Origin: Bacillota bacterium
Lineage (GTDB): Bacteria > Bacillota > Clostridia > Lachnospirales > Lachnospiraceae
Direction: 5' to 3'
NCBI GenBank assembly: GCA_030526045.1
Contig: JAUNDN010000008.1
Span: forward strand, 18,649 to 64,954
Length of the DNA stretch: 46,306 nucleotides
Positions within the stretch are counted from its first letter, which is position 1; the number at the start of each line of letters is the position of its first letter. The position numbers and the translations under genes were made by a program. Of the stretch, positions 1 through 46,306 are shown one piece after another. The notes below the pieces were generated by a model. The model saw nothing but the letters and a program-made list of their open reading frames with translations, ran no database searches and was not told where the DNA came from.

Positions 1-2
1 CG

Positions 3-1268
3 GATTTGGAAACATTGATTGCAAATGCACAGAAGATGTCTTCCGAAAGCACAAGCGGAGCCGAAAGCTCATCAACTGCTTACACCATGGCAAAAAAGGA
101 ACTTGATCGGAAAATAAGTGCATTAGTTAAATTGGGATTAAGTGAAGGAATAACTTCCGAAGAAGGAATAAAGAATTGGTATAGTTCCATAAGTTGGGGA
201 GAATTAACAGATGAAAAACAGAAAGCGCTAGAAGCAGCATATGGTGAATATCGTGTTGCAGTTGACAATTATAATAATATTGTAAGTACCTTAAAGGATT
301 ACGGAAGTCACCAGGGGCAGCTTGAGCGTCTGGAAGCATTAAAGGATGAGCTTACCGCACTGGAAAGTAAGCTGGCGAAGGTGAGTGGAATGTCTTATAC
401 CCCCGGAGACAGTGTTGAACAGGCGAAGAAGCGCCTAAACGAAGCTACAACTATTCTTGATGAGAAGACAGATGCTAACAAGCAGACCTCAGTAGCATAT
501 CAAAACCGGATTGCCAATGCGGAAGCCGCGCTGAAAACTGCCCAGGCGGTTTATGACCTTTTGAAGGAAGAACAGACTGTGATGCTCTCCGACATCAATG
601 CAGAACTGGATCTTGCCAAAGCGAGCAAGGACATTTCGGAGAAAGAAGAAGAGATCGCCAAGCTGAAGGAGAAGTCCATGGGAGCGGCAATCAAGGCTCC
701 TGTAGCCGGAACGATAGTTTCCATGACTTATGTGGCAGGAGAAACCACGAAGCCGGAGGAGGCTGCTGCGGTTATTCAGGTAGACGGAAAGGGCTTCACC
801 CTGACGATACCGGTAACCAATGAGCAGGCGAAAAAGGTTCAGGTCGGCGATGTGGCAGAGCTGCAGAATTCATGGTATTATGAAGATGCACAGGTGATCC
901 TTTCGGCGATCAAAGCTGATCCCGATAATCCGGGACAAAAAAAGCTCTTGGTATTTAATGTGACCGGTGCGAGCATACAAAATGGTCAGTCTCTTAGTAT
1001 TTCCGTGGGACAGAGGAGCTCGGAATATGAATTTGTCGTGCCAAACAGCGCAATGAGAGAGGATAATAATGGCAAATTTATTCTGATCGTGGAATCTAAG
1101 AGCAGCCCTCTTGGCAACAGATACATTGCGACAAGGGTGGACGTTGAGGTGTTGGCATCTGACGATAACAATACGGCGATTTCCGCACCGCTTTATGGAT
1201 ATGAGTATGTGATAACAACCTCGACCAAGCCGGTTGAAGCCGGAAAGCAGGTCAGACTGAACGAATAG
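3..1268 (+). CDS. HlyD/RND-type membrane-fusion adaptor protein, 5'-truncated by the window
   Basis: The frame is open from the first bases with no convincing start or ribosome binding site, so the true N-terminus, probably with a membrane anchor, lies left of the window. What is visible is a long charged coiled-coil region (roughly residues 60-230), then a lipoyl/barrel-sandwich segment containing AAIKAPVAGTIVSMTYVAGE, then a beta-barrel and membrane-proximal region. This order is typical of periplasmic-adaptor or HlyD-like subunits that work with MacB-type ABC exporters. In a Gram-positive cell such a protein would be membrane-anchored and act in the wall space. It lies 26 bp upstream of a MacB-like permease protein and is probably co-transcribed with it. 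The substrate cannot be told from sequence. Family call confident, specific role unknown. Confidence 0.8.
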   Translation, partial: DLETLIANAQKMSSESTSGAESSSTAYTMAKKELDRKISALVKLGLSEGITSEEGIKNWYSSISWGELTDEKQKALEAAYGEYRVAVDNYNNIVSTLKDYGSHQGQLERLEALKDELTALESKLAKVSGMSYTPGDSVEQAKKRLNEATTILDEKTDANKQTSVAYQNRIANAEAALKTAQAVYDLLKEEQTVMLSDINAELDLAKASKDISEKEEEIAKLKEKSMGAAIKAPVAGTIVSMTYVAGETTKPEEAAAVIQVDGKGFTLTIPVTNEQAKKVQVGDVAELQNSWYYEDAQVILSAIKADPDNPGQKKLLVFNVTGASIQNGQSLSISVGQRSSEYEFVVPNSAMREDNNGKFILIVESKSSPLGNRYIATRVDVEVLASDDNNTAISAPLYGYEYVITTSTKPVEAGKQVRLNE

Positions 1269-1294
1269 TAAGAAATGGAAAAAGGAGACATGAA

Positions 1295-2395
1295 GTGGAT
1301 TCTGGAGTAAAGAATGTTTTTAATAGATTTTCTGTGAAGCAGATTGTTTGTTCACTCATGGCAATCCTGTCATTGCTCCTTTTTTTCATCCTGACAATCT
1401 GGTCTTCTAAGAAAATTAAGGCACTGGATTCCCAGCAGGCGGCTGCAAGATGGGATGCGGAAGGTGGAAGTGCGCAGGTGAGCTGCTTCTTTTCAGAGGA
1501 AGTAACAGTGGATGAAATGCAGCTTACAGGCTTTAAACTCGAACTGGAAAAATCTTTAAAAGAAGTACTTTCAGCAGAGGAGTATTCAAATGAAAATGGC
1601 AGGCGGCTGATCATTGATGCCTATAGTTCAATGGGGAAAATCACTCTCACAAGTGATAAAGGGTCGCTGGAAGCAGATGCAGTGGGAATTGGCGGAGACT
1701 TTTTCTTCTTTCATCCACTAAAATTGGTGTCCGGAGGATATTTTTCGGGAGAGGATCTGATGAAGGATTCCATTATTATTGATGAGGAAGCGGCATGGCA
1801 GCTTTTTGGCTCCAGTGATATTGCAGGACAATGTGTTCTGATCAATAATGTGCCGCATTTTGTGGAAGGAGTCATTAAGCGGGAAGAAGGGAAGCTTGCA
1901 AAACGTGCAGGACTTGATAAAACGATTGTCTATGTCTCAAATGAGAGTCTGAATGCTTATGGAACCGGAAAAGGAATCAGCACCTATGAGGTCGTTGCAC
2001 CTAACCCGGTGAAGGAATATGTTTACAATAAAGTGAAAGAAAAAATTGGTGTAAAAGAGGATGACATGATTGTGGTGGAAAATTCCTCCCGGTATTCGGC
2101 TGAAGCATTGATTCCCGTGATTCTGGATTTTGGAATGCGTTCTATGCAGCATACGGCAGTCAGGTTTCCCTATTGGGAGAATATGGCCAGAGGCTTCGAG
2201 GATATGAGAGCGCTGGTCTTACTGCTTCAATCTATTTTGCTTTTGATTCCTATCGTGATAATGATTTCTTTTCTTGCCATAAAATGGAAGCAGAGGACAT
2301 TCACATGGAAGGATGTTGGAAATAAAGTGATAGATTTCAAGGAGAGAAGCATACAATATTTACGACGAAAGAAGGATCATCATAAAGCGCAATAG
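1295..2395 (+). CDS. MacB-like periplasmic-core-domain protein with only two membrane segments
   Basis: The 366-residue protein starts at a GTG placed 6 bases after AAAGGAGA. A nearby ATG at 1290 leads to an immediate stop, which supports the GTG. One membrane helix lies near residues 17-37. A large extracytoplasmic domain follows, with MacB_PCD-like features: a GGYFSGEDL segment, IIIDEEAAWQLFG, and a GQ-x-VLINN strand motif. A second helix lies near residues 310-332, then a strongly basic cytoplasmic tail of about 35 residues. A normal MacB/FtsX permease has four helices, three of them after the core domain, so this protein lacks two of the usual C-terminal helices. The reading frame is intact, so this looks like its real form. 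It probably partners with the adaptor before it; the ATPase, if any, lies outside the window. Confidence 0.7.
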   Translation: MDSGVKNVFNRFSVKQIVCSLMAILSLLLFFILTIWSSKKIKALDSQQAAARWDAEGGSAQVSCFFSEEVTVDEMQLTGFKLELEKSLKEVLSAEEYSNENGRRLIIDAYSSMGKITLTSDKGSLEADAVGIGGDFFFFHPLKLVSGGYFSGEDLMKDSIIIDEEAAWQLFGSSDIAGQCVLINNVPHFVEGVIKREEGKLAKRAGLDKTIVYVSNESLNAYGTGKGISTYEVVAPNPVKEYVYNKVKEKIGVKEDDMIVVENSSRYSAEALIPVILDFGMRSMQHTAVRFPYWENMARGFEDMRALVLLLQSILLLIPIVIMISFLAIKWKQRTFTWKDVGNKVIDFKERSIQYLRRKKDHHKAQ

Positions 2396-2406
2396 GAGGG
2401 GAGTAT

Positions 2407-4692
2407 ATGAAAAAAAGAATTATTTTGATTGGCTTCATACTGATTTTGGTATTTGGCATGACAGCATGCAAGCGCAATGGAGAAAAGGACAATGCTAAGA
2501 AAGAACAGTCAAAGGACTATGTATATCGTGTGGAAGAGATATCAATGCCTGAAGGTGAATCTGTGCAAAACATCAGTCAAGTAATCAGAATAAAGGATTC
2601 CATCTATGCATTTGGATACGACTGGTCTGATGAGGGTGATAATTATAAAATCAAATTTTATGAGATCATGGAGGATGGAACGCTAGGGGAGCAACATTTG
2701 ATCGAGGTTGAGCAAGAAACGAGCTATAACTCTTTTGCACCCGCCGCAGACGGAAATTTGTATTGCATAAAAAATAAATACTATGTTTCGGTGGAAAATA
2801 CAGAGGAATATATAGACGAGTACTACCTTGTTAAGATTACATTGGATGGAGAAGAACTCTTTTCGACAAAGCTGAATGATATTCCGCAGTTACAGGAATT
2901 GTATGAAGAAAATGGATATTTTAATGTCTACAATCTGATTGCTGTTGATGACTCCGTTTATGTATCCTGTATGGGAGCGTACTGCCGATTTGATTCCAAT
3001 GGCAACTTTGTTTCGATAGCAAAGGGGCAGGATGGACAGAATTCTCTTGATCTGGATGGTGCCAGCCTTCTTCCCATTTCTGACGGAAGAGTGATTGCAA
3101 CGATCTATGGTGAAACAGAAATGTCTCTTGCCTTAGTGGACATGGAGACCTTTACAATCAAAGAAGAATATCAGTTGCCGGGATTGAGCTATAATTACAG
3201 CTTTTATGAAGGAATCGGTTATGATCTTTATCTGACTGACAGCTATGGTGTTTATGGCTATAATCTGGGTGACGAAGCGATAACAAAGCTGATGAGCTTT
3301 ATTGATTCAGACTTTGCTTTTTCCTGGATCGGTAATATCCTTCCGATCAGTGAAAAGGAATTTTACGCAACCTATGATGATATGGAAACGGGCAAGTCGG
3401 TTATAGCAAAGTTCATAAAGGTTGATCCTTCTGAGGTGAAGGAGAAGCAGATCATTACTTTGGCAATGGCATACTCCGACTGGACCGTTCGAATGCAGGT
3501 GATTGAATTTAATAAGTCAAATGAAACCTATCGAATTGATCTGCAGGATTATTCTGCCCTTTATTCGACGATAGAGGATTATTCTGCAGGAATCAGCAGG
3601 TTAAATACGGACATTGCATCAGGAAAGGTACCTGATATTATTTTGCTGGACAGCAGTATGCCGATTGACAGCTATATCAGCAAAGGACTGTTGGAGGATT
3701 TGAAGCCATATATCGAAAATGACAGTGAACTTGATATCAATAACTTTATGCCAAATGTGATAGAGGCCTATTCCGTAGATGGCAAACTGTATTCTCTTGT
3801 GCCGTTCTATAATATACAGACTCTTCTTGCAAAGAGTGCTGACGTGGGGACAACACGGGGCTGGAGCGTTAAGCAGGCGTGTGAGCTTTGGGATTCCAAA
3901 CCCGAGGGAACAGAATTCCTTACAGGTGTCGACAGGGAAAACATGCTGCGTAATTGTATGAATATGGCGGGAAGTCAGTTTATTGATTGGGAGAGCGGAA
4001 AGTGCAGCTTTGACAGTGATGACTTTATTCAAATGCTTGAATTTATTAATCGTTTTCCGGAAGAACTTGGGGATGATTATTTTACAGATTCTTATTGGGA
4101 GAATTATGATACCATGCTTCGGGATGGAAAAGCATTGACTTCTATCCAGTATCTTTCTGATATCAGAAGCTTTAATATAGCAGAAAAAGGAAACTTCGGA
4201 GAAGATATTACCATGATTGGTTTTCCGGCTGGCGATGGAGACGGTTCTGCAATTATGCCGGGACTTCAGCTTGCTATGTCTGCAAAATCTGCAAAGAAAG
4301 AAGGCGCATGGGAATTCCTTAGAAGCTTTCTTGTCGATGAATATCAGGAGGATATTTATGGATTCCCTATTAGCATTAAAAGGCTTGAGGAGATGAAAGT
4401 GGAAGCAACACAGAAGCCCTATTACACGGATGAAGACGGTAACAGGATTGAATATGATGACACCTGGTATGTGAGCGGTGTGGAAATAAACATTGATCCG
4501 ATGACCAAACAGGAGGCGGAAGAATTTGTGCAGGAGCTTTACACATTTACACAACCATACAAGACAGATGAATCACTTTTTGATATAATACAGGAAGAGG
4601 CATCTGCTTATTTTGCAGGTCAAAAAAGTGCTCGGGATGTTGCATCCATTATTCAGAGCCGGGCACAACTCTATGTAAATGAAAACAGATAA
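2407..4692 (+). CDS. Lipoprotein with N-terminal propeller-like region fused to an extracellular solute-binding domain
   Basis: The 761-residue protein follows the strong site GGAGGGG. The N-terminus is a lipoprotein signal with lipobox GMTAC (Cys21). Residues about 40-340 are rich in short beta strands with repeated aromatic and Gly/Asp turns, as in a beta-propeller; this is inference from composition, not a motif match. From about residue 350 the sequence resembles a family-1 (sugar-type) solute-binding protein: a strand KQIITLAMAY, a segment ASGKVPDIILLDSS, and the GLLEDLKPYIEND hinge-like stretch typical of the fold. At about 760 residues it is far longer than an ordinary binding protein (about 430-550). 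It is 11 bp after the MacB-like gene and 42 bp before a diguanylate cyclase, with no sugar permeases beside it. It may be a sensor or accessory lipoprotein rather than a transporter subunit. Confidence 0.75.
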   Translation: MKKRIILIGFILILVFGMTACKRNGEKDNAKKEQSKDYVYRVEEISMPEGESVQNISQVIRIKDSIYAFGYDWSDEGDNYKIKFYEIMEDGTLGEQHLIEVEQETSYNSFAPAADGNLYCIKNKYYVSVENTEEYIDEYYLVKITLDGEELFSTKLNDIPQLQELYEENGYFNVYNLIAVDDSVYVSCMGAYCRFDSNGNFVSIAKGQDGQNSLDLDGASLLPISDGRVIATIYGETEMSLALVDMETFTIKEEYQLPGLSYNYSFYEGIGYDLYLTDSYGVYGYNLGDEAITKLMSFIDSDFAFSWIGNILPISEKEFYATYDDMETGKSVIAKFIKVDPSEVKEKQIITLAMAYSDWTVRMQVIEFNKSNETYRIDLQDYSALYSTIEDYSAGISRLNTDIASGKVPDIILLDSSMPIDSYISKGLLEDLKPYIENDSELDINNFMPNVIEAYSVDGKLYSLVPFYNIQTLLAKSADVGTTRGWSVKQACELWDSKPEGTEFLTGVDRENMLRNCMNMAGSQFIDWESGKCSFDSDDFIQMLEFINRFPEELGDDYFTDSYWENYDTMLRDGKALTSIQYLSDIRSFNIAEKGNFGEDITMIGFPAGDGDGSAIMPGLQLAMSAKSAKKEGAWEFLRSFLVDEYQEDIYGFPISIKRLEEMKVEATQKPYYTDEDGNRIEYDDTWYVSGVEINIDPMTKQEAEEFVQELYTFTQPYKTDESLFDIIQEEASAYFAGQKSARDVASIIQSRAQLYVNENR

Positions 4693-4734
4693 ATAAAAGA
4701 AGATAAGTAAAAGCAGATACAAAAGAGGTGACTA

Positions 4735-6024
4735 ATGGAGCAAAAAATCAAAGGAAACAGTATTTTCTGGTCATTACTTAAGTTGAATATTATGCCAATC
4801 GTAATTCTGGCAGTAATTATTACTTCATATAGCACCACAAGATTTGCGACCTCCATGAATCAGGAGGTAAAGAACGGTCTGGTTGATCTCTGCAATACAA
4901 TTACTACCATTTATGATTCACTTTATGAAGGAGAGTATCATGTTGTAGAGCAGGATGGGGCGATCTATATGCTGAAGGGGGAACATCTGCTGAACGGGAA
5001 TTCGGATATTATTGATTCGATTAAGGAACAGACAGATGTGGACGTCACAATTTTTTGTCAGGATACCAGAGTGCTTACTACCATAATGGATGAAAATGGA
5101 AACAGAGCAATCGGCACAATGGTAAGTGCAGTTGTAAAGAGAGAGGTTCTGGAAGCCAAACAGGCTAAGTTCTATCCGAATGTAATGGTAGAAGATGAAA
5201 AGTACTTTGCCTATTATTCACCGATTATTGACACGCAGGGTGAGTGCGTTGGAATGTTCTTTGTCGGTAAACCATCTGATGAGGTGGAACAGCTTGTCCT
5301 TAAGTCAGTCAGTCCTATCATTCTGATAGCAATATTTACAATGATTTTGGCCGGTTGTGTGACAATCCGGTTTTCAAAGCAGCTTGTAGATGCAATACGC
5401 AAAACAGAGCACTTTTTGGAGAAAGTTTCGCAAGGAAATCTTCATGCCCAGATTGATTATTCCGTTCTCCATCGTAAAGATGAATTGGGAGAAATGGGAC
5501 GATATACTGTCAGAATGCAAAAAGCATTACGGGAGCTTATCGAGCAGGATCTCCTTACAGGGCTGAACAATCGAAGAAGCGGAGAAAAAATGCTCAGTCA
5601 ACTTTGGCGTGACTGTGAAAGGGAAGGGTGCTCGTTCTGCATTGCAATCGGTGATATTGATCATTTTAAGCATGTGAATGACACATATGGTCACGCATGC
5701 GGAGATGCAGTGCTTTCCCAGATATCTACTGCAATGAGAAGACATATGAAAGGTAAGGGATTTGCGGCAAGATGGGGAGGCGAAGAATTCCTGCTTGGGT
5801 TTAAGGATATGGAGCTTGCCGAATCAGTTGCATCTTTAGAGGTATTCCTTGATGAAATCAGAAATATGGTAATTGCCTATTCTGATGATGTCTCTGTGAG
5901 TGTCACAATGACATTTGGTATCGTGCAGGGAAGCACTGATAGCAAGATTGAGCATATTATCAAAGATGCGGATGATAAACTCTATTATGGGAAGAATAAT
6001 GGACGAAATCAAATTGTTAAGTAA
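4735..6024 (+). CDS. Membrane diguanylate cyclase with extracellular sensor, HAMP and GGDEF domains
   Basis: It makes cyclic di-GMP from two GTP. The start ATG follows AGAGGTG. A membrane helix lies near residues 17-38, an extracellular Cache-like sensor domain at about 39-187, a second helix at about 188-212, a HAMP-like linker at about 213-265, then a GGDEF domain to the end (429 residues). The active site reads RWGGEEF with GGEEF at residues 348-352, and the metal/GTP segment IGDIDHFKHVNDTYGH is intact, so the enzyme should be active. At the place of the usual inhibitory RxxD site the sequence is KGKG, so the standard product-inhibition site is missing. It probably ends the upstream envelope operon. 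Its last 16 bases overlap the opposite-strand serine hydrolase gene, and a likely terminator lies at 6289-6322. Confidence 0.9.
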   Translation: MEQKIKGNSIFWSLLKLNIMPIVILAVIITSYSTTRFATSMNQEVKNGLVDLCNTITTIYDSLYEGEYHVVEQDGAIYMLKGEHLLNGNSDIIDSIKEQTDVDVTIFCQDTRVLTTIMDENGNRAIGTMVSAVVKREVLEAKQAKFYPNVMVEDEKYFAYYSPIIDTQGECVGMFFVGKPSDEVEQLVLKSVSPIILIAIFTMILAGCVTIRFSKQLVDAIRKTEHFLEKVSQGNLHAQIDYSVLHRKDELGEMGRYTVRMQKALRELIEQDLLTGLNNRRSGEKMLSQLWRDCEREGCSFCIAIGDIDHFKHVNDTYGHACGDAVLSQISTAMRRHMKGKGFAARWGGEEFLLGFKDMELAESVASLEVFLDEIRNMVIAYSDDVSVSVTMTFGIVQGSTDSKIEHIIKDADDKLYYGKNNGRNQIVK

Positions 6025-7469
6025 ATATGTCCATCAAATTCCTGAAAAAGAGTTTCTTCCTGCTTACGCATAAAAATTGTCAGGGATTCTTCCTGAAAAC
6101 AAAGCTGAAACTTTATACTCCCTACGCTGGAATCAATAACATGAACCTTGATATAAAGTGTTCCGTCCGGAAGCCATGCACCGCTTGCTGCACATTTGAA
6201 ATCATAGATAGGTAAGATGCCTGATACGAGAAAGCCCATGCCGAAATCAATATGATATTCCTGATTCTCGTAAGTAAAGAGCAAGTGACCGATAGTGTTA
6301 TCACTGTCGGTTTTTTCTTTTTGCCCTATCTTCGAAAAAGAAATACAGACATTGCTATATCCCTTTTTCCCGTAGCTAAAATGAAATTCCTTTCCGTTTA
6401 TCCGGTTCATGACAGGAGATTGTAATGAACCTGCTACAGGTGAAATCGCAAGTCCAAAGAGAGCTTCTGTATAGGAAGAATAAGTGTCTTGGTGAACCGG
6501 CAGATCAGTACTGCTTATGTATGGAAGAATTTCTTCGTAAAGGGCATCATAAATCTGTTGGTTTCCGCCTCCGATTCCCTGCGTATCTGCGGTAGTGACG
6601 CAGATCAAATCATATTCGGGAAGAAAGATGATCAGCTGTCCTCCCATGCCATAGCAGGTGTATCCACCCTGCTCATTGCGCCAAAACTGAAGACCGTAGC
6701 CGGCAGCTTCACCCTTAATAGGCGCAGATACACAGGTATCACTTAAATTTGAGGTGGCAAGATGAATGTATTGCGCAGAAAGAAGCTGCTTGCCGTTGAT
6801 TTTTCCCTTGTGAGCAATAAAATAGCCAAATTTAAGCAGGTCCATAGATGTTGCAACAAGGCCGGTGCCCCCCATGGAAGTCCCGAAGGGATCTTTTAAC
6901 ATATAGGAATCCTCAGACAGACTAAGAAGAGAAAGCTTTTGCTTCAAATAATCCAGCATATCCATACCAGTAAGCTTTTCCACCAGAGCACAGAGTGTGT
7001 GCGTAGCAGAAGTATCATAATGAAAGATAGTTCCCGCAGGATGCGTTGGCGGTGTTATGAAAAAGCTTTTTACCCAATTGACGGAAGGATCCCTTTTATA
7101 GGTAGTCTGGGCATGACAGGTACGCATCATCAACATATCACGGATTGTCATGGAAGACAGAAAAGGATGAATGTTTTCAGGAAGAAATTCAGGAAAGTAC
7201 TTCACGATCGGATCGTTGATAGAAAGCTTGCCTTCCTCGGCAAGAAAACCAATTGCTATAGAGGTAAAACTTTTACTGATAGAAAACATGCGATGCTGAG
7301 TTTGAGCATGGCAGGGAGCGTAATAGGCTTCTGTAATTAATTTGTCATGATGCAGAATAAGAAGACTGTGCATGGGAATCTGACGGGCTTCAAGTCTTTG
7401 AACCATATTGATAATACAAGTCGATGGAATCCCGGTGCGTTCGGGCATTTCTTTTTCAAAAGTCAACAT
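6009..7469 (-). CDS. Serine hydrolase of the beta-lactamase class C / penicillin-binding fold
   Basis: The 486-residue protein starts at an ATG preceded by AGGAGGAAAA. The catalytic SxxK motif is S63-I-S-K66 within MFSISKSFTS, and a Tyr motif of the YxN type is at Y151-D-T. Residues 1 to about 330 cover the beta-lactamase fold. The last 150 residues form a beta-rich extra domain (lipocalin-like by inference). There is no signal peptide, so the enzyme is probably cytoplasmic. Members of this family include esterases, D-aminopeptidases and amide hydrolases; sequence alone does not give the substrate. It is divergent from the sugar importer gene at 7734 and its promoter touches an operator shared with the pectin locus, so it may belong to that regulon. 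A carbohydrate esterase role is possible but unproven. Confidence 0.85.
   Translation of the reverse strand: MLTFEKEMPERTGIPSTCIINMVQRLEARQIPMHSLLILHHDKLITEAYYAPCHAQTQHRMFSISKSFTSIAIGFLAEEGKLSINDPIVKYFPEFLPENIHPFLSSMTIRDMLMMRTCHAQTTYKRDPSVNWVKSFFITPPTHPAGTIFHYDTSATHTLCALVEKLTGMDMLDYLKQKLSLLSLSEDSYMLKDPFGTSMGGTGLVATSMDLLKFGYFIAHKGKINGKQLLSAQYIHLATSNLSDTCVSAPIKGEAAGYGLQFWRNEQGGYTCYGMGGQLIIFLPEYDLICVTTADTQGIGGGNQQIYDALYEEILPYISSTDLPVHQDTYSSYTEALFGLAISPVAGSLQSPVMNRINGKEFHFSYGKKGYSNVCISFSKIGQKEKTDSDNTIGHLLFTYENQEYHIDFGMGFLVSGILPIYDFKCAASGAWLPDGTLYIKVHVIDSSVGSIKFQLCFQEESLTIFMRKQEETLFQEFDGHIYLTI
6289..6322 (+). terminator. Intrinsic terminator for the diguanylate cyclase transcript, inside the opposite-strand gene
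   Basis: On the + strand a 9-bp stem (6289-6297 with 6302-6310, one G-U pair, loop TTAT) is followed by TTTTTTCTTTTT. It lies about 265 bases after the cyclase stop codon, within the coding sequence of the minus-strand serine hydrolase. It is the only terminator-like structure I see after the cyclase. Confidence 0.7.
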
Positions 7470-7533
7470 GCTGATTTTCCTCCTGTGAACTGTTGGTTTA
7501 TATAGGTATCAGTACTGAAAAATTGATATTTTT

Positions 7534-7562
7534 ATTCTATCAACATATTATTTTTTTTGCAA
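7534..7562 (-). promoter_or_regulatory. Sigma-A-type promoter for the serine hydrolase
   Basis: Read on the minus strand: TTGCAA (7557-7562), 17-bp spacer, TAGAAT (7534-7539). It is about 65 bases before the hydrolase ATG, and the operator at 7565-7578 lies 2 bp upstream of the -35 box. Confidence 0.6.
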
Positions 7563-7564
7563 TG

Positions 7565-7578
7565 TGTAAGGGCTTACA
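7565..7578. promoter_or_regulatory. LacI/CcpA-type operator, copy 1 (upstream importer site)
   Basis: TGTAAGGGCTTACA has TGTAAG and CTTACA as a perfect inverted repeat around two central bases. It sits between the divergent serine hydrolase and solute-binding protein promoters, with its centre 119 bp from the second site at 7684-7697. Four related sites occur elsewhere in the window. Confidence 0.7.
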
Positions 7579-7641
7579 TTGGAAAATATTAGATCAGCTA
7601 TAAAAAAAGACAAAAAAAGTGGCTTTTTTCAATTATTATTC

Positions 7642-7670
7642 TTGCAAATCGTACTATGATATGATATTAT
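7642..7670 (+). promoter_or_regulatory. Sigma-A-type promoter for the pectic oligosaccharide importer
   Basis: TTGCAA (7642-7647), 17-bp spacer, TATTAT (7665-7670). The expected start point is near 7677, about 57 bases before the binding-protein ATG and just before the operator at 7684-7697. Confidence 0.7.
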
Positions 7671-7683
7671 CCTCTTAGAGATG

Positions 7684-7697
7684 TGAAAGCACTTACA
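7684..7697. promoter_or_regulatory. LacI/CcpA-type operator, copy 2 (importer leader)
   Basis: TGAAAGCACTTACA differs by one base from the uxaB and pta sites. It covers roughly +8 to +21 of the importer transcript, a place where a bound repressor would block initiation or early elongation. Confidence 0.7.
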
Positions 7698-7733
7698 TTT
7701 CGTATAACTCATATATTATTTAAGGAGGTTCTT

Positions 7734-9359
7734 ATGAAAAAGAAATTAGTTTCCGTACTTTTGACGGCTGCTATGGTAGCTTCATTAGTAGGCTGTGGTG
7801 GTTCTAAGGAAGAGGCACCTGCAGAAACAACAGAAAAGACAGAAGCATCTGCTGAAAAGGCAGAGACACCCGACGAGAATGCAGAAGCACCTGCAGAAAG
7901 CTATCAGCTTGACAAGATTACCATGGTAGTTAATGGTACACTTACAGCAACAGTAGACAACGGACAGGCAGATTTTGAAAAGCAGTGGGAAGATGCAGTA
8001 GGCGTTGACCTTGAAATCCAGCAGCTTGACCATTCCGGTTATGTAGATGCAGTTGGACGTCTTTTCGCAGGTGGCGATTATCCTGACGTTATCATTATGA
8101 GTGCAGATATGTATGCACAGTATGCTCCCACAGGACTTCTCTGGGACATGACAGAAGCTTATGAAAATGCTGATTTCCAGGCAAGAATGGCTCTGCCTAC
8201 AATCAACGAAGCACTTAAGAAGGATGGTAAGCTTTACGGCTTCGCACCTACTTACGGTAACGGATGTGTTACATATGTTAAGCAGGCTTGGTTAGATGCA
8301 GTTGGTCTTAAGGCAGAAGACATTAAGACCTATGATGATTACTACAACATGTTGCTGAAGTTCCACAATGAAGATCCTGATGGAAACGGTGTAAACGGCG
8401 ATACCTACGGTGTAGTAGCTGCCGGCTTTGTTGGAAACGAAGCTCCCTATATCAACTACTTGCCTGAGTTCTGGCAGGATGCTTATCCGGCACTTGTACA
8501 GGATGCAAACGGTACATGGATTGACGGCTTCCAGACAGATGCTACCAAGGCTGCACTCTTAAGATTACAGCAGGCATATGCAGATGGCGCAATCGATCCC
8601 GAAACCTTGACAGCTTCCACCAAGATTGCACGTGAGAAATGGTTCTCTAACGATCAGACAGGTTCAGCAGGTGTATTCACATACTGGGCAGGTTCCTGGT
8701 ATCAGACACTGACAGATAACCTGATCAAGAATGAAGTTGATGAAAATATTGTTCAGTTAGCTCCTATTGCAGAAGTTGGCAAATACCTCAACAGAGAAGC
8801 TCCGGTTTGGTGTATCATTGATGACGGTGACGGCGACAATGCTCGTGAGCAGGCTATCTTTGATGCATTCATCGAGACTATGATGGATGGAGATGTTGTA
8901 CAGACACTCTGGACCTATGGTGCAGAAGATGTACACTGGTCTACAAAGGCTGAATCCTTCGTAACTAACCCTGATGATCCTGAAAAGAAGAAAGAATACA
9001 GCTATGAAGATGGTGTATTCCACTTAAAGCCTTCACCGAACGACCCTAACTCCTTATGGAAGAAGAATCACCTTGATCCTGCATTAGTTGTTTGTCCTCT
9101 TACAAACGGCTATGTTGATCAGAGCGAACTTGCTGTAGCAGGTAATAAGTTCTTTACTGAGAACTGTGTAGATGCTCCTATTTCACCTGCATCTGAAACT
9201 TATACAAATGAGTCCGGTACGATTTACGATGCTAAGCTTGCTGTTATCACAGAAGTTGTTGTAAACGGTGGTGATGTAGATGCTGCTATGGAGACATATG
9301 TATCAACAGTTGGAAGCATTGTTGACCAGTGCTTAAGCGAACTGAATGCAGCAGAATAA
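7734..9359 (+). CDS. Extracellular solute-binding lipoprotein of a carbohydrate ABC importer (LplA-like)
   Basis: The start is the ATG at 7734, 6 bases after AAGGAGG, rather than an in-frame ATG at 7683 that would lie inside the operator; this gives 541 residues. The N-terminus has a lipobox LVGC (Cys21) followed by a low-complexity Glu/Ala/Thr linker to about residue 55. The rest fits large oligosaccharide-binding proteins of the LplA type, which pair with LplB/YtcP permeases like the two genes after it. It is anchored outside the membrane and captures the ligand. The locus content suggests pectic oligosaccharides (oligogalacturonides or rhamnogalacturonan fragments), but the ligand is inferred. 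A hairpin separates it from the permease genes, so it is probably made in excess over them. Confidence 0.9.
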   Translation: MKKKLVSVLLTAAMVASLVGCGGSKEEAPAETTEKTEASAEKAETPDENAEAPAESYQLDKITMVVNGTLTATVDNGQADFEKQWEDAVGVDLEIQQLDHSGYVDAVGRLFAGGDYPDVIIMSADMYAQYAPTGLLWDMTEAYENADFQARMALPTINEALKKDGKLYGFAPTYGNGCVTYVKQAWLDAVGLKAEDIKTYDDYYNMLLKFHNEDPDGNGVNGDTYGVVAAGFVGNEAPYINYLPEFWQDAYPALVQDANGTWIDGFQTDATKAALLRLQQAYADGAIDPETLTASTKIAREKWFSNDQTGSAGVFTYWAGSWYQTLTDNLIKNEVDENIVQLAPIAEVGKYLNREAPVWCIIDDGDGDNAREQAIFDAFIETMMDGDVVQTLWTYGAEDVHWSTKAESFVTNPDDPEKKKEYSYEDGVFHLKPSPNDPNSLWKKNHLDPALVVCPLTNGYVDQSELAVAGNKFFTENCVDAPISPASETYTNESGTIYDAKLAVITEVVVNGGDVDAAMETYVSTVGSIVDQCLSELNAAE

Positions 9360-9391
9360 TCTAAGGCTGTTAAACTAATAAGTAATTTAGG

Positions 9392-9427
9392 ATGGCTGCC
9401 CTGTCTGATTTGCGACGGGACAGCCAT
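9392..9427 (+). terminator. Imperfect hairpin after the binding-protein gene, likely attenuator or mRNA-stabilising structure
   Basis: ATGGCTGCCCTGTC (9392-9405) pairs with GACGGGACAGCCAT (9414-9427) with one C-A mismatch and one G-U pair. No run of T follows directly, so it may act as a 3' stabiliser or a leaky terminator rather than a full stop. Confidence 0.55.
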
Positions 9428-9506
9428 TCATAAGGAAATAAACAATCTGCTTTTGTTATTTATGTACATTTTTTTAAAATATAGGATGTTTTTGTTGTGA
9501 AAAATG

Positions 9507-9515
9507 TGCTATAAT
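9507..9515 (+). promoter_or_regulatory. Possible extended -10 promoter before the permease genes
   Basis: TGCTATAAT is a perfect TATAAT (9510-9515) preceded by the extended TGN element. No good -35 box lies at the right distance. It would give the permease genes a second start 100 bases before the first ATG, with an AT-rich upstream stretch. Confidence 0.4.
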
Positions 9516-9615
9516 TGTTTTGTCAAGGCGTTTGCCGCTTTGCACTGTATTTTCTGGCCGTTGCTCTGGCCAGCTTCGAATATGAAACATTAAAGTAGGA
9601 AAGGAAGAGAACGGT

Positions 9616-10584
9616 ATGAAAAAGAAAAAGCAAGCAGTCATGACGTCTACAGGTGTACCGGTACGGCAGAAACCGTTAAGCCTTCGCATCTGGAACCACA
9701 GAGGATATTACATAATGTTCCTGCCGGTTCTGATCTTCTTGATTATTATGAATTACTGGCCGATGCTCGGTATCAGGTATGCATTTTACGATTACAAGCC
9801 GGTAGGTGAGCCGGTGTTTGTGGGATTGAAGCATTTTGAGAAAATGTTTTCAACAGATGCTTTCTGGGTGGCCTTCAAAAATACACTTCAGCTGAGTATT
9901 ATGAAGCTGATCCTCACCACATTTACTTCTGTAATTGTATCGATCTTTTTAAATGAAATGGGAAATTTATTTGCAAAGAAGACCTTGCAGACTATTATAT
10001 ATTTGCCTCACTTTATGTCATGGGCAGTAGTTGCATCCATCTTCAGCTTGTTGCTTTCCCCCTCCAGTACCGGTATGGTAAACGGATGGCTGAGAGATTT
10101 GGGAATTCTTGCACAGGATGCAAAGGGAATTTATTTCCTCGCTGACTCCAAGATGTGGAGACCGATTTTCTACCTGATCAATATTTGGAAGGAGACCGGT
10201 TGGGGAACCATTATTTTCCTTGCGACGCTTTCGGGAATTAATCCGGAGTTGTATGAGGCCGGTGATATTGACGGTGCGACACGTATGCAGAAGATTCGTT
10301 ATATCACACTGCCGGCACTTGCAAATACGATCATTACGGTATTGATTCTGAATCTTGCTAAGGTTATGAATATGTTTGAATCGGTATTTGTTTTGTACAA
10401 CAATGCGGTTTATGATGTATCCGATGTTATTTCTACATACATTTATCGTCAAACATTCGCAGTTGCTTTGCCGAACTATGGTTATTCCACCGCGGTGGGT
10501 CTGTTCAAATCTCTGGTAGGGTGTTTCCTTGTTCTTGTATGTAACTGGGCAAGTAAGAAGACACGTGGCCGGGGCATTGTATAG
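9616..10584 (+). CDS. Carbohydrate ABC transporter permease, LplB-type
   Basis: This 322-residue integral membrane protein has about six hydrophobic helices after a basic N-terminus of about 35 residues. The cytoplasmic EAA loop that contacts the ATPase is visible as ELYEAGDIDGATRMQKIRY. The N-terminal pattern (WNHRGYYIMFLPVLIF, then YWPMLGIRYAFYDYKP) is characteristic of LplB-like permeases that handle complex polysaccharide fragments. It forms a heterodimer channel with the product of the next gene. Start ATG is preceded by AGGAAAGGAAGAG. Confidence 0.9.
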   Translation: MKKKKQAVMTSTGVPVRQKPLSLRIWNHRGYYIMFLPVLIFLIIMNYWPMLGIRYAFYDYKPVGEPVFVGLKHFEKMFSTDAFWVAFKNTLQLSIMKLILTTFTSVIVSIFLNEMGNLFAKKTLQTIIYLPHFMSWAVVASIFSLLLSPSSTGMVNGWLRDLGILAQDAKGIYFLADSKMWRPIFYLINIWKETGWGTIIFLATLSGINPELYEAGDIDGATRMQKIRYITLPALANTIITVLILNLAKVMNMFESVFVLYNNAVYDVSDVISTYIYRQTFAVALPNYGYSTAVGLFKSLVGCFLVLVCNWASKKTRGRGIV

Positions 10585-10595
10585 GAGGTGTGATC

Positions 10596-11462
10596 ATGGC
10601 AAAGACTAGCGCAGTTTATACAAAGAAAAAGAATAAGATTAAATTATTTGATGTAATTAATTATATTGTATTTATTATTGTAGGCCTGATTGTTTTGATT
10701 CCGATCTGGAAGGTGTTAATAGATTCCTTAAATGCGGTTGGTGTTTATCAGTTCAGACTTTGGCCCAGTCACTTTACTCTTGATGGTTATAAGACAATTA
10801 TTAAGACTAATGCCTTATATCAGCCCTTTTTTAATTCTGTGATTACAACGATTTTGGGAACCTTGCTTGGTTTGGTTTTGTCTACCCTTGGAGGATATGT
10901 GCTGGTACAATTTGAAATGCCCGGTCGTAATTTTCTGGCGTATGTACTGTTGTTTACCATGATTTTCAGCGGTGGTATGATTCCTGAATACCTGGTAATG
11001 AAGCAGTTGGGATTGGTTAACAGCATGTGGATTCTGGTTGTAAAGCATGGTATCAATGTTTACAATCTGGTACTGATGAGAAACTTCTTTGAAGGAATTC
11101 CGGGAAGCCTTTATGAAGCAGCCAAGATTGACGGATGTTCCCCGATGGGAATTTTCTTCAAAATTGTACTTCCGCTTTCCAAGGCAGCTTTGGCATCTAT
11201 TGGTCTGATGTTTGCAGTTACCGTATGGAATGACTATTCAACGGTTAAGATTTACATTACAGATCCTTCCCAGGTTAACTTCCAGTATAAGCTAAGAAAC
11301 ATGATCATGGATGGTGATACCCCTGTTACAGCGTACAATGTATCACAGACAACGCTGTTTAATGCTGGTATCATTGCAGCAATTCTTCCTTTCATGGTTC
11401 TGTATCCGTTCCTGCAGAAGTATTTTGTTAAGGGCGTGAATATCGGAGCTGTTAAGGAATAA
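10596..11462 (+). CDS. Carbohydrate ABC transporter permease, YtcP/AraQ-type
   Basis: This is the second permease subunit. I chose the ATG at 10596, which lies 7 bases after the strong AGGAGG, over a GTG at 10590 that overlaps the ribosome binding site; it gives 288 residues. Six hydrophobic helices are visible, and the EAA loop reads SLYEAAKIDGCSPMGIFF. It follows the first permease by 11 bp. No ATPase gene is found here, as is common for this permease group, which in other Firmicutes borrows a shared MsmX-like ATPase encoded elsewhere. Confidence 0.9.
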   Translation: MAKTSAVYTKKKNKIKLFDVINYIVFIIVGLIVLIPIWKVLIDSLNAVGVYQFRLWPSHFTLDGYKTIIKTNALYQPFFNSVITTILGTLLGLVLSTLGGYVLVQFEMPGRNFLAYVLLFTMIFSGGMIPEYLVMKQLGLVNSMWILVVKHGINVYNLVLMRNFFEGIPGSLYEAAKIDGCSPMGIFFKIVLPLSKAALASIGLMFAVTVWNDYSTVKIYITDPSQVNFQYKLRNMIMDGDTPVTAYNVSQTTLFNAGIIAAILPFMVLYPFLQKYFVKGVNIGAVKE

Positions 11463-11475
11463 TTTAGGAAAGATG

Positions 11476-12168
11476 ATGAAAACAATTTTTTGGGCAGGAG
11501 ATTCTACTGTACAATATAATGACATCACGACCTATCCTCAGACAGGAATCGGTCAGGTATTTCACCTGTTTGTCAAACCTGAAGTGAGAATTTCCAATCA
11601 TGCAAAAAACGGGAGAAGCACTAAAAGTTTTATTGATGAGTCCAGACTTCCGGTAATTTATGATCAGATAACAGAAGGAGATTTCCTTTTCATTCAATTT
11701 GGTCACAATGATGAAAAGAAAGCAGATCCCGTAAGATACACGGAACCCTTTTCAGAATTTAAGATTAATCTGGGTAAGTTTGTAAGCGTTGCCAGGAACA
11801 AAAAGGCATTTCCGGTTTTGATTACGCCTCTGGAGAGAAGATGCTTTACGGATGACGGTGTTCTGGGAGCGGGAGAACATGGAGATTATGTGAAGGCAAT
11901 GAAGCAAACGGCAGATGAGCTTGCCGTACCGCTGATTGACCTATATAGCATGAGCCGTGATGAACTTGAGAAGGCAGGAACAGAGAAATCCAAGGAATGG
12001 TATATGCATTTGCCAAAGGGAAAATATCCGTCCCATCCGGAAGGGCTGATTGACAATACGCATCTGAAATATGAAGGAGCAGTCAGGTATGCCGGATGTA
12101 TCGCAAAAGGATTGAGAGAACTTGGTGGCAGATACAGTGAACTATTGCTTGAAGAAGCAGTAGAATAA
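11476..12168 (+). CDS. Rhamnogalacturonan acetylesterase-like SGNH hydrolase (CE12)
   Basis: It is predicted to remove acetyl groups from rhamnogalacturonan oligosaccharides. The SGNH blocks are intact: GDST near the N-terminus (nucleophile Ser), NGRST (Gly block), FGHND (Asn block), and DNTHLKYEG near the C-terminus holding the Asp/His pair. This set and the length of about 230 residues fit the CE12 / RhgT family. No signal peptide is present, so it acts on imported material. There are two adjacent ATG codons (11473 and 11476); the second has the better distance from AGGAA. It lies 13 bp after the permease gene in the same operon and is followed by a terminator. Confidence 0.88.
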   Translation: MKTIFWAGDSTVQYNDITTYPQTGIGQVFHLFVKPEVRISNHAKNGRSTKSFIDESRLPVIYDQITEGDFLFIQFGHNDEKKADPVRYTEPFSEFKINLGKFVSVARNKKAFPVLITPLERRCFTDDGVLGAGEHGDYVKAMKQTADELAVPLIDLYSMSRDELEKAGTEKSKEWYMHLPKGKYPSHPEGLIDNTHLKYEGAVRYAGCIAKGLRELGGRYSELLLEEAVE

Positions 12169-12176
12169 AAGGTTAA

Positions 12177-12210
12177 TAAAATGGCTTGGGAGTTGATCCT
12201 AAGCCATTTT
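12177..12210 (+). terminator. Intrinsic terminator or attenuator after the acetylesterase gene
   Basis: AAAATGGCTT (12178-12187) pairs perfectly with AAGCCATTTT (12201-12210), with an inner GG/CC extension. The T run is short (four), so partial read-through into the GH43 gene is likely; I see no clear promoter for that gene. Confidence 0.65.
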
Positions 12211-12256
12211 GTGCAAAAATGTTAAATATTTCCATGAAAGGAAGGTGACGAGAAAT

Positions 12257-13819
12257 ATGGATAGATTGTGGAAGGCTGATTTGAAGAACGGTACATTTCA
12301 AAACCCGATTCTATTTGCTGACTATTCAGACCCCGACGTGATCAGAGTAAGGGATACATTTTATATGACAGCATCCAGCTTTAATTATGTACCCGGTTTA
12401 CCGATTTTGACCTCTAAGGATCTGGTAAATTGGAAGCTGGTCAATTATGCTATTGAAAAAATTGATTATGATAACTATGATGTTCCGCAGCATGCAAAGG
12501 GCGTATGGGCACCTGCTATCAGGTATCATGGTGGAGAGTTTTATATCTATTACGGGATGCCGGATGAAGGCATTTTCATGGTAAAGACAAAGGATCCTCT
12601 GGGCAAATGGGATAAGCCGGTGCTTGTGCTTGAAGGGAAAGGATTGATTGATCCTTGCCCGTTTTGGGATGAAAATGGATCCGCATATATCATTCACGGA
12701 TATGCAAAGAGCCGTATCGGATTTAAGAGTTATCTGGGCATTTTTTCGATGTCACCGGAAGGAGATAAGGCAGTCGGTGATGATAAGCTCCTGTATAATG
12801 GTGTAGTTACACAGCCGACGATCGAAGGACCGAAGGTTTATAAGAGAAATGGCTATTACTATATTTTTGCTCCAGCAGGCGGTGTGAAAACAGGCTGGCA
12901 GACGGTGCTGCGGTCAAAAAGTATTTACGGTCCATATGAAGAGAAAATTGTGATGCATCAGGGGAGTACGGATGTGAACGGACCGCATCAGGGAGGCCTT
13001 GTAGATACAGTTTCCGGACAAGAATGGTTTCTCCACTTTCAAGACAGGGGATTGTATGGAAGAATTGTTCATTTACAGCCGTTGGTGTGGAAGGAAGACT
13101 GGCCGGTTATCGGAATCAATCCGGATGAAAACGACTGTGGAGAGCCTTGTATCGTGTATCCAAAGCCGGATGCAGGAGCAGCCCGGGAGGTTTGCTATCT
13201 GGAGGCTTCAGACGATTTTGAGGGAGAAAAATTGAATCTTATGTGGCAGTGGCTCGGCAATCCCAAAAAGGAATTTTACAAGTTGGAAGAGGGGAAGCTT
13301 CGACTGTTCTGTCTGAATCCGTCTGGCAGGAAGGAAGCAGTTCTTTGGGAAAATGCCAATGTGCTGACTCAGAAATTGATATGCCCTTATTTTGAGGCAA
13401 TATGTTGTTTTGAAACAACGCATTTGCAGGAAAATGAGCAGGCGGGGATGGTGATGATGGGAGGACACTATGCCTATCTTAGTGTTAGAAGGAAGGATGG
13501 AAGAAATACATTTGTTTATGGGCAAAGCTATGATACAGCAGAAGGTATGCGGGAAAATGTAGAAATACTCGGTATACTTATGGAAAGTAGCAAGGCATAC
13601 GTTAGATTCCGGATGGAAAGAAAGGATGATTTGCCACAATTTTTCATGGATTATTCTGATGACGGGATTCATTTTACCAATGTGAAAACAGATTTTATGC
13701 CATCCGATCATACCTGGGTCGGAGCCAAAGTCGGATTATTTGCCAATGTCCTTGAAGAAAATGAGAAGGGCGGCTTCGCTGATTTTGATTTTATCCATGT
13801 GACAGCAAGGGAGGACTGA
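12257..13819 (+). CDS. Glycoside hydrolase family 43 enzyme (beta-xylosidase / alpha-L-arabinofuranosidase type)
   Basis: I chose the ATG at 12257, after AAGGAAGGTG, because an upstream in-frame ATG at 12209 lies in the terminator; this gives 520 residues. The five-bladed propeller has the expected acidic residues: general base D25 in SDPDV, modulator D132 in LIDPCPFWDENG, and general acid E190 in TIEGPKVYKRNG. Residues about 320-520 form the beta-sandwich domain that often follows GH43. There is no signal peptide, so it is cytoplasmic. In this locus it would remove arabinose, xylose or galactose side groups from pectic fragments; the exact sugar cannot be read from sequence. It is 2 bp from the next gene. 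Confidence 0.88.
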   Translation: MDRLWKADLKNGTFQNPILFADYSDPDVIRVRDTFYMTASSFNYVPGLPILTSKDLVNWKLVNYAIEKIDYDNYDVPQHAKGVWAPAIRYHGGEFYIYYGMPDEGIFMVKTKDPLGKWDKPVLVLEGKGLIDPCPFWDENGSAYIIHGYAKSRIGFKSYLGIFSMSPEGDKAVGDDKLLYNGVVTQPTIEGPKVYKRNGYYYIFAPAGGVKTGWQTVLRSKSIYGPYEEKIVMHQGSTDVNGPHQGGLVDTVSGQEWFLHFQDRGLYGRIVHLQPLVWKEDWPVIGINPDENDCGEPCIVYPKPDAGAAREVCYLEASDDFEGEKLNLMWQWLGNPKKEFYKLEEGKLRLFCLNPSGRKEAVLWENANVLTQKLICPYFEAICCFETTHLQENEQAGMVMMGGHYAYLSVRRKDGRNTFVYGQSYDTAEGMRENVEILGILMESSKAYVRFRMERKDDLPQFFMDYSDDGIHFTNVKTDFMPSDHTWVGAKVGLFANVLEENEKGGFADFDFIHVTARED

Positions 13820-13821
13820 GG

Positions 13822-15723
13822 ATGACTTTACAGGAAGCGATTCTAAGTAAAAATCTGGAAGCGGTAAAACAAATTTTGACGGAAGACCCTCCCCGAATAG
13901 ATGACAAGGATGAAAATGGAGTGCCACTTTGCCTGATTGCTGCAGCTACTGGTTCCTTTCCGATTGTGAAATATATTGTAGAGTATTCCAGAGCAAGCAT
14001 GAATACAGTAGATGAGAAGAACCGGAATATTCTTCATTATGCTGCAATGTCGGGAAATGCCGAGCTCGCACGATATCTGGTCGAGAAGGTTGGAATAGAT
14101 ATTACCTCGGGAGATAAGAATCTGATTACACCGTATCAGATTGCTTATGAAAATGGATATGAAGAGCTTCTTGGTTATTTTCAGGAAAAGGTTCAGGCAT
14201 CCTATCAGGAAATGTACCATAATCCGATTCGGACAGGGATGTTCCCTGATCCTTCGATTGTGCGTGTAGGTGAAGATTATTATATGGTGAATTCCTCCTT
14301 TATTTTCTTTCCCTGTATTCCCATTTCGCACTCAAAGGATTTGATTCATTGGGAGATAATCGGTCATGCTATCACGAATCCTAAATGGGCATATCTTGAT
14401 GAACTGGAAGGAGGAAGAGGATACTGGGCTCCCGATATCTCTTATGACAATGGGACGTTTTATATTACGGCTACCTACAGATTGAATGATACTGGAACTG
14501 TTTACAGGAGACAGATAGTAGTCTCTTCCGATAAACCGGAGGGACCCTACAGCGAACCTGTTTTTATTGAGGAGGATGGGATTGATCCGTCTATTTTCCA
14601 TGAAAACGGAAGACACTATATGCTTCTCAACAGAGGTGCAAGAATTTTTGAGCTTTCATCTGACTGTAAAAAACAAATTTCAGAGGCAAAGCTTCTCTAT
14701 TACGGAGATTATAAACGAGCACCGGAGGGTCCTCATCTTTTAAAAAAGGATGGCTATTATTATCTGTTCCTTGCAGAGGGCGGAACAGGACCGGGACATC
14801 GCATTACCGTTGCAAGAAGCAGGGAACTCATGGGGAATTATGTGCCATGTCCTTATAATCCTATTATGAGACAGACGGATGAATTGGCAGGTATTCAAAG
14901 ATGTGGTCATGGAAAGCCGGTGTGTACGCAAAACGGGCAGTGGTATATGGTATATTTGTGCGGAAGGATGATCGGAGAAGGATACAGTATTCTTGGAAGG
15001 GAAACAGCTTTGGATCCTATCACATGGACTGCGGATGGCTGGCCAATAGTCAACAGTCTGAATGGACCGAGTGTGCTTCAGAAAAAACCGGATCTTCCCG
15101 AATGGAAACCTGTGAAAAAAAAGAACGAAGATTTTGTGACTCCAAGACCACCGGAAGAGGGTGCGGTAAATTTCAGGGATGATGTTTTACTTCTTAAGGG
15201 AAGCAGAAAACCACTTGGCAGTGTTGATGCCAGAAATATCCTGTTGAGAAGACAGACCTCTTTCTCGTTTGTTGCAGAAGTGATCATGAAAGTACCCCGT
15301 CTTTGTGAAAACCAGGAATGCGGTATCACCTGCTATTATGATGAAAATACATGGGTATGTTTTTTTGTTTCCAAACAGGGAGAAGAGTATTTTTTCCGGG
15401 TAAAAGAACATATTGGCACAGAGGATATTTTACATGAGAAAAAAAGATTGGATAATCCTGTAGATAAACGGTATGTGCTTGGGGTGGATACAAATTATTT
15501 GAATAGAAGATTTTATTATAGACCTGAGAATATTGAAAAAGAAAAGCAGGGGATGCCACAGACCGAAGTTACTGTTTCTGAGCTTCCCTGTGTATATTAT
15601 CTCTGTGATGAAGGAATCCGCATGGGCAAACGATTTACAGGTGCCATGGTGGGAATGTATGGATATGCCGGAGATAAAGAGTTGTGTACGGAGTTTCAAA
15701 AATTTGAATACCGGGATCTATAA
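13822..15723 (+). CDS. Ankyrin-repeat / GH43 fusion protein
   Basis: The 633-residue protein starts 2 bp after the first GH43 gene stops and has its own GGGAGGA site. Residues 1 to about 122 form roughly three to four ankyrin-type helical repeats (for example VPLCLIAAATGSFPIVKYIV and NILHYAAMSGNAELARYLVE). A GH43 propeller begins at about 133, with base D143 in FPDPSIV, modulator D255 in IDPSIF, and acid E302 in PEGPHLLKKDG, all present. A C-terminal beta-sandwich domain runs from about 445 to 633. The frame is continuous and both parts look intact, so it is a real fusion and not a sequencing join. No signal peptide. Ankyrin repeats usually bind proteins, which suggests the enzyme is held in a cytoplasmic complex. 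The exact sugar is unknown. Confidence 0.85.
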   Translation: MTLQEAILSKNLEAVKQILTEDPPRIDDKDENGVPLCLIAAATGSFPIVKYIVEYSRASMNTVDEKNRNILHYAAMSGNAELARYLVEKVGIDITSGDKNLITPYQIAYENGYEELLGYFQEKVQASYQEMYHNPIRTGMFPDPSIVRVGEDYYMVNSSFIFFPCIPISHSKDLIHWEIIGHAITNPKWAYLDELEGGRGYWAPDISYDNGTFYITATYRLNDTGTVYRRQIVVSSDKPEGPYSEPVFIEEDGIDPSIFHENGRHYMLLNRGARIFELSSDCKKQISEAKLLYYGDYKRAPEGPHLLKKDGYYYLFLAEGGTGPGHRITVARSRELMGNYVPCPYNPIMRQTDELAGIQRCGHGKPVCTQNGQWYMVYLCGRMIGEGYSILGRETALDPITWTADGWPIVNSLNGPSVLQKKPDLPEWKPVKKKNEDFVTPRPPEEGAVNFRDDVLLLKGSRKPLGSVDARNILLRRQTSFSFVAEVIMKVPRLCENQECGITCYYDENTWVCFFVSKQGEEYFFRVKEHIGTEDILHEKKRLDNPVDKRYVLGVDTNYLNRRFYYRPENIEKEKQGMPQTEVTVSELPCVYYLCDEGIRMGKRFTGAMVGMYGYAGDKELCTEFQKFEYRDL

Positions 15724-15761
15724 CTGTATTTTGTATGGAAAATGGAGAAAGGCATTGCACA

Positions 15762-17114
15762 ATGAAAAAGAAGGTAAACAGAGAATTGCTTCTTAACGGA
15801 AATATGATGAAGGCAATTTTGTCATTGGCAATTCCCGTGGTAATTAACAGTTTTCTGCAGACAATGTATAATCTGACGGATACCTATTGGCTGGGACGTT
15901 TGGGAACAGCTGAGCTTGCAGCTATCAATCTGGTAACTCCTGTACAGAATATGGTGATTAACTTCGGATCGGGAATTACGGTGGCAGGGGCGGTGTTGAT
16001 CTCACAATTTTTAGGTGCAAAAGAAGACAAGGAAGCACGAAGCATGGCAAATCAGATATTTGCCTGTGCCATAATCTTTTCATTCTTTTGTACTGCAGCA
16101 GTATTCATGTTTACGCCCCATATTGTGACATGGCTTGGTGCAGATGGGGAAACTCTGCTGAATGCAAAAACATATTTACAGTTGGTAATCCTTGATATGC
16201 CCTTTCTCTACATAGTGAACATATACGCAGCCATCAATCAGGCTCAGGGAGATACCATTCGTCCTATGTTTCTCAATCTGTTTGGTATTACACTGAATAT
16301 GATTCTAGATCCGCTTCTGATGGTTTTAGCTCATCTGGGAGCTGCCGGAGCAGCACTTGCAACTGTTGGAGCAAAAGCAGTTCCGGCAGCGATTGCTCTG
16401 ATTTTGCTCAGTAGAAAAGAAAAGGATGTTTATCTTGATTTAAGGAGACTGAAATTTGAAAGAGAGAAATTAAAGAGCATTCTGGTGATCGGACTTCCGA
16501 CTGCGATCGGCGGAAGCACCATGCAATTTGGCTTTCTGTTAATGAGCAGAAATGTTTTTCGTTACGGAACACAGGCTATGGCAGCATATGGTATCGGCAA
16601 CAAGGTAAACGGACTGATTACACTACCTTCTAATGGGATAGGTTCTGCTGTTGCGACAATCGTAGGACAGAATGTAGGGGCAAAACAGTATGAGAGAGCA
16701 CAGCAGGGATACAAGCTTTCAGCCGGAATCAGTGTGGTCTTTCTCTTTGTGGGAGGAATGATTCTTTCAAGGATGCCCATCTCCACAGCAATTGTAAGTT
16801 TTTTTTCGGATGACGCTGAAGTGATCAGTATGGCTGCAGATTTCTTGAGTATTATGGCATTTTGGTGTTTTACGAATGGTGTTTATAATTCTTCAATGGG
16901 ATTATTTCAGGGAAGTGGGCATACAGAAGTGACAATGATCATTGATGCATCAAGACTTTGGATTTTTCGTTTTGCAACTTTATATGTTTGTGAAATCTGG
17001 CTTCGTATGGGCGTAAGAAGTGTTTGGTATTCGGTGGTCATCAGTAACGGAATTTCCGCAGTGCTTCTCTGGATTGTGTATATGACCGGATATTGGAAAA
17101 AAAAGAGGGTATAG
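15762..17114 (+). CDS. MATE-family multidrug/metabolite exporter
   Basis: About twelve hydrophobic helices in two halves and the opening pattern NMMKAILSLAIPVVINSFLQ followed by YNLTDTYWLGRLG are typical of the MATE family, which exports cationic drugs or metabolites in exchange for sodium or protons. The ATG at 15762 gives 450 residues, the usual family length; an in-frame ATG nine codons earlier lacks a good ribosome binding site. It is 38 bp after the ankyrin-GH43 gene and ends 1 bp before a strong terminator, so it closes this transcription unit. Why an exporter sits in a sugar operon is not clear; relief of sugar or aromatic-ester by-products is one guess. Confidence 0.88.
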   Translation: MKKKVNRELLLNGNMMKAILSLAIPVVINSFLQTMYNLTDTYWLGRLGTAELAAINLVTPVQNMVINFGSGITVAGAVLISQFLGAKEDKEARSMANQIFACAIIFSFFCTAAVFMFTPHIVTWLGADGETLLNAKTYLQLVILDMPFLYIVNIYAAINQAQGDTIRPMFLNLFGITLNMILDPLLMVLAHLGAAGAALATVGAKAVPAAIALILLSRKEKDVYLDLRRLKFEREKLKSILVIGLPTAIGGSTMQFGFLLMSRNVFRYGTQAMAAYGIGNKVNGLITLPSNGIGSAVATIVGQNVGAKQYERAQQGYKLSAGISVVFLFVGGMILSRMPISTAIVSFFSDDAEVISMAADFLSIMAFWCFTNGVYNSSMGLFQGSGHTEVTMIIDASRLWIFRFATLYVCEIWLRMGVRSVWYSVVISNGISAVLLWIVYMTGYWKKKRV

Positions 17115-17158
17115 AAAATCCTCTGTGGACATATGAAAAAGAGTCCACAGAGGATTTT
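17115..17158. terminator. Bidirectional intrinsic terminator between the MATE gene and uxaC
   Basis: A perfect 16-bp stem (17115-17130 with 17143-17158) with a 12-base loop. It is followed by T residues on the + strand and, read from the other side, by a T run on the minus strand, so it can end both convergent genes. Confidence 0.85.
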
Positions 17159-17171
17159 TTGATAATCTGTA

Positions 17172-18587
17172 TTATATCTCTTTTAAATTGAAACCGAAAT
17201 ATTTAACAGCATTGTTGTAAGATATTTCTTTTACGATTTCGGACAGTGTATCCATATCTGCGGGAAATTCACCATTCTCGACCATATCACCGATCAGATC
17301 ACAAAGGATTCGACGGAAATATTCATGTCTTGTATAAGACAAAAAGCTTCTGGAGTCAGTCAGCATTCCAACGAAGCCGGAAAGATTTCCGAGATTTGCC
17401 AGGGAAAGCATCTGATTTTTCATGCCGATTTTGTGGTCATTGAACCACCATGCACTTCCCTGCTGAATCTTTGCAACAGCAGTGCTGTCCTGGAAGCAGC
17501 CAAGAATGGTGCCGATTGCTTCATTGTCGTTGGGGTTCAGACTATAGATGATTGTTTTCGGAAGCGTATCATTCTGAATAAGGGCATTCAGGAAATCTGC
17601 CATTTGAGCAGAAGGCGCATAATTATTAATACAGTCATAACCGGTATCGGGCCCAAGTTTTTCAAACATTTGCTTATTGTTATCACGCTTGCAGCCGTAA
17701 TGTAATTGCATCACCCAGTTACGTCTGCTGTATTCTCCACCGACAAACAACATAAATGCTGTTTTGAATTTTAATTCTTCTTCACGGGTTACAGGCTTAC
17801 CTGATAAACGACTTTCAAAAATATGTTCAATTTCTTCATCGGAAGCAGGGACATACATAACATATTCCAGTGCGTGATCTGATACGCTGCATCCCATGGA
17901 AGCAAAAAAGTCCATACGGTTCTTTAAGGCTTCCTTTAGAGCAGAAAAGCTGTTTATTTTGATGCCACTGACATTAGAGAGCGTATTCAGATAGTCAGGA
18001 TAATCCGGCTTTTCGACGTTCATTGCCTTGTCGGGACGCCATGCAGGCAGAACCTGAACCTCAAAGGTGTCGTCTGCAGCGATGGCATCATGCCATTCAA
18101 GAGAGTCTATCGGATCATCTGTGGTACAGATTAAAGTAACATTTGATTGTCTGATCAGGTTGCGTACACTCATGGAAGTCTGGGATAGCTTTTCGTTACA
18201 AAGATTCCAAACCTCCTCAGCTGTATTTTTGTTTAGGGTTCCGTGATAACCAAAATATCTTTGGAGCTCTAAATGACTCCAGTGATAGAGTGGATTACCG
18301 ATTGCTTTGCCCAGAACCTCAGCCCATTTTAAGAATTTTTCCTTATCGGATGCATCACCGGTAATAAAGTGTTCGTCTACACCACAAGAGCGCATAAAAC
18401 GCCATTTATAGTGATCGCCGCCAAGCCATACCTGAGTAATGTTGTCAAATTTTCGATCCTGCGCAATTTCCTTTGGATTGATATGACAATGATAATCCAG
18501 TACGGGCGTTCTCTCAGCGTAATCGTGAAAAAGACGCTGGGCAGTGGGGGTGGATAAAAGGAAATTTTCATCCATAAATGGTTTCAT
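17172..18587 (-). CDS. uxaC: Glucuronate/galacturonate isomerase UxaC
   Basis: It converts D-galacturonate to D-tagaturonate (and glucuronate to fructuronate), the first step of the isomerase pathway. The 471-residue length is normal for the family. The N-terminus MKPFMDENFLLSTPTAQRLF and the metal-binding DYHCHINP motif (H33, H35) are characteristic. The start follows AGGAGGT. It lies 19 bp after the lacI-type gene on the same strand and is probably transcribed with it, opposite to uxaB-uxaA. The product is cytoplasmic. Confidence 0.95.
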   Translation of the reverse strand: MKPFMDENFLLSTPTAQRLFHDYAERTPVLDYHCHINPKEIAQDRKFDNITQVWLGGDHYKWRFMRSCGVDEHFITGDASDKEKFLKWAEVLGKAIGNPLYHWSHLELQRYFGYHGTLNKNTAEEVWNLCNEKLSQTSMSVRNLIRQSNVTLICTTDDPIDSLEWHDAIAADDTFEVQVLPAWRPDKAMNVEKPDYPDYLNTLSNVSGIKINSFSALKEALKNRMDFFASMGCSVSDHALEYVMYVPASDEEIEHIFESRLSGKPVTREEELKFKTAFMLFVGGEYSRRNWVMQLHYGCKRDNNKQMFEKLGPDTGYDCINNYAPSAQMADFLNALIQNDTLPKTIIYSLNPNDNEAIGTILGCFQDSTAVAKIQQGSAWWFNDHKIGMKNQMLSLANLGNLSGFVGMLTDSRSFLSYTRHEYFRRILCDLIGDMVENGEFPADMDTLSEIVKEISYNNAVKYFGFNLKEI

Positions 18588-18606
18588 TGGTAAGTACCTC
18601 CTGAAA

Positions 18607-19620
18607 TTATTTTAATTTTGTTGTTGCCTTGTGAACCAGTTCGCCGGAGAAAATAGTTTTTTGCGGCATTTCTTCTCCGTTTAACGTTCCGATACAGGTT
18701 TTGACCAACTGAGAACAAAGCGTTTCCAGATGGTTATCGATAGATGTGATTTCCGGATCACTACAGGTAGTGAGAAGGGAATTGTTATATCCGATGACAG
18801 ATAGGTCATCCGGAATGGAACGATGATGAAGCTTGGCGTATTTCACAGCTCCGGTTGCCAGCATATCGTCGGATGCAAGAACCGCATGAAATTCTAATCC
18901 TTTTTTGTGAAGCTCTGTAAGAAGCTTGCATACACCATCGATATCCTCATGACTTCCACTAAAATACTGTTGGAACTGCTTGTTGATCGGAATATCCTTC
19001 ATGAGATAAGCGGATTGATATCCGGTCAACTTCTTAATGCCACTGTAGGAAGTGGAATTATATAGATATAAAATGTCATGAATGCCATGATCCAGTAGGG
19101 AAAGAGTAACCTCCTGTGTGGCCTTAAAATCATCACACATGGTGCAGTATACACCGGGACAATCCAAATCCGCATTCAGAAGCATGATGGGTACCTGTGC
19201 GGCAGCGTCACGTATGTATTCATTATCACCGGACTGAGACTCGATAAAATTGGAGCCTACCATAATTACAGCATCTACCCGTTGGTCAAGAAGCATGGCA
19301 AGGGATGCTTTTTTGTCTTCCAACTGATATCCGGTACATCCAAGGATCGTGTGATATCCACCACCTCGCAGATTCTTTTCGATGTAGTAAACTGCCTTGG
19401 CAAGATACAGATCGGAGCAGTCAGCGCATAGAATACCAACCGTGTTCATGGAATTTAATCCCAGTCCCCGTGCGAAAGCATTGGGCGTATAGCCGCATTG
19501 CTCTATAACATCCAATACCTTTTTGCGTGTTTTGGGCTTTACATTGGCGCTTCCGTTCAGCACTCTTGAAACGGTAGCAATGGAAACACCGGCTTGCTTG
19601 GAAATATCATATATCGTCAA
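18607..19620 (-). CDS. LacI-family transcriptional regulator of the pectin/galacturonate locus
   Basis: The 337-residue protein has an N-terminal helix-turn-helix (TIYDISKQAGVSIATVSRVLNG) followed by the hinge and a periplasmic-binding-protein-like effector domain. I place the start at a TTG at 19620 (minus strand), 9 bases after AAAGGAG. A longer frame from 19809 would add 63 residues of non-conserved sequence and run through the divergent promoter region. The TTG start suggests low expression. It is 19 bp before uxaC and divergent from uxaB. Its own leader holds an operator (19656-19669), so it is likely autoregulated. The effector is probably a pathway intermediate such as a uronate or KDG; this is inference. 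Confidence 0.88.
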   Translation of the reverse strand: MTIYDISKQAGVSIATVSRVLNGSANVKPKTRKKVLDVIEQCGYTPNAFARGLGLNSMNTVGILCADCSDLYLAKAVYYIEKNLRGGGYHTILGCTGYQLEDKKASLAMLLDQRVDAVIMVGSNFIESQSGDNEYIRDAAAQVPIMLLNADLDCPGVYCTMCDDFKATQEVTLSLLDHGIHDILYLYNSTSYSGIKKLTGYQSAYLMKDIPINKQFQQYFSGSHEDIDGVCKLLTELHKKGLEFHAVLASDDMLATGAVKYAKLHHRSIPDDLSVIGYNNSLLTTCSDPEITSIDNHLETLCSQLVKTCIGTLNGEEMPQKTIFSGELVHKATTKLK

Positions 19621-19655
19621 TGTATTATACTCCTTTTCGAATTTTGTAAAAAAAT

Positions 19656-19669
19656 TGTAACCATTTACA
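19656..19669. promoter_or_regulatory. LacI/CcpA-type operator, copy 3 (regulator leader)
   Basis: TGTAACCATTTACA keeps the outer TGTAA and TTACA half-sites. It lies downstream of the predicted minus-strand start point and 36 bases before the regulator's TTG codon, a position fit for autorepression. Confidence 0.6.
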
Positions 19670-19683
19670 TAAAAACTAAATTG

Positions 19684-19712
19684 ATTATACAATATTAACA
19701 TTTTAATTACAA
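19684..19712 (-). promoter_or_regulatory. Promoter of the lacI-uxaC unit
   Basis: Read on the minus strand: TTGTAA (19707-19712), 17-bp spacer, TATAAT (19684-19689). The -10 box is perfect and the -35 box weak. Confidence 0.6.
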
Positions 19713-19765
19713 TATTATTTCTGAAAAATGTTTTCGGAAATAGTGTATATTTAGTAAAAACATTA

Positions 19766-19794
19766 TTGACTTCTCTTTTAGCACGTTGTAAAAT
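19766..19794 (+). promoter_or_regulatory. Promoter of the uxaB-uxaA unit
   Basis: TTGACT (19766-19771), 17-bp spacer, TAAAAT (19789-19794). The expected start point is at about 19801, at the first base of the operator that follows. Confidence 0.75.
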
Positions 19795-19800
19795 TGAAAA

Positions 19801-19814
19801 TGTAAGCACTTACA
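19801..19814. promoter_or_regulatory. LacI/CcpA-type operator, copy 4 (uxaB start point)
   Basis: TGTAAGCACTTACA, identical over 14 bp to the site before pta at 28883-28896. It covers about +1 to +14 of the uxaB transcript, a classic repressor position. Confidence 0.75.
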
Positions 19815-19869
19815 CAAATGTGCTTAAAATTCAATCAGAATAAATTATGAAAGAACAGGAGAAGCAACT

Positions 19870-21336
19870 ATGGAATTGTTATCAAGAAGTAAAACCGGCA
19901 AGAAGGAAAGACCGATCAAGGTTCTTCAATTTGGAGAGGGCAATTTCCTGAGAGGATTTGTTGACTATATGATCGATATCGCAAATGAGAAGGGCGAGTT
20001 TAACGGAGATATTGTTCTGGTTAAGCCAATCGAATTTGGAACGCTTGATCGTTTCCGCACCCAGGAATGCCAGTATACGGTTTCTCTTAGAGGAATTGTG
20101 GATGGGGAACCAACTGTTCTTAACCGAATCGTTACAAGTGTTGCAGATGTAGTAGCTGCTCATGAAGAGTACGAAAGATACAGCAGCTATGCAAAGCTTG
20201 ATACCTTGAGATATATTGTTTCCAACACAACGGAAGCCGGAATTGTTTACGATGAGAGTGATAAGCTGGAAATGAATCCGCCTAAGAGCTTTCCGGCAAA
20301 GCTGGCGAAATTTCTTTATGATAGATATCAGTATTTTAATGGGGCAATGGACAAAGGTCTTGTGATGCTGCCCGTAGAATTGATTGATGATAACGGCATT
20401 CACCTGAAAGAATGTGTATTGAAGCAGGCTGATAACTGGAATCTTGAGGATGGCTTTAAGAAATGGGTGAATGAAGCCTGTATATTCACCTCTACCTTGG
20501 TCGACAGAATCATTACCGGCTATCCGAGAGAAGAGGATGCAAAGCTTTGGGAAGAATGGGGCTATCGGGATGAACTAATCGTGACAGGGGAACCTTTTGC
20601 ACTTTGGGTAATTGAAAGTGAGAAGGATATCAGAGAAGAATTCCCGCTTGACAAAGCAGGCCTTCCTGTTATTTTTACCGACAATCAGAAACCATACAAG
20701 CAGAGAAAGGTTCGTATTTTAAATGGTGCTCATACATCATTTGTGCTTGCGTCCTATCTGGCCGGTAATGATACGGTACTGGAATCCATGAAGGATGAAC
20801 TGGTATATCAATTTATGCGCAACACTATTTTTGATGAAGTAATTCCTACCTTGACATTGCCGGAAAAAGATCTGGTTGATTTTGCTGAAGCTGTCACCAC
20901 TAGATTCAATAATCCATATGTGAAGCATGCGTTACTTTCTATTTCCCTGAATTCTGTCTCCAAATGGAGAGCAAGATGTATGCCGAGCTTCCTGGGATAT
21001 GTTGAGAAGAAAGGCAGGCTTCCGAAACATTTAACCTTTTCTCTGGCAGCGCTTATGGCGTTCTATAAGGGTACGGAGATTCGTGACAAGGCACTTATCG
21101 GACATAGAAACGGAGAGGAATATAACATTATGGATGATGCGGCTGTGCTGGAGTTTTTTGCAGCAAACAGTACAAAGCCTTCTAAAGAATTCGCACATGG
21201 CTTCCTTAGCAACTTGGATTTCTTTGGTCAGGATCTGACACAAATTGAGGGACTTGAGGATACGGTTGCAGCATATCTTGATGAAATTGCAGAAAAAGGT
21301 ATGAGAAAGACCATGGAGGATAATTTTCAATCATGA
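19870..21336 (+). CDS. uxaB: Tagaturonate reductase UxaB (altronate oxidoreductase)
   Basis: It reduces D-tagaturonate to D-altronate with NADH, the second step after UxaC. The 488-residue protein has the polyol/mannitol dehydrogenase-type layout: an N-terminal nucleotide-binding start KVLQFGEGNFLRGFVDYMID and the central conserved stretch KQRKVRILNGAHTSFVLASY with the family Lys/Asn/His residues. The start follows AACAGGAGAAG. Its stop overlaps the start of uxaA by 4 bp (ATGA), which implies translational coupling. Confidence 0.95.
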   Translation: MELLSRSKTGKKERPIKVLQFGEGNFLRGFVDYMIDIANEKGEFNGDIVLVKPIEFGTLDRFRTQECQYTVSLRGIVDGEPTVLNRIVTSVADVVAAHEEYERYSSYAKLDTLRYIVSNTTEAGIVYDESDKLEMNPPKSFPAKLAKFLYDRYQYFNGAMDKGLVMLPVELIDDNGIHLKECVLKQADNWNLEDGFKKWVNEACIFTSTLVDRIITGYPREEDAKLWEEWGYRDELIVTGEPFALWVIESEKDIREEFPLDKAGLPVIFTDNQKPYKQRKVRILNGAHTSFVLASYLAGNDTVLESMKDELVYQFMRNTIFDEVIPTLTLPEKDLVDFAEAVTTRFNNPYVKHALLSISLNSVSKWRARCMPSFLGYVEKKGRLPKHLTFSLAALMAFYKGTEIRDKALIGHRNGEEYNIMDDAAVLEFFAANSTKPSKEFAHGFLSNLDFFGQDLTQIEGLEDTVAAYLDEIAEKGMRKTMEDNFQS

Positions 21337-22811
21337 CAATTTTGAAAATACATGAAAATGATAACGTAGCTGTTGCAATCGATACGATCCTCGCGGGAGA
21401 GCAGGTAGAGGCGGGAGGCGAAAAGCTGACTGCACTTCAGGAAATTCCGGCAGGTCATAAGATCGCACTTTGCAACATCGGTGAGGGAGAACCGGTCATC
21501 AAGTATGGCTGCCCAATCGGAAATGCAAAAGAAAACATCAAAAAGGGTGACTGGATACATACCCACAATGTCAAAACAGGTCTGGGCGATTTGCTGAACT
21601 ATACGTATGAGCCTGTGTGTGCCCATAATCCTGAGGGAAAGGACGTTTTTTTTCAAGGCTTTGAGCGCAAAGACGGTAAAGTTGGTGTAAGAAATGAAAT
21701 CTGGGTGATACCTACGGTTGGCTGTGTGAATAATGTAGCCGGTGCGATTTCGAGGGCTGCTAATGCTTATGTAAAAGGAAGCGTGGAGGAAGTGATCTCC
21801 TTTCCACATCCATATGGCTGTTCCCAGATGGGAGATGATCAGGAGCACACAAGAACAATACTCGCTGATCTTATCAACCACCCCAATGCCGGCGGCGTAC
21901 TGGTTCTTGGACTCGGCTGTGAAAACAGTAATATTGATGTTTTAAAGTCCTATATTGGCAGTTATGATGAAAACAGAGTAAAATTTCTGGTCTGCCAGGA
22001 ATCAGAAGATGAAATTGCAGAGGGCGTTAAACTTGTAAGGGAACTGATTGAGTATGCAGCACCTATGAAAAGAGTCCCTGTCAGTGCATCAAAGCTGATC
22101 GTTGGCTTAAAATGTGGCGGTAGTGACGGCTTTTCCGGCATTACAGCAAATCCGCTCGTCGGTAAGTTTTCAGATCTGCTGATCGGAGCAGGTGGAACCA
22201 CGATTTTAACGGAAGTGCCGGAAATGTTCGGAGCAGAAACACTCTTAATGAACCGATGTGAAAATGAAGCGCTATTTGATAAGACAGTGACACTGATCAA
22301 TGACTTTAAGAATTATTTTAAGAGTCATAATCAGACGATCTATGAGAATCCATCTCCCGGTAATAAAAAGGGTGGTATTTCTACGTTGGAAGATAAATCA
22401 CTTGGCTGTACTCAGAAATCAGGCAGCGCACCTGTAAGAGGTGTTCTTCATTACGGAGAGACGGTAAAGACGACAGGACTTAATCTGCTGAGTGCACCGG
22501 GCAATGATCTTGTGGCGGCAACTGCGCTGGCAGCAAGCGGAGCACAGATTGTTTTGTTTACCACAGGCAGGGGGACTCCTTTTGCCTCACCGGTACCAAC
22601 CATGAAGATTTCCAGCAATTCGGGACTTGCAGAACGCAAATCTAACTGGATCGATTTTAATGCAGGAGTACTGGTAGAAGGGGAAGCAATAGACAAGACG
22701 GCAAAGGAACTGTTTGATTTCGTGATGGAAATTGCATCGGGCAAAAAAGTTTGCAGTGAGAAGGCCGGTTTCCATGACATGGCGATTTTCAAGCAGGGTG
22801 TAACCCTATAA
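21333..22811 (+). CDS. uxaA: Altronate dehydratase UxaA
   Basis: It dehydrates D-altronate to 2-keto-3-deoxygluconate (KDG), using iron or manganese. The 492 residues show an N-terminal SAF-like domain of about 90 residues, then the main UxaA domain with the conserved VGVRNEIWVIPTVGCVNNVA, HPYGCSQMGDD and GLKCGGSDGFSGITANPLVG blocks, whose Cys and Asp residues fit metal binding. It starts inside the last codons of uxaB (ATGA overlap). The KDG it makes needs kinase and aldolase genes that are not in this window. Confidence 0.95.
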   Translation: MTILKIHENDNVAVAIDTILAGEQVEAGGEKLTALQEIPAGHKIALCNIGEGEPVIKYGCPIGNAKENIKKGDWIHTHNVKTGLGDLLNYTYEPVCAHNPEGKDVFFQGFERKDGKVGVRNEIWVIPTVGCVNNVAGAISRAANAYVKGSVEEVISFPHPYGCSQMGDDQEHTRTILADLINHPNAGGVLVLGLGCENSNIDVLKSYIGSYDENRVKFLVCQESEDEIAEGVKLVRELIEYAAPMKRVPVSASKLIVGLKCGGSDGFSGITANPLVGKFSDLLIGAGGTTILTEVPEMFGAETLLMNRCENEALFDKTVTLINDFKNYFKSHNQTIYENPSPGNKKGGISTLEDKSLGCTQKSGSAPVRGVLHYGETVKTTGLNLLSAPGNDLVAATALAASGAQIVLFTTGRGTPFASPVPTMKISSNSGLAERKSNWIDFNAGVLVEGEAIDKTAKELFDFVMEIASGKKVCSEKAGFHDMAIFKQGVTL

Positions 22812-22836
22812 ATGTGGAAAGGATCAATAAATAGCT

Positions 22837-23940
22837 ATGAAAGCAGAAAATTATATCAGAAAATATTTGACTGAATATCACAACTATAAGGAATACTGGA
22901 ATTATGAGGATGGCTGTGTCCTGATCGGAGCAAAACAGCTTTATGAAGCCACAGGAGAGGAATGGTACTTTACATTCATCGAAAACTACTTAAAGCATTT
23001 TGTTATGAATGACGGGACAATTGCTCATTATCAGACTGATAAATTTAATATTGACAGCATCAATTCCGGGAAAATCCTGTTTTTCATGTATGAAAAAACT
23101 GGAGAGGAAAAGTATCGTAAAGCAATTGAGTTTGTGATGGATCAACTCAGAAGCCATCCGAGATGTAAATGTGGGAACTTTTTCCATAAGCAGATATATC
23201 CGAATCAGATCTGGCTTGACGGTCTTTACATGGCACAGCCTTTTTATATGGAATATGAAACAAAGTTTGATAAGAAGGAACAATATAACGATATTATCAA
23301 TCAGTTTGAAAATGTGCAGAAATACCTGTATGATAAAGATAAGGGACTTTGCTATCATGCCTGTGACGTGGAAAAGGTACAGTCTTGGGCTAATAAGGAA
23401 ACTGGCTGTTCTGCCAATTTCTGGCTTCGCAGTATGGGCTGGTACATGATGGCACTCGTTGATACCATGGATGCCATGAGCATAGAAATCTACGAACAGT
23501 ATCGAAAGCTTCAGGATATTTTTAAGCTGATGTTGAAGGGAATTCTCCGCTATCAGGATGAAGAGACCGGATTGTTTTATCAGGTTATTGACAGAAGTGA
23601 TGTGGAAGGTAATTATCTTGAATCATCAGGAAGCGCTATGATAGGATATGCGATTATGAAGGCTTGCAGAATGGGAATCCTACTGAAAGAAAAGTATGAA
23701 CCTATCGGAACGGGTATTCTTGAAAGCATGATTGAAAATAAGCTTCAAGAAAAAGACGGCTCCCTGCATCTTACGGGTATTTGCGAGGTGGCAGGTCTTG
23801 GACCTGAAAACAAGCCGGAGAGGGACGGAAGTGTTGCTTATTATCTTTCCGAAAAGATCGTGGATGATGATCCCAAGGGCGTTGGACCTTTTATGATGGC
23901 TTACTCACAATATTTAAAGCTCAAAAAAGAAATACAGTAA
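22837..23940 (+). CDS. Unsaturated rhamnogalacturonyl hydrolase (GH105, YteR-like)
   Basis: It is predicted to remove the unsaturated galacturonyl (or related uronyl) residue left by pectate or rhamnogalacturonan lyases at the non-reducing end of oligosaccharides. The (alpha/alpha)6-barrel length of 367 residues is normal. The catalytic Asp is D128 in QIWLDGLYMAQPF, the YteR signature, and the late SSGSAMIGYAIMKA stretch is also typical. No signal peptide, so it works on imported unsaturated oligomers. It is 25 bp after uxaA and followed by a hairpin before GH28. Confidence 0.92.
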   Translation: MKAENYIRKYLTEYHNYKEYWNYEDGCVLIGAKQLYEATGEEWYFTFIENYLKHFVMNDGTIAHYQTDKFNIDSINSGKILFFMYEKTGEEKYRKAIEFVMDQLRSHPRCKCGNFFHKQIYPNQIWLDGLYMAQPFYMEYETKFDKKEQYNDIINQFENVQKYLYDKDKGLCYHACDVEKVQSWANKETGCSANFWLRSMGWYMMALVDTMDAMSIEIYEQYRKLQDIFKLMLKGILRYQDEETGLFYQVIDRSDVEGNYLESSGSAMIGYAIMKACRMGILLKEKYEPIGTGILESMIENKLQEKDGSLHLTGICEVAGLGPENKPERDGSVAYYLSEKIVDDDPKGVGPFMMAYSQYLKLKKEIQ

Positions 23941-23946
23941 AATAAA

Positions 23947-23971
23947 TTTAGAGGGTTCAAAGCCCTCTAAA
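23947..23971 (+). terminator. Hairpin between GH105 and GH28 genes, likely attenuator or processing site
   Basis: TTTAGAGGGT (23947-23956) pairs with GCCCTCTAAA (23962-23971), ten pairs with one G-U, loop TCAAA. It is followed by CTTTT only, so it probably lowers rather than stops transcription of the next genes. Confidence 0.55.
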
Positions 23972-23991
23972 CTTTTATGAGAGGAAACGGT

Positions 23992-25581
23992 ATGGAAATC
24001 AAACTTATTATGAAGTCAGCGAGAAGTGCAGTTATTGAGATCGCTGATGGGGGGATATATTATACAAAAGAAAAGTATCAAATCTTTGTGAATCATGTTT
24101 TTTGGAAGGAGACGGAAAACGTCATCACTTCATTGTATGGTTTGACGCCTGAAACTGTTTATGAAGTAGTGGTAAAAGGGAACAGCGGGGAAGAAAGACT
24201 TTGCTTTACCACTGATTACGAATTTGTCACTCTGAATGTAAAGGAATTCGGCGCTAAGGGAGACGGAATTCAGGATGACACAAAGTTTATTCAGGCGGCA
24301 ATTCTGTCCTGCCCGGAAGAGAGCAGGGTGCTGATTCCTAAAGGCACCTACCTGATTACAAGCCTTTTTTTAAAAAGCAATATAAGAATTGAGATTGAAA
24401 AGGATGCCATTCTTCTTGCAAGTACAAAACGCTATGATTACCCTAAATTTCCGGCCCTGATCGAAAGCTATGATGAAAAGAAAGAGTATTGTCTCGGTAC
24501 ATGGGAGGGGAATCCGCTTCCCATGTTTGCAGGCATCATAACCGGAATTCACGTTCAGAATGTAATGATTTACGGAGAAGGTGTAATCAACGGCAATGCT
24601 TCTAAGGAGAACTGGTGGAAGGAGCCCAAGGTAATGAAAGGGGCTTTCAGACCCCGCATGTTTTTTATCAATCATTGCGAAAAGATTGCAATTCAGGGAA
24701 TACGGTTTTGCAACAGCCCTTCCTGGACACTGCACCCTTATTTCAGTAATGATCTGAAATTCTATAATCTTACCATAGAAAATCCCAGTGATTCACCAAA
24801 CACAGATGGACTGGATCCGGAATCCTGCAAAGGAATTGAAATTGCCGGAATTCGTTTCTCCTTGGGAGATGACTGCATTGCAGTAAAATCCGGCAAAATC
24901 TATATGGGCAAGAAGTATAAAACACCTTCTGAAGACATTCGTATCAGGCAATGTCTGATGGAAAACGGACATGGAGCTGTGACCATAGGAAGTGAAATGG
25001 CCGGTGGCGTTAAGAATCTTGTCGTTGAGGAATGCCTATTCTCCCATACGGACAGGGGACTTCGTATAAAGACAAGACGAGGCAGAGGCGAGGATGCTGT
25101 GCTTGATAAGATTACATTCAGAAAAATCAAGATGGATCATGTGATGACACCGTTTGTGGTCAACAGTTTCTACTTCTGTGATCCGGATGGAAAAACGGAA
25201 TATGTACAGAGCCGTGAATGGATGCCTGTGGATGAGCGGACTCCTTACATAAAGCGTCTTTCCTTTGAGAATATTGATGCAAGGAATTGCCATGTCGCAG
25301 CTGCTTACTTTGACGGTTTGCCGGAACAGAAGATTGAAGAGATCATGATGCGGAATATTTCTGTAACTTATGCCGAAAATCCAAAGTGTGATGTACCTGC
25401 GATGTCCTCCGGTGTGGAGACGTGCAGTCTTAAGGGAATTTATGCAAATAATGTGAAGCATTTGATCTTGGAAAATGTTTCTATCGTTGGTCAAAAAGGC
25501 GACGCCATAGCAGTAAGCGGAGTAGACAAGCTTACAGAAAGAAAAATAACAGATTGCGCCGCCAGGCGTCAGAAAGGATAA
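23992..25581 (+). CDS. Polygalacturonase family enzyme (GH28), intracellular exo-type
   Basis: It hydrolyses alpha-1,4 galacturonan or rhamnogalacturonan linkages. The ATG at 23992 follows AGAGG at 7 bases and is preferred over one 15 bases earlier; the protein has 529 residues. Residues 1-80 form a beta-rich fibronectin-like module. The parallel beta-helix holds all four GH28 active-site motifs: NTDGLD (N270-D272), GDDC (D293, D294), NGHG (H327) and RIK (R358-K360). The N-terminal module and length resemble exo-poly-galacturonosidases. There is no signal peptide, so it releases galacturonate from imported oligomers for UxaC. It is 4 bp before the isomerase-like gene. Confidence 0.92.
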   Translation: MEIKLIMKSARSAVIEIADGGIYYTKEKYQIFVNHVFWKETENVITSLYGLTPETVYEVVVKGNSGEERLCFTTDYEFVTLNVKEFGAKGDGIQDDTKFIQAAILSCPEESRVLIPKGTYLITSLFLKSNIRIEIEKDAILLASTKRYDYPKFPALIESYDEKKEYCLGTWEGNPLPMFAGIITGIHVQNVMIYGEGVINGNASKENWWKEPKVMKGAFRPRMFFINHCEKIAIQGIRFCNSPSWTLHPYFSNDLKFYNLTIENPSDSPNTDGLDPESCKGIEIAGIRFSLGDDCIAVKSGKIYMGKKYKTPSEDIRIRQCLMENGHGAVTIGSEMAGGVKNLVVEECLFSHTDRGLRIKTRRGRGEDAVLDKITFRKIKMDHVMTPFVVNSFYFCDPDGKTEYVQSREWMPVDERTPYIKRLSFENIDARNCHVAAAYFDGLPEQKIEEIMMRNISVTYAENPKCDVPAMSSGVETCSLKGIYANNVKHLILENVSIVGQKGDAIAVSGVDKLTERKITDCAARRQKG

Positions 25582-25585
25582 CAAC

Positions 25586-26431
25586 ATGCAGATTGGAATA
25601 CGATTACACGATGCTGCAAAGCTGCCAATAGAAGAGCGACTGCGGGAAGTAAGAAAGCAAGGATTTACCTGTGCACATCTGGCATTATCCAAGGTGATGC
25701 CGCCTGAGTTTGCAAGGCCTGAGGCATTAACACCCGGTTATGCCATGTACTTAAGACAGCTTTTTGAAAAGAATGAGCTTGCGATTGCTGTGCTGGGATG
25801 CTACCTGAATCTGGCTACGCCGGACAAAGAGAAGCTGAGAGAAAATGTAGAGAAATATAAGGCTCATATTCGTTTTGCTTCGCATCTAGGATGCGGTGTT
25901 GTGGGAACGGAAACCGGTGCCCCAAACACAGAGTATCAATATGAGCCAGCCTGCCATAGTGAGGAAGCACTGGAGCTGTTCATCGAAAGACTTCGTCCCA
26001 TAGTAGAATACGCTGAGAAAATGGGAGTTATTTTTGCAATAGAGCCGGTATGGAAGCATATTGTATGTAATCCCAAACGTGCAAGAAGGGTATTAGATGC
26101 CATTGATTCTCCAAACCTTCAGATCATTCTGGATCCCGTAAATCTTCTTGACATCAGTAATTACGAGAATCAGATTGAAATCGTGGATGAGGCAATCGAG
26201 CTTCTCGGAAAGGATGTTGCGGTGGTTCATCTGAAGGATTACGTGGTTTCAGACGAGGGGCTTAAATCTGTTGCAGCAGGAACCGGTCAGATGAATTACG
26301 ACAGTATACTGAAATTTATCAGGGAAAAGAAACCTTATATCCATACAACGCTGGAAAATACAGTGCCTGAAAATGCAGTGCAGTCTAAGGATTATATCAT
26401 GGATAGATACAATCAAATATCTGTTATTTAA
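25586..26431 (+). CDS. Sugar phosphate isomerase/epimerase-like TIM barrel protein
   Basis: The 281-residue protein belongs to the xylose-isomerase-like TIM barrel superfamily. Likely metal ligands are E153 (AIEPVWKH), D183 (IILDPVNLL), H215 (VVHLKD) and E257 (TTLENT), the usual Glu-Asp-His-Glu set. It is 4 bp after the GH28 gene and surely in the same operon, so it probably acts on a pectin-derived sugar or uronate as an isomerase or epimerase; the substrate cannot be named. Its stop codon overlaps the stop codon of the opposite-strand methylesterase. Confidence 0.8.
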   Translation: MQIGIRLHDAAKLPIEERLREVRKQGFTCAHLALSKVMPPEFARPEALTPGYAMYLRQLFEKNELAIAVLGCYLNLATPDKEKLRENVEKYKAHIRFASHLGCGVVGTETGAPNTEYQYEPACHSEEALELFIERLRPIVEYAEKMGVIFAIEPVWKHIVCNPKRARRVLDAIDSPNLQIILDPVNLLDISNYENQIEIVDEAIELLGKDVAVVHLKDYVVSDEGLKSVAAGTGQMNYDSILKFIREKKPYIHTTLENTVPENAVQSKDYIMDRYNQISVI

Positions 26432-27438
26432 GGGCACCAGCCGTCAACGCCGCTTAAAACCTTCTCTTTGGTATAAAGGGCTGCTTCCTTAGCTGTTAAC
26501 TGATGTACATAAGGGGCACGGCAAGACGGAATTTTTGCCGCTCCGGGGCCATCACTTTGGTATTCCGCGTAGAAGCAGTTTTCACGTGCGTTCGGCTTGT
26601 TCCAGTCATGGAAGCCTTCCGGTTTGATGTGAGGGCCAAGATAGCAGGATAAAAGCACGGTCTTAGCATAATCACGCCATGGCCTTCCAAGATAGACACT
26701 TTTTTCCGGTACTGTGCCCGTAAAACGGCAGTTGTGAAATACATAGCCGTATGGATAACCCTCAGGGGTGGACGCAGCGGTGGCGTAACCGTAGACAGCA
26801 GGATTCCCCTCATTGTCCGGCACAAGCGCTTCGGAGGCTACAGAAGCAATTTCACAGCGCTCAAAATAGGCTGTGGCACTTCCGAAAATGAAGTCAATAT
26901 CTCCACAGATATAGCAGTCTTCATAGTATTGACGTCCAACGATACGTTCAGCAAACTCTTTGGGCCCGGTAAAGCCTCCGGGAGATAAAGGGGTAGGTGG
27001 CAGTGGCCCGGTAAAAAGCGTATCCTGATAGCTTTCCAACCTGCAGTTTTTGATCAGGATTCTGTCACCATCTGCATAGAGTGCAATCGCCTGTCCTGCC
27101 TTGGAACGGGGAGAGGAGGCGTTACGAACGGTAAGGTTTGTCAGAGTGATATCGTGACTGTCAAGAAACATGGTATAGGAACGGAAGGTGCCGCGCTTGG
27201 AACCGTCCGTCATAAATTGTTTTGCACAGTCATCATAGGTGATAATTGTTGCTTCGGCATTTTCACCGATCAGAGTGACAAAAGGTCTTTGGATGGTTAC
27301 CTTTTCGTGGTAAGTTCCTGCTCCAAGAAAAACGGTGACCGGTTCGCATGTATCGGCGGGAATGGAAGCAAGCGCTTCGGCTAAAGAGTCAAAATGTTCT
27401 TTACCGGTATTTGTTTTGGTAACATAGAGATTAATCAT
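26428..27438 (-). CDS. Pectin methylesterase (CE8), cytoplasmic form
   Basis: It removes methyl esters from galacturonate units, releasing methanol. The 336-residue beta-helix has the family motifs: GQAIAL, YQDTL with general acid D139, GDIDFIFG with nucleophile D182, and YLGRPW with the conserved Arg. There is no signal peptide, unlike secreted plant-pathogen enzymes, so it acts on imported oligomers. Its start lies 8 bp inside the end of tmcAL on the same strand, so it is expressed from that gene's unit and probably translationally coupled. It converges on the isomerase gene with a 4-bp overlap and no terminator between them. Confidence 0.92.
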   Translation of the reverse strand: MINLYVTKTNTGKEHFDSLAEALASIPADTCEPVTVFLGAGTYHEKVTIQRPFVTLIGENAEATIITYDDCAKQFMTDGSKRGTFRSYTMFLDSHDITLTNLTVRNASSPRSKAGQAIALYADGDRILIKNCRLESYQDTLFTGPLPPTPLSPGGFTGPKEFAERIVGRQYYEDCYICGDIDFIFGSATAYFERCEIASVASEALVPDNEGNPAVYGYATAASTPEGYPYGYVFHNCRFTGTVPEKSVYLGRPWRDYAKTVLLSCYLGPHIKPEGFHDWNKPNARENCFYAEYQSDGPGAAKIPSCRAPYVHQLTAKEAALYTKEKVLSGVDGWCP

Positions 27439-28729
27439 GGATTGTGTGTCCTTTCATATGAATAGGGGACTGTCTGAATTCGTTCAGTGCGGTCCCTCTT
27501 TTTTTGGCACAGACTGCTGCTTCATAGACGCTGGCACAGAAAAGATCCTGCTTTAAAAAAGTATATCCCTCCTTGGTAAGAAGCGTTTCTGCATCTGCCA
27601 GTTTAGAAAGAAGCGGGATCTGGCTTTTTTGTTTTAGCTTTTTGAGAAGAGCAGAGGCACCTTCACGAAAACCCAGAAGTCTTGCGTATGGAACATAAAG
27701 CGCTCTTTGCGTGAAGGGTGTGAGGTAAGTGTCAGGTGTTTTAATGCCAAGAAGAATGTGCAGTAATACACGACTTAATCGGGTGTAGGTGACATCCTTT
27801 GATTTTAGCTTCTCACAGAAATCGCTAAATCCAATATAAGAAGGGAGATTGCTGCAGATCTTATCAGAAAGATCGGGTGTACAGTCGAGGTACTCAGAAA
27901 AGCCGTTTTCCATTTCCGATAACAGTTTATAGTGAAGAAGCGATGAAAAATCATCCTCTGTTATGGGGGAAGCAGACAGAATTTCCGCCTGAAAAGCTGC
28001 AAAGCATGCGGAAGGCATATGGGCTTTAATGGATTCAAAGTCGATGCCTTCAGAAGCATCGGATTTGTCGCATGAGAAGGATGCACAAGCAGCTCTTCGG
28101 ATCGCACTGGCAGAAGAGAAATCTCCTTCGGGATTCGCAAGAGCAGAATCATGGTAATCGCTTCCGCTACGTTTTACCGTAAAGGGCCTGATCTGACTGT
28201 GAGAAGCAAGAAGCGATTTGCAATATTCAATTCCAAGAATATTATTGGGGGAAGCAAGAAGCTCGGCATTATTTTCATCTAATGAGGTAAGTGCTTTTGC
28301 TCTTGCTTCCGGAAAAGAACACCCTTTTCTCAAAAAGGAGGAAAGCGCAGACTGATAAGCGCTGTCTTCGCTGACAAGCCGGGAAGCAACAGCTGCTAAG
28401 CGGGATAGATCTCCGCATTCGCTTCCGAAGGATAAAAAGTCAACAGTCTGCAGGTTCTCAAGCAGGGTGACCGCCCCCTGTGCAAAGTATTCCGCACTGG
28501 AAACAGCGTATAAAGAGGGCAGTTCAATGACTGCATCCGCTCCTCCCAGCAGTGCCATTTTCGTGCGGACATATTTATTACAGATAGCCGGCGCACCGCG
28601 CTGAACGAAGTTTCCGCTCATAATTACCAGAACATAATCGGCACCGGTAATCCTGCGAGTCTCGGAAATCTGATAGGAATGTCCCTGATGAAAAGGATTA
28701 TATTCAGCAATAATAGCAGCAACTTTCAT
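27431..28729 (-). CDS. tmcAL: tRNA(Met) cytidine acetate ligase TmcAL (YlbM family)
   Basis: It forms N4-acetylcytidine at the wobble position of elongator tRNA(Met) using acetate and ATP. The 432-residue protein has the nucleotidyltransferase HxGH motif (H14-Q-G-H17 in AEYNPFHQGH) and the conserved MSGNFVQRGAPAICNKYVRT stretch. I chose the ATG 14 codons into the longest frame because AGAGGA precedes it by 9 bases and the family begins MKVAAIIAEYNPFH. It is divergent from pta, a common arrangement in clostridia with yceD-rpmF nearby. Unusually, its 3' end overlaps the pectin methylesterase gene. Confidence 0.92.
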   Translation of the reverse strand: MKVAAIIAEYNPFHQGHSYQISETRRITGADYVLVIMSGNFVQRGAPAICNKYVRTKMALLGGADAVIELPSLYAVSSAEYFAQGAVTLLENLQTVDFLSFGSECGDLSRLAAVASRLVSEDSAYQSALSSFLRKGCSFPEARAKALTSLDENNAELLASPNNILGIEYCKSLLASHSQIRPFTVKRSGSDYHDSALANPEGDFSSASAIRRAACASFSCDKSDASEGIDFESIKAHMPSACFAAFQAEILSASPITEDDFSSLLHYKLLSEMENGFSEYLDCTPDLSDKICSNLPSYIGFSDFCEKLKSKDVTYTRLSRVLLHILLGIKTPDTYLTPFTQRALYVPYARLLGFREGASALLKKLKQKSQIPLLSKLADAETLLTKEGYTFLKQDLFCASVYEAAVCAKKRGTALNEFRQSPIHMKGHTIHD

Positions 28730-28761
28730 AAGATAATATCCTCTGAGCTTTATTTTAATCA

Positions 28762-28790
28762 AATGTACCATAAAATAGTCAGAGAATCAA
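28762..28790 (-). promoter_or_regulatory. Promoter of the tmcAL-methylesterase unit
   Basis: Read on the minus strand: TTGATT (28785-28790), 17-bp spacer, TACATT (28762-28767), about 33 bases before the tmcAL ATG. Confidence 0.5.
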
Positions 28791-28832
28791 ATTTTTGTAC
28801 TGAAAATAGCACAATTTTTTTAAACTCAATAC

Positions 28833-28861
28833 TTGCCTGAAATACGGGATTGAGATATAAT
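28833..28861 (+). promoter_or_regulatory. Promoter of pta-ackA
   Basis: TTGCCT (28833-28838), 17-bp spacer, perfect TATAAT (28856-28861). Predicted start point near 28868, 15 bp before the operator. Confidence 0.7.
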
Positions 28862-28882
28862 TTTTATAGTATTTGTATACAA

Positions 28883-28896
28883 TGTAAGCACTTACA
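28883..28896. promoter_or_regulatory. LacI/CcpA-type operator, copy 5 (pta leader)
   Basis: TGTAAGCACTTACA, the same 14 bases as at the uxaB start point. It covers about +16 to +29 of the predicted pta transcript and ends 27 bases before the ATG, a roadblock-type repression position. It also lies within the divergent tmcAL-pta spacer. Confidence 0.7.
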
Positions 28897-28923
28897 TATT
28901 GGGGACTGAAAGGAGAAGGAATT

Positions 28924-29925
28924 ATGTCATATATTGACGTGATTAAGGACAAGGCAAGAATGGACAGAAAAACAATAGTTCTGCCCGAAACAACTGACAA
29001 AAGGACGTTGATTGCAGCTTCCAATATTATAAAGGAAGGGATCGCAGACATCATTATGATCGGTAATGAAGAAAAGATTATGGATGGTGCTGCCTGGCTG
29101 GAAATTGAACTTGACGGCGTGAAGATTATTAATCCGGAAACCTGTGATAAACTGGATGAGTATGTAAATTTGTTCTATGAAACAAGAAAGAATAAAGGAA
29201 TGACTCCTGAAAAAGCAAGAGAAATTCTTTTGACAGATAATTTGACCTTTGGCGTTATCATGGTTAAGGCTAATGATGCAGACGGTATGGTGGCAGGTGC
29301 CTGTCATGCAACGGCTGATACCCTTCGCCCTGCACTTCAGATTTTAAAGACTGCACCGGGTGTCAAGCTGGTATCAGGCTTTTTCCTTATGTGTGTACCA
29401 GATTGTCCTTACGGAGAAAACGGAACCTTCCTTTTCGCGGATTGCGGACTAAATCAGGATCCTACGGCGGAAGAGCTTGCTGCAATTGCGGACTCCTCTG
29501 CAAAGAGCTTTAAGAGTCTGGTAGGCGCCAAGCCGATCATTGCAATGCTTTCCCATTCTACCAAGGGAAGCGCAAAGCATCCGCTGGTAGACAAGGTAGT
29601 AGAAGCAACAAGAATTGCTCATGAGCAGTATCCGCACCTGACACTTGATGGTGAACTTCAAACGGATGCAGCATTGGTGCCCCAGGTTGCCAAATCTAAG
29701 GCACCGGGAAGCGAAGTGGCCGGAAAGGCAAATGTGCTGATCTTCCCCAATCTGGATTGCGGAAATATCGGGTACAAGCTGGTACAGAGACTTGGTAATG
29801 CCGAGGCTTACGGCCCTATGCTTCAGGGAATTGCAAAGCCGGTTAACGACCTGTCAAGAGGCTGCTCCTGGGAAGATATTGTGGGAGTTGTAGCACTGAC
29901 TGCAGTACAGGCACAGCTGGTTTAG
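28924..29925 (+). CDS. pta: Phosphate acetyltransferase
   Basis: It interconverts acetyl-CoA and acetyl phosphate, the first step of acetate and ATP production in fermentation. The 333-residue length is that of the short clostridial/bacillary form. Typical segments include KTIVLPETTDKRTL at the N-terminus, VAGACHATADTLRPALQI, and the C-terminal NVLIFPNLDCGNIGYKLVQR. It follows AAAGGAGAAGG and is 27 bp before ackA in one operon. An operator in its leader links it to the galacturonate genes. Confidence 0.96.
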   Translation: MSYIDVIKDKARMDRKTIVLPETTDKRTLIAASNIIKEGIADIIMIGNEEKIMDGAAWLEIELDGVKIINPETCDKLDEYVNLFYETRKNKGMTPEKAREILLTDNLTFGVIMVKANDADGMVAGACHATADTLRPALQILKTAPGVKLVSGFFLMCVPDCPYGENGTFLFADCGLNQDPTAEELAAIADSSAKSFKSLVGAKPIIAMLSHSTKGSAKHPLVDKVVEATRIAHEQYPHLTLDGELQTDAALVPQVAKSKAPGSEVAGKANVLIFPNLDCGNIGYKLVQRLGNAEAYGPMLQGIAKPVNDLSRGCSWEDIVGVVALTAVQAQLV

Positions 29926-29952
29926 TGAGGATAAGAAAGGCAGGAAAAGAGA

Positions 29953-31149
29953 ATGAATATTTTGGTAATTAACTGTGGCAGTTCCTCTTTGAAATTCCAG
30001 CTGATTGATGCACAGACGGAGAAACTGATCGCCAAGGGACTTTGTGAAAGAATTGGAATTGACGGGAGTCAGATGACCTATACGCCGGACGGCGGAGATA
30101 AAATAAAGACAGTTGCTCCGATGGCAGATCATACAGCAGCAATTAAACTTGTGCTTGATGCTTTGACTGATGAAAAGACAGGTGTGGTTAAGAGCCTTGA
30201 TGAAATTGGTGCTGTAGGACATAGGATCGTTCACGGAGGTGAAAACTTTGCATCATCAACCTTGATCACAGAGGAAGTCATGAAAGCAATCGAGGAGTGC
30301 AATGATCTGGCACCTTTACATAATCCGGCAAATCTGATCGGGATTCGTGCCTGCCGGGAGTTGATGACCGGGACGCCTATGGTAGCGGTTTTTGATACGG
30401 CATTTCACCAGACAATGCCGGAGGAGGCATATCTTTATGGAATTCCTTATCATTACTATGAGGATTATAAGGTCAGAAGATATGGTTTCCACGGTACCAG
30501 TCATTCCTATGTATCCCATCAGGCCGCTAAAGTGCTTGGACGGGCCTATGAGGATCTGAAAATCATCGTATGTCATCTTGGAAACGGGGCAAGCGTTTCC
30601 GCAGTAAAAAACGGGAAGTGTGTAGATACCTCTATGGGACTTACACCACTTGAGGGGCTGATCATGGGAACAAGATCCGGTGATCTGGACCCTGCAATCA
30701 TAGAATTCCTTTGCAATAAGGAAGGAAAAGATGTCCATGAAATGCTGAATGTACTGAACAAGGAATCCGGAGTACTTGGTTTATCTGGCGGCTTTTCCTC
30801 TGATTTCAGAGATTTGGAGGAGGCTTTCGACGATGGGAAAGAAAATGCGATCAGAACCATGAAGGCATTTTCCTATCGTGTAGCGAAATACATTGGTGCC
30901 TATACAGCGGCAATGAACGGTGTTGATGCAATCTGCTTTACTGCCGGACTTGGCGAAAACAGTTCGTTCGTCAGAAATATGATCTGTTCCTATCTGGGAT
31001 ATCTGGGGATCGTACTTAATCAGGAGGCAAACAGTAAACGCGGAGAGGATATGATAATTTCGACAGAGGATAGCAGGACAAAGGTTTTGGTGATCCCAAC
31101 CAATGAAGAACTTGCAATCGCACGAGAGACCTACGCACTCGTAAAATAA
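29953..31149 (+). CDS. ackA: Acetate kinase
   Basis: It converts acetyl phosphate and ADP to acetate and ATP. The 398-residue length is standard. Diagnostic segments are MNILVINCGSSSLKFQL at the N-terminus, VGHRIVHGGE, VFDTAFHQTMPEEAY, RRYGFHGTSHSYV and HLGNGASV. It is the second gene of the pta-ackA operon. No terminator is seen after it, but a strong new promoter for yceD starts 34 bases later. Confidence 0.97.
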   Translation: MNILVINCGSSSLKFQLIDAQTEKLIAKGLCERIGIDGSQMTYTPDGGDKIKTVAPMADHTAAIKLVLDALTDEKTGVVKSLDEIGAVGHRIVHGGENFASSTLITEEVMKAIEECNDLAPLHNPANLIGIRACRELMTGTPMVAVFDTAFHQTMPEEAYLYGIPYHYYEDYKVRRYGFHGTSHSYVSHQAAKVLGRAYEDLKIIVCHLGNGASVSAVKNGKCVDTSMGLTPLEGLIMGTRSGDLDPAIIEFLCNKEGKDVHEMLNVLNKESGVLGLSGGFSSDFRDLEEAFDDGKENAIRTMKAFSYRVAKYIGAYTAAMNGVDAICFTAGLGENSSFVRNMICSYLGYLGIVLNQEANSKRGEDMIISTEDSRTKVLVIPTNEELAIARETYALVK

Positions 31150-31182
31150 GTACTTTCATTCACATAAAATTTATTTCAGCTA

Positions 31183-31211
31183 TTGACAAATGTAGAAACC
31201 ATCGTTATACT
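31183..31211 (+). promoter_or_regulatory. Strong sigma-A promoter for yceD-rpmF
   Basis: Perfect TTGACA (31183-31188), 17-bp spacer, TATACT (31206-31211). This is the closest match to consensus in the window. Confidence 0.85.
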
Positions 31212-31281
31212 TGTTTAAGTGTGTGGTGAAGTTATGTTTATGTATGCTTTATCCATACATATGATTCATAGGGAGCTTGAT

Positions 31282-31800
31282 ATGTTACTAAATCTGACTG
31301 ATGTATTTACATCTGAGGGGAAAGACAGAAGAGAAAGCTTAAGCTTTGAGCCGAACATGGTTTCCTACATGGGAAATGCATATAGAATCAAAGAAAAGTC
31401 TCCTGTAAATGTGGTTCTTACCAATATCGGAACAGGTAAGGTGCTGGTGCAGGGGGAGATGAAGCTGGTTCTTTCCATCCCCTGCGACAGATGTCTTACG
31501 GATGTAGACGTACCGCTTCAATTTTCATTTGAAGAAGAGGTGTTTACACCGGAGGAGCAGCCGGATGATCAGGACAGGCAGGAGTTTGTACTTGGCTATG
31601 AGCTTGATATTGAGGCTCTTGTGAACAGTGAAATCTTAGTCAATATGCCGGTTAAGGTATTATGTAAGCCTGATTGCAAGGGTATTTGCAAACAGTGTGG
31701 ACATAACCTGAATGAAGGGGACTGTGGATGCGATACATTCGTACCTGACCCAAGAATGGCGGCTATTAAAGATATCTTTAATGCGAATAAGGAGGTGTAA
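31282..31800 (+). CDS. YceD/DUF177 family protein
   Basis: I chose the ATG at 31282, after AGGGAG, giving 172 residues; longer in-frame starts overlap the leader and have no ribosome binding site. The family is nearly always found just before rpmF, as here (2 bp spacing), and has been linked to ribosomal RNA metabolism or ribosome assembly. Four Cys pairs are visible (C68/C71, C128/C132, C136/C139, C148/C150), suggesting zinc binding, as in CDRC and CKQCGHNL. The biochemical activity is not certain. Confidence 0.88.
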   Translation: MLLNLTDVFTSEGKDRRESLSFEPNMVSYMGNAYRIKEKSPVNVVLTNIGTGKVLVQGEMKLVLSIPCDRCLTDVDVPLQFSFEEEVFTPEEQPDDQDRQEFVLGYELDIEALVNSEILVNMPVKVLCKPDCKGICKQCGHNLNEGDCGCDTFVPDPRMAAIKDIFNANKEV

Positions 31801-31802
31801 CG

Positions 31803-31982
31803 ATGTCTATTTGTCCTAAGAATAAAACTTCAAAAGCCAGAAGAGATAAGAGAAGAGCAAACTGGAAGATGAGCGCTCCTACTTTAGTAAAGTGCAGCAA
31901 ATGTGGCGCACTCATGATGCCTCACAGAGTATGCAAGGCATGTGGTTCTTACAATAAGAAAGAGATCATTGCTCAGGATTAA
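31803..31982 (+). CDS. rpmF: 50S ribosomal protein L32
   Basis: A 59-residue basic protein, beginning MSICPKNKTSKARRDKRR, with a zinc ribbon C31-x-x-C34 and C44-x-x-C47. Length and motif fit the zinc-containing form of L32. It starts 2 bp after yceD with AAGGAGGTG as ribosome binding site and is followed by a terminator. Confidence 0.96.
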   Translation: MSICPKNKTSKARRDKRRANWKMSAPTLVKCSKCGALMMPHRVCKACGSYNKKEIIAQD

Positions 31983-32007
31983 TTATTTGAATTATTGATG
32001 ATGAAAA

Positions 32008-32040
32008 CAGCGCAGGAACAAATTGTTTCTGCGCTGCTTT
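32008..32040 (+). terminator. Intrinsic terminator after rpmF
   Basis: CAGCGCAGGAAC (32008-32019) pairs with GTTTCTGCGCTG (32025-32036), one G-U pair, loop AAATT, followed by CTTTTA. Confidence 0.85.
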
Positions 32041-32045
32041 TATAT

Positions 32046-32075
32046 TTGCGCAATATACATAAATAATGTTATAGT
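32046..32075 (+). promoter_or_regulatory. Probable promoter of the ECF sigma factor gene
   Basis: TTGCGC (32046-32051), 18-bp spacer, TATAGT (32070-32075). No ECF-like TGAAAC element is seen here, so the sigma gene may depend on the housekeeping sigma factor. Confidence 0.5.
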
Positions 32076-32119
32076 AAAAAAGCATTAAAGATACAAAAAA
32101 ATATGAGGAGCATTGTACC

Positions 32120-32620
32120 ATGAATGGATTCAATGAAAATTACTGTGTTGATTTTGATAAAGCCATTGAAATGTATAGTGATATGATTTATAGAATCTGT
32201 ATGGCGATTACCGGAAATCCTGAAGATTCGAAGGATGCTTTTCAGGAAACGTTTTTAAGACTGGTGAGGCATCATAAAGAAATCACAGGGGAAGAGCATT
32301 TGAAAGCATGGCTGATCCGTGTGGCAAGTAATTGTGCAAAAACAATGGTTACCAATCCCTGGAATAAGAGAACGCAGGGTTTTTCGGAGAAAAATCAAGA
32401 GCCTGTATATCATCAAAAGGATAATTCACTATTCCTGGAGTTAAAAGAATTACCTTATAAATATTCATTAGTATTATATTTATTTTACTATGAAGGTTAT
32501 TCCGTAAAAGAAATCGGGGATATTCTTGAAAAGAAAGAAAACAGTGTTAAAACGTTATTGAACAGAGGACGTAAGCTCTTGAAAAATAGGTTGGAAGGAG
32601 GAAAGGATGATGAAAAATAA
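32120..32620 (+). CDS. ECF-type RNA polymerase sigma factor
   Basis: The 166-residue protein has only the sigma-2 and sigma-4 regions of extracytoplasmic-function sigma factors. Region 2 includes YSDMIYRICMAITGNPEDSKDAFQETFLRLV. Region 4 has a helix-turn-helix in YSVKEIGDILEKKENSVKTLLNRGRKLL. It starts after GAGGAG at a normal distance. Its stop overlaps the start of the membrane protein gene by 14 bp, the usual coupling of sigma and anti-sigma genes. A likely target is the lipoprotein gene at 33368. Confidence 0.92.
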   Translation: MNGFNENYCVDFDKAIEMYSDMIYRICMAITGNPEDSKDAFQETFLRLVRHHKEITGEEHLKAWLIRVASNCAKTMVTNPWNKRTQGFSEKNQEPVYHQKDNSLFLELKELPYKYSLVLYLFYYEGYSVKEIGDILEKKENSVKTLLNRGRKLLKNRLEGGKDDEK

Positions 32621-33278
32621 GCCTGTAGAAGAACAGTTTATCAAAGAACGTGTTCAGGAGACCTTTGACCTCATTACCGCCTCCGAGGAGCTGAAGAAGG
32701 AAACACTTGAAAGAATGAAAACAGCGCAGGAAGAGGGAGAACAACTATCGGATGAAAAGAAGAATAGAAAAAGCTCTTTATGGCGTTATTCCGCCCTGGC
32801 AGCTGCTTTACTCTGTGCAGTAGGTATTTGGATTGGCTTTTTAAGACCCACAGGTGCTTCTTACGTGACACCGATGGAAGAAGGTGTTTATTATGATAAG
32901 GTGGAACTCAAAAACGGCGTGATCCATTTTGTGAACAACAAGGTGGCAATCTCCATTACACCAAATGCCGGAAAAGTGACAATAGGGCAGGAGGTACAGG
33001 AGAGTAAAAGCGATGAGGTTCCTACTGCTGATGTGCTCCTGCTCGACGATGGGGGCATGATCAGCTTTGAAAAAATCGATCAAATTTCATTACCGGAAAT
33101 TGCAAAGGATAACTGGTCCTACATCGGAGAACAGAAAATTTATGTTACTGTGCTAAAAGCAGAGAATATGAGATTCCAGGCAGTATATGAAAAGAACGGA
33201 ATTGCCTACGAGGTGATTGGTACCGGCACAACACAGAAGGAATTTATTGATTTCCTTTATAAAAAAGTAATGGAATAA
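32607..33278 (+). CDS. Putative membrane anti-sigma factor
   Basis: The 223-residue protein has a cytoplasmic charged N-terminal helix region (about residues 1-55), one membrane helix near 60-76 (YSALAAALLCAVGIWIGFL) and an extracellular domain to the end. This layout and its 14-bp overlap with the ECF sigma gene support an anti-sigma role: holding the sigma factor until an envelope signal. The cytoplasmic part does not show the zinc HxxxCxxC motif, so it is not a ZAS-type anti-sigma. Two adjacent ATG codons (32607, 32610) are both possible. Identity is by layout and context, not by a clear domain. Confidence 0.65.
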   Translation: MMKNKPVEEQFIKERVQETFDLITASEELKKETLERMKTAQEEGEQLSDEKKNRKSSLWRYSALAAALLCAVGIWIGFLRPTGASYVTPMEEGVYYDKVELKNGVIHFVNNKVAISITPNAGKVTIGQEVQESKSDEVPTADVLLLDDGGMISFEKIDQISLPEIAKDNWSYIGEQKIYVTVLKAENMRFQAVYEKNGIAYEVIGTGTTQKEFIDFLYKKVME

Positions 33279-33296
33279 AATTAATAGAATTAAGAA

Positions 33297-33325
33297 TGAA
33301 ACCTTTTGAATGTTATCAAAGTATT
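33297..33325 (+). promoter_or_regulatory. ECF-type promoter before the transglutaminase lipoprotein
   Basis: TGAAACCTTTT (33297-33307) matches the -35 element of SigW-like ECF factors. AGTATT follows at 33320-33325 where CGTATA-like -10 boxes are expected, with a 17-bp spacer. No good sigma-A promoter lies in this gap. Confidence 0.55.
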
Positions 33326-33367
33326 AGTATTAAAATACATTTCGTGTAATGAGGAGGAAAGGTGGAA

Positions 33368-35815
33368 ATGAAATCAAGAAAACAGATTGCTGTAACACTT
33401 TCAGTATGCCTTTTATTGTCTCTGTTTTTGATAGCATGTGGGAAAAAGAATGATAGTGAAAGTGCTGCCCTGCAGGAGGAAACGCAGGAGCAGAGCAGTG
33501 AAAATAGTAAGAAGCAGGAAGAAGTTTCTGATGACGGAGCAAAGGACAAACCGGAAGAGACAGGAAACAAAGATCTGGTTGATGCATTAAAAAAGAAGTA
33601 TTCCGCTTCGGAAAAACAAGAATATGACGGAAATGTGATAAAGATAGACCGAAACGAGAGCATCCAAATTGAAATCGGGTATAATCCGTGGGACTGCGAG
33701 GATAATGTAGAGGAAAATTTTGTCATTTATCAGGATGCACAATTACAATGCCCGGTTGACGTAGGTATTTTTGACTATAATGCGGATAATGGAATTCTGA
33801 CTATTGAACCTCCTTTTTATGGAGTTGCGGAAATGAATGAATCGGATGATGTGGATTTAAGTCATCTTAGTGGAAACTATCTATATGGGGATGATGAGAA
33901 CGGTTGGGGAACTCTATCCCAGTATTACATGGCTACCTATGTGGATGTGGAAACCGGAGAAAGACTTGAAAAACCGATTGTTACTGTGATCAAGGTGAAT
34001 GCAGAGATACCACAGACACCACAGCTCGTTTTTGATCAGACGGAAGACGGATATGCCAGATTTTCATGGCAGGAAATTCCGGGAGCGGAGGGGTATCTTC
34101 TCTTTATCATCAACAAGGACGAAAACGGCTTCTGGGACTATACAAAGGTATTTGCTGATGTACAGGGAACAGAATGGACCAGTGAAGAGGAAGATAACGA
34201 ATATAGAGGTATGGTCTTAAGCCTTAACGAAAGATTTGTACAGTACTATACCTCAGATGATACCCAAAGCTGGATGGAGGATACAGACAGCTTTTTGCTG
34301 GACTATCAGATTGATGTTGCCTATGATGAATACTATAGTGAATATATTGGTATGATCGCCTATGGGCAGGGAGGCTGTTCGGGAATCAGCAATCTGCTTG
34401 CTGCAAAGGATCTGGCACATATGTTGCCAACAGAAGAGGCTAATTACAGTAATGATGATAGCTTTTTCGGAATTAGCGGAACGCTTGATTTGCCGGCAGT
34501 TATGTGTGTGACAATGTGTGATGGTACAACCACGCAAAGAGTTCTGGAATATGATTTCGATCATATTCAGAAATTTGAGGACAGTGGTTATTTCATTATT
34601 AACGCAAAGGGCATGAAAACACCGTTTGTCCAGGAACTTCATGCTTATGAAGTGAATTGGGATACGTTGGAAGCTGACCTTGCGACAATAGAGGAAAGGC
34701 AGGAAAAATTAAAGAATAAAGGTGGTAATGTAGCGCCAAAGCTTTCTGTGGATGAGGATACGAGCGACCGGGAAGAAAGTACACCGGAACCCATCAAAGA
34801 AGAGGAAGAAAAGCCTTCAGAAACTGAGAAACCTTCAAATGCGCCTAAAGAAATCAGAATAACGGCAAACTCTGCGTTAAGTGAGTACATAGCCCTTAAT
34901 ATGCTGGAAACGAAGGAGACGATTGACTTGTCCGAATTCCCGGAAGCTGCAGATACACAGCTTGTAGTTGATTCCTTCTTTGAAGCACAGTACCAGAATC
35001 CGCTGGTTCTGGGAATACAGGGAGGCAGCATAGATTCAGAGAACAGAATTCTTTATGTAGAGTATGATTTTGACAGCGAACAAACGGCCAAAAAGCAGGC
35101 AGAAATTAAAGATCGTGTAGATGAAATTACGGGACAGATTATTACCGAAGATATGACGGATCTTGAAAAAGACATGGCAATCAACACCTGGCTGTGTGAA
35201 AATGCCGTATATGATAATGCGGCACTTGAAAATGCAGAGAAGTATTCCTTTGCCAAAGTAGATGAGAGCTTTTATGATTCCTTCACCGCATACGGAATTC
35301 TGGTGGACGGTGTCGGTGTGTGCGCAAGCTATTCGGCAGCCTTTAAATTACTGGCTGATGCTGCAGGTCTTGATAGCATTGTTGTCACAGGCTATTTGGA
35401 TGGCAGTGTACCGCATGCATGGAATAAAGTAAAGCTTGATGATGAGTGGTATATTGTGGATGCAACCAACAACGATAATGAGATGATTACAAATGCCCTG
35501 ATGAATCTATCTGACTATGCGGCTGCAGGGACACTGGTAGAAAATGAAAGCTTTGTGGAGGATTCCAGTCTTTCAAAATATACCGCAAATCAAGACAGGA
35601 TGGAATATTATCATACGGTGGACCGTTTCTATGATAAGGATGATATTTCCAAACAGCTGGCGCAGCTACTGGTAACAGACGGACAAGCTGTCCTTAGAAC
35701 AGACTATGATATTGATGATGAAGAGTTTTATTCGATTGCACAGCAGGCCGCAGATGAAGCCAAGAAAAACATCAACGGCTTTTATTGGATGGGAGTCATC
35801 CATCTGCAGGAGTAA
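33368..35815 (+). CDS. Surface lipoprotein with a transglutaminase-like domain
   Basis: The ATG at 33368, 10 bases after AGGAGG, gives 815 residues; a GTG two codons earlier is less well placed. The N-terminus is a lipoprotein signal ending LFLIAC (Cys24), followed by a Glu/Ser-rich linker. Residues about 60-450 form a large extracellular region with a fibronectin-like segment; a second Glu/Pro-rich linker lies at about 455-495. A transglutaminase/protease-like domain covers about 590-720 with a full triad: C652 in GVGVCASYS, H683 in VPHAWNKV, D698 in YIVDATNN. It may cross-link or cut wall proteins or peptides. An ECF-like promoter and the adjacent sigma/anti-sigma pair suggest induction by envelope stress. 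Confidence 0.85.
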   Translation: MKSRKQIAVTLSVCLLLSLFLIACGKKNDSESAALQEETQEQSSENSKKQEEVSDDGAKDKPEETGNKDLVDALKKKYSASEKQEYDGNVIKIDRNESIQIEIGYNPWDCEDNVEENFVIYQDAQLQCPVDVGIFDYNADNGILTIEPPFYGVAEMNESDDVDLSHLSGNYLYGDDENGWGTLSQYYMATYVDVETGERLEKPIVTVIKVNAEIPQTPQLVFDQTEDGYARFSWQEIPGAEGYLLFIINKDENGFWDYTKVFADVQGTEWTSEEEDNEYRGMVLSLNERFVQYYTSDDTQSWMEDTDSFLLDYQIDVAYDEYYSEYIGMIAYGQGGCSGISNLLAAKDLAHMLPTEEANYSNDDSFFGISGTLDLPAVMCVTMCDGTTTQRVLEYDFDHIQKFEDSGYFIINAKGMKTPFVQELHAYEVNWDTLEADLATIEERQEKLKNKGGNVAPKLSVDEDTSDREESTPEPIKEEEEKPSETEKPSNAPKEIRITANSALSEYIALNMLETKETIDLSEFPEAADTQLVVDSFFEAQYQNPLVLGIQGGSIDSENRILYVEYDFDSEQTAKKQAEIKDRVDEITGQIITEDMTDLEKDMAINTWLCENAVYDNAALENAEKYSFAKVDESFYDSFTAYGILVDGVGVCASYSAAFKLLADAAGLDSIVVTGYLDGSVPHAWNKVKLDDEWYIVDATNNDNEMITNALMNLSDYAAAGTLVENESFVEDSSLSKYTANQDRMEYYHTVDRFYDKDDISKQLAQLLVTDGQAVLRTDYDIDDEEFYSIAQQAADEAKKNINGFYWMGVIHLQE

Positions 35816-35837
35816 TCTATATTTGTGAGAGAATAAG

Positions 35838-35879
35838 AAAGATCTGTTTTGGTGTCAACGCCGGAATGGGTCTTTTTTT
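35838..35879 (+). terminator. Intrinsic terminator after the lipoprotein gene
   Basis: A 17-bp stem (35838-35854 with 35859-35875) with loop TCAA. Several pairs are G-U, followed by a T run to 35879. Confidence 0.7.
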
Positions 35880-35917
35880 CTGCGAAAAAACTTCAATTCC
35901 ACATAGTAAAATATATC

Positions 35918-35946
35918 TTGATTTTTAGAATGTGGTTTAGTATAGT
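35918..35946 (+). promoter_or_regulatory. Promoter of plsX-acpP
   Basis: TTGATT (35918-35923), 17-bp spacer, TATAGT (35941-35946), 30 bases before the plsX ATG. No clear FapR-type operator is seen. Confidence 0.7.
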
Positions 35947-35975
35947 AAAGAAGTACGTGGACGGAGGTGTTTTTC

Positions 35976-36989
35976 ATGAGCGAATTTGTAAATGTTGCAG
36001 TTGACGGGATGGGCGGGGATCATGCTCCGTATGAAATTGTAAAGGGTGCCGTTGAAGCTGTAAATGAAAACAGCCATGTTAAGGTTTTTTTGACCGGACA
36101 GGCGGATAAAATTGACAGCGAACTTGCAAAATATACATATAATAAAGAACAAATCGAGGTCGTGAATACTACCGAAATCATAGAAATGGCAGAACCTCCG
36201 GTTATGGCAATCCGCAAAAAGAAGGATTCTTCCCTTGTGAAAGCATTAAACCTTGTGAAGGAAGGAAGCTGCGATGCATTTGTCTCTGCAGGAAGCACAG
36301 GTGCCACACTGGTAGGCGGACAGGTAATTGTGGGAAGGATCAAGGGCGTGGAGAGACCACCGCTTGCTCCGTTGATTCCGACGGCAACCGGCTGTTCCCT
36401 GTTGATCGACTGTGGTGCGAATGTGGATGCAAGACCTTCTCATCTGGTTCAGTTTGCAAAGATGGGTTCTGTTTATATGGAAAGCGTTATGGGGGTAAAG
36501 AGCCCGAAGGTTGCAATCGTGAATATCGGTGCAGAAGAAGAGAAGGGAAATGCTCTTGTAAAGGAAACATTTCCGCTTCTTAAGAATTGCCCCGACATTC
36601 ATTTTATAGGAAGTATAGAAGCAAGAGATATTCCGGCTGGTCTTGCAGATGTAGTTGTCTGTGAAGCATTTGTCGGCAATGTCATCCTCAAAATGTATGA
36701 GGGTGTAGGAAGTATTCTGATCAAGAAGGTAAAGGAGGGGATGATGACTTCTCTGCGCAGTAAAATTGGCGCTCTTCTTGTTAAGCCTGCACTTAAGAAA
36801 ACCTTGAAGGCCTTTGATCTGGAGCAGTATGGCGGTGCGCCGTTGCTTGGTCTTAACGGCTTGGTTGTAAAGACACATGGAAGCTCTAAGGCAATTGAAA
36901 TCAAGAATTCTATTCTGCAGTGTATTACCTTTACAGAGCAGAATATAAATCAAAAAATAAAAGAAAAAATAACAATGGAAGAAAATTAG
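35976..36989 (+). CDS. plsX: Phosphate acyltransferase PlsX
   Basis: It makes acyl phosphate from acyl-ACP for phospholipid synthesis. The ATG at 35976, 8 bases after GGAGGTG, gives 337 residues; a GTG three codons upstream overlaps the ribosome binding site. Diagnostic segments are VNVAVDGMGGDHAP at the N-terminus, AFVSAGSTGA, and LLIDCGANVDARP. It is followed 14 bp later by acpP, its acyl carrier partner. Confidence 0.96.
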   Translation: MSEFVNVAVDGMGGDHAPYEIVKGAVEAVNENSHVKVFLTGQADKIDSELAKYTYNKEQIEVVNTTEIIEMAEPPVMAIRKKKDSSLVKALNLVKEGSCDAFVSAGSTGATLVGGQVIVGRIKGVERPPLAPLIPTATGCSLLIDCGANVDARPSHLVQFAKMGSVYMESVMGVKSPKVAIVNIGAEEEKGNALVKETFPLLKNCPDIHFIGSIEARDIPAGLADVVVCEAFVGNVILKMYEGVGSILIKKVKEGMMTSLRSKIGALLVKPALKKTLKAFDLEQYGGAPLLGLNGLVVKTHGSSKAIEIKNSILQCITFTEQNINQKIKEKITMEEN

Positions 36990-37003
36990 AAAGGAAATGA
37001 AAA

Positions 37004-37234
37004 ATGGAATTTGAAAAATTGAAAAAAGTGATTGCTGACGTACTTAACGTCGACCCTGACGAGATTACGATGGAGACGACCTTTGTAGACGATCTGGGAG
37101 CCGATTCCTTAGATGTTTTTCAGATTATAATGGGAATAGAGGAAGAATTTGATATTGAAGTTCCGGCTGAAGATGCAGAGAAAATCACTACTGTAGAAGA
37201 AGCAGTAAACCTTATCAAAAATGCTATCAACTAA
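37004..37234 (+). CDS. acpP: Acyl carrier protein
   Basis: A 76-residue acidic four-helix protein with the phosphopantetheine site Ser35 in GADSLDVFQIIMG. It carries growing acyl chains in fatty acid synthesis and donates them to PlsX, encoded just upstream. A terminator follows directly. Confidence 0.97.
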   Translation: MEFEKLKKVIADVLNVDPDEITMETTFVDDLGADSLDVFQIIMGIEEEFDIEVPAEDAEKITTVEEAVNLIKNAIN

Positions 37235-37258
37235 AAAGCCCGTTTACGGGCTTTTTTT
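37234..37258 (+). terminator. Intrinsic terminator after acpP
   Basis: AAAAGCCCG (37234-37242), loop TTTA, CGGGCTTTT (37247-37255), then more T. The stem starts at the last base of the acpP stop codon. rnc follows with its own start, so some read-through or an unseen promoter must serve it. Confidence 0.88.
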
Positions 37259-37284
37259 CCGATAGGCATAAGAATGGGGGATTT

Positions 37285-37977
37285 ATGTACAGACAGGAAG
37301 AATTGAAGGAACTGGAGGAAAAGATCGGTTATGTGTTCGGGCAAAAGGAACTGCTTGCGCAGGCACTGACGCATAGCTCTTTTTCTAATGAACAGAAAAT
37401 CAATAAATTTAAGAACTATGAGCGGCTTGAGTTCCTTGGAGATGCTGTGCTTGAGCTGCTTTCCAGCCGTTTCTTCTTTGAAACTTATCCGGAAATGTCC
37501 GAGGGACAGATGACAAGACTGCGCTCCTCGATGGTTTGTGAGCCGGCACTTGCTTTTTGTGCCAGGGATATTTCCTTGGGGAATTATATTCTTCTCGGTA
37601 AGGGTGAAGAGGCAACCGGAGGGAGAATGAGGGACTCCATCATCTCGGATGTTATGGAAGCTGTAATAGGTGCAATTTACCTGGATGGCGGAATTGAAAA
37701 GGCAGATGAGTTTGTCAGGAGGTTTATTCTGTCAGACCTTAAGAATAAGCAGTTGTTTTATGACAGCAAGACTATTTTACAGGAGAAAGTACAAAAGCTT
37801 GGGAAAGAACTCACCTATGAGTTGGTTGAGGAGAGCGGACCTGATCATGATAAGGTTTTCGTTGTGGAAGCATGGATCGACGGAAAGCTAGCAGGCAAAG
37901 GTCAGGGAAGAAATAAGAAATCAGCGCAGCAACAGGCAGCCTATCAGGTATTGCTTGATAAAATACTGGAAGAATAA
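37285..37977 (+). CDS. rnc: Ribonuclease III
   Basis: It cuts double-stranded RNA, including ribosomal RNA precursors. The 230-residue protein has the signature ERLEFLGDAVLELL with acidic residues E46 and D53, a second acidic block DVMEAVIGAIYLDGG, and a C-terminal double-stranded RNA-binding domain (about residues 155-228). It starts after GGGGGA and is 11 bp before smc. Confidence 0.96.
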   Translation: MYRQEELKELEEKIGYVFGQKELLAQALTHSSFSNEQKINKFKNYERLEFLGDAVLELLSSRFFFETYPEMSEGQMTRLRSSMVCEPALAFCARDISLGNYILLGKGEEATGGRMRDSIISDVMEAVIGAIYLDGGIEKADEFVRRFILSDLKNKQLFYDSKTILQEKVQKLGKELTYELVEESGPDHDKVFVVEAWIDGKLAGKGQGRNKKSAQQQAAYQVLLDKILEE

Positions 37978-37988
37978 GCGGGTGTTAT

Positions 37989-40900
37989 ATGTATTTAAAA
38001 AGTATCGAAATTCACGGATTCAAATCATTTGCAAATAAAATTGTGTTCAAATTTCATAATGGCATTACAGGAATTGTAGGTCCTAACGGAAGCGGTAAGA
38101 GTAATGTTGCGGATGCAGTGCGGTGGGTACTTGGTGAGCAGCGTATTAAGCAGCTTCGAGGTGCTTCCATGCAGGATGTAATTTTTTCCGGTACTGAGCT
38201 TCGCAAACCGCTTGGCTATGCTTATGTTGCCATCACTCTGGATAATTCAGATCATCAGCTTGCCATAGATTTTGATGAGGTCACTGTTGCCAGAAGGATT
38301 TACCGTTCCGGTGAGAGTGAATACCTGTTAAACGGTGCACCCTGCAGACTGAAGGATGTGAATGAGCTTTTTTATGATACCGGTATCGGTAAAGAGGGAT
38401 ATTCCATTATCGGGCAGGGACAAATTGATAAGATCTTAAGCGGTAAGCCGGAGGAGCGCCGTGAGCTTTTTGATGAGGCTGCCGGAATCGTAAAGTTTAA
38501 GAAGCGTAAGGTTGCTGCCCAGAAAAAGCTTGAGGATGAAAAGCAGAATCTGGTACGTGTCAATGATATTCTTTCCGAACTGGAGAAGCAGATAGGCCCT
38601 CTGGAAAAGCAGTCTGAGACAGCTAAGATCTACTTAAAGAAAAAGGAAGAACTGAAAACACTGGACGTGAATATGTTCCTGCTTGAAAATAACAGATTGC
38701 AGGAGCAGCTAAGGAGCGCTCAGGAAAAATTTGATATTGCAAGTGCTGACCTTGAACAGACCTCCCAGCAGTATGAGAAGATTAAGGAAGAGTATGACCA
38801 GATTCAGGGGCAGATTGAAATGCTCGATGAGACAATTGAATCAGAGCGTACCGCTTTGACGGATACCAGCGTACTTCGCGGTAAGCTTGAGGGAGAGATA
38901 AATGTCTTAAAGGAACAGATCAAGTCGGCTAAGAGTAATGAGGAGCATTTTCAGGCAAGAAAAGCATCTGTTCAGAAGGAAATGGATGCAAAACTTCTGG
39001 ACAAAGAAGAAATCCTGGCAGACAAGAAGGTTATTGACGATCAGGTGGCTGAAATTGAGAAGGAAAGAAATGAAGCCAGGGAAAAACTGCTTGCTGTCCA
39101 GGTGAGAATTGAAGAACTGAATAATGATATCGAAGCAGGCAAGAATACGATCATTGAAGCACTGAATTCGCGTGCAACGATTAAGTCTAAGCTGGGTCGA
39201 TATGATACTATGACCGAGCAGATTAATATCCGTAAGGCTGAGCTTACTTCAAGGCTACTCCGAATCAAGTCGGATGAAGCACAGCAGGAAGCAGCGATGA
39301 ACAAGCTGCAGGAAGAGTTTGAAAAAATTAATGATGAGATTCGTATTTTGAATGAAGCGCAGGAAAGCAAGGAGGAAAAGCTTGCCCTGATCAGGGAAGA
39401 GCTTGCGGGGAAGGATCAGAAGCTCCGTGATACCCAGGTAAATTATCACCAGGAAAAATCCAAGCTGGATGCATTGACAAACCTGACAGAACGCTATGAA
39501 GGCTATGGCGGAAGCGTGAAAAAGGTTATGGAATGCAAGGACCGGGAAAAAGGAATTATCGGTGTTGTTGCAGACATCATTAAGGTAGATAAAAAGTATG
39601 AAACTGCAATTGAAACGGCTCTTGGTGGAAATATTCAGAACATTGTTACGGATGATGAAGAAACAGCAAAGAGGATGATTGCGTTTCTGAAACAGACAAA
39701 AGCAGGAAGGGCAACATTCCTTCCGCTTACGAGCATTACCAATCCTCAGGAATTTAAGAATCCCGAAGCACTCAAGGAAAAGGGTGTGATCGGTATGGCT
39801 GATGAATTGGTGAATATTGACAAAAAGTATAAAAATGTAGCGAAAGCTATGCTGGGACGGATTGTCGTTATTGACAATGTAGACAATGCGGTAAAGATTG
39901 CCAGAAAATTTGATTACGGCATCCGTATGGTAACCCTGGAGGGAGAACTGCTTGTTCCCGGCGGAGCAATCAGCGGAGGTGCTTTCAAGAATAACAGTAA
40001 TCTTCTGGGAAGAAGACGTGAAATCGAAGAACTGGAAAGCAATGTAAAGAAATATCTGAAAGAAATTGATTTACTTCTTGAAGAAATTGAAACCACCAAG
40101 AGCGAAAGAAATAAGCTTCGTCTTTCCCTGGAGGAAGATAAGGCGGCACTTCAGAAGAAATTTATTGAGCAGAATACAGCCCGTCTGAATGTAATTAAGG
40201 CTCAGGAGCGTCGCGATGAGGCATCTGAAGGCTCATTAGAGCTTAAAAATGAAGAGAGAGAAATTGAAAATCAGATAAAGGAAATTAAGCTGAGCAAACA
40301 GGAAATCCAGAAGGAGCTGGAGGATTCCGAGCTGTTAGAAAAACAGGTGGAGCAGCAGATTCGGAAATTTCAGACAGAACTGGAAGAAAAGCGGAGAGAA
40401 GAGTCTGAGGAGTCTTCTCACGTTGCAGGCTGGGATGTGGAAGTGGAAAAAATGCTTCAACAGCAGGATTTCCATCAACAGAACGTAAATCGTATTGACG
40501 GGGAAATTTCCCGTTATGCTTCTGAACTGCAGGAAATTGAAGACGGCATCAAAAAGAGCAATGAGGACAGCCGGAATAAGAAGGACAGTATTGATCAGAT
40601 TGAGCAGACCATAGCAGCATCTCATACAACCCAGGGAGATACAGAGAAGAAATTAAAGGAAGATATTGAGAAGAAGGAAGAGCTTACCAAGAAGCAGAAA
40701 AACTTCTTTGCAGACAGGGAATCTCTGGCAGAAAAGATGACTGGTCTAGATAAAGAAGTATATCGTCTGAATGCCCAGAAGGAAAAATTTCAGGAAATGC
40801 TGGAAAATCAGATTAATTACATGTGGGACGAATATGAAATTACCCTGTCTGATGCGGCTGCCTTAAGAGATGAAGCGATGACAGATCTTTCAGCAATGAA

Positions 40901-41549
40901 GAAAGAGATTTCGTCCTTGAAGGAACAGATCAAGAAGCTAGGGGATGTTAATGTCAATGCCATTGAGGACTATAAGAACCTGATGGAACGCTACAACTTC
41001 CTAAAGACACAGCATGACGATCTGGTTGAGGCACAGAAGACTCTTGAGGGAATCATTGTTGAACTGGACACCGCAATGAGGAAACAGTTCAACGAAAAAT
41101 TTGCTGAAATCGGCAGAGAGTTTGACAAGGTATTTAAAGAACTGTTTGGTGGTGGAAAGGGTACCCTGGAATTAATGGAGGATGAGGATATTCTGGAAGC
41201 AGGCATACGGATTATTGCACAGCCGCCCGGAAAGAAACTGCAGAATATGATGCAGCTCTCCGGTGGGGAAAAAGCACTTACTGCAATTGCACTTTTGTTT
41301 GCTATTCAGAATCTGAAGCCTTCACCTTTTTGTCTGCTTGATGAGATTGAAGCGGCTTTGGATGAGAATAATGTTACCCGCTTTGCGAAATACTTACATA
41401 AGCTTACAAGAAATACACAATTTATTGTGATCACGCACAGGCGCGGAACCATGGAAAAGGCAGACCGCCTATATGGTATTACGATGCAGGAGAAGGGGGT
41501 ATCCACTCTGGTAAGCGTAAATTTGATCGATAAGGAGCTTGATGACTGA
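37989..41549 (+). CDS. smc: Chromosome segregation protein SMC
   Basis: It is the condensin ATPase that organises the chromosome. The 1186-residue protein has Walker A GPNGSGKSN (31-39), long coiled coils on either side of a central hinge (about 500-670, with the GGAISGG-type hinge end), the ABC signature LSGGEK (1090-1095) and Walker B FCLLDEIEAALDE. All parts are intact. Its stop TGA shares one base with the ftsY start. Confidence 0.97.
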   Translation: MYLKSIEIHGFKSFANKIVFKFHNGITGIVGPNGSGKSNVADAVRWVLGEQRIKQLRGASMQDVIFSGTELRKPLGYAYVAITLDNSDHQLAIDFDEVTVARRIYRSGESEYLLNGAPCRLKDVNELFYDTGIGKEGYSIIGQGQIDKILSGKPEERRELFDEAAGIVKFKKRKVAAQKKLEDEKQNLVRVNDILSELEKQIGPLEKQSETAKIYLKKKEELKTLDVNMFLLENNRLQEQLRSAQEKFDIASADLEQTSQQYEKIKEEYDQIQGQIEMLDETIESERTALTDTSVLRGKLEGEINVLKEQIKSAKSNEEHFQARKASVQKEMDAKLLDKEEILADKKVIDDQVAEIEKERNEAREKLLAVQVRIEELNNDIEAGKNTIIEALNSRATIKSKLGRYDTMTEQINIRKAELTSRLLRIKSDEAQQEAAMNKLQEEFEKINDEIRILNEAQESKEEKLALIREELAGKDQKLRDTQVNYHQEKSKLDALTNLTERYEGYGGSVKKVMECKDREKGIIGVVADIIKVDKKYETAIETALGGNIQNIVTDDEETAKRMIAFLKQTKAGRATFLPLTSITNPQEFKNPEALKEKGVIGMADELVNIDKKYKNVAKAMLGRIVVIDNVDNAVKIARKFDYGIRMVTLEGELLVPGGAISGGAFKNNSNLLGRRREIEELESNVKKYLKEIDLLLEEIETTKSERNKLRLSLEEDKAALQKKFIEQNTARLNVIKAQERRDEASEGSLELKNEEREIENQIKEIKLSKQEIQKELEDSELLEKQVEQQIRKFQTELEEKRREESEESSHVAGWDVEVEKMLQQQDFHQQNVNRIDGEISRYASELQEIEDGIKKSNEDSRNKKDSIDQIEQTIAASHTTQGDTEKKLKEDIEKKEELTKKQKNFFADRESLAEKMTGLDKEVYRLNAQKEKFQEMLENQINYMWDEYEITLSDAAALRDEAMTDLSAMKKEISSLKEQIKKLGDVNVNAIEDYKNLMERYNFLKTQHDDLVEAQKTLEGIIVELDTAMRKQFNEKFAEIGREFDKVFKELFGGGKGTLELMEDEDILEAGIRIIAQPPGKKLQNMMQLSGGEKALTAIALLFAIQNLKPSPFCLLDEIEAALDENNVTRFAKYLHKLTRNTQFIVITHRRGTMEKADRLYGITMQEKGVSTLVSVNLIDKELDD

Positions 41550-42466
41550 TGGCGGGATTTTTTGGCAGATTAAAGGAAGGATTAACAAAGACACGCAATA
41601 ATATCGTTAGCGGAATTGATTCCGTATTCAGTGGCTTTTCTTCCATTGATGATGAGTTCTATGAAGAGCTTGAAGAAATTCTGATCATGGGGGATATCGG
41701 CGTAAATGCTACAACTCAGATCCTTGACAGGTTAAAGAAACAGGTGAAGGAGAATCACATTAAGGAGCCTGCAGCATGTAAGGAATTTCTGATCGAGAGT
41801 ATCAAAGAGCAGATGAAGGTAGAGGAAACTGCTTATGATTTTGAGCATGAGCAATCCATCATACTGGTGATTGGTGTAAATGGTGTGGGAAAAACTACAT
41901 CAGTTGGTAAGCTGGCAGGACTTTTGAAGGATCAGGGGAAAAAGGTCCTGATTGCGGCAGCGGATACCTATCGGGCAGCTGCCTGCGAGCAGCTTGTAGA
42001 GTGGGCAAATCGTGCCGGTGTCGATATCATCACAGGAACGCAGGGGGCTGATCCGTCCAGCGTTATTTATGACGCGGTGAGCGCTGCAAAAGCGAGAAAC
42101 ACGGATGTTCTGATCTGCGATACAGCAGGAAGGCTTCACAATAAGAAGAATCTTATGGAAGAACTGAAAAAGATGAATCGTATTATAGACAGAGAATTCC
42201 CGGAAGTGCACAGAGAAAATCTGATTGTCCTTGACGGAACTACAGGGCAGAATGCCCTGAATCAGGCCAGAGAGTTTGGGGAGACTGCAGAGCTTACGGG
42301 AATTGTTCTTACGAAAATGGACGGAACGTCTAAGGGCGGTATTGCTATAGCAATCCAGTCGGAACTGAATATACCGGTTAAGTATATCGGTGTCGGTGAA
42401 AAACTGGAGGATTTGCAGAAATTTGACTCGGAGCAGTTTGTGAATGCTTTGTTCGATGTGACTTAA
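41549..42466 (+). CDS. ftsY: Signal recognition particle receptor FtsY
   Basis: It is the GTPase that docks the signal recognition particle at the membrane. The 305-residue protein is mainly the NG domain: N helices, then GVNGVGKTT (109-117), DTYRAAACEQL, DTAGRLHNKKNLMEEL and TKMDGTSKGG. The N-terminal acidic A domain is short, as in many Firmicutes. It overlaps smc by one base and is translationally coupled with it. Confidence 0.97.
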   Translation: MAGFFGRLKEGLTKTRNNIVSGIDSVFSGFSSIDDEFYEELEEILIMGDIGVNATTQILDRLKKQVKENHIKEPAACKEFLIESIKEQMKVEETAYDFEHEQSIILVIGVNGVGKTTSVGKLAGLLKDQGKKVLIAAADTYRAAACEQLVEWANRAGVDIITGTQGADPSSVIYDAVSAAKARNTDVLICDTAGRLHNKKNLMEELKKMNRIIDREFPEVHRENLIVLDGTTGQNALNQAREFGETAELTGIVLTKMDGTSKGGIAIAIQSELNIPVKYIGVGEKLEDLQKFDSEQFVNALFDVT

Positions 42467-42496
42467 GCAGGAACAGGAATAAGAAAGGCAATTGCT

Positions 42497-43720
42497 ATGG
42501 ATGAAAAAATGTTAACACTGGAAAAATTTGAAGAGGCATCTGAAATTGTCAAAAAGGTAACACAGGAAACAAAACTGGTATACAGCGATTTCTATAGTGC
42601 CCAGACAGGAAATAAGGTTTATTTAAAACCGGAGAATATGCAGTTTACGGGTGCTTATAAGCTAAGAGGTGCTTATTATAAGCTGAGTACCCTTTCTGAT
42701 GAGGAGAGGGCAAAGGGGCTCATTACTGCATCGGCAGGAAATCATGCGCAGGGCGTAGCCTATGCTGCAAAATGCTACGGTGTAAAGGCAGTTATTGTTA
42801 TGCCTACAACAACCCCACTGATTAAGGTAAACCGGACAAAGAGCTACGGGGCAGAGGTTGTTCTCTATGGCGACGTTTATGATGAGGCATGTGAGCATGC
42901 CTATGAGCTTGCAAAGGAACATGGCTATACTTTTATTCATCCCTTCGATGATCCGGCAGTAGCAACCGGACAGGGAACCATTGCAATGGAAATCTTTAAG
43001 GAGCTTCCGCTTGTTGATTACATACTGGTGCCGGTAGGCGGGGGCGGACTGGCAACGGGTGTGTCAACTTTGGCTAAGCTGCTTAATCCAAAGATTAAAG
43101 TCATTGGAGTTGAGCCGGAGGGAGCAAGCTGCCTGAAGGAATCCTTGGAAGCCGGGAAGGTTGTGACTTTGGATCATGTGAATACCATTGCTGACGGTAC
43201 TGCAGTAAAAACTCCGGGAAGCAGGATTTTCCCTTATCTGGTGAAAAATCTGGATGATATTATCACCATTCAGGATGAGGAGCTTGTCGTTGCCTTCCTT
43301 GATATGGTGGAAAACCATAAAATGGTAGTGGAAAATTCAGGACTTCTGACGGTGGCGGCACTAAAACATCTGGATGTAAAGAACAAAAAAGTGGTATCCA
43401 TTTTAAGCGGCGGAAATATGGATGTTATCACCATGTCATCAGTAGTTCAGCAGGGACTTATTATGCGTGACCGTATTTTCACTGTTTCTGTACTGCTTCC
43501 GGATAAGCCCGGTGAACTTAGTCATGTGTCGGATGTGATAGCAAAGCAGAACGGAAATGTAATTAAGCTGGAGCACAACCAGTTTGTATCCATTAACCGC
43601 AGCGCGGCAGTGGAACTTCGCATAACGCTTGAAGCATTTGGCACAGAGCACAAGCATCAGATTATCGAAGCGCTTGAACAGAACAACTATAAGCCCAAGT
43701 TGGTAAGAACTAACATTTAA
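42497..43720 (+). CDS. ilvA: Threonine ammonia-lyase with C-terminal ACT domain
   Basis: It deaminates L-threonine to 2-oxobutyrate and ammonia with pyridoxal phosphate. The cofactor lysine is K55 in TGAYKLRGAYYKL, the glycine loop is PVGGGGLATGV, and SAGNHAQGVA is also present. The 407 residues with a single ACT domain (about 325-407) match the medium form found in clostridia, which can be catabolic or feed isoleucine synthesis. It is 30 bp after ftsY and ended by a strong terminator. The symbol ilvA rather than tdcB is a naming choice. Confidence 0.92.
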   Translation: MDEKMLTLEKFEEASEIVKKVTQETKLVYSDFYSAQTGNKVYLKPENMQFTGAYKLRGAYYKLSTLSDEERAKGLITASAGNHAQGVAYAAKCYGVKAVIVMPTTTPLIKVNRTKSYGAEVVLYGDVYDEACEHAYELAKEHGYTFIHPFDDPAVATGQGTIAMEIFKELPLVDYILVPVGGGGLATGVSTLAKLLNPKIKVIGVEPEGASCLKESLEAGKVVTLDHVNTIADGTAVKTPGSRIFPYLVKNLDDIITIQDEELVVAFLDMVENHKMVVENSGLLTVAALKHLDVKNKKVVSILSGGNMDVITMSSVVQQGLIMRDRIFTVSVLLPDKPGELSHVSDVIAKQNGNVIKLEHNQFVSINRSAAVELRITLEAFGTEHKHQIIEALEQNNYKPKLVRTNI

Positions 43721-43750
43721 ATGGAATTGATGAGAATAAAATAAGAGTAA

Positions 43751-43781
43751 AAAACCGCATACTATAATGTATGCGGTTTTT
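43751..43781 (+). terminator. Intrinsic terminator after the threonine deaminase gene
   Basis: AAAACCGCATAC (43751-43762), loop TATAAT, GTATGCGGTTTT (43769-43780), then T. A perfect 12-bp stem. Confidence 0.88.
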
Positions 43782-43840
43782 GCTCTTACTGAAAGAATGG
43801 TTTCTTAGAGCAAAAGTACTCCGTATGGATTGGAGGCAAA

Positions 43841-44698
43841 ATGAGAACAGTAAACCGGATAAAAAAGATACTGTTTATCGCTCTTGGTGCAGCCTTTTAC
43901 GGTGCGGGAATCAGTCTTTTCATTGATCCGAATGACTTTGCACCGGGAGGAATATCAGGACTGTCTATCATTTTAAACAGAGTAATTCCGCTTGATACCG
44001 GAACACTATTTTTACTCATCAATATACCGATCATGATCTTCGGTGCGTGGAAATTCGGAAGAAGATTTATTTTGCGTACGTTTTTTGCAATTGTTCTGGT
44101 CTCTTTATTTACGAATCTTTTTATTCGGTTTAAACCGCTTACCGCTGACCCAATGCTTGCAGCCGTATTTGGCGGAGGTGTCGTTGCAATCGGTATCGGA
44201 ATGGTTCTGCGAAACGGAGCAACGACCGGTGGTACGGATGTAATTATTAAGTATTTGAGATTAAGAAAGCCATATCTGAGGACAGGAACGCTTTTCCTCA
44301 TTTTTGATGCGGCTATTATTGGAACCGGCTGGCTGGTATTTCAAAATCTCGATGTGATTCTCTACAGCGCTGTCTCTGCGATGGTGACTTCACAGGTCTT
44401 AGATCTGGTTTTGTATGGAAAGGATGAAGCAAATTTAATCTATATCATCAGTGACATATCAGAAAAAATTACAGAAAGAATTCTGGATGAAATGCAGATT
44501 GGTGTTACCTATTTGCAGGGGAGCGGAGGCTATCGGAGGAAGGAAAAACAAATAATTCTATGCGTTGTAAAGAAGCAAAGTGCTTATCGGGTTGAGGAAA
44601 TTGTAAAGCAGGAGGACGAAAAGGCCTTTATGATTGTGACCAGCGCCTCCGAAATTTACGGGGAAGGATACAAAAGTTATTTTGGAGAGAAGCTGTAG
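43841..44698 (+). CDS. YitT family integral membrane protein
   Basis: The 285-residue protein has about five hydrophobic helices in its first 190 residues. These begin IALGAAFYGAGISLFIDPNDFAPGGISGLS, the usual YitT opening. A C-terminal soluble domain of the DUF2179 type (about 200-285, with LQGSGGYRRKEKQIILCVV) follows. The family is thought to be a membrane transporter or sensor; no substrate is established. It starts after TTGGAGG. Confidence 0.9.
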   Translation: MRTVNRIKKILFIALGAAFYGAGISLFIDPNDFAPGGISGLSIILNRVIPLDTGTLFLLINIPIMIFGAWKFGRRFILRTFFAIVLVSLFTNLFIRFKPLTADPMLAAVFGGGVVAIGIGMVLRNGATTGGTDVIIKYLRLRKPYLRTGTLFLIFDAAIIGTGWLVFQNLDVILYSAVSAMVTSQVLDLVLYGKDEANLIYIISDISEKITERILDEMQIGVTYLQGSGGYRRKEKQIILCVVKKQSAYRVEEIVKQEDEKAFMIVTSASEIYGEGYKSYFGEKL

Positions 44699-44803
44699 CA
44701 TGCAGGATTATGAATGAATTTCCAGATAAAAGCTATAGACGGCAAAAGAAAAAGATAATATACTTATTCTGTATCAAAAGTTTAGCGGGGAAAGGTACAG
44801 CGC

Positions 44804-45901
44804 ATGGTAAACAGAACAAGAAGAAACAGAAGAAGACAACAGGTGAACCTGATTACAAATATTATTTTTTGCCTCATTACGCTTACGGCACTTACGGGCT
44901 GCATTATATTGGTATTGCAGAATTACGGACTAAAGAATAAAAGTCAGGAGGCAATGGCACGTCTCGAAGAATATGAAGCAAGAGAGGAAGAATATATTTA
45001 TACCCAGGAGGATCTGGAGAACTATGCCAAGGAAGCTGCGGCTGTGGAAGGGGAGGTTCAGAAGGAAATGCTCCTGAACGAACTGAAGCAGAAGATGAGC
45101 AGTGGTGAGAGCACCTCTGAAATGCTGAGGACATTCTTTCCGGAGGATGTAGTCGTTTATTCTGACGGTAAATATCATTTCTTCCCGATTTCGGACAAGC
45201 TGAAAAAACACAATTATGTCTATGATAACTTTGTTGTTCAGGAAAATGATGAAGTAGTCTATGTGGATGATACGCAGGTGATTCATTCCAGCAAGGGCAT
45301 TGATGTATCCAGATATCAGGGAGAAATTGACTGGGCGAAGACGGCATCTGACGGCGTAACCTATGCCTTTATCCGTGCAGGATATCGTGGCAGTTCAGAA
45401 GGGAAGCTTGTTGAGGATGAATATTTTAAGGACAATATAGAAGGCGCATTGGAGAACGGAATTGATGTCGGCATCTATTTTTATACGCAGGCGGTGTCAG
45501 AAGAAGAGGCGATTGAGGAGGCAGAATTCGTTCTTGATCTGATTGAAGGCTATGACGTGACGTATCCGGTGGTATTTGACATAGAAGAGTCGGAAAATAA
45601 ACAAGCGCGGACGGCAGAGATGACAAAGGAAGAAAATACGAAAGCGACAATTGCTTTTCTGGAAACCATAAAACAGGCGGGATATACGCCAATGATTTAC
45701 GGTAATCTGAAAACCTTTATGATTATGCTGGATATGGAACAGCTTGAGGATTATGACAAATGGTTTGCTTACTATAATACGCCGGTATATTTCCCTTACG
45801 AATTCAGTATCTGGCAGTATACATCTGAAGGCAGTATCTCCGGAATAAAGGGAAATGTAGATATGAATGTCTGTATGAAGGACTATGGACAGGAGCAATA
45901 G
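44804..45901 (+). CDS. Membrane-anchored GH25 lysozyme-like muramidase
   Basis: It is predicted to cut the glycan strands of peptidoglycan. The 365-residue protein has a very basic cytoplasmic N-terminus, one membrane helix (about residues 17-39) and a charged coiled-coil stalk (about 45-100). The GH25 domain runs from about 162 to the end, with D167 in KGIDVSRYQG and the catalytic pair D259/E261 in VVFDIEES. The uncut anchor would hold it on the outer face of the membrane, consistent with a wall-remodelling rather than a lytic role. It lies 105 bp after the YitT gene. Confidence 0.9.
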   Translation: MVNRTRRNRRRQQVNLITNIIFCLITLTALTGCIILVLQNYGLKNKSQEAMARLEEYEAREEEYIYTQEDLENYAKEAAAVEGEVQKEMLLNELKQKMSSGESTSEMLRTFFPEDVVVYSDGKYHFFPISDKLKKHNYVYDNFVVQENDEVVYVDDTQVIHSSKGIDVSRYQGEIDWAKTASDGVTYAFIRAGYRGSSEGKLVEDEYFKDNIEGALENGIDVGIYFYTQAVSEEEAIEEAEFVLDLIEGYDVTYPVVFDIEESENKQARTAEMTKEENTKATIAFLETIKQAGYTPMIYGNLKTFMIMLDMEQLEDYDKWFAYYNTPVYFPYEFSIWQYTSEGSISGIKGNVDMNVCMKDYGQEQ

Positions 45902-45905
45902 GGGA

Positions 45906-46306
45906 ATGGTACTTGGGGAAAGGAAGAGCGAGGAAGCAATACCAGCAAATTCCGTGAAAAGCGGATATCTCATGGAAAAATTCAGGCTGTTTCACTTAAA
46001 GGACAAGGAACCAAAGGAATACAGCTATCATTATCATGATTTTCACAAGCTCATCTGGTTTGTTTCGGGGGATGTGGAATACCATCTGGAAGGAAAGACA
46101 TATAAGCTGGAGCCGCATGACATTCTGCTTGTAAATAAAGGTGAAATTCATAAGCCGTTTGTGGGTAAAGATACTGTTTATGAGAGATATGTTTTTTACA
46201 TCTCAACGGATTTTCTTGATGAACATTCAGAAAATGGAAGCGATTTGAATCAATGCTTTCAGATGACGCTTAAGGAGCAGGGAAATGTAATCCGGCTGAA
46301 TCCTGC
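45906..46306 (+). CDS. AraC-family regulator, N-terminal part, cut by the right edge
   Basis: The frame is open to the window end. The start at 45906, 10 bases after AGGAG and 5 bp past the GH25 gene, is preferred; another ATG is at 45972. The visible part is an AraC-type cupin sensor domain, with YHYHDFHKLIWFVSGDVEYHLEG and LEPHDILLVNKGEIHKP, typical of AraC regulators that bind sugars or other small effectors. The DNA-binding helix-turn-helix part is outside the window, so the call rests on the cupin pattern. Confidence 0.75.
   Translation, partial: MVLGERKSEEAIPANSVKSGYLMEKFRLFHLKDKEPKEYSYHYHDFHKLIWFVSGDVEYHLEGKTYKLEPHDILLVNKGEIHKPFVGKDTVYERYVFYISTDFLDEHSENGSDLNQCFQMTLKEQGNVIRLNP

What the first reader, a model, noticed from the sequence alone, without database searches (positions are those of the whole stretch)
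13822..15723. Ankyrin repeats fused to an intact cytoplasmic GH43 enzyme
About 120 N-terminal residues form ankyrin-like helical repeats in frame with a full GH43 propeller (D143, D255, E302 present) and no signal peptide. Glycosidases usually carry sugar-binding modules, not protein-binding repeats. Because the pectin-degrading enzymes here all appear cytoplasmic, the ankyrin part may dock the enzyme to another locus protein, giving an intracellular assembly for pectic oligosaccharide breakdown. I know of no described function for this pairing.
Basis: partly seen in the sequence, partly recalled or inferred. Interest (0 to 1): 0.78.

Follow-up and report, generated by a model that had tools for sequence, protein, structure and literature searches.

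The report
Ankyrin-tagged cytoplasmic pectin-locus GH43 enzyme
A sugar-cutting enzyme from a pectin-breakdown gene cluster of gut and other anaerobic bacteria carries a genuine ankyrin domain, a module usually used to bind other proteins; the pairing is conserved in its close relatives, but what the module binds is unknown.

Summary
ORF 13822-15723 (633 aa) is one intact protein: four ankyrin repeats (3-124), a GH43 propeller with D143, D255 and E302, and a GH43_C2 sandwich. Of the 80 closest catalytic-domain relatives kept (of 366 found), 76 carry the ankyrin domain in the same frame; two carry it with an interrupted frame, one has it damaged and one is cut by a contig edge. The ankyrin form lies on one side of the tree against seven ANK-free homologues and appears to be under purifying selection. 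It often follows a second GH43 ('GH43a') in a pectin/galacturonate operon.

Docking to a locus protein is only partly supported. For: in 3 of 21 family genomes GH43a and ANK-GH43b are one ORF; 19 of 21 ANK genomes hold GH43a against 19 of 278 others. Against: AlphaFold2 on the joined genes gave pTM 0.61, as expected without docking; 7 of 8 genomes with an ANK-free homologue hold GH43a too; four ANK genomes show no GH43a. The single chain (pTM 0.91) suggests ANK is fixed on its own enzyme. My paper searches found no description of the pairing. Novelty: new variant of a known kind.

The parts
13822..15723 (+). ANK-GH43b: ankyrin domain + GH43 catalytic propeller + GH43_C2 sandwich, 633 aa
13828..14193 (+). 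four ankyrin repeats (residues 3-124)
   Evidence: Pfam Ank_2 E 2.7e-24; four predicted helix pairs; match to solved ankyrins
14215..15045 (+). GH43 propeller (residues 132-408) with D143, D255, E302
15130..15714 (+). GH43_C2 concanavalin-like sandwich (residues 437-631)
12209..13819 (+). GH43a: GH43 + GH43_C2 enzyme directly upstream; one ORF with ANK-GH43b in three relatives; best candidate partner
11473..12168 (+). GDSL esterase (partial, below-cut-off similarity to pectin acetylesterase PaeY), same direction and run of genes
7683..11462 (+). sugar ABC importer: substrate-binding lipoprotein and two permeases
22837..27438 (.). GH88-type uronyl hydrolase (called GH105 here), GH28, TIM-barrel isomerase (+) and pectinesterase (-)
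17172..22811 (.). galacturonate catabolism: UxaC (-), LacI regulator (-), mannitol-dehydrogenase-family UxaB-like (+; label recalled), UxaA (+)

Best explanation
A cytoplasmic GH43 exo-glycosidase (beta-xylosidase or alpha-L-arabinofuranosidase type, inferred from its nearest solved relatives) for imported pectic oligosaccharides that gained an N-terminal ankyrin domain, most simply once, in an ancestor of a clade now found in Lachnospiraceae, another family of the same class, and records named Erysipelotrichaceae. SHOWN: domain order, conservation, separation from ANK-free homologues in the tree, low dN/dS, locus context, natural GH43a-ANK-GH43b single ORFs. INFERRED: the ankyrin domain is an assembly module that sits rigidly on its own GH43 body and offers a face to another protein, most likely the neighbouring GH43a, so that two side-chain enzymes work together on the same oligosaccharide. 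The substrate (for example xylogalacturonan or arabinan-bearing oligosaccharides) is inferred from the locus only.
For: ANK profile hit in 78 of the 80 kept relatives, in the same frame as the enzyme in 76. One branch (SH-aLRT 100) separates the ANK rows from 7 ANK-free homologues. Median dN/dS 0.101 for ANK, 0.036 propeller, 0.139 C2, with dS near saturation. One ORF of 1126-1178 aa in L041, L042, L047. GH43a directly upstream in 37 of 80 loci by the script, plus two classed as 'other' that overlap by 146 bases. GH43a in 19 of 21 ANK genomes against 19 of 278 others and in 9 of 9 genomes of a second family, adjacent in one. E54 and Y55 invariant, S56-S59 at least 90% conserved in 72 rows; that this turn departs from the usual ankyrin consensus is recalled.
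Against: AlphaFold2 of GH43a+ANK-GH43b of L083 as one chain: pTM 0.61 and a low-confidence junction, as for undocked halves (0.56-0.69 estimated); only 6 of 58 rows were paired, so the test is weak. ANK-free GH43b homologues also co-occur with GH43a (7 of 8) and lie beside it in L150, so a shared substrate explains co-occurrence without docking. Four of 21 distinct genomes show no clear GH43a (G277 is 82% complete, G253 97%, completeness of G311 and G314 not told). In L056 another, distant GH43 fills the slot, although that genome holds a GH43a elsewhere. No partner has been measured.
Confidence: 0.37

Rival explanations
1. The ankyrin domain serves its own chain: it caps or stabilises the GH43b propeller, lines its substrate entrance, or makes a homo-oligomer, and docks no other locus protein.
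For: pTM 0.91 for the whole chain implies a fixed ANK position; a free ANK would give about 0.68-0.81 by my estimate. ANK-GH43b persists where GH43a is unlinked or not found. No docking with GH43a predicted.
Against: ANK-free homologues of 45-47% identity exist as complete ORFs, and the nearest solved enzyme BlXynB has no ANK, so the fold does not need it. Three single ORFs place ANK between two enzymes.
Confidence: 0.36
2. The ankyrin domain tethers the enzyme to something else: the ABC permeases, the GDSL esterase, or a protein outside the locus.
For: Permeases and GDSL are found in 48-51 of the 80 loci.
Against: In the other family of the class 8 of 9 fetched loci show none of these genes beside it, two of them with little upstream sequence; no fusion with them was seen.
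Confidence: 0.17
3. A functionally idle N-terminal passenger that was never lost.
For: The number of repeats varies (four, or three in L126, L128, L138, L139 and the fusions), and identity is lower than in the catalytic part.
Against: dN/dS about 0.10, below that of the C2 domain; invariant positions; same-frame presence in 76 of 80 kept relatives.
Confidence: 0.08

Closest known systems
BlXynB, GH43 of Bacillus licheniformis (PDB 6ms2, 6ms3)
   Different: No ankyrin domain; the match starts at about residue 130 of our protein
ANK-free Lachnospiraceae GH43b homologues (L022-L029)
   Same: 45-47% identical over the enzyme part; 7 of these 8 genomes also hold GH43a
   Different: Shorter ORFs that start at the GH43 domain, no ankyrin
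Bifunctional GH43-CE protein of Bacteroides eggerthii (PDB 6mly)
   Same: Best solved sequence relative of the neighbour GH43a, E 4.1e-55; a GH43 joined to an esterase, as GH43a lies next to a GDSL esterase gene here
   Different: Different fusion partner, no ankyrin in its name; no paper seen (one search found none)
Bacterial ankyrin effectors (Dot/Icm AnkG, AnkH and others)
   Same: Only the ankyrin repeats
   Different: 14.4-23.9 bits against cut-offs of 500-1400; a sugar enzyme in a catabolic locus

Membership tests
Glycoside hydrolase family 43 (Pfam PF04616) | Profile match over the curated cut-off | tested here: met
   263.7 bits against 32.2, profile 1-288 of 288
Glycoside hydrolase family 43 (Pfam PF04616) | Asp base, Asp modulator, Glu acid (roles recalled) | tested here: met
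   D143, D255, E302 in PDPSI/GIDPSI/APEGPH, same motifs in BlXynB; D143 invariant, D255 and E302 at least 90% in 72 rows
Glycoside hydrolase family 43 (Pfam PF04616) | Glycosidase activity and substrate | not testable with these tools
   Needs an assay
GH43 subfamily in CAZy's sense | Placement with characterised subfamily members | not tested
   No subfamily models used
Ankyrin repeat domain | Profile match over cut-off | tested here: met
   Ank_2 86 bits against 27.3
Ankyrin repeat domain | Stacked helix-turn-helix repeats | tested here: met
   Four helix pairs predicted, pLDDT means 91-98; sequence match to solved ankyrins
Ankyrin repeat domain | Binds a protein partner | tested here: inconclusive
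   No interface with GH43a in one joined-chain prediction; other partners not tried, no binding assay
Cellulosome-type assembly | Dockerin or cohesin domain | tested here: not met
   No such Pfam match in this protein or GH43a at E 0.01
Dot/Icm ankyrin effectors | NCBIfam cut-off | tested here: not met
   14.4-23.9 bits against cut-offs of 500-1400

The most novel reading that the evidence does not exclude
Cytoplasmic pectic-oligosaccharide breakdown in these Clostridia is organised by an ankyrin module that holds two exo-acting GH43 enzymes together (GH43a-ANK-GH43b), an intracellular, non-cellulosomal enzyme assembly, occasionally fixed as a single gene.
Probability: 0.29. Interest if true: 0.72.

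Novelty: new variant of a known kind. Interest (0 to 1): 0.5.

Why it matters
Accessory domains of plant-fibre enzymes are mostly sugar-binding or wall-anchoring (recalled). A conserved protein-binding repeat on an intracellular glycosidase would suggest that the oligosaccharide stage in the cytoplasm is also spatially organised. Named species with the gene (Lachnospira multipara L131, L. pectinoschiza L129, Anaerocolumna aminovalerica L115, Butyrivibrio proteoclasticus L128) and the natural single-ORF forms make it easy to test.

Tried and rejected
Viral contigs: no relative of the ANK profile A1. Ankyrin profile over 398 genomes of the phylum: 8 with a match; besides the own genome and G257, six have weak hits (E 2.7e-9 to 1.7e-15) in frames of 170-995 aa, which I take for ordinary ankyrin proteins and did not inspect. 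Search for more fusions near G271 and G045: none besides the two queries in two overlapping sets of 61 genomes; G024 shows a 1217-aa frame there, but in-frame stops separate its two genes (L115, the same organism's locus), so it is not counted. Docking of GH43a tested by one joined AlphaFold2 chain: no interface; kept as a result against. Model coordinates are not given by the tools, so the ANK-GH43 contact face could not be mapped. VIA-align on the whole model fills its list with GH43 rows (130-633) and says nothing about the ANK part. The 'fused' row of the tree table compares only with the ANK-free rows and is no evidence on how many fusions there were. Paper searches: ankyrin + glycoside hydrolase family 43, ankyrin repeat + GH43, ankyrin + pectin + Lachnospiraceae + glycoside hydrolase, ankyrin + Butyrivibrio, three of four terms around fused bacterial ankyrin glycosyl hydrolases; also on pectin GH43. 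From listings and abstract starts only, none describes the pairing; subscription papers are not in the library. BlXynB and BACEGG_01304 by name: no paper held. Two Butyrivibrio papers were seen as passages; neither main text holds the word ankyrin.

Full report

Locus. The gene lies in a pectin/galacturonate region: SBP lipoprotein and two permeases, GDSL esterase, GH43a (a second GH43+C2), ANK-GH43b, MATE, UxaC, LacI regulator, UxaB-like, UxaA, GH88-type hydrolase (called GH105 here), GH28, TIM-barrel isomerase, pectinesterase. By simple hydropathy none of the seven locus enzymes tested (GDSL, GH43a, ANK-GH43b, GH105, GH28, isomerase, PME) has a signal-like N-terminus. In Butyrivibrio proteoclasticus, too, GH28, GH88 and GH105 are described as intracellular (PMC2914790, passages seen), so a cytoplasmic setting is expected, not new.

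How widespread. A protein search of 299 genomes of the window's family, with the ORFs read, gives ANK-GH43b in 21 of 299, the own genome included. I judged ANK in these by reading the sequences; 15 of the 21 made the profile A1. A scan of the GTDB contig collection with the catalytic region only, so blind to ANK, found 366 relatives, of which the best 80 were kept. A six-frame ANK profile search hits 78 of 80; in 76 the ANK is in the same open frame as the enzyme. Of the other four, L102 and L104 hold ANK with an interrupted frame, L055 a damaged ANK, and L100 begins at a contig edge inside it. The 80 are the closest relatives, so this describes the clade, not all GH43. The ANK profile over 391 genomes of the class hits 14, all in frames of 600-682 aa; the 11 loci fetched and the three seen before are ANK-GH43b. 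Nine of the 14 belong to another family of the class (code f20). The four Erysipelotrichaceae-labelled rows in the tree lie inside the Lachnospiraceae part, which suggests transfer between families, or binning error.

Origin. A tree of 73 catalytic domains (quick method: the window row, 35 of the 80 kept loci, 19 of 20, 11, and 7 ANK-free rows, the eighth, L029, having dropped out by my start motif) puts the ANK rows on one side of a branch with support 100. This fits one gain. The single-ORF L041 and the interrupted L043 are sisters (99), inside a starred set of 21 rows (98) that excludes L042 and L047; the latter two stand at unresolved deep forks. So at least two origins of the fusion, or one with later splitting, are possible. 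Pairwise identity averages 51% in ANK, 80% in the propeller and 45% in C2 (2556 pairs); median dN/dS is 0.101, 0.036 and 0.139 from 118, 98 and 84 of 324 pairs, with median dS 1.6-1.9, so the values are rough. The ANK thus looks kept by selection.

Partner evidence. In L041, L042 and L047, 3 of the 21, GH43a and ANK-GH43b are one ORF of 1126-1178 aa, in which the first ankyrin repeat is missing. In L043 the end of GH43a is in frame with ANK but its front lies in another frame. None of the 80 kept relatives shows a fused ORF. GH43a is directly upstream in 37 of 80 by the script (gaps -100 to 138 bases with leftmost start codons, so overlaps are upper bounds); elsewhere in the held stretch in 18, of which L061 and L064 are in fact overlapping upstream genes; not found in the stretch in 19; and 6 have too little upstream sequence. 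Over the same 299 genomes I count 38 with GH43a (clear score gap; G249 and G041 counted from fragments): 19 of 21 ANK genomes and 19 of 278 others, Fisher p 1.3e-17. Two cautions: relatedness of genomes is ignored, and searches scored at most four candidates in most genomes, so some genes may be missed. In 24 handles, which I take as 21 distinct genomes, chosen because GH43a was not adjacent (or, for G042, because the contig ended), 17 hold one elsewhere (two as fragments), and G253, G277, G311 and G314 show none with all candidates scored. In the other family all 9 genomes hold GH43a, adjacent to ANK-GH43b in one, L140.

Results against docking. ANK-free GH43b homologues co-occur with GH43a as well: 7 of 8 genomes, p 1.6e-8 (G127 and G174, which have both forms, were counted as ANK), and the two lie side by side in L150. 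The pairing of the two enzymes is therefore not a consequence of ANK and can rest on a shared substrate. AlphaFold2 of L083 GH43a + ANK-GH43b, joined by reading one stop as Trp, gave pLDDT 90.6 but pTM 0.61, with the junction 529-534 under 50. By the pTM formula (recalled) an undocked pair would give 0.56-0.69 and a rigid one about 0.93. For the single chain, pTM 0.91 is above the 0.68-0.81 estimated for a free ANK, so ANK seems fixed on its own enzyme.

Judgement. The architecture is real, conserved and, by the searches listed, not described in the open papers held; automatic annotation of such proteins probably exists (recalled, not checked). An assembly role with GH43a and a role within the own chain are nearly equal in my view. 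It is a new variant of a known kind: a GH43 of BlXynB type with an unusual accessory domain.

Noticed in passing
L056:7891-9342: Between GDSL and ANK-GH43b, where GH43a usually lies, this locus has a different, distant GH43 (483 aa).
   Followed up: partly
L150:8276-11449: An ANK-free GH43b lies directly next to GH43a, with a large pectinesterase-like ORF nearby: the two-enzyme pair also exists without ankyrin.
   Followed up: partly
window 12209-13819: GH43a's best solved relative by sequence is a Bacteroides GH43-esterase protein (6mly), while here a GDSL esterase gene stands next to GH43a.
   Followed up: no
L043:8503-11947: GH43a and ANK-GH43b look like a further fusion whose frame is interrupted in this draft assembly; described only.
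   Followed up: no
L076, L093, L095, L098, L099, L101, L109, L120: Records labelled Solobacterium or Erysipelotrichaceae carry ANK-GH43b; the four in the tree nest inside the Lachnospiraceae part, as after horizontal transfer (or binning error).
   Followed up: partly
window 7683-11462: No ATPase gene is beside the sugar ABC importer genes among the Pfam-scanned neighbours; a shared ATPase is likely (recalled from other Bacillota).
   Followed up: no
window 6009-7469: A beta-lactamase-fold serine hydrolase gene has relatives in 37 of the 80 loci; its role in the pectin locus is unclear.
   Followed up: no
L061, L119, L127: Record titles name Bacillus, Lactobacillus rogosae and Bacteroides, yet the gene groups with Lachnospiraceae; probably mislabelled records or old names.
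   Followed up: no
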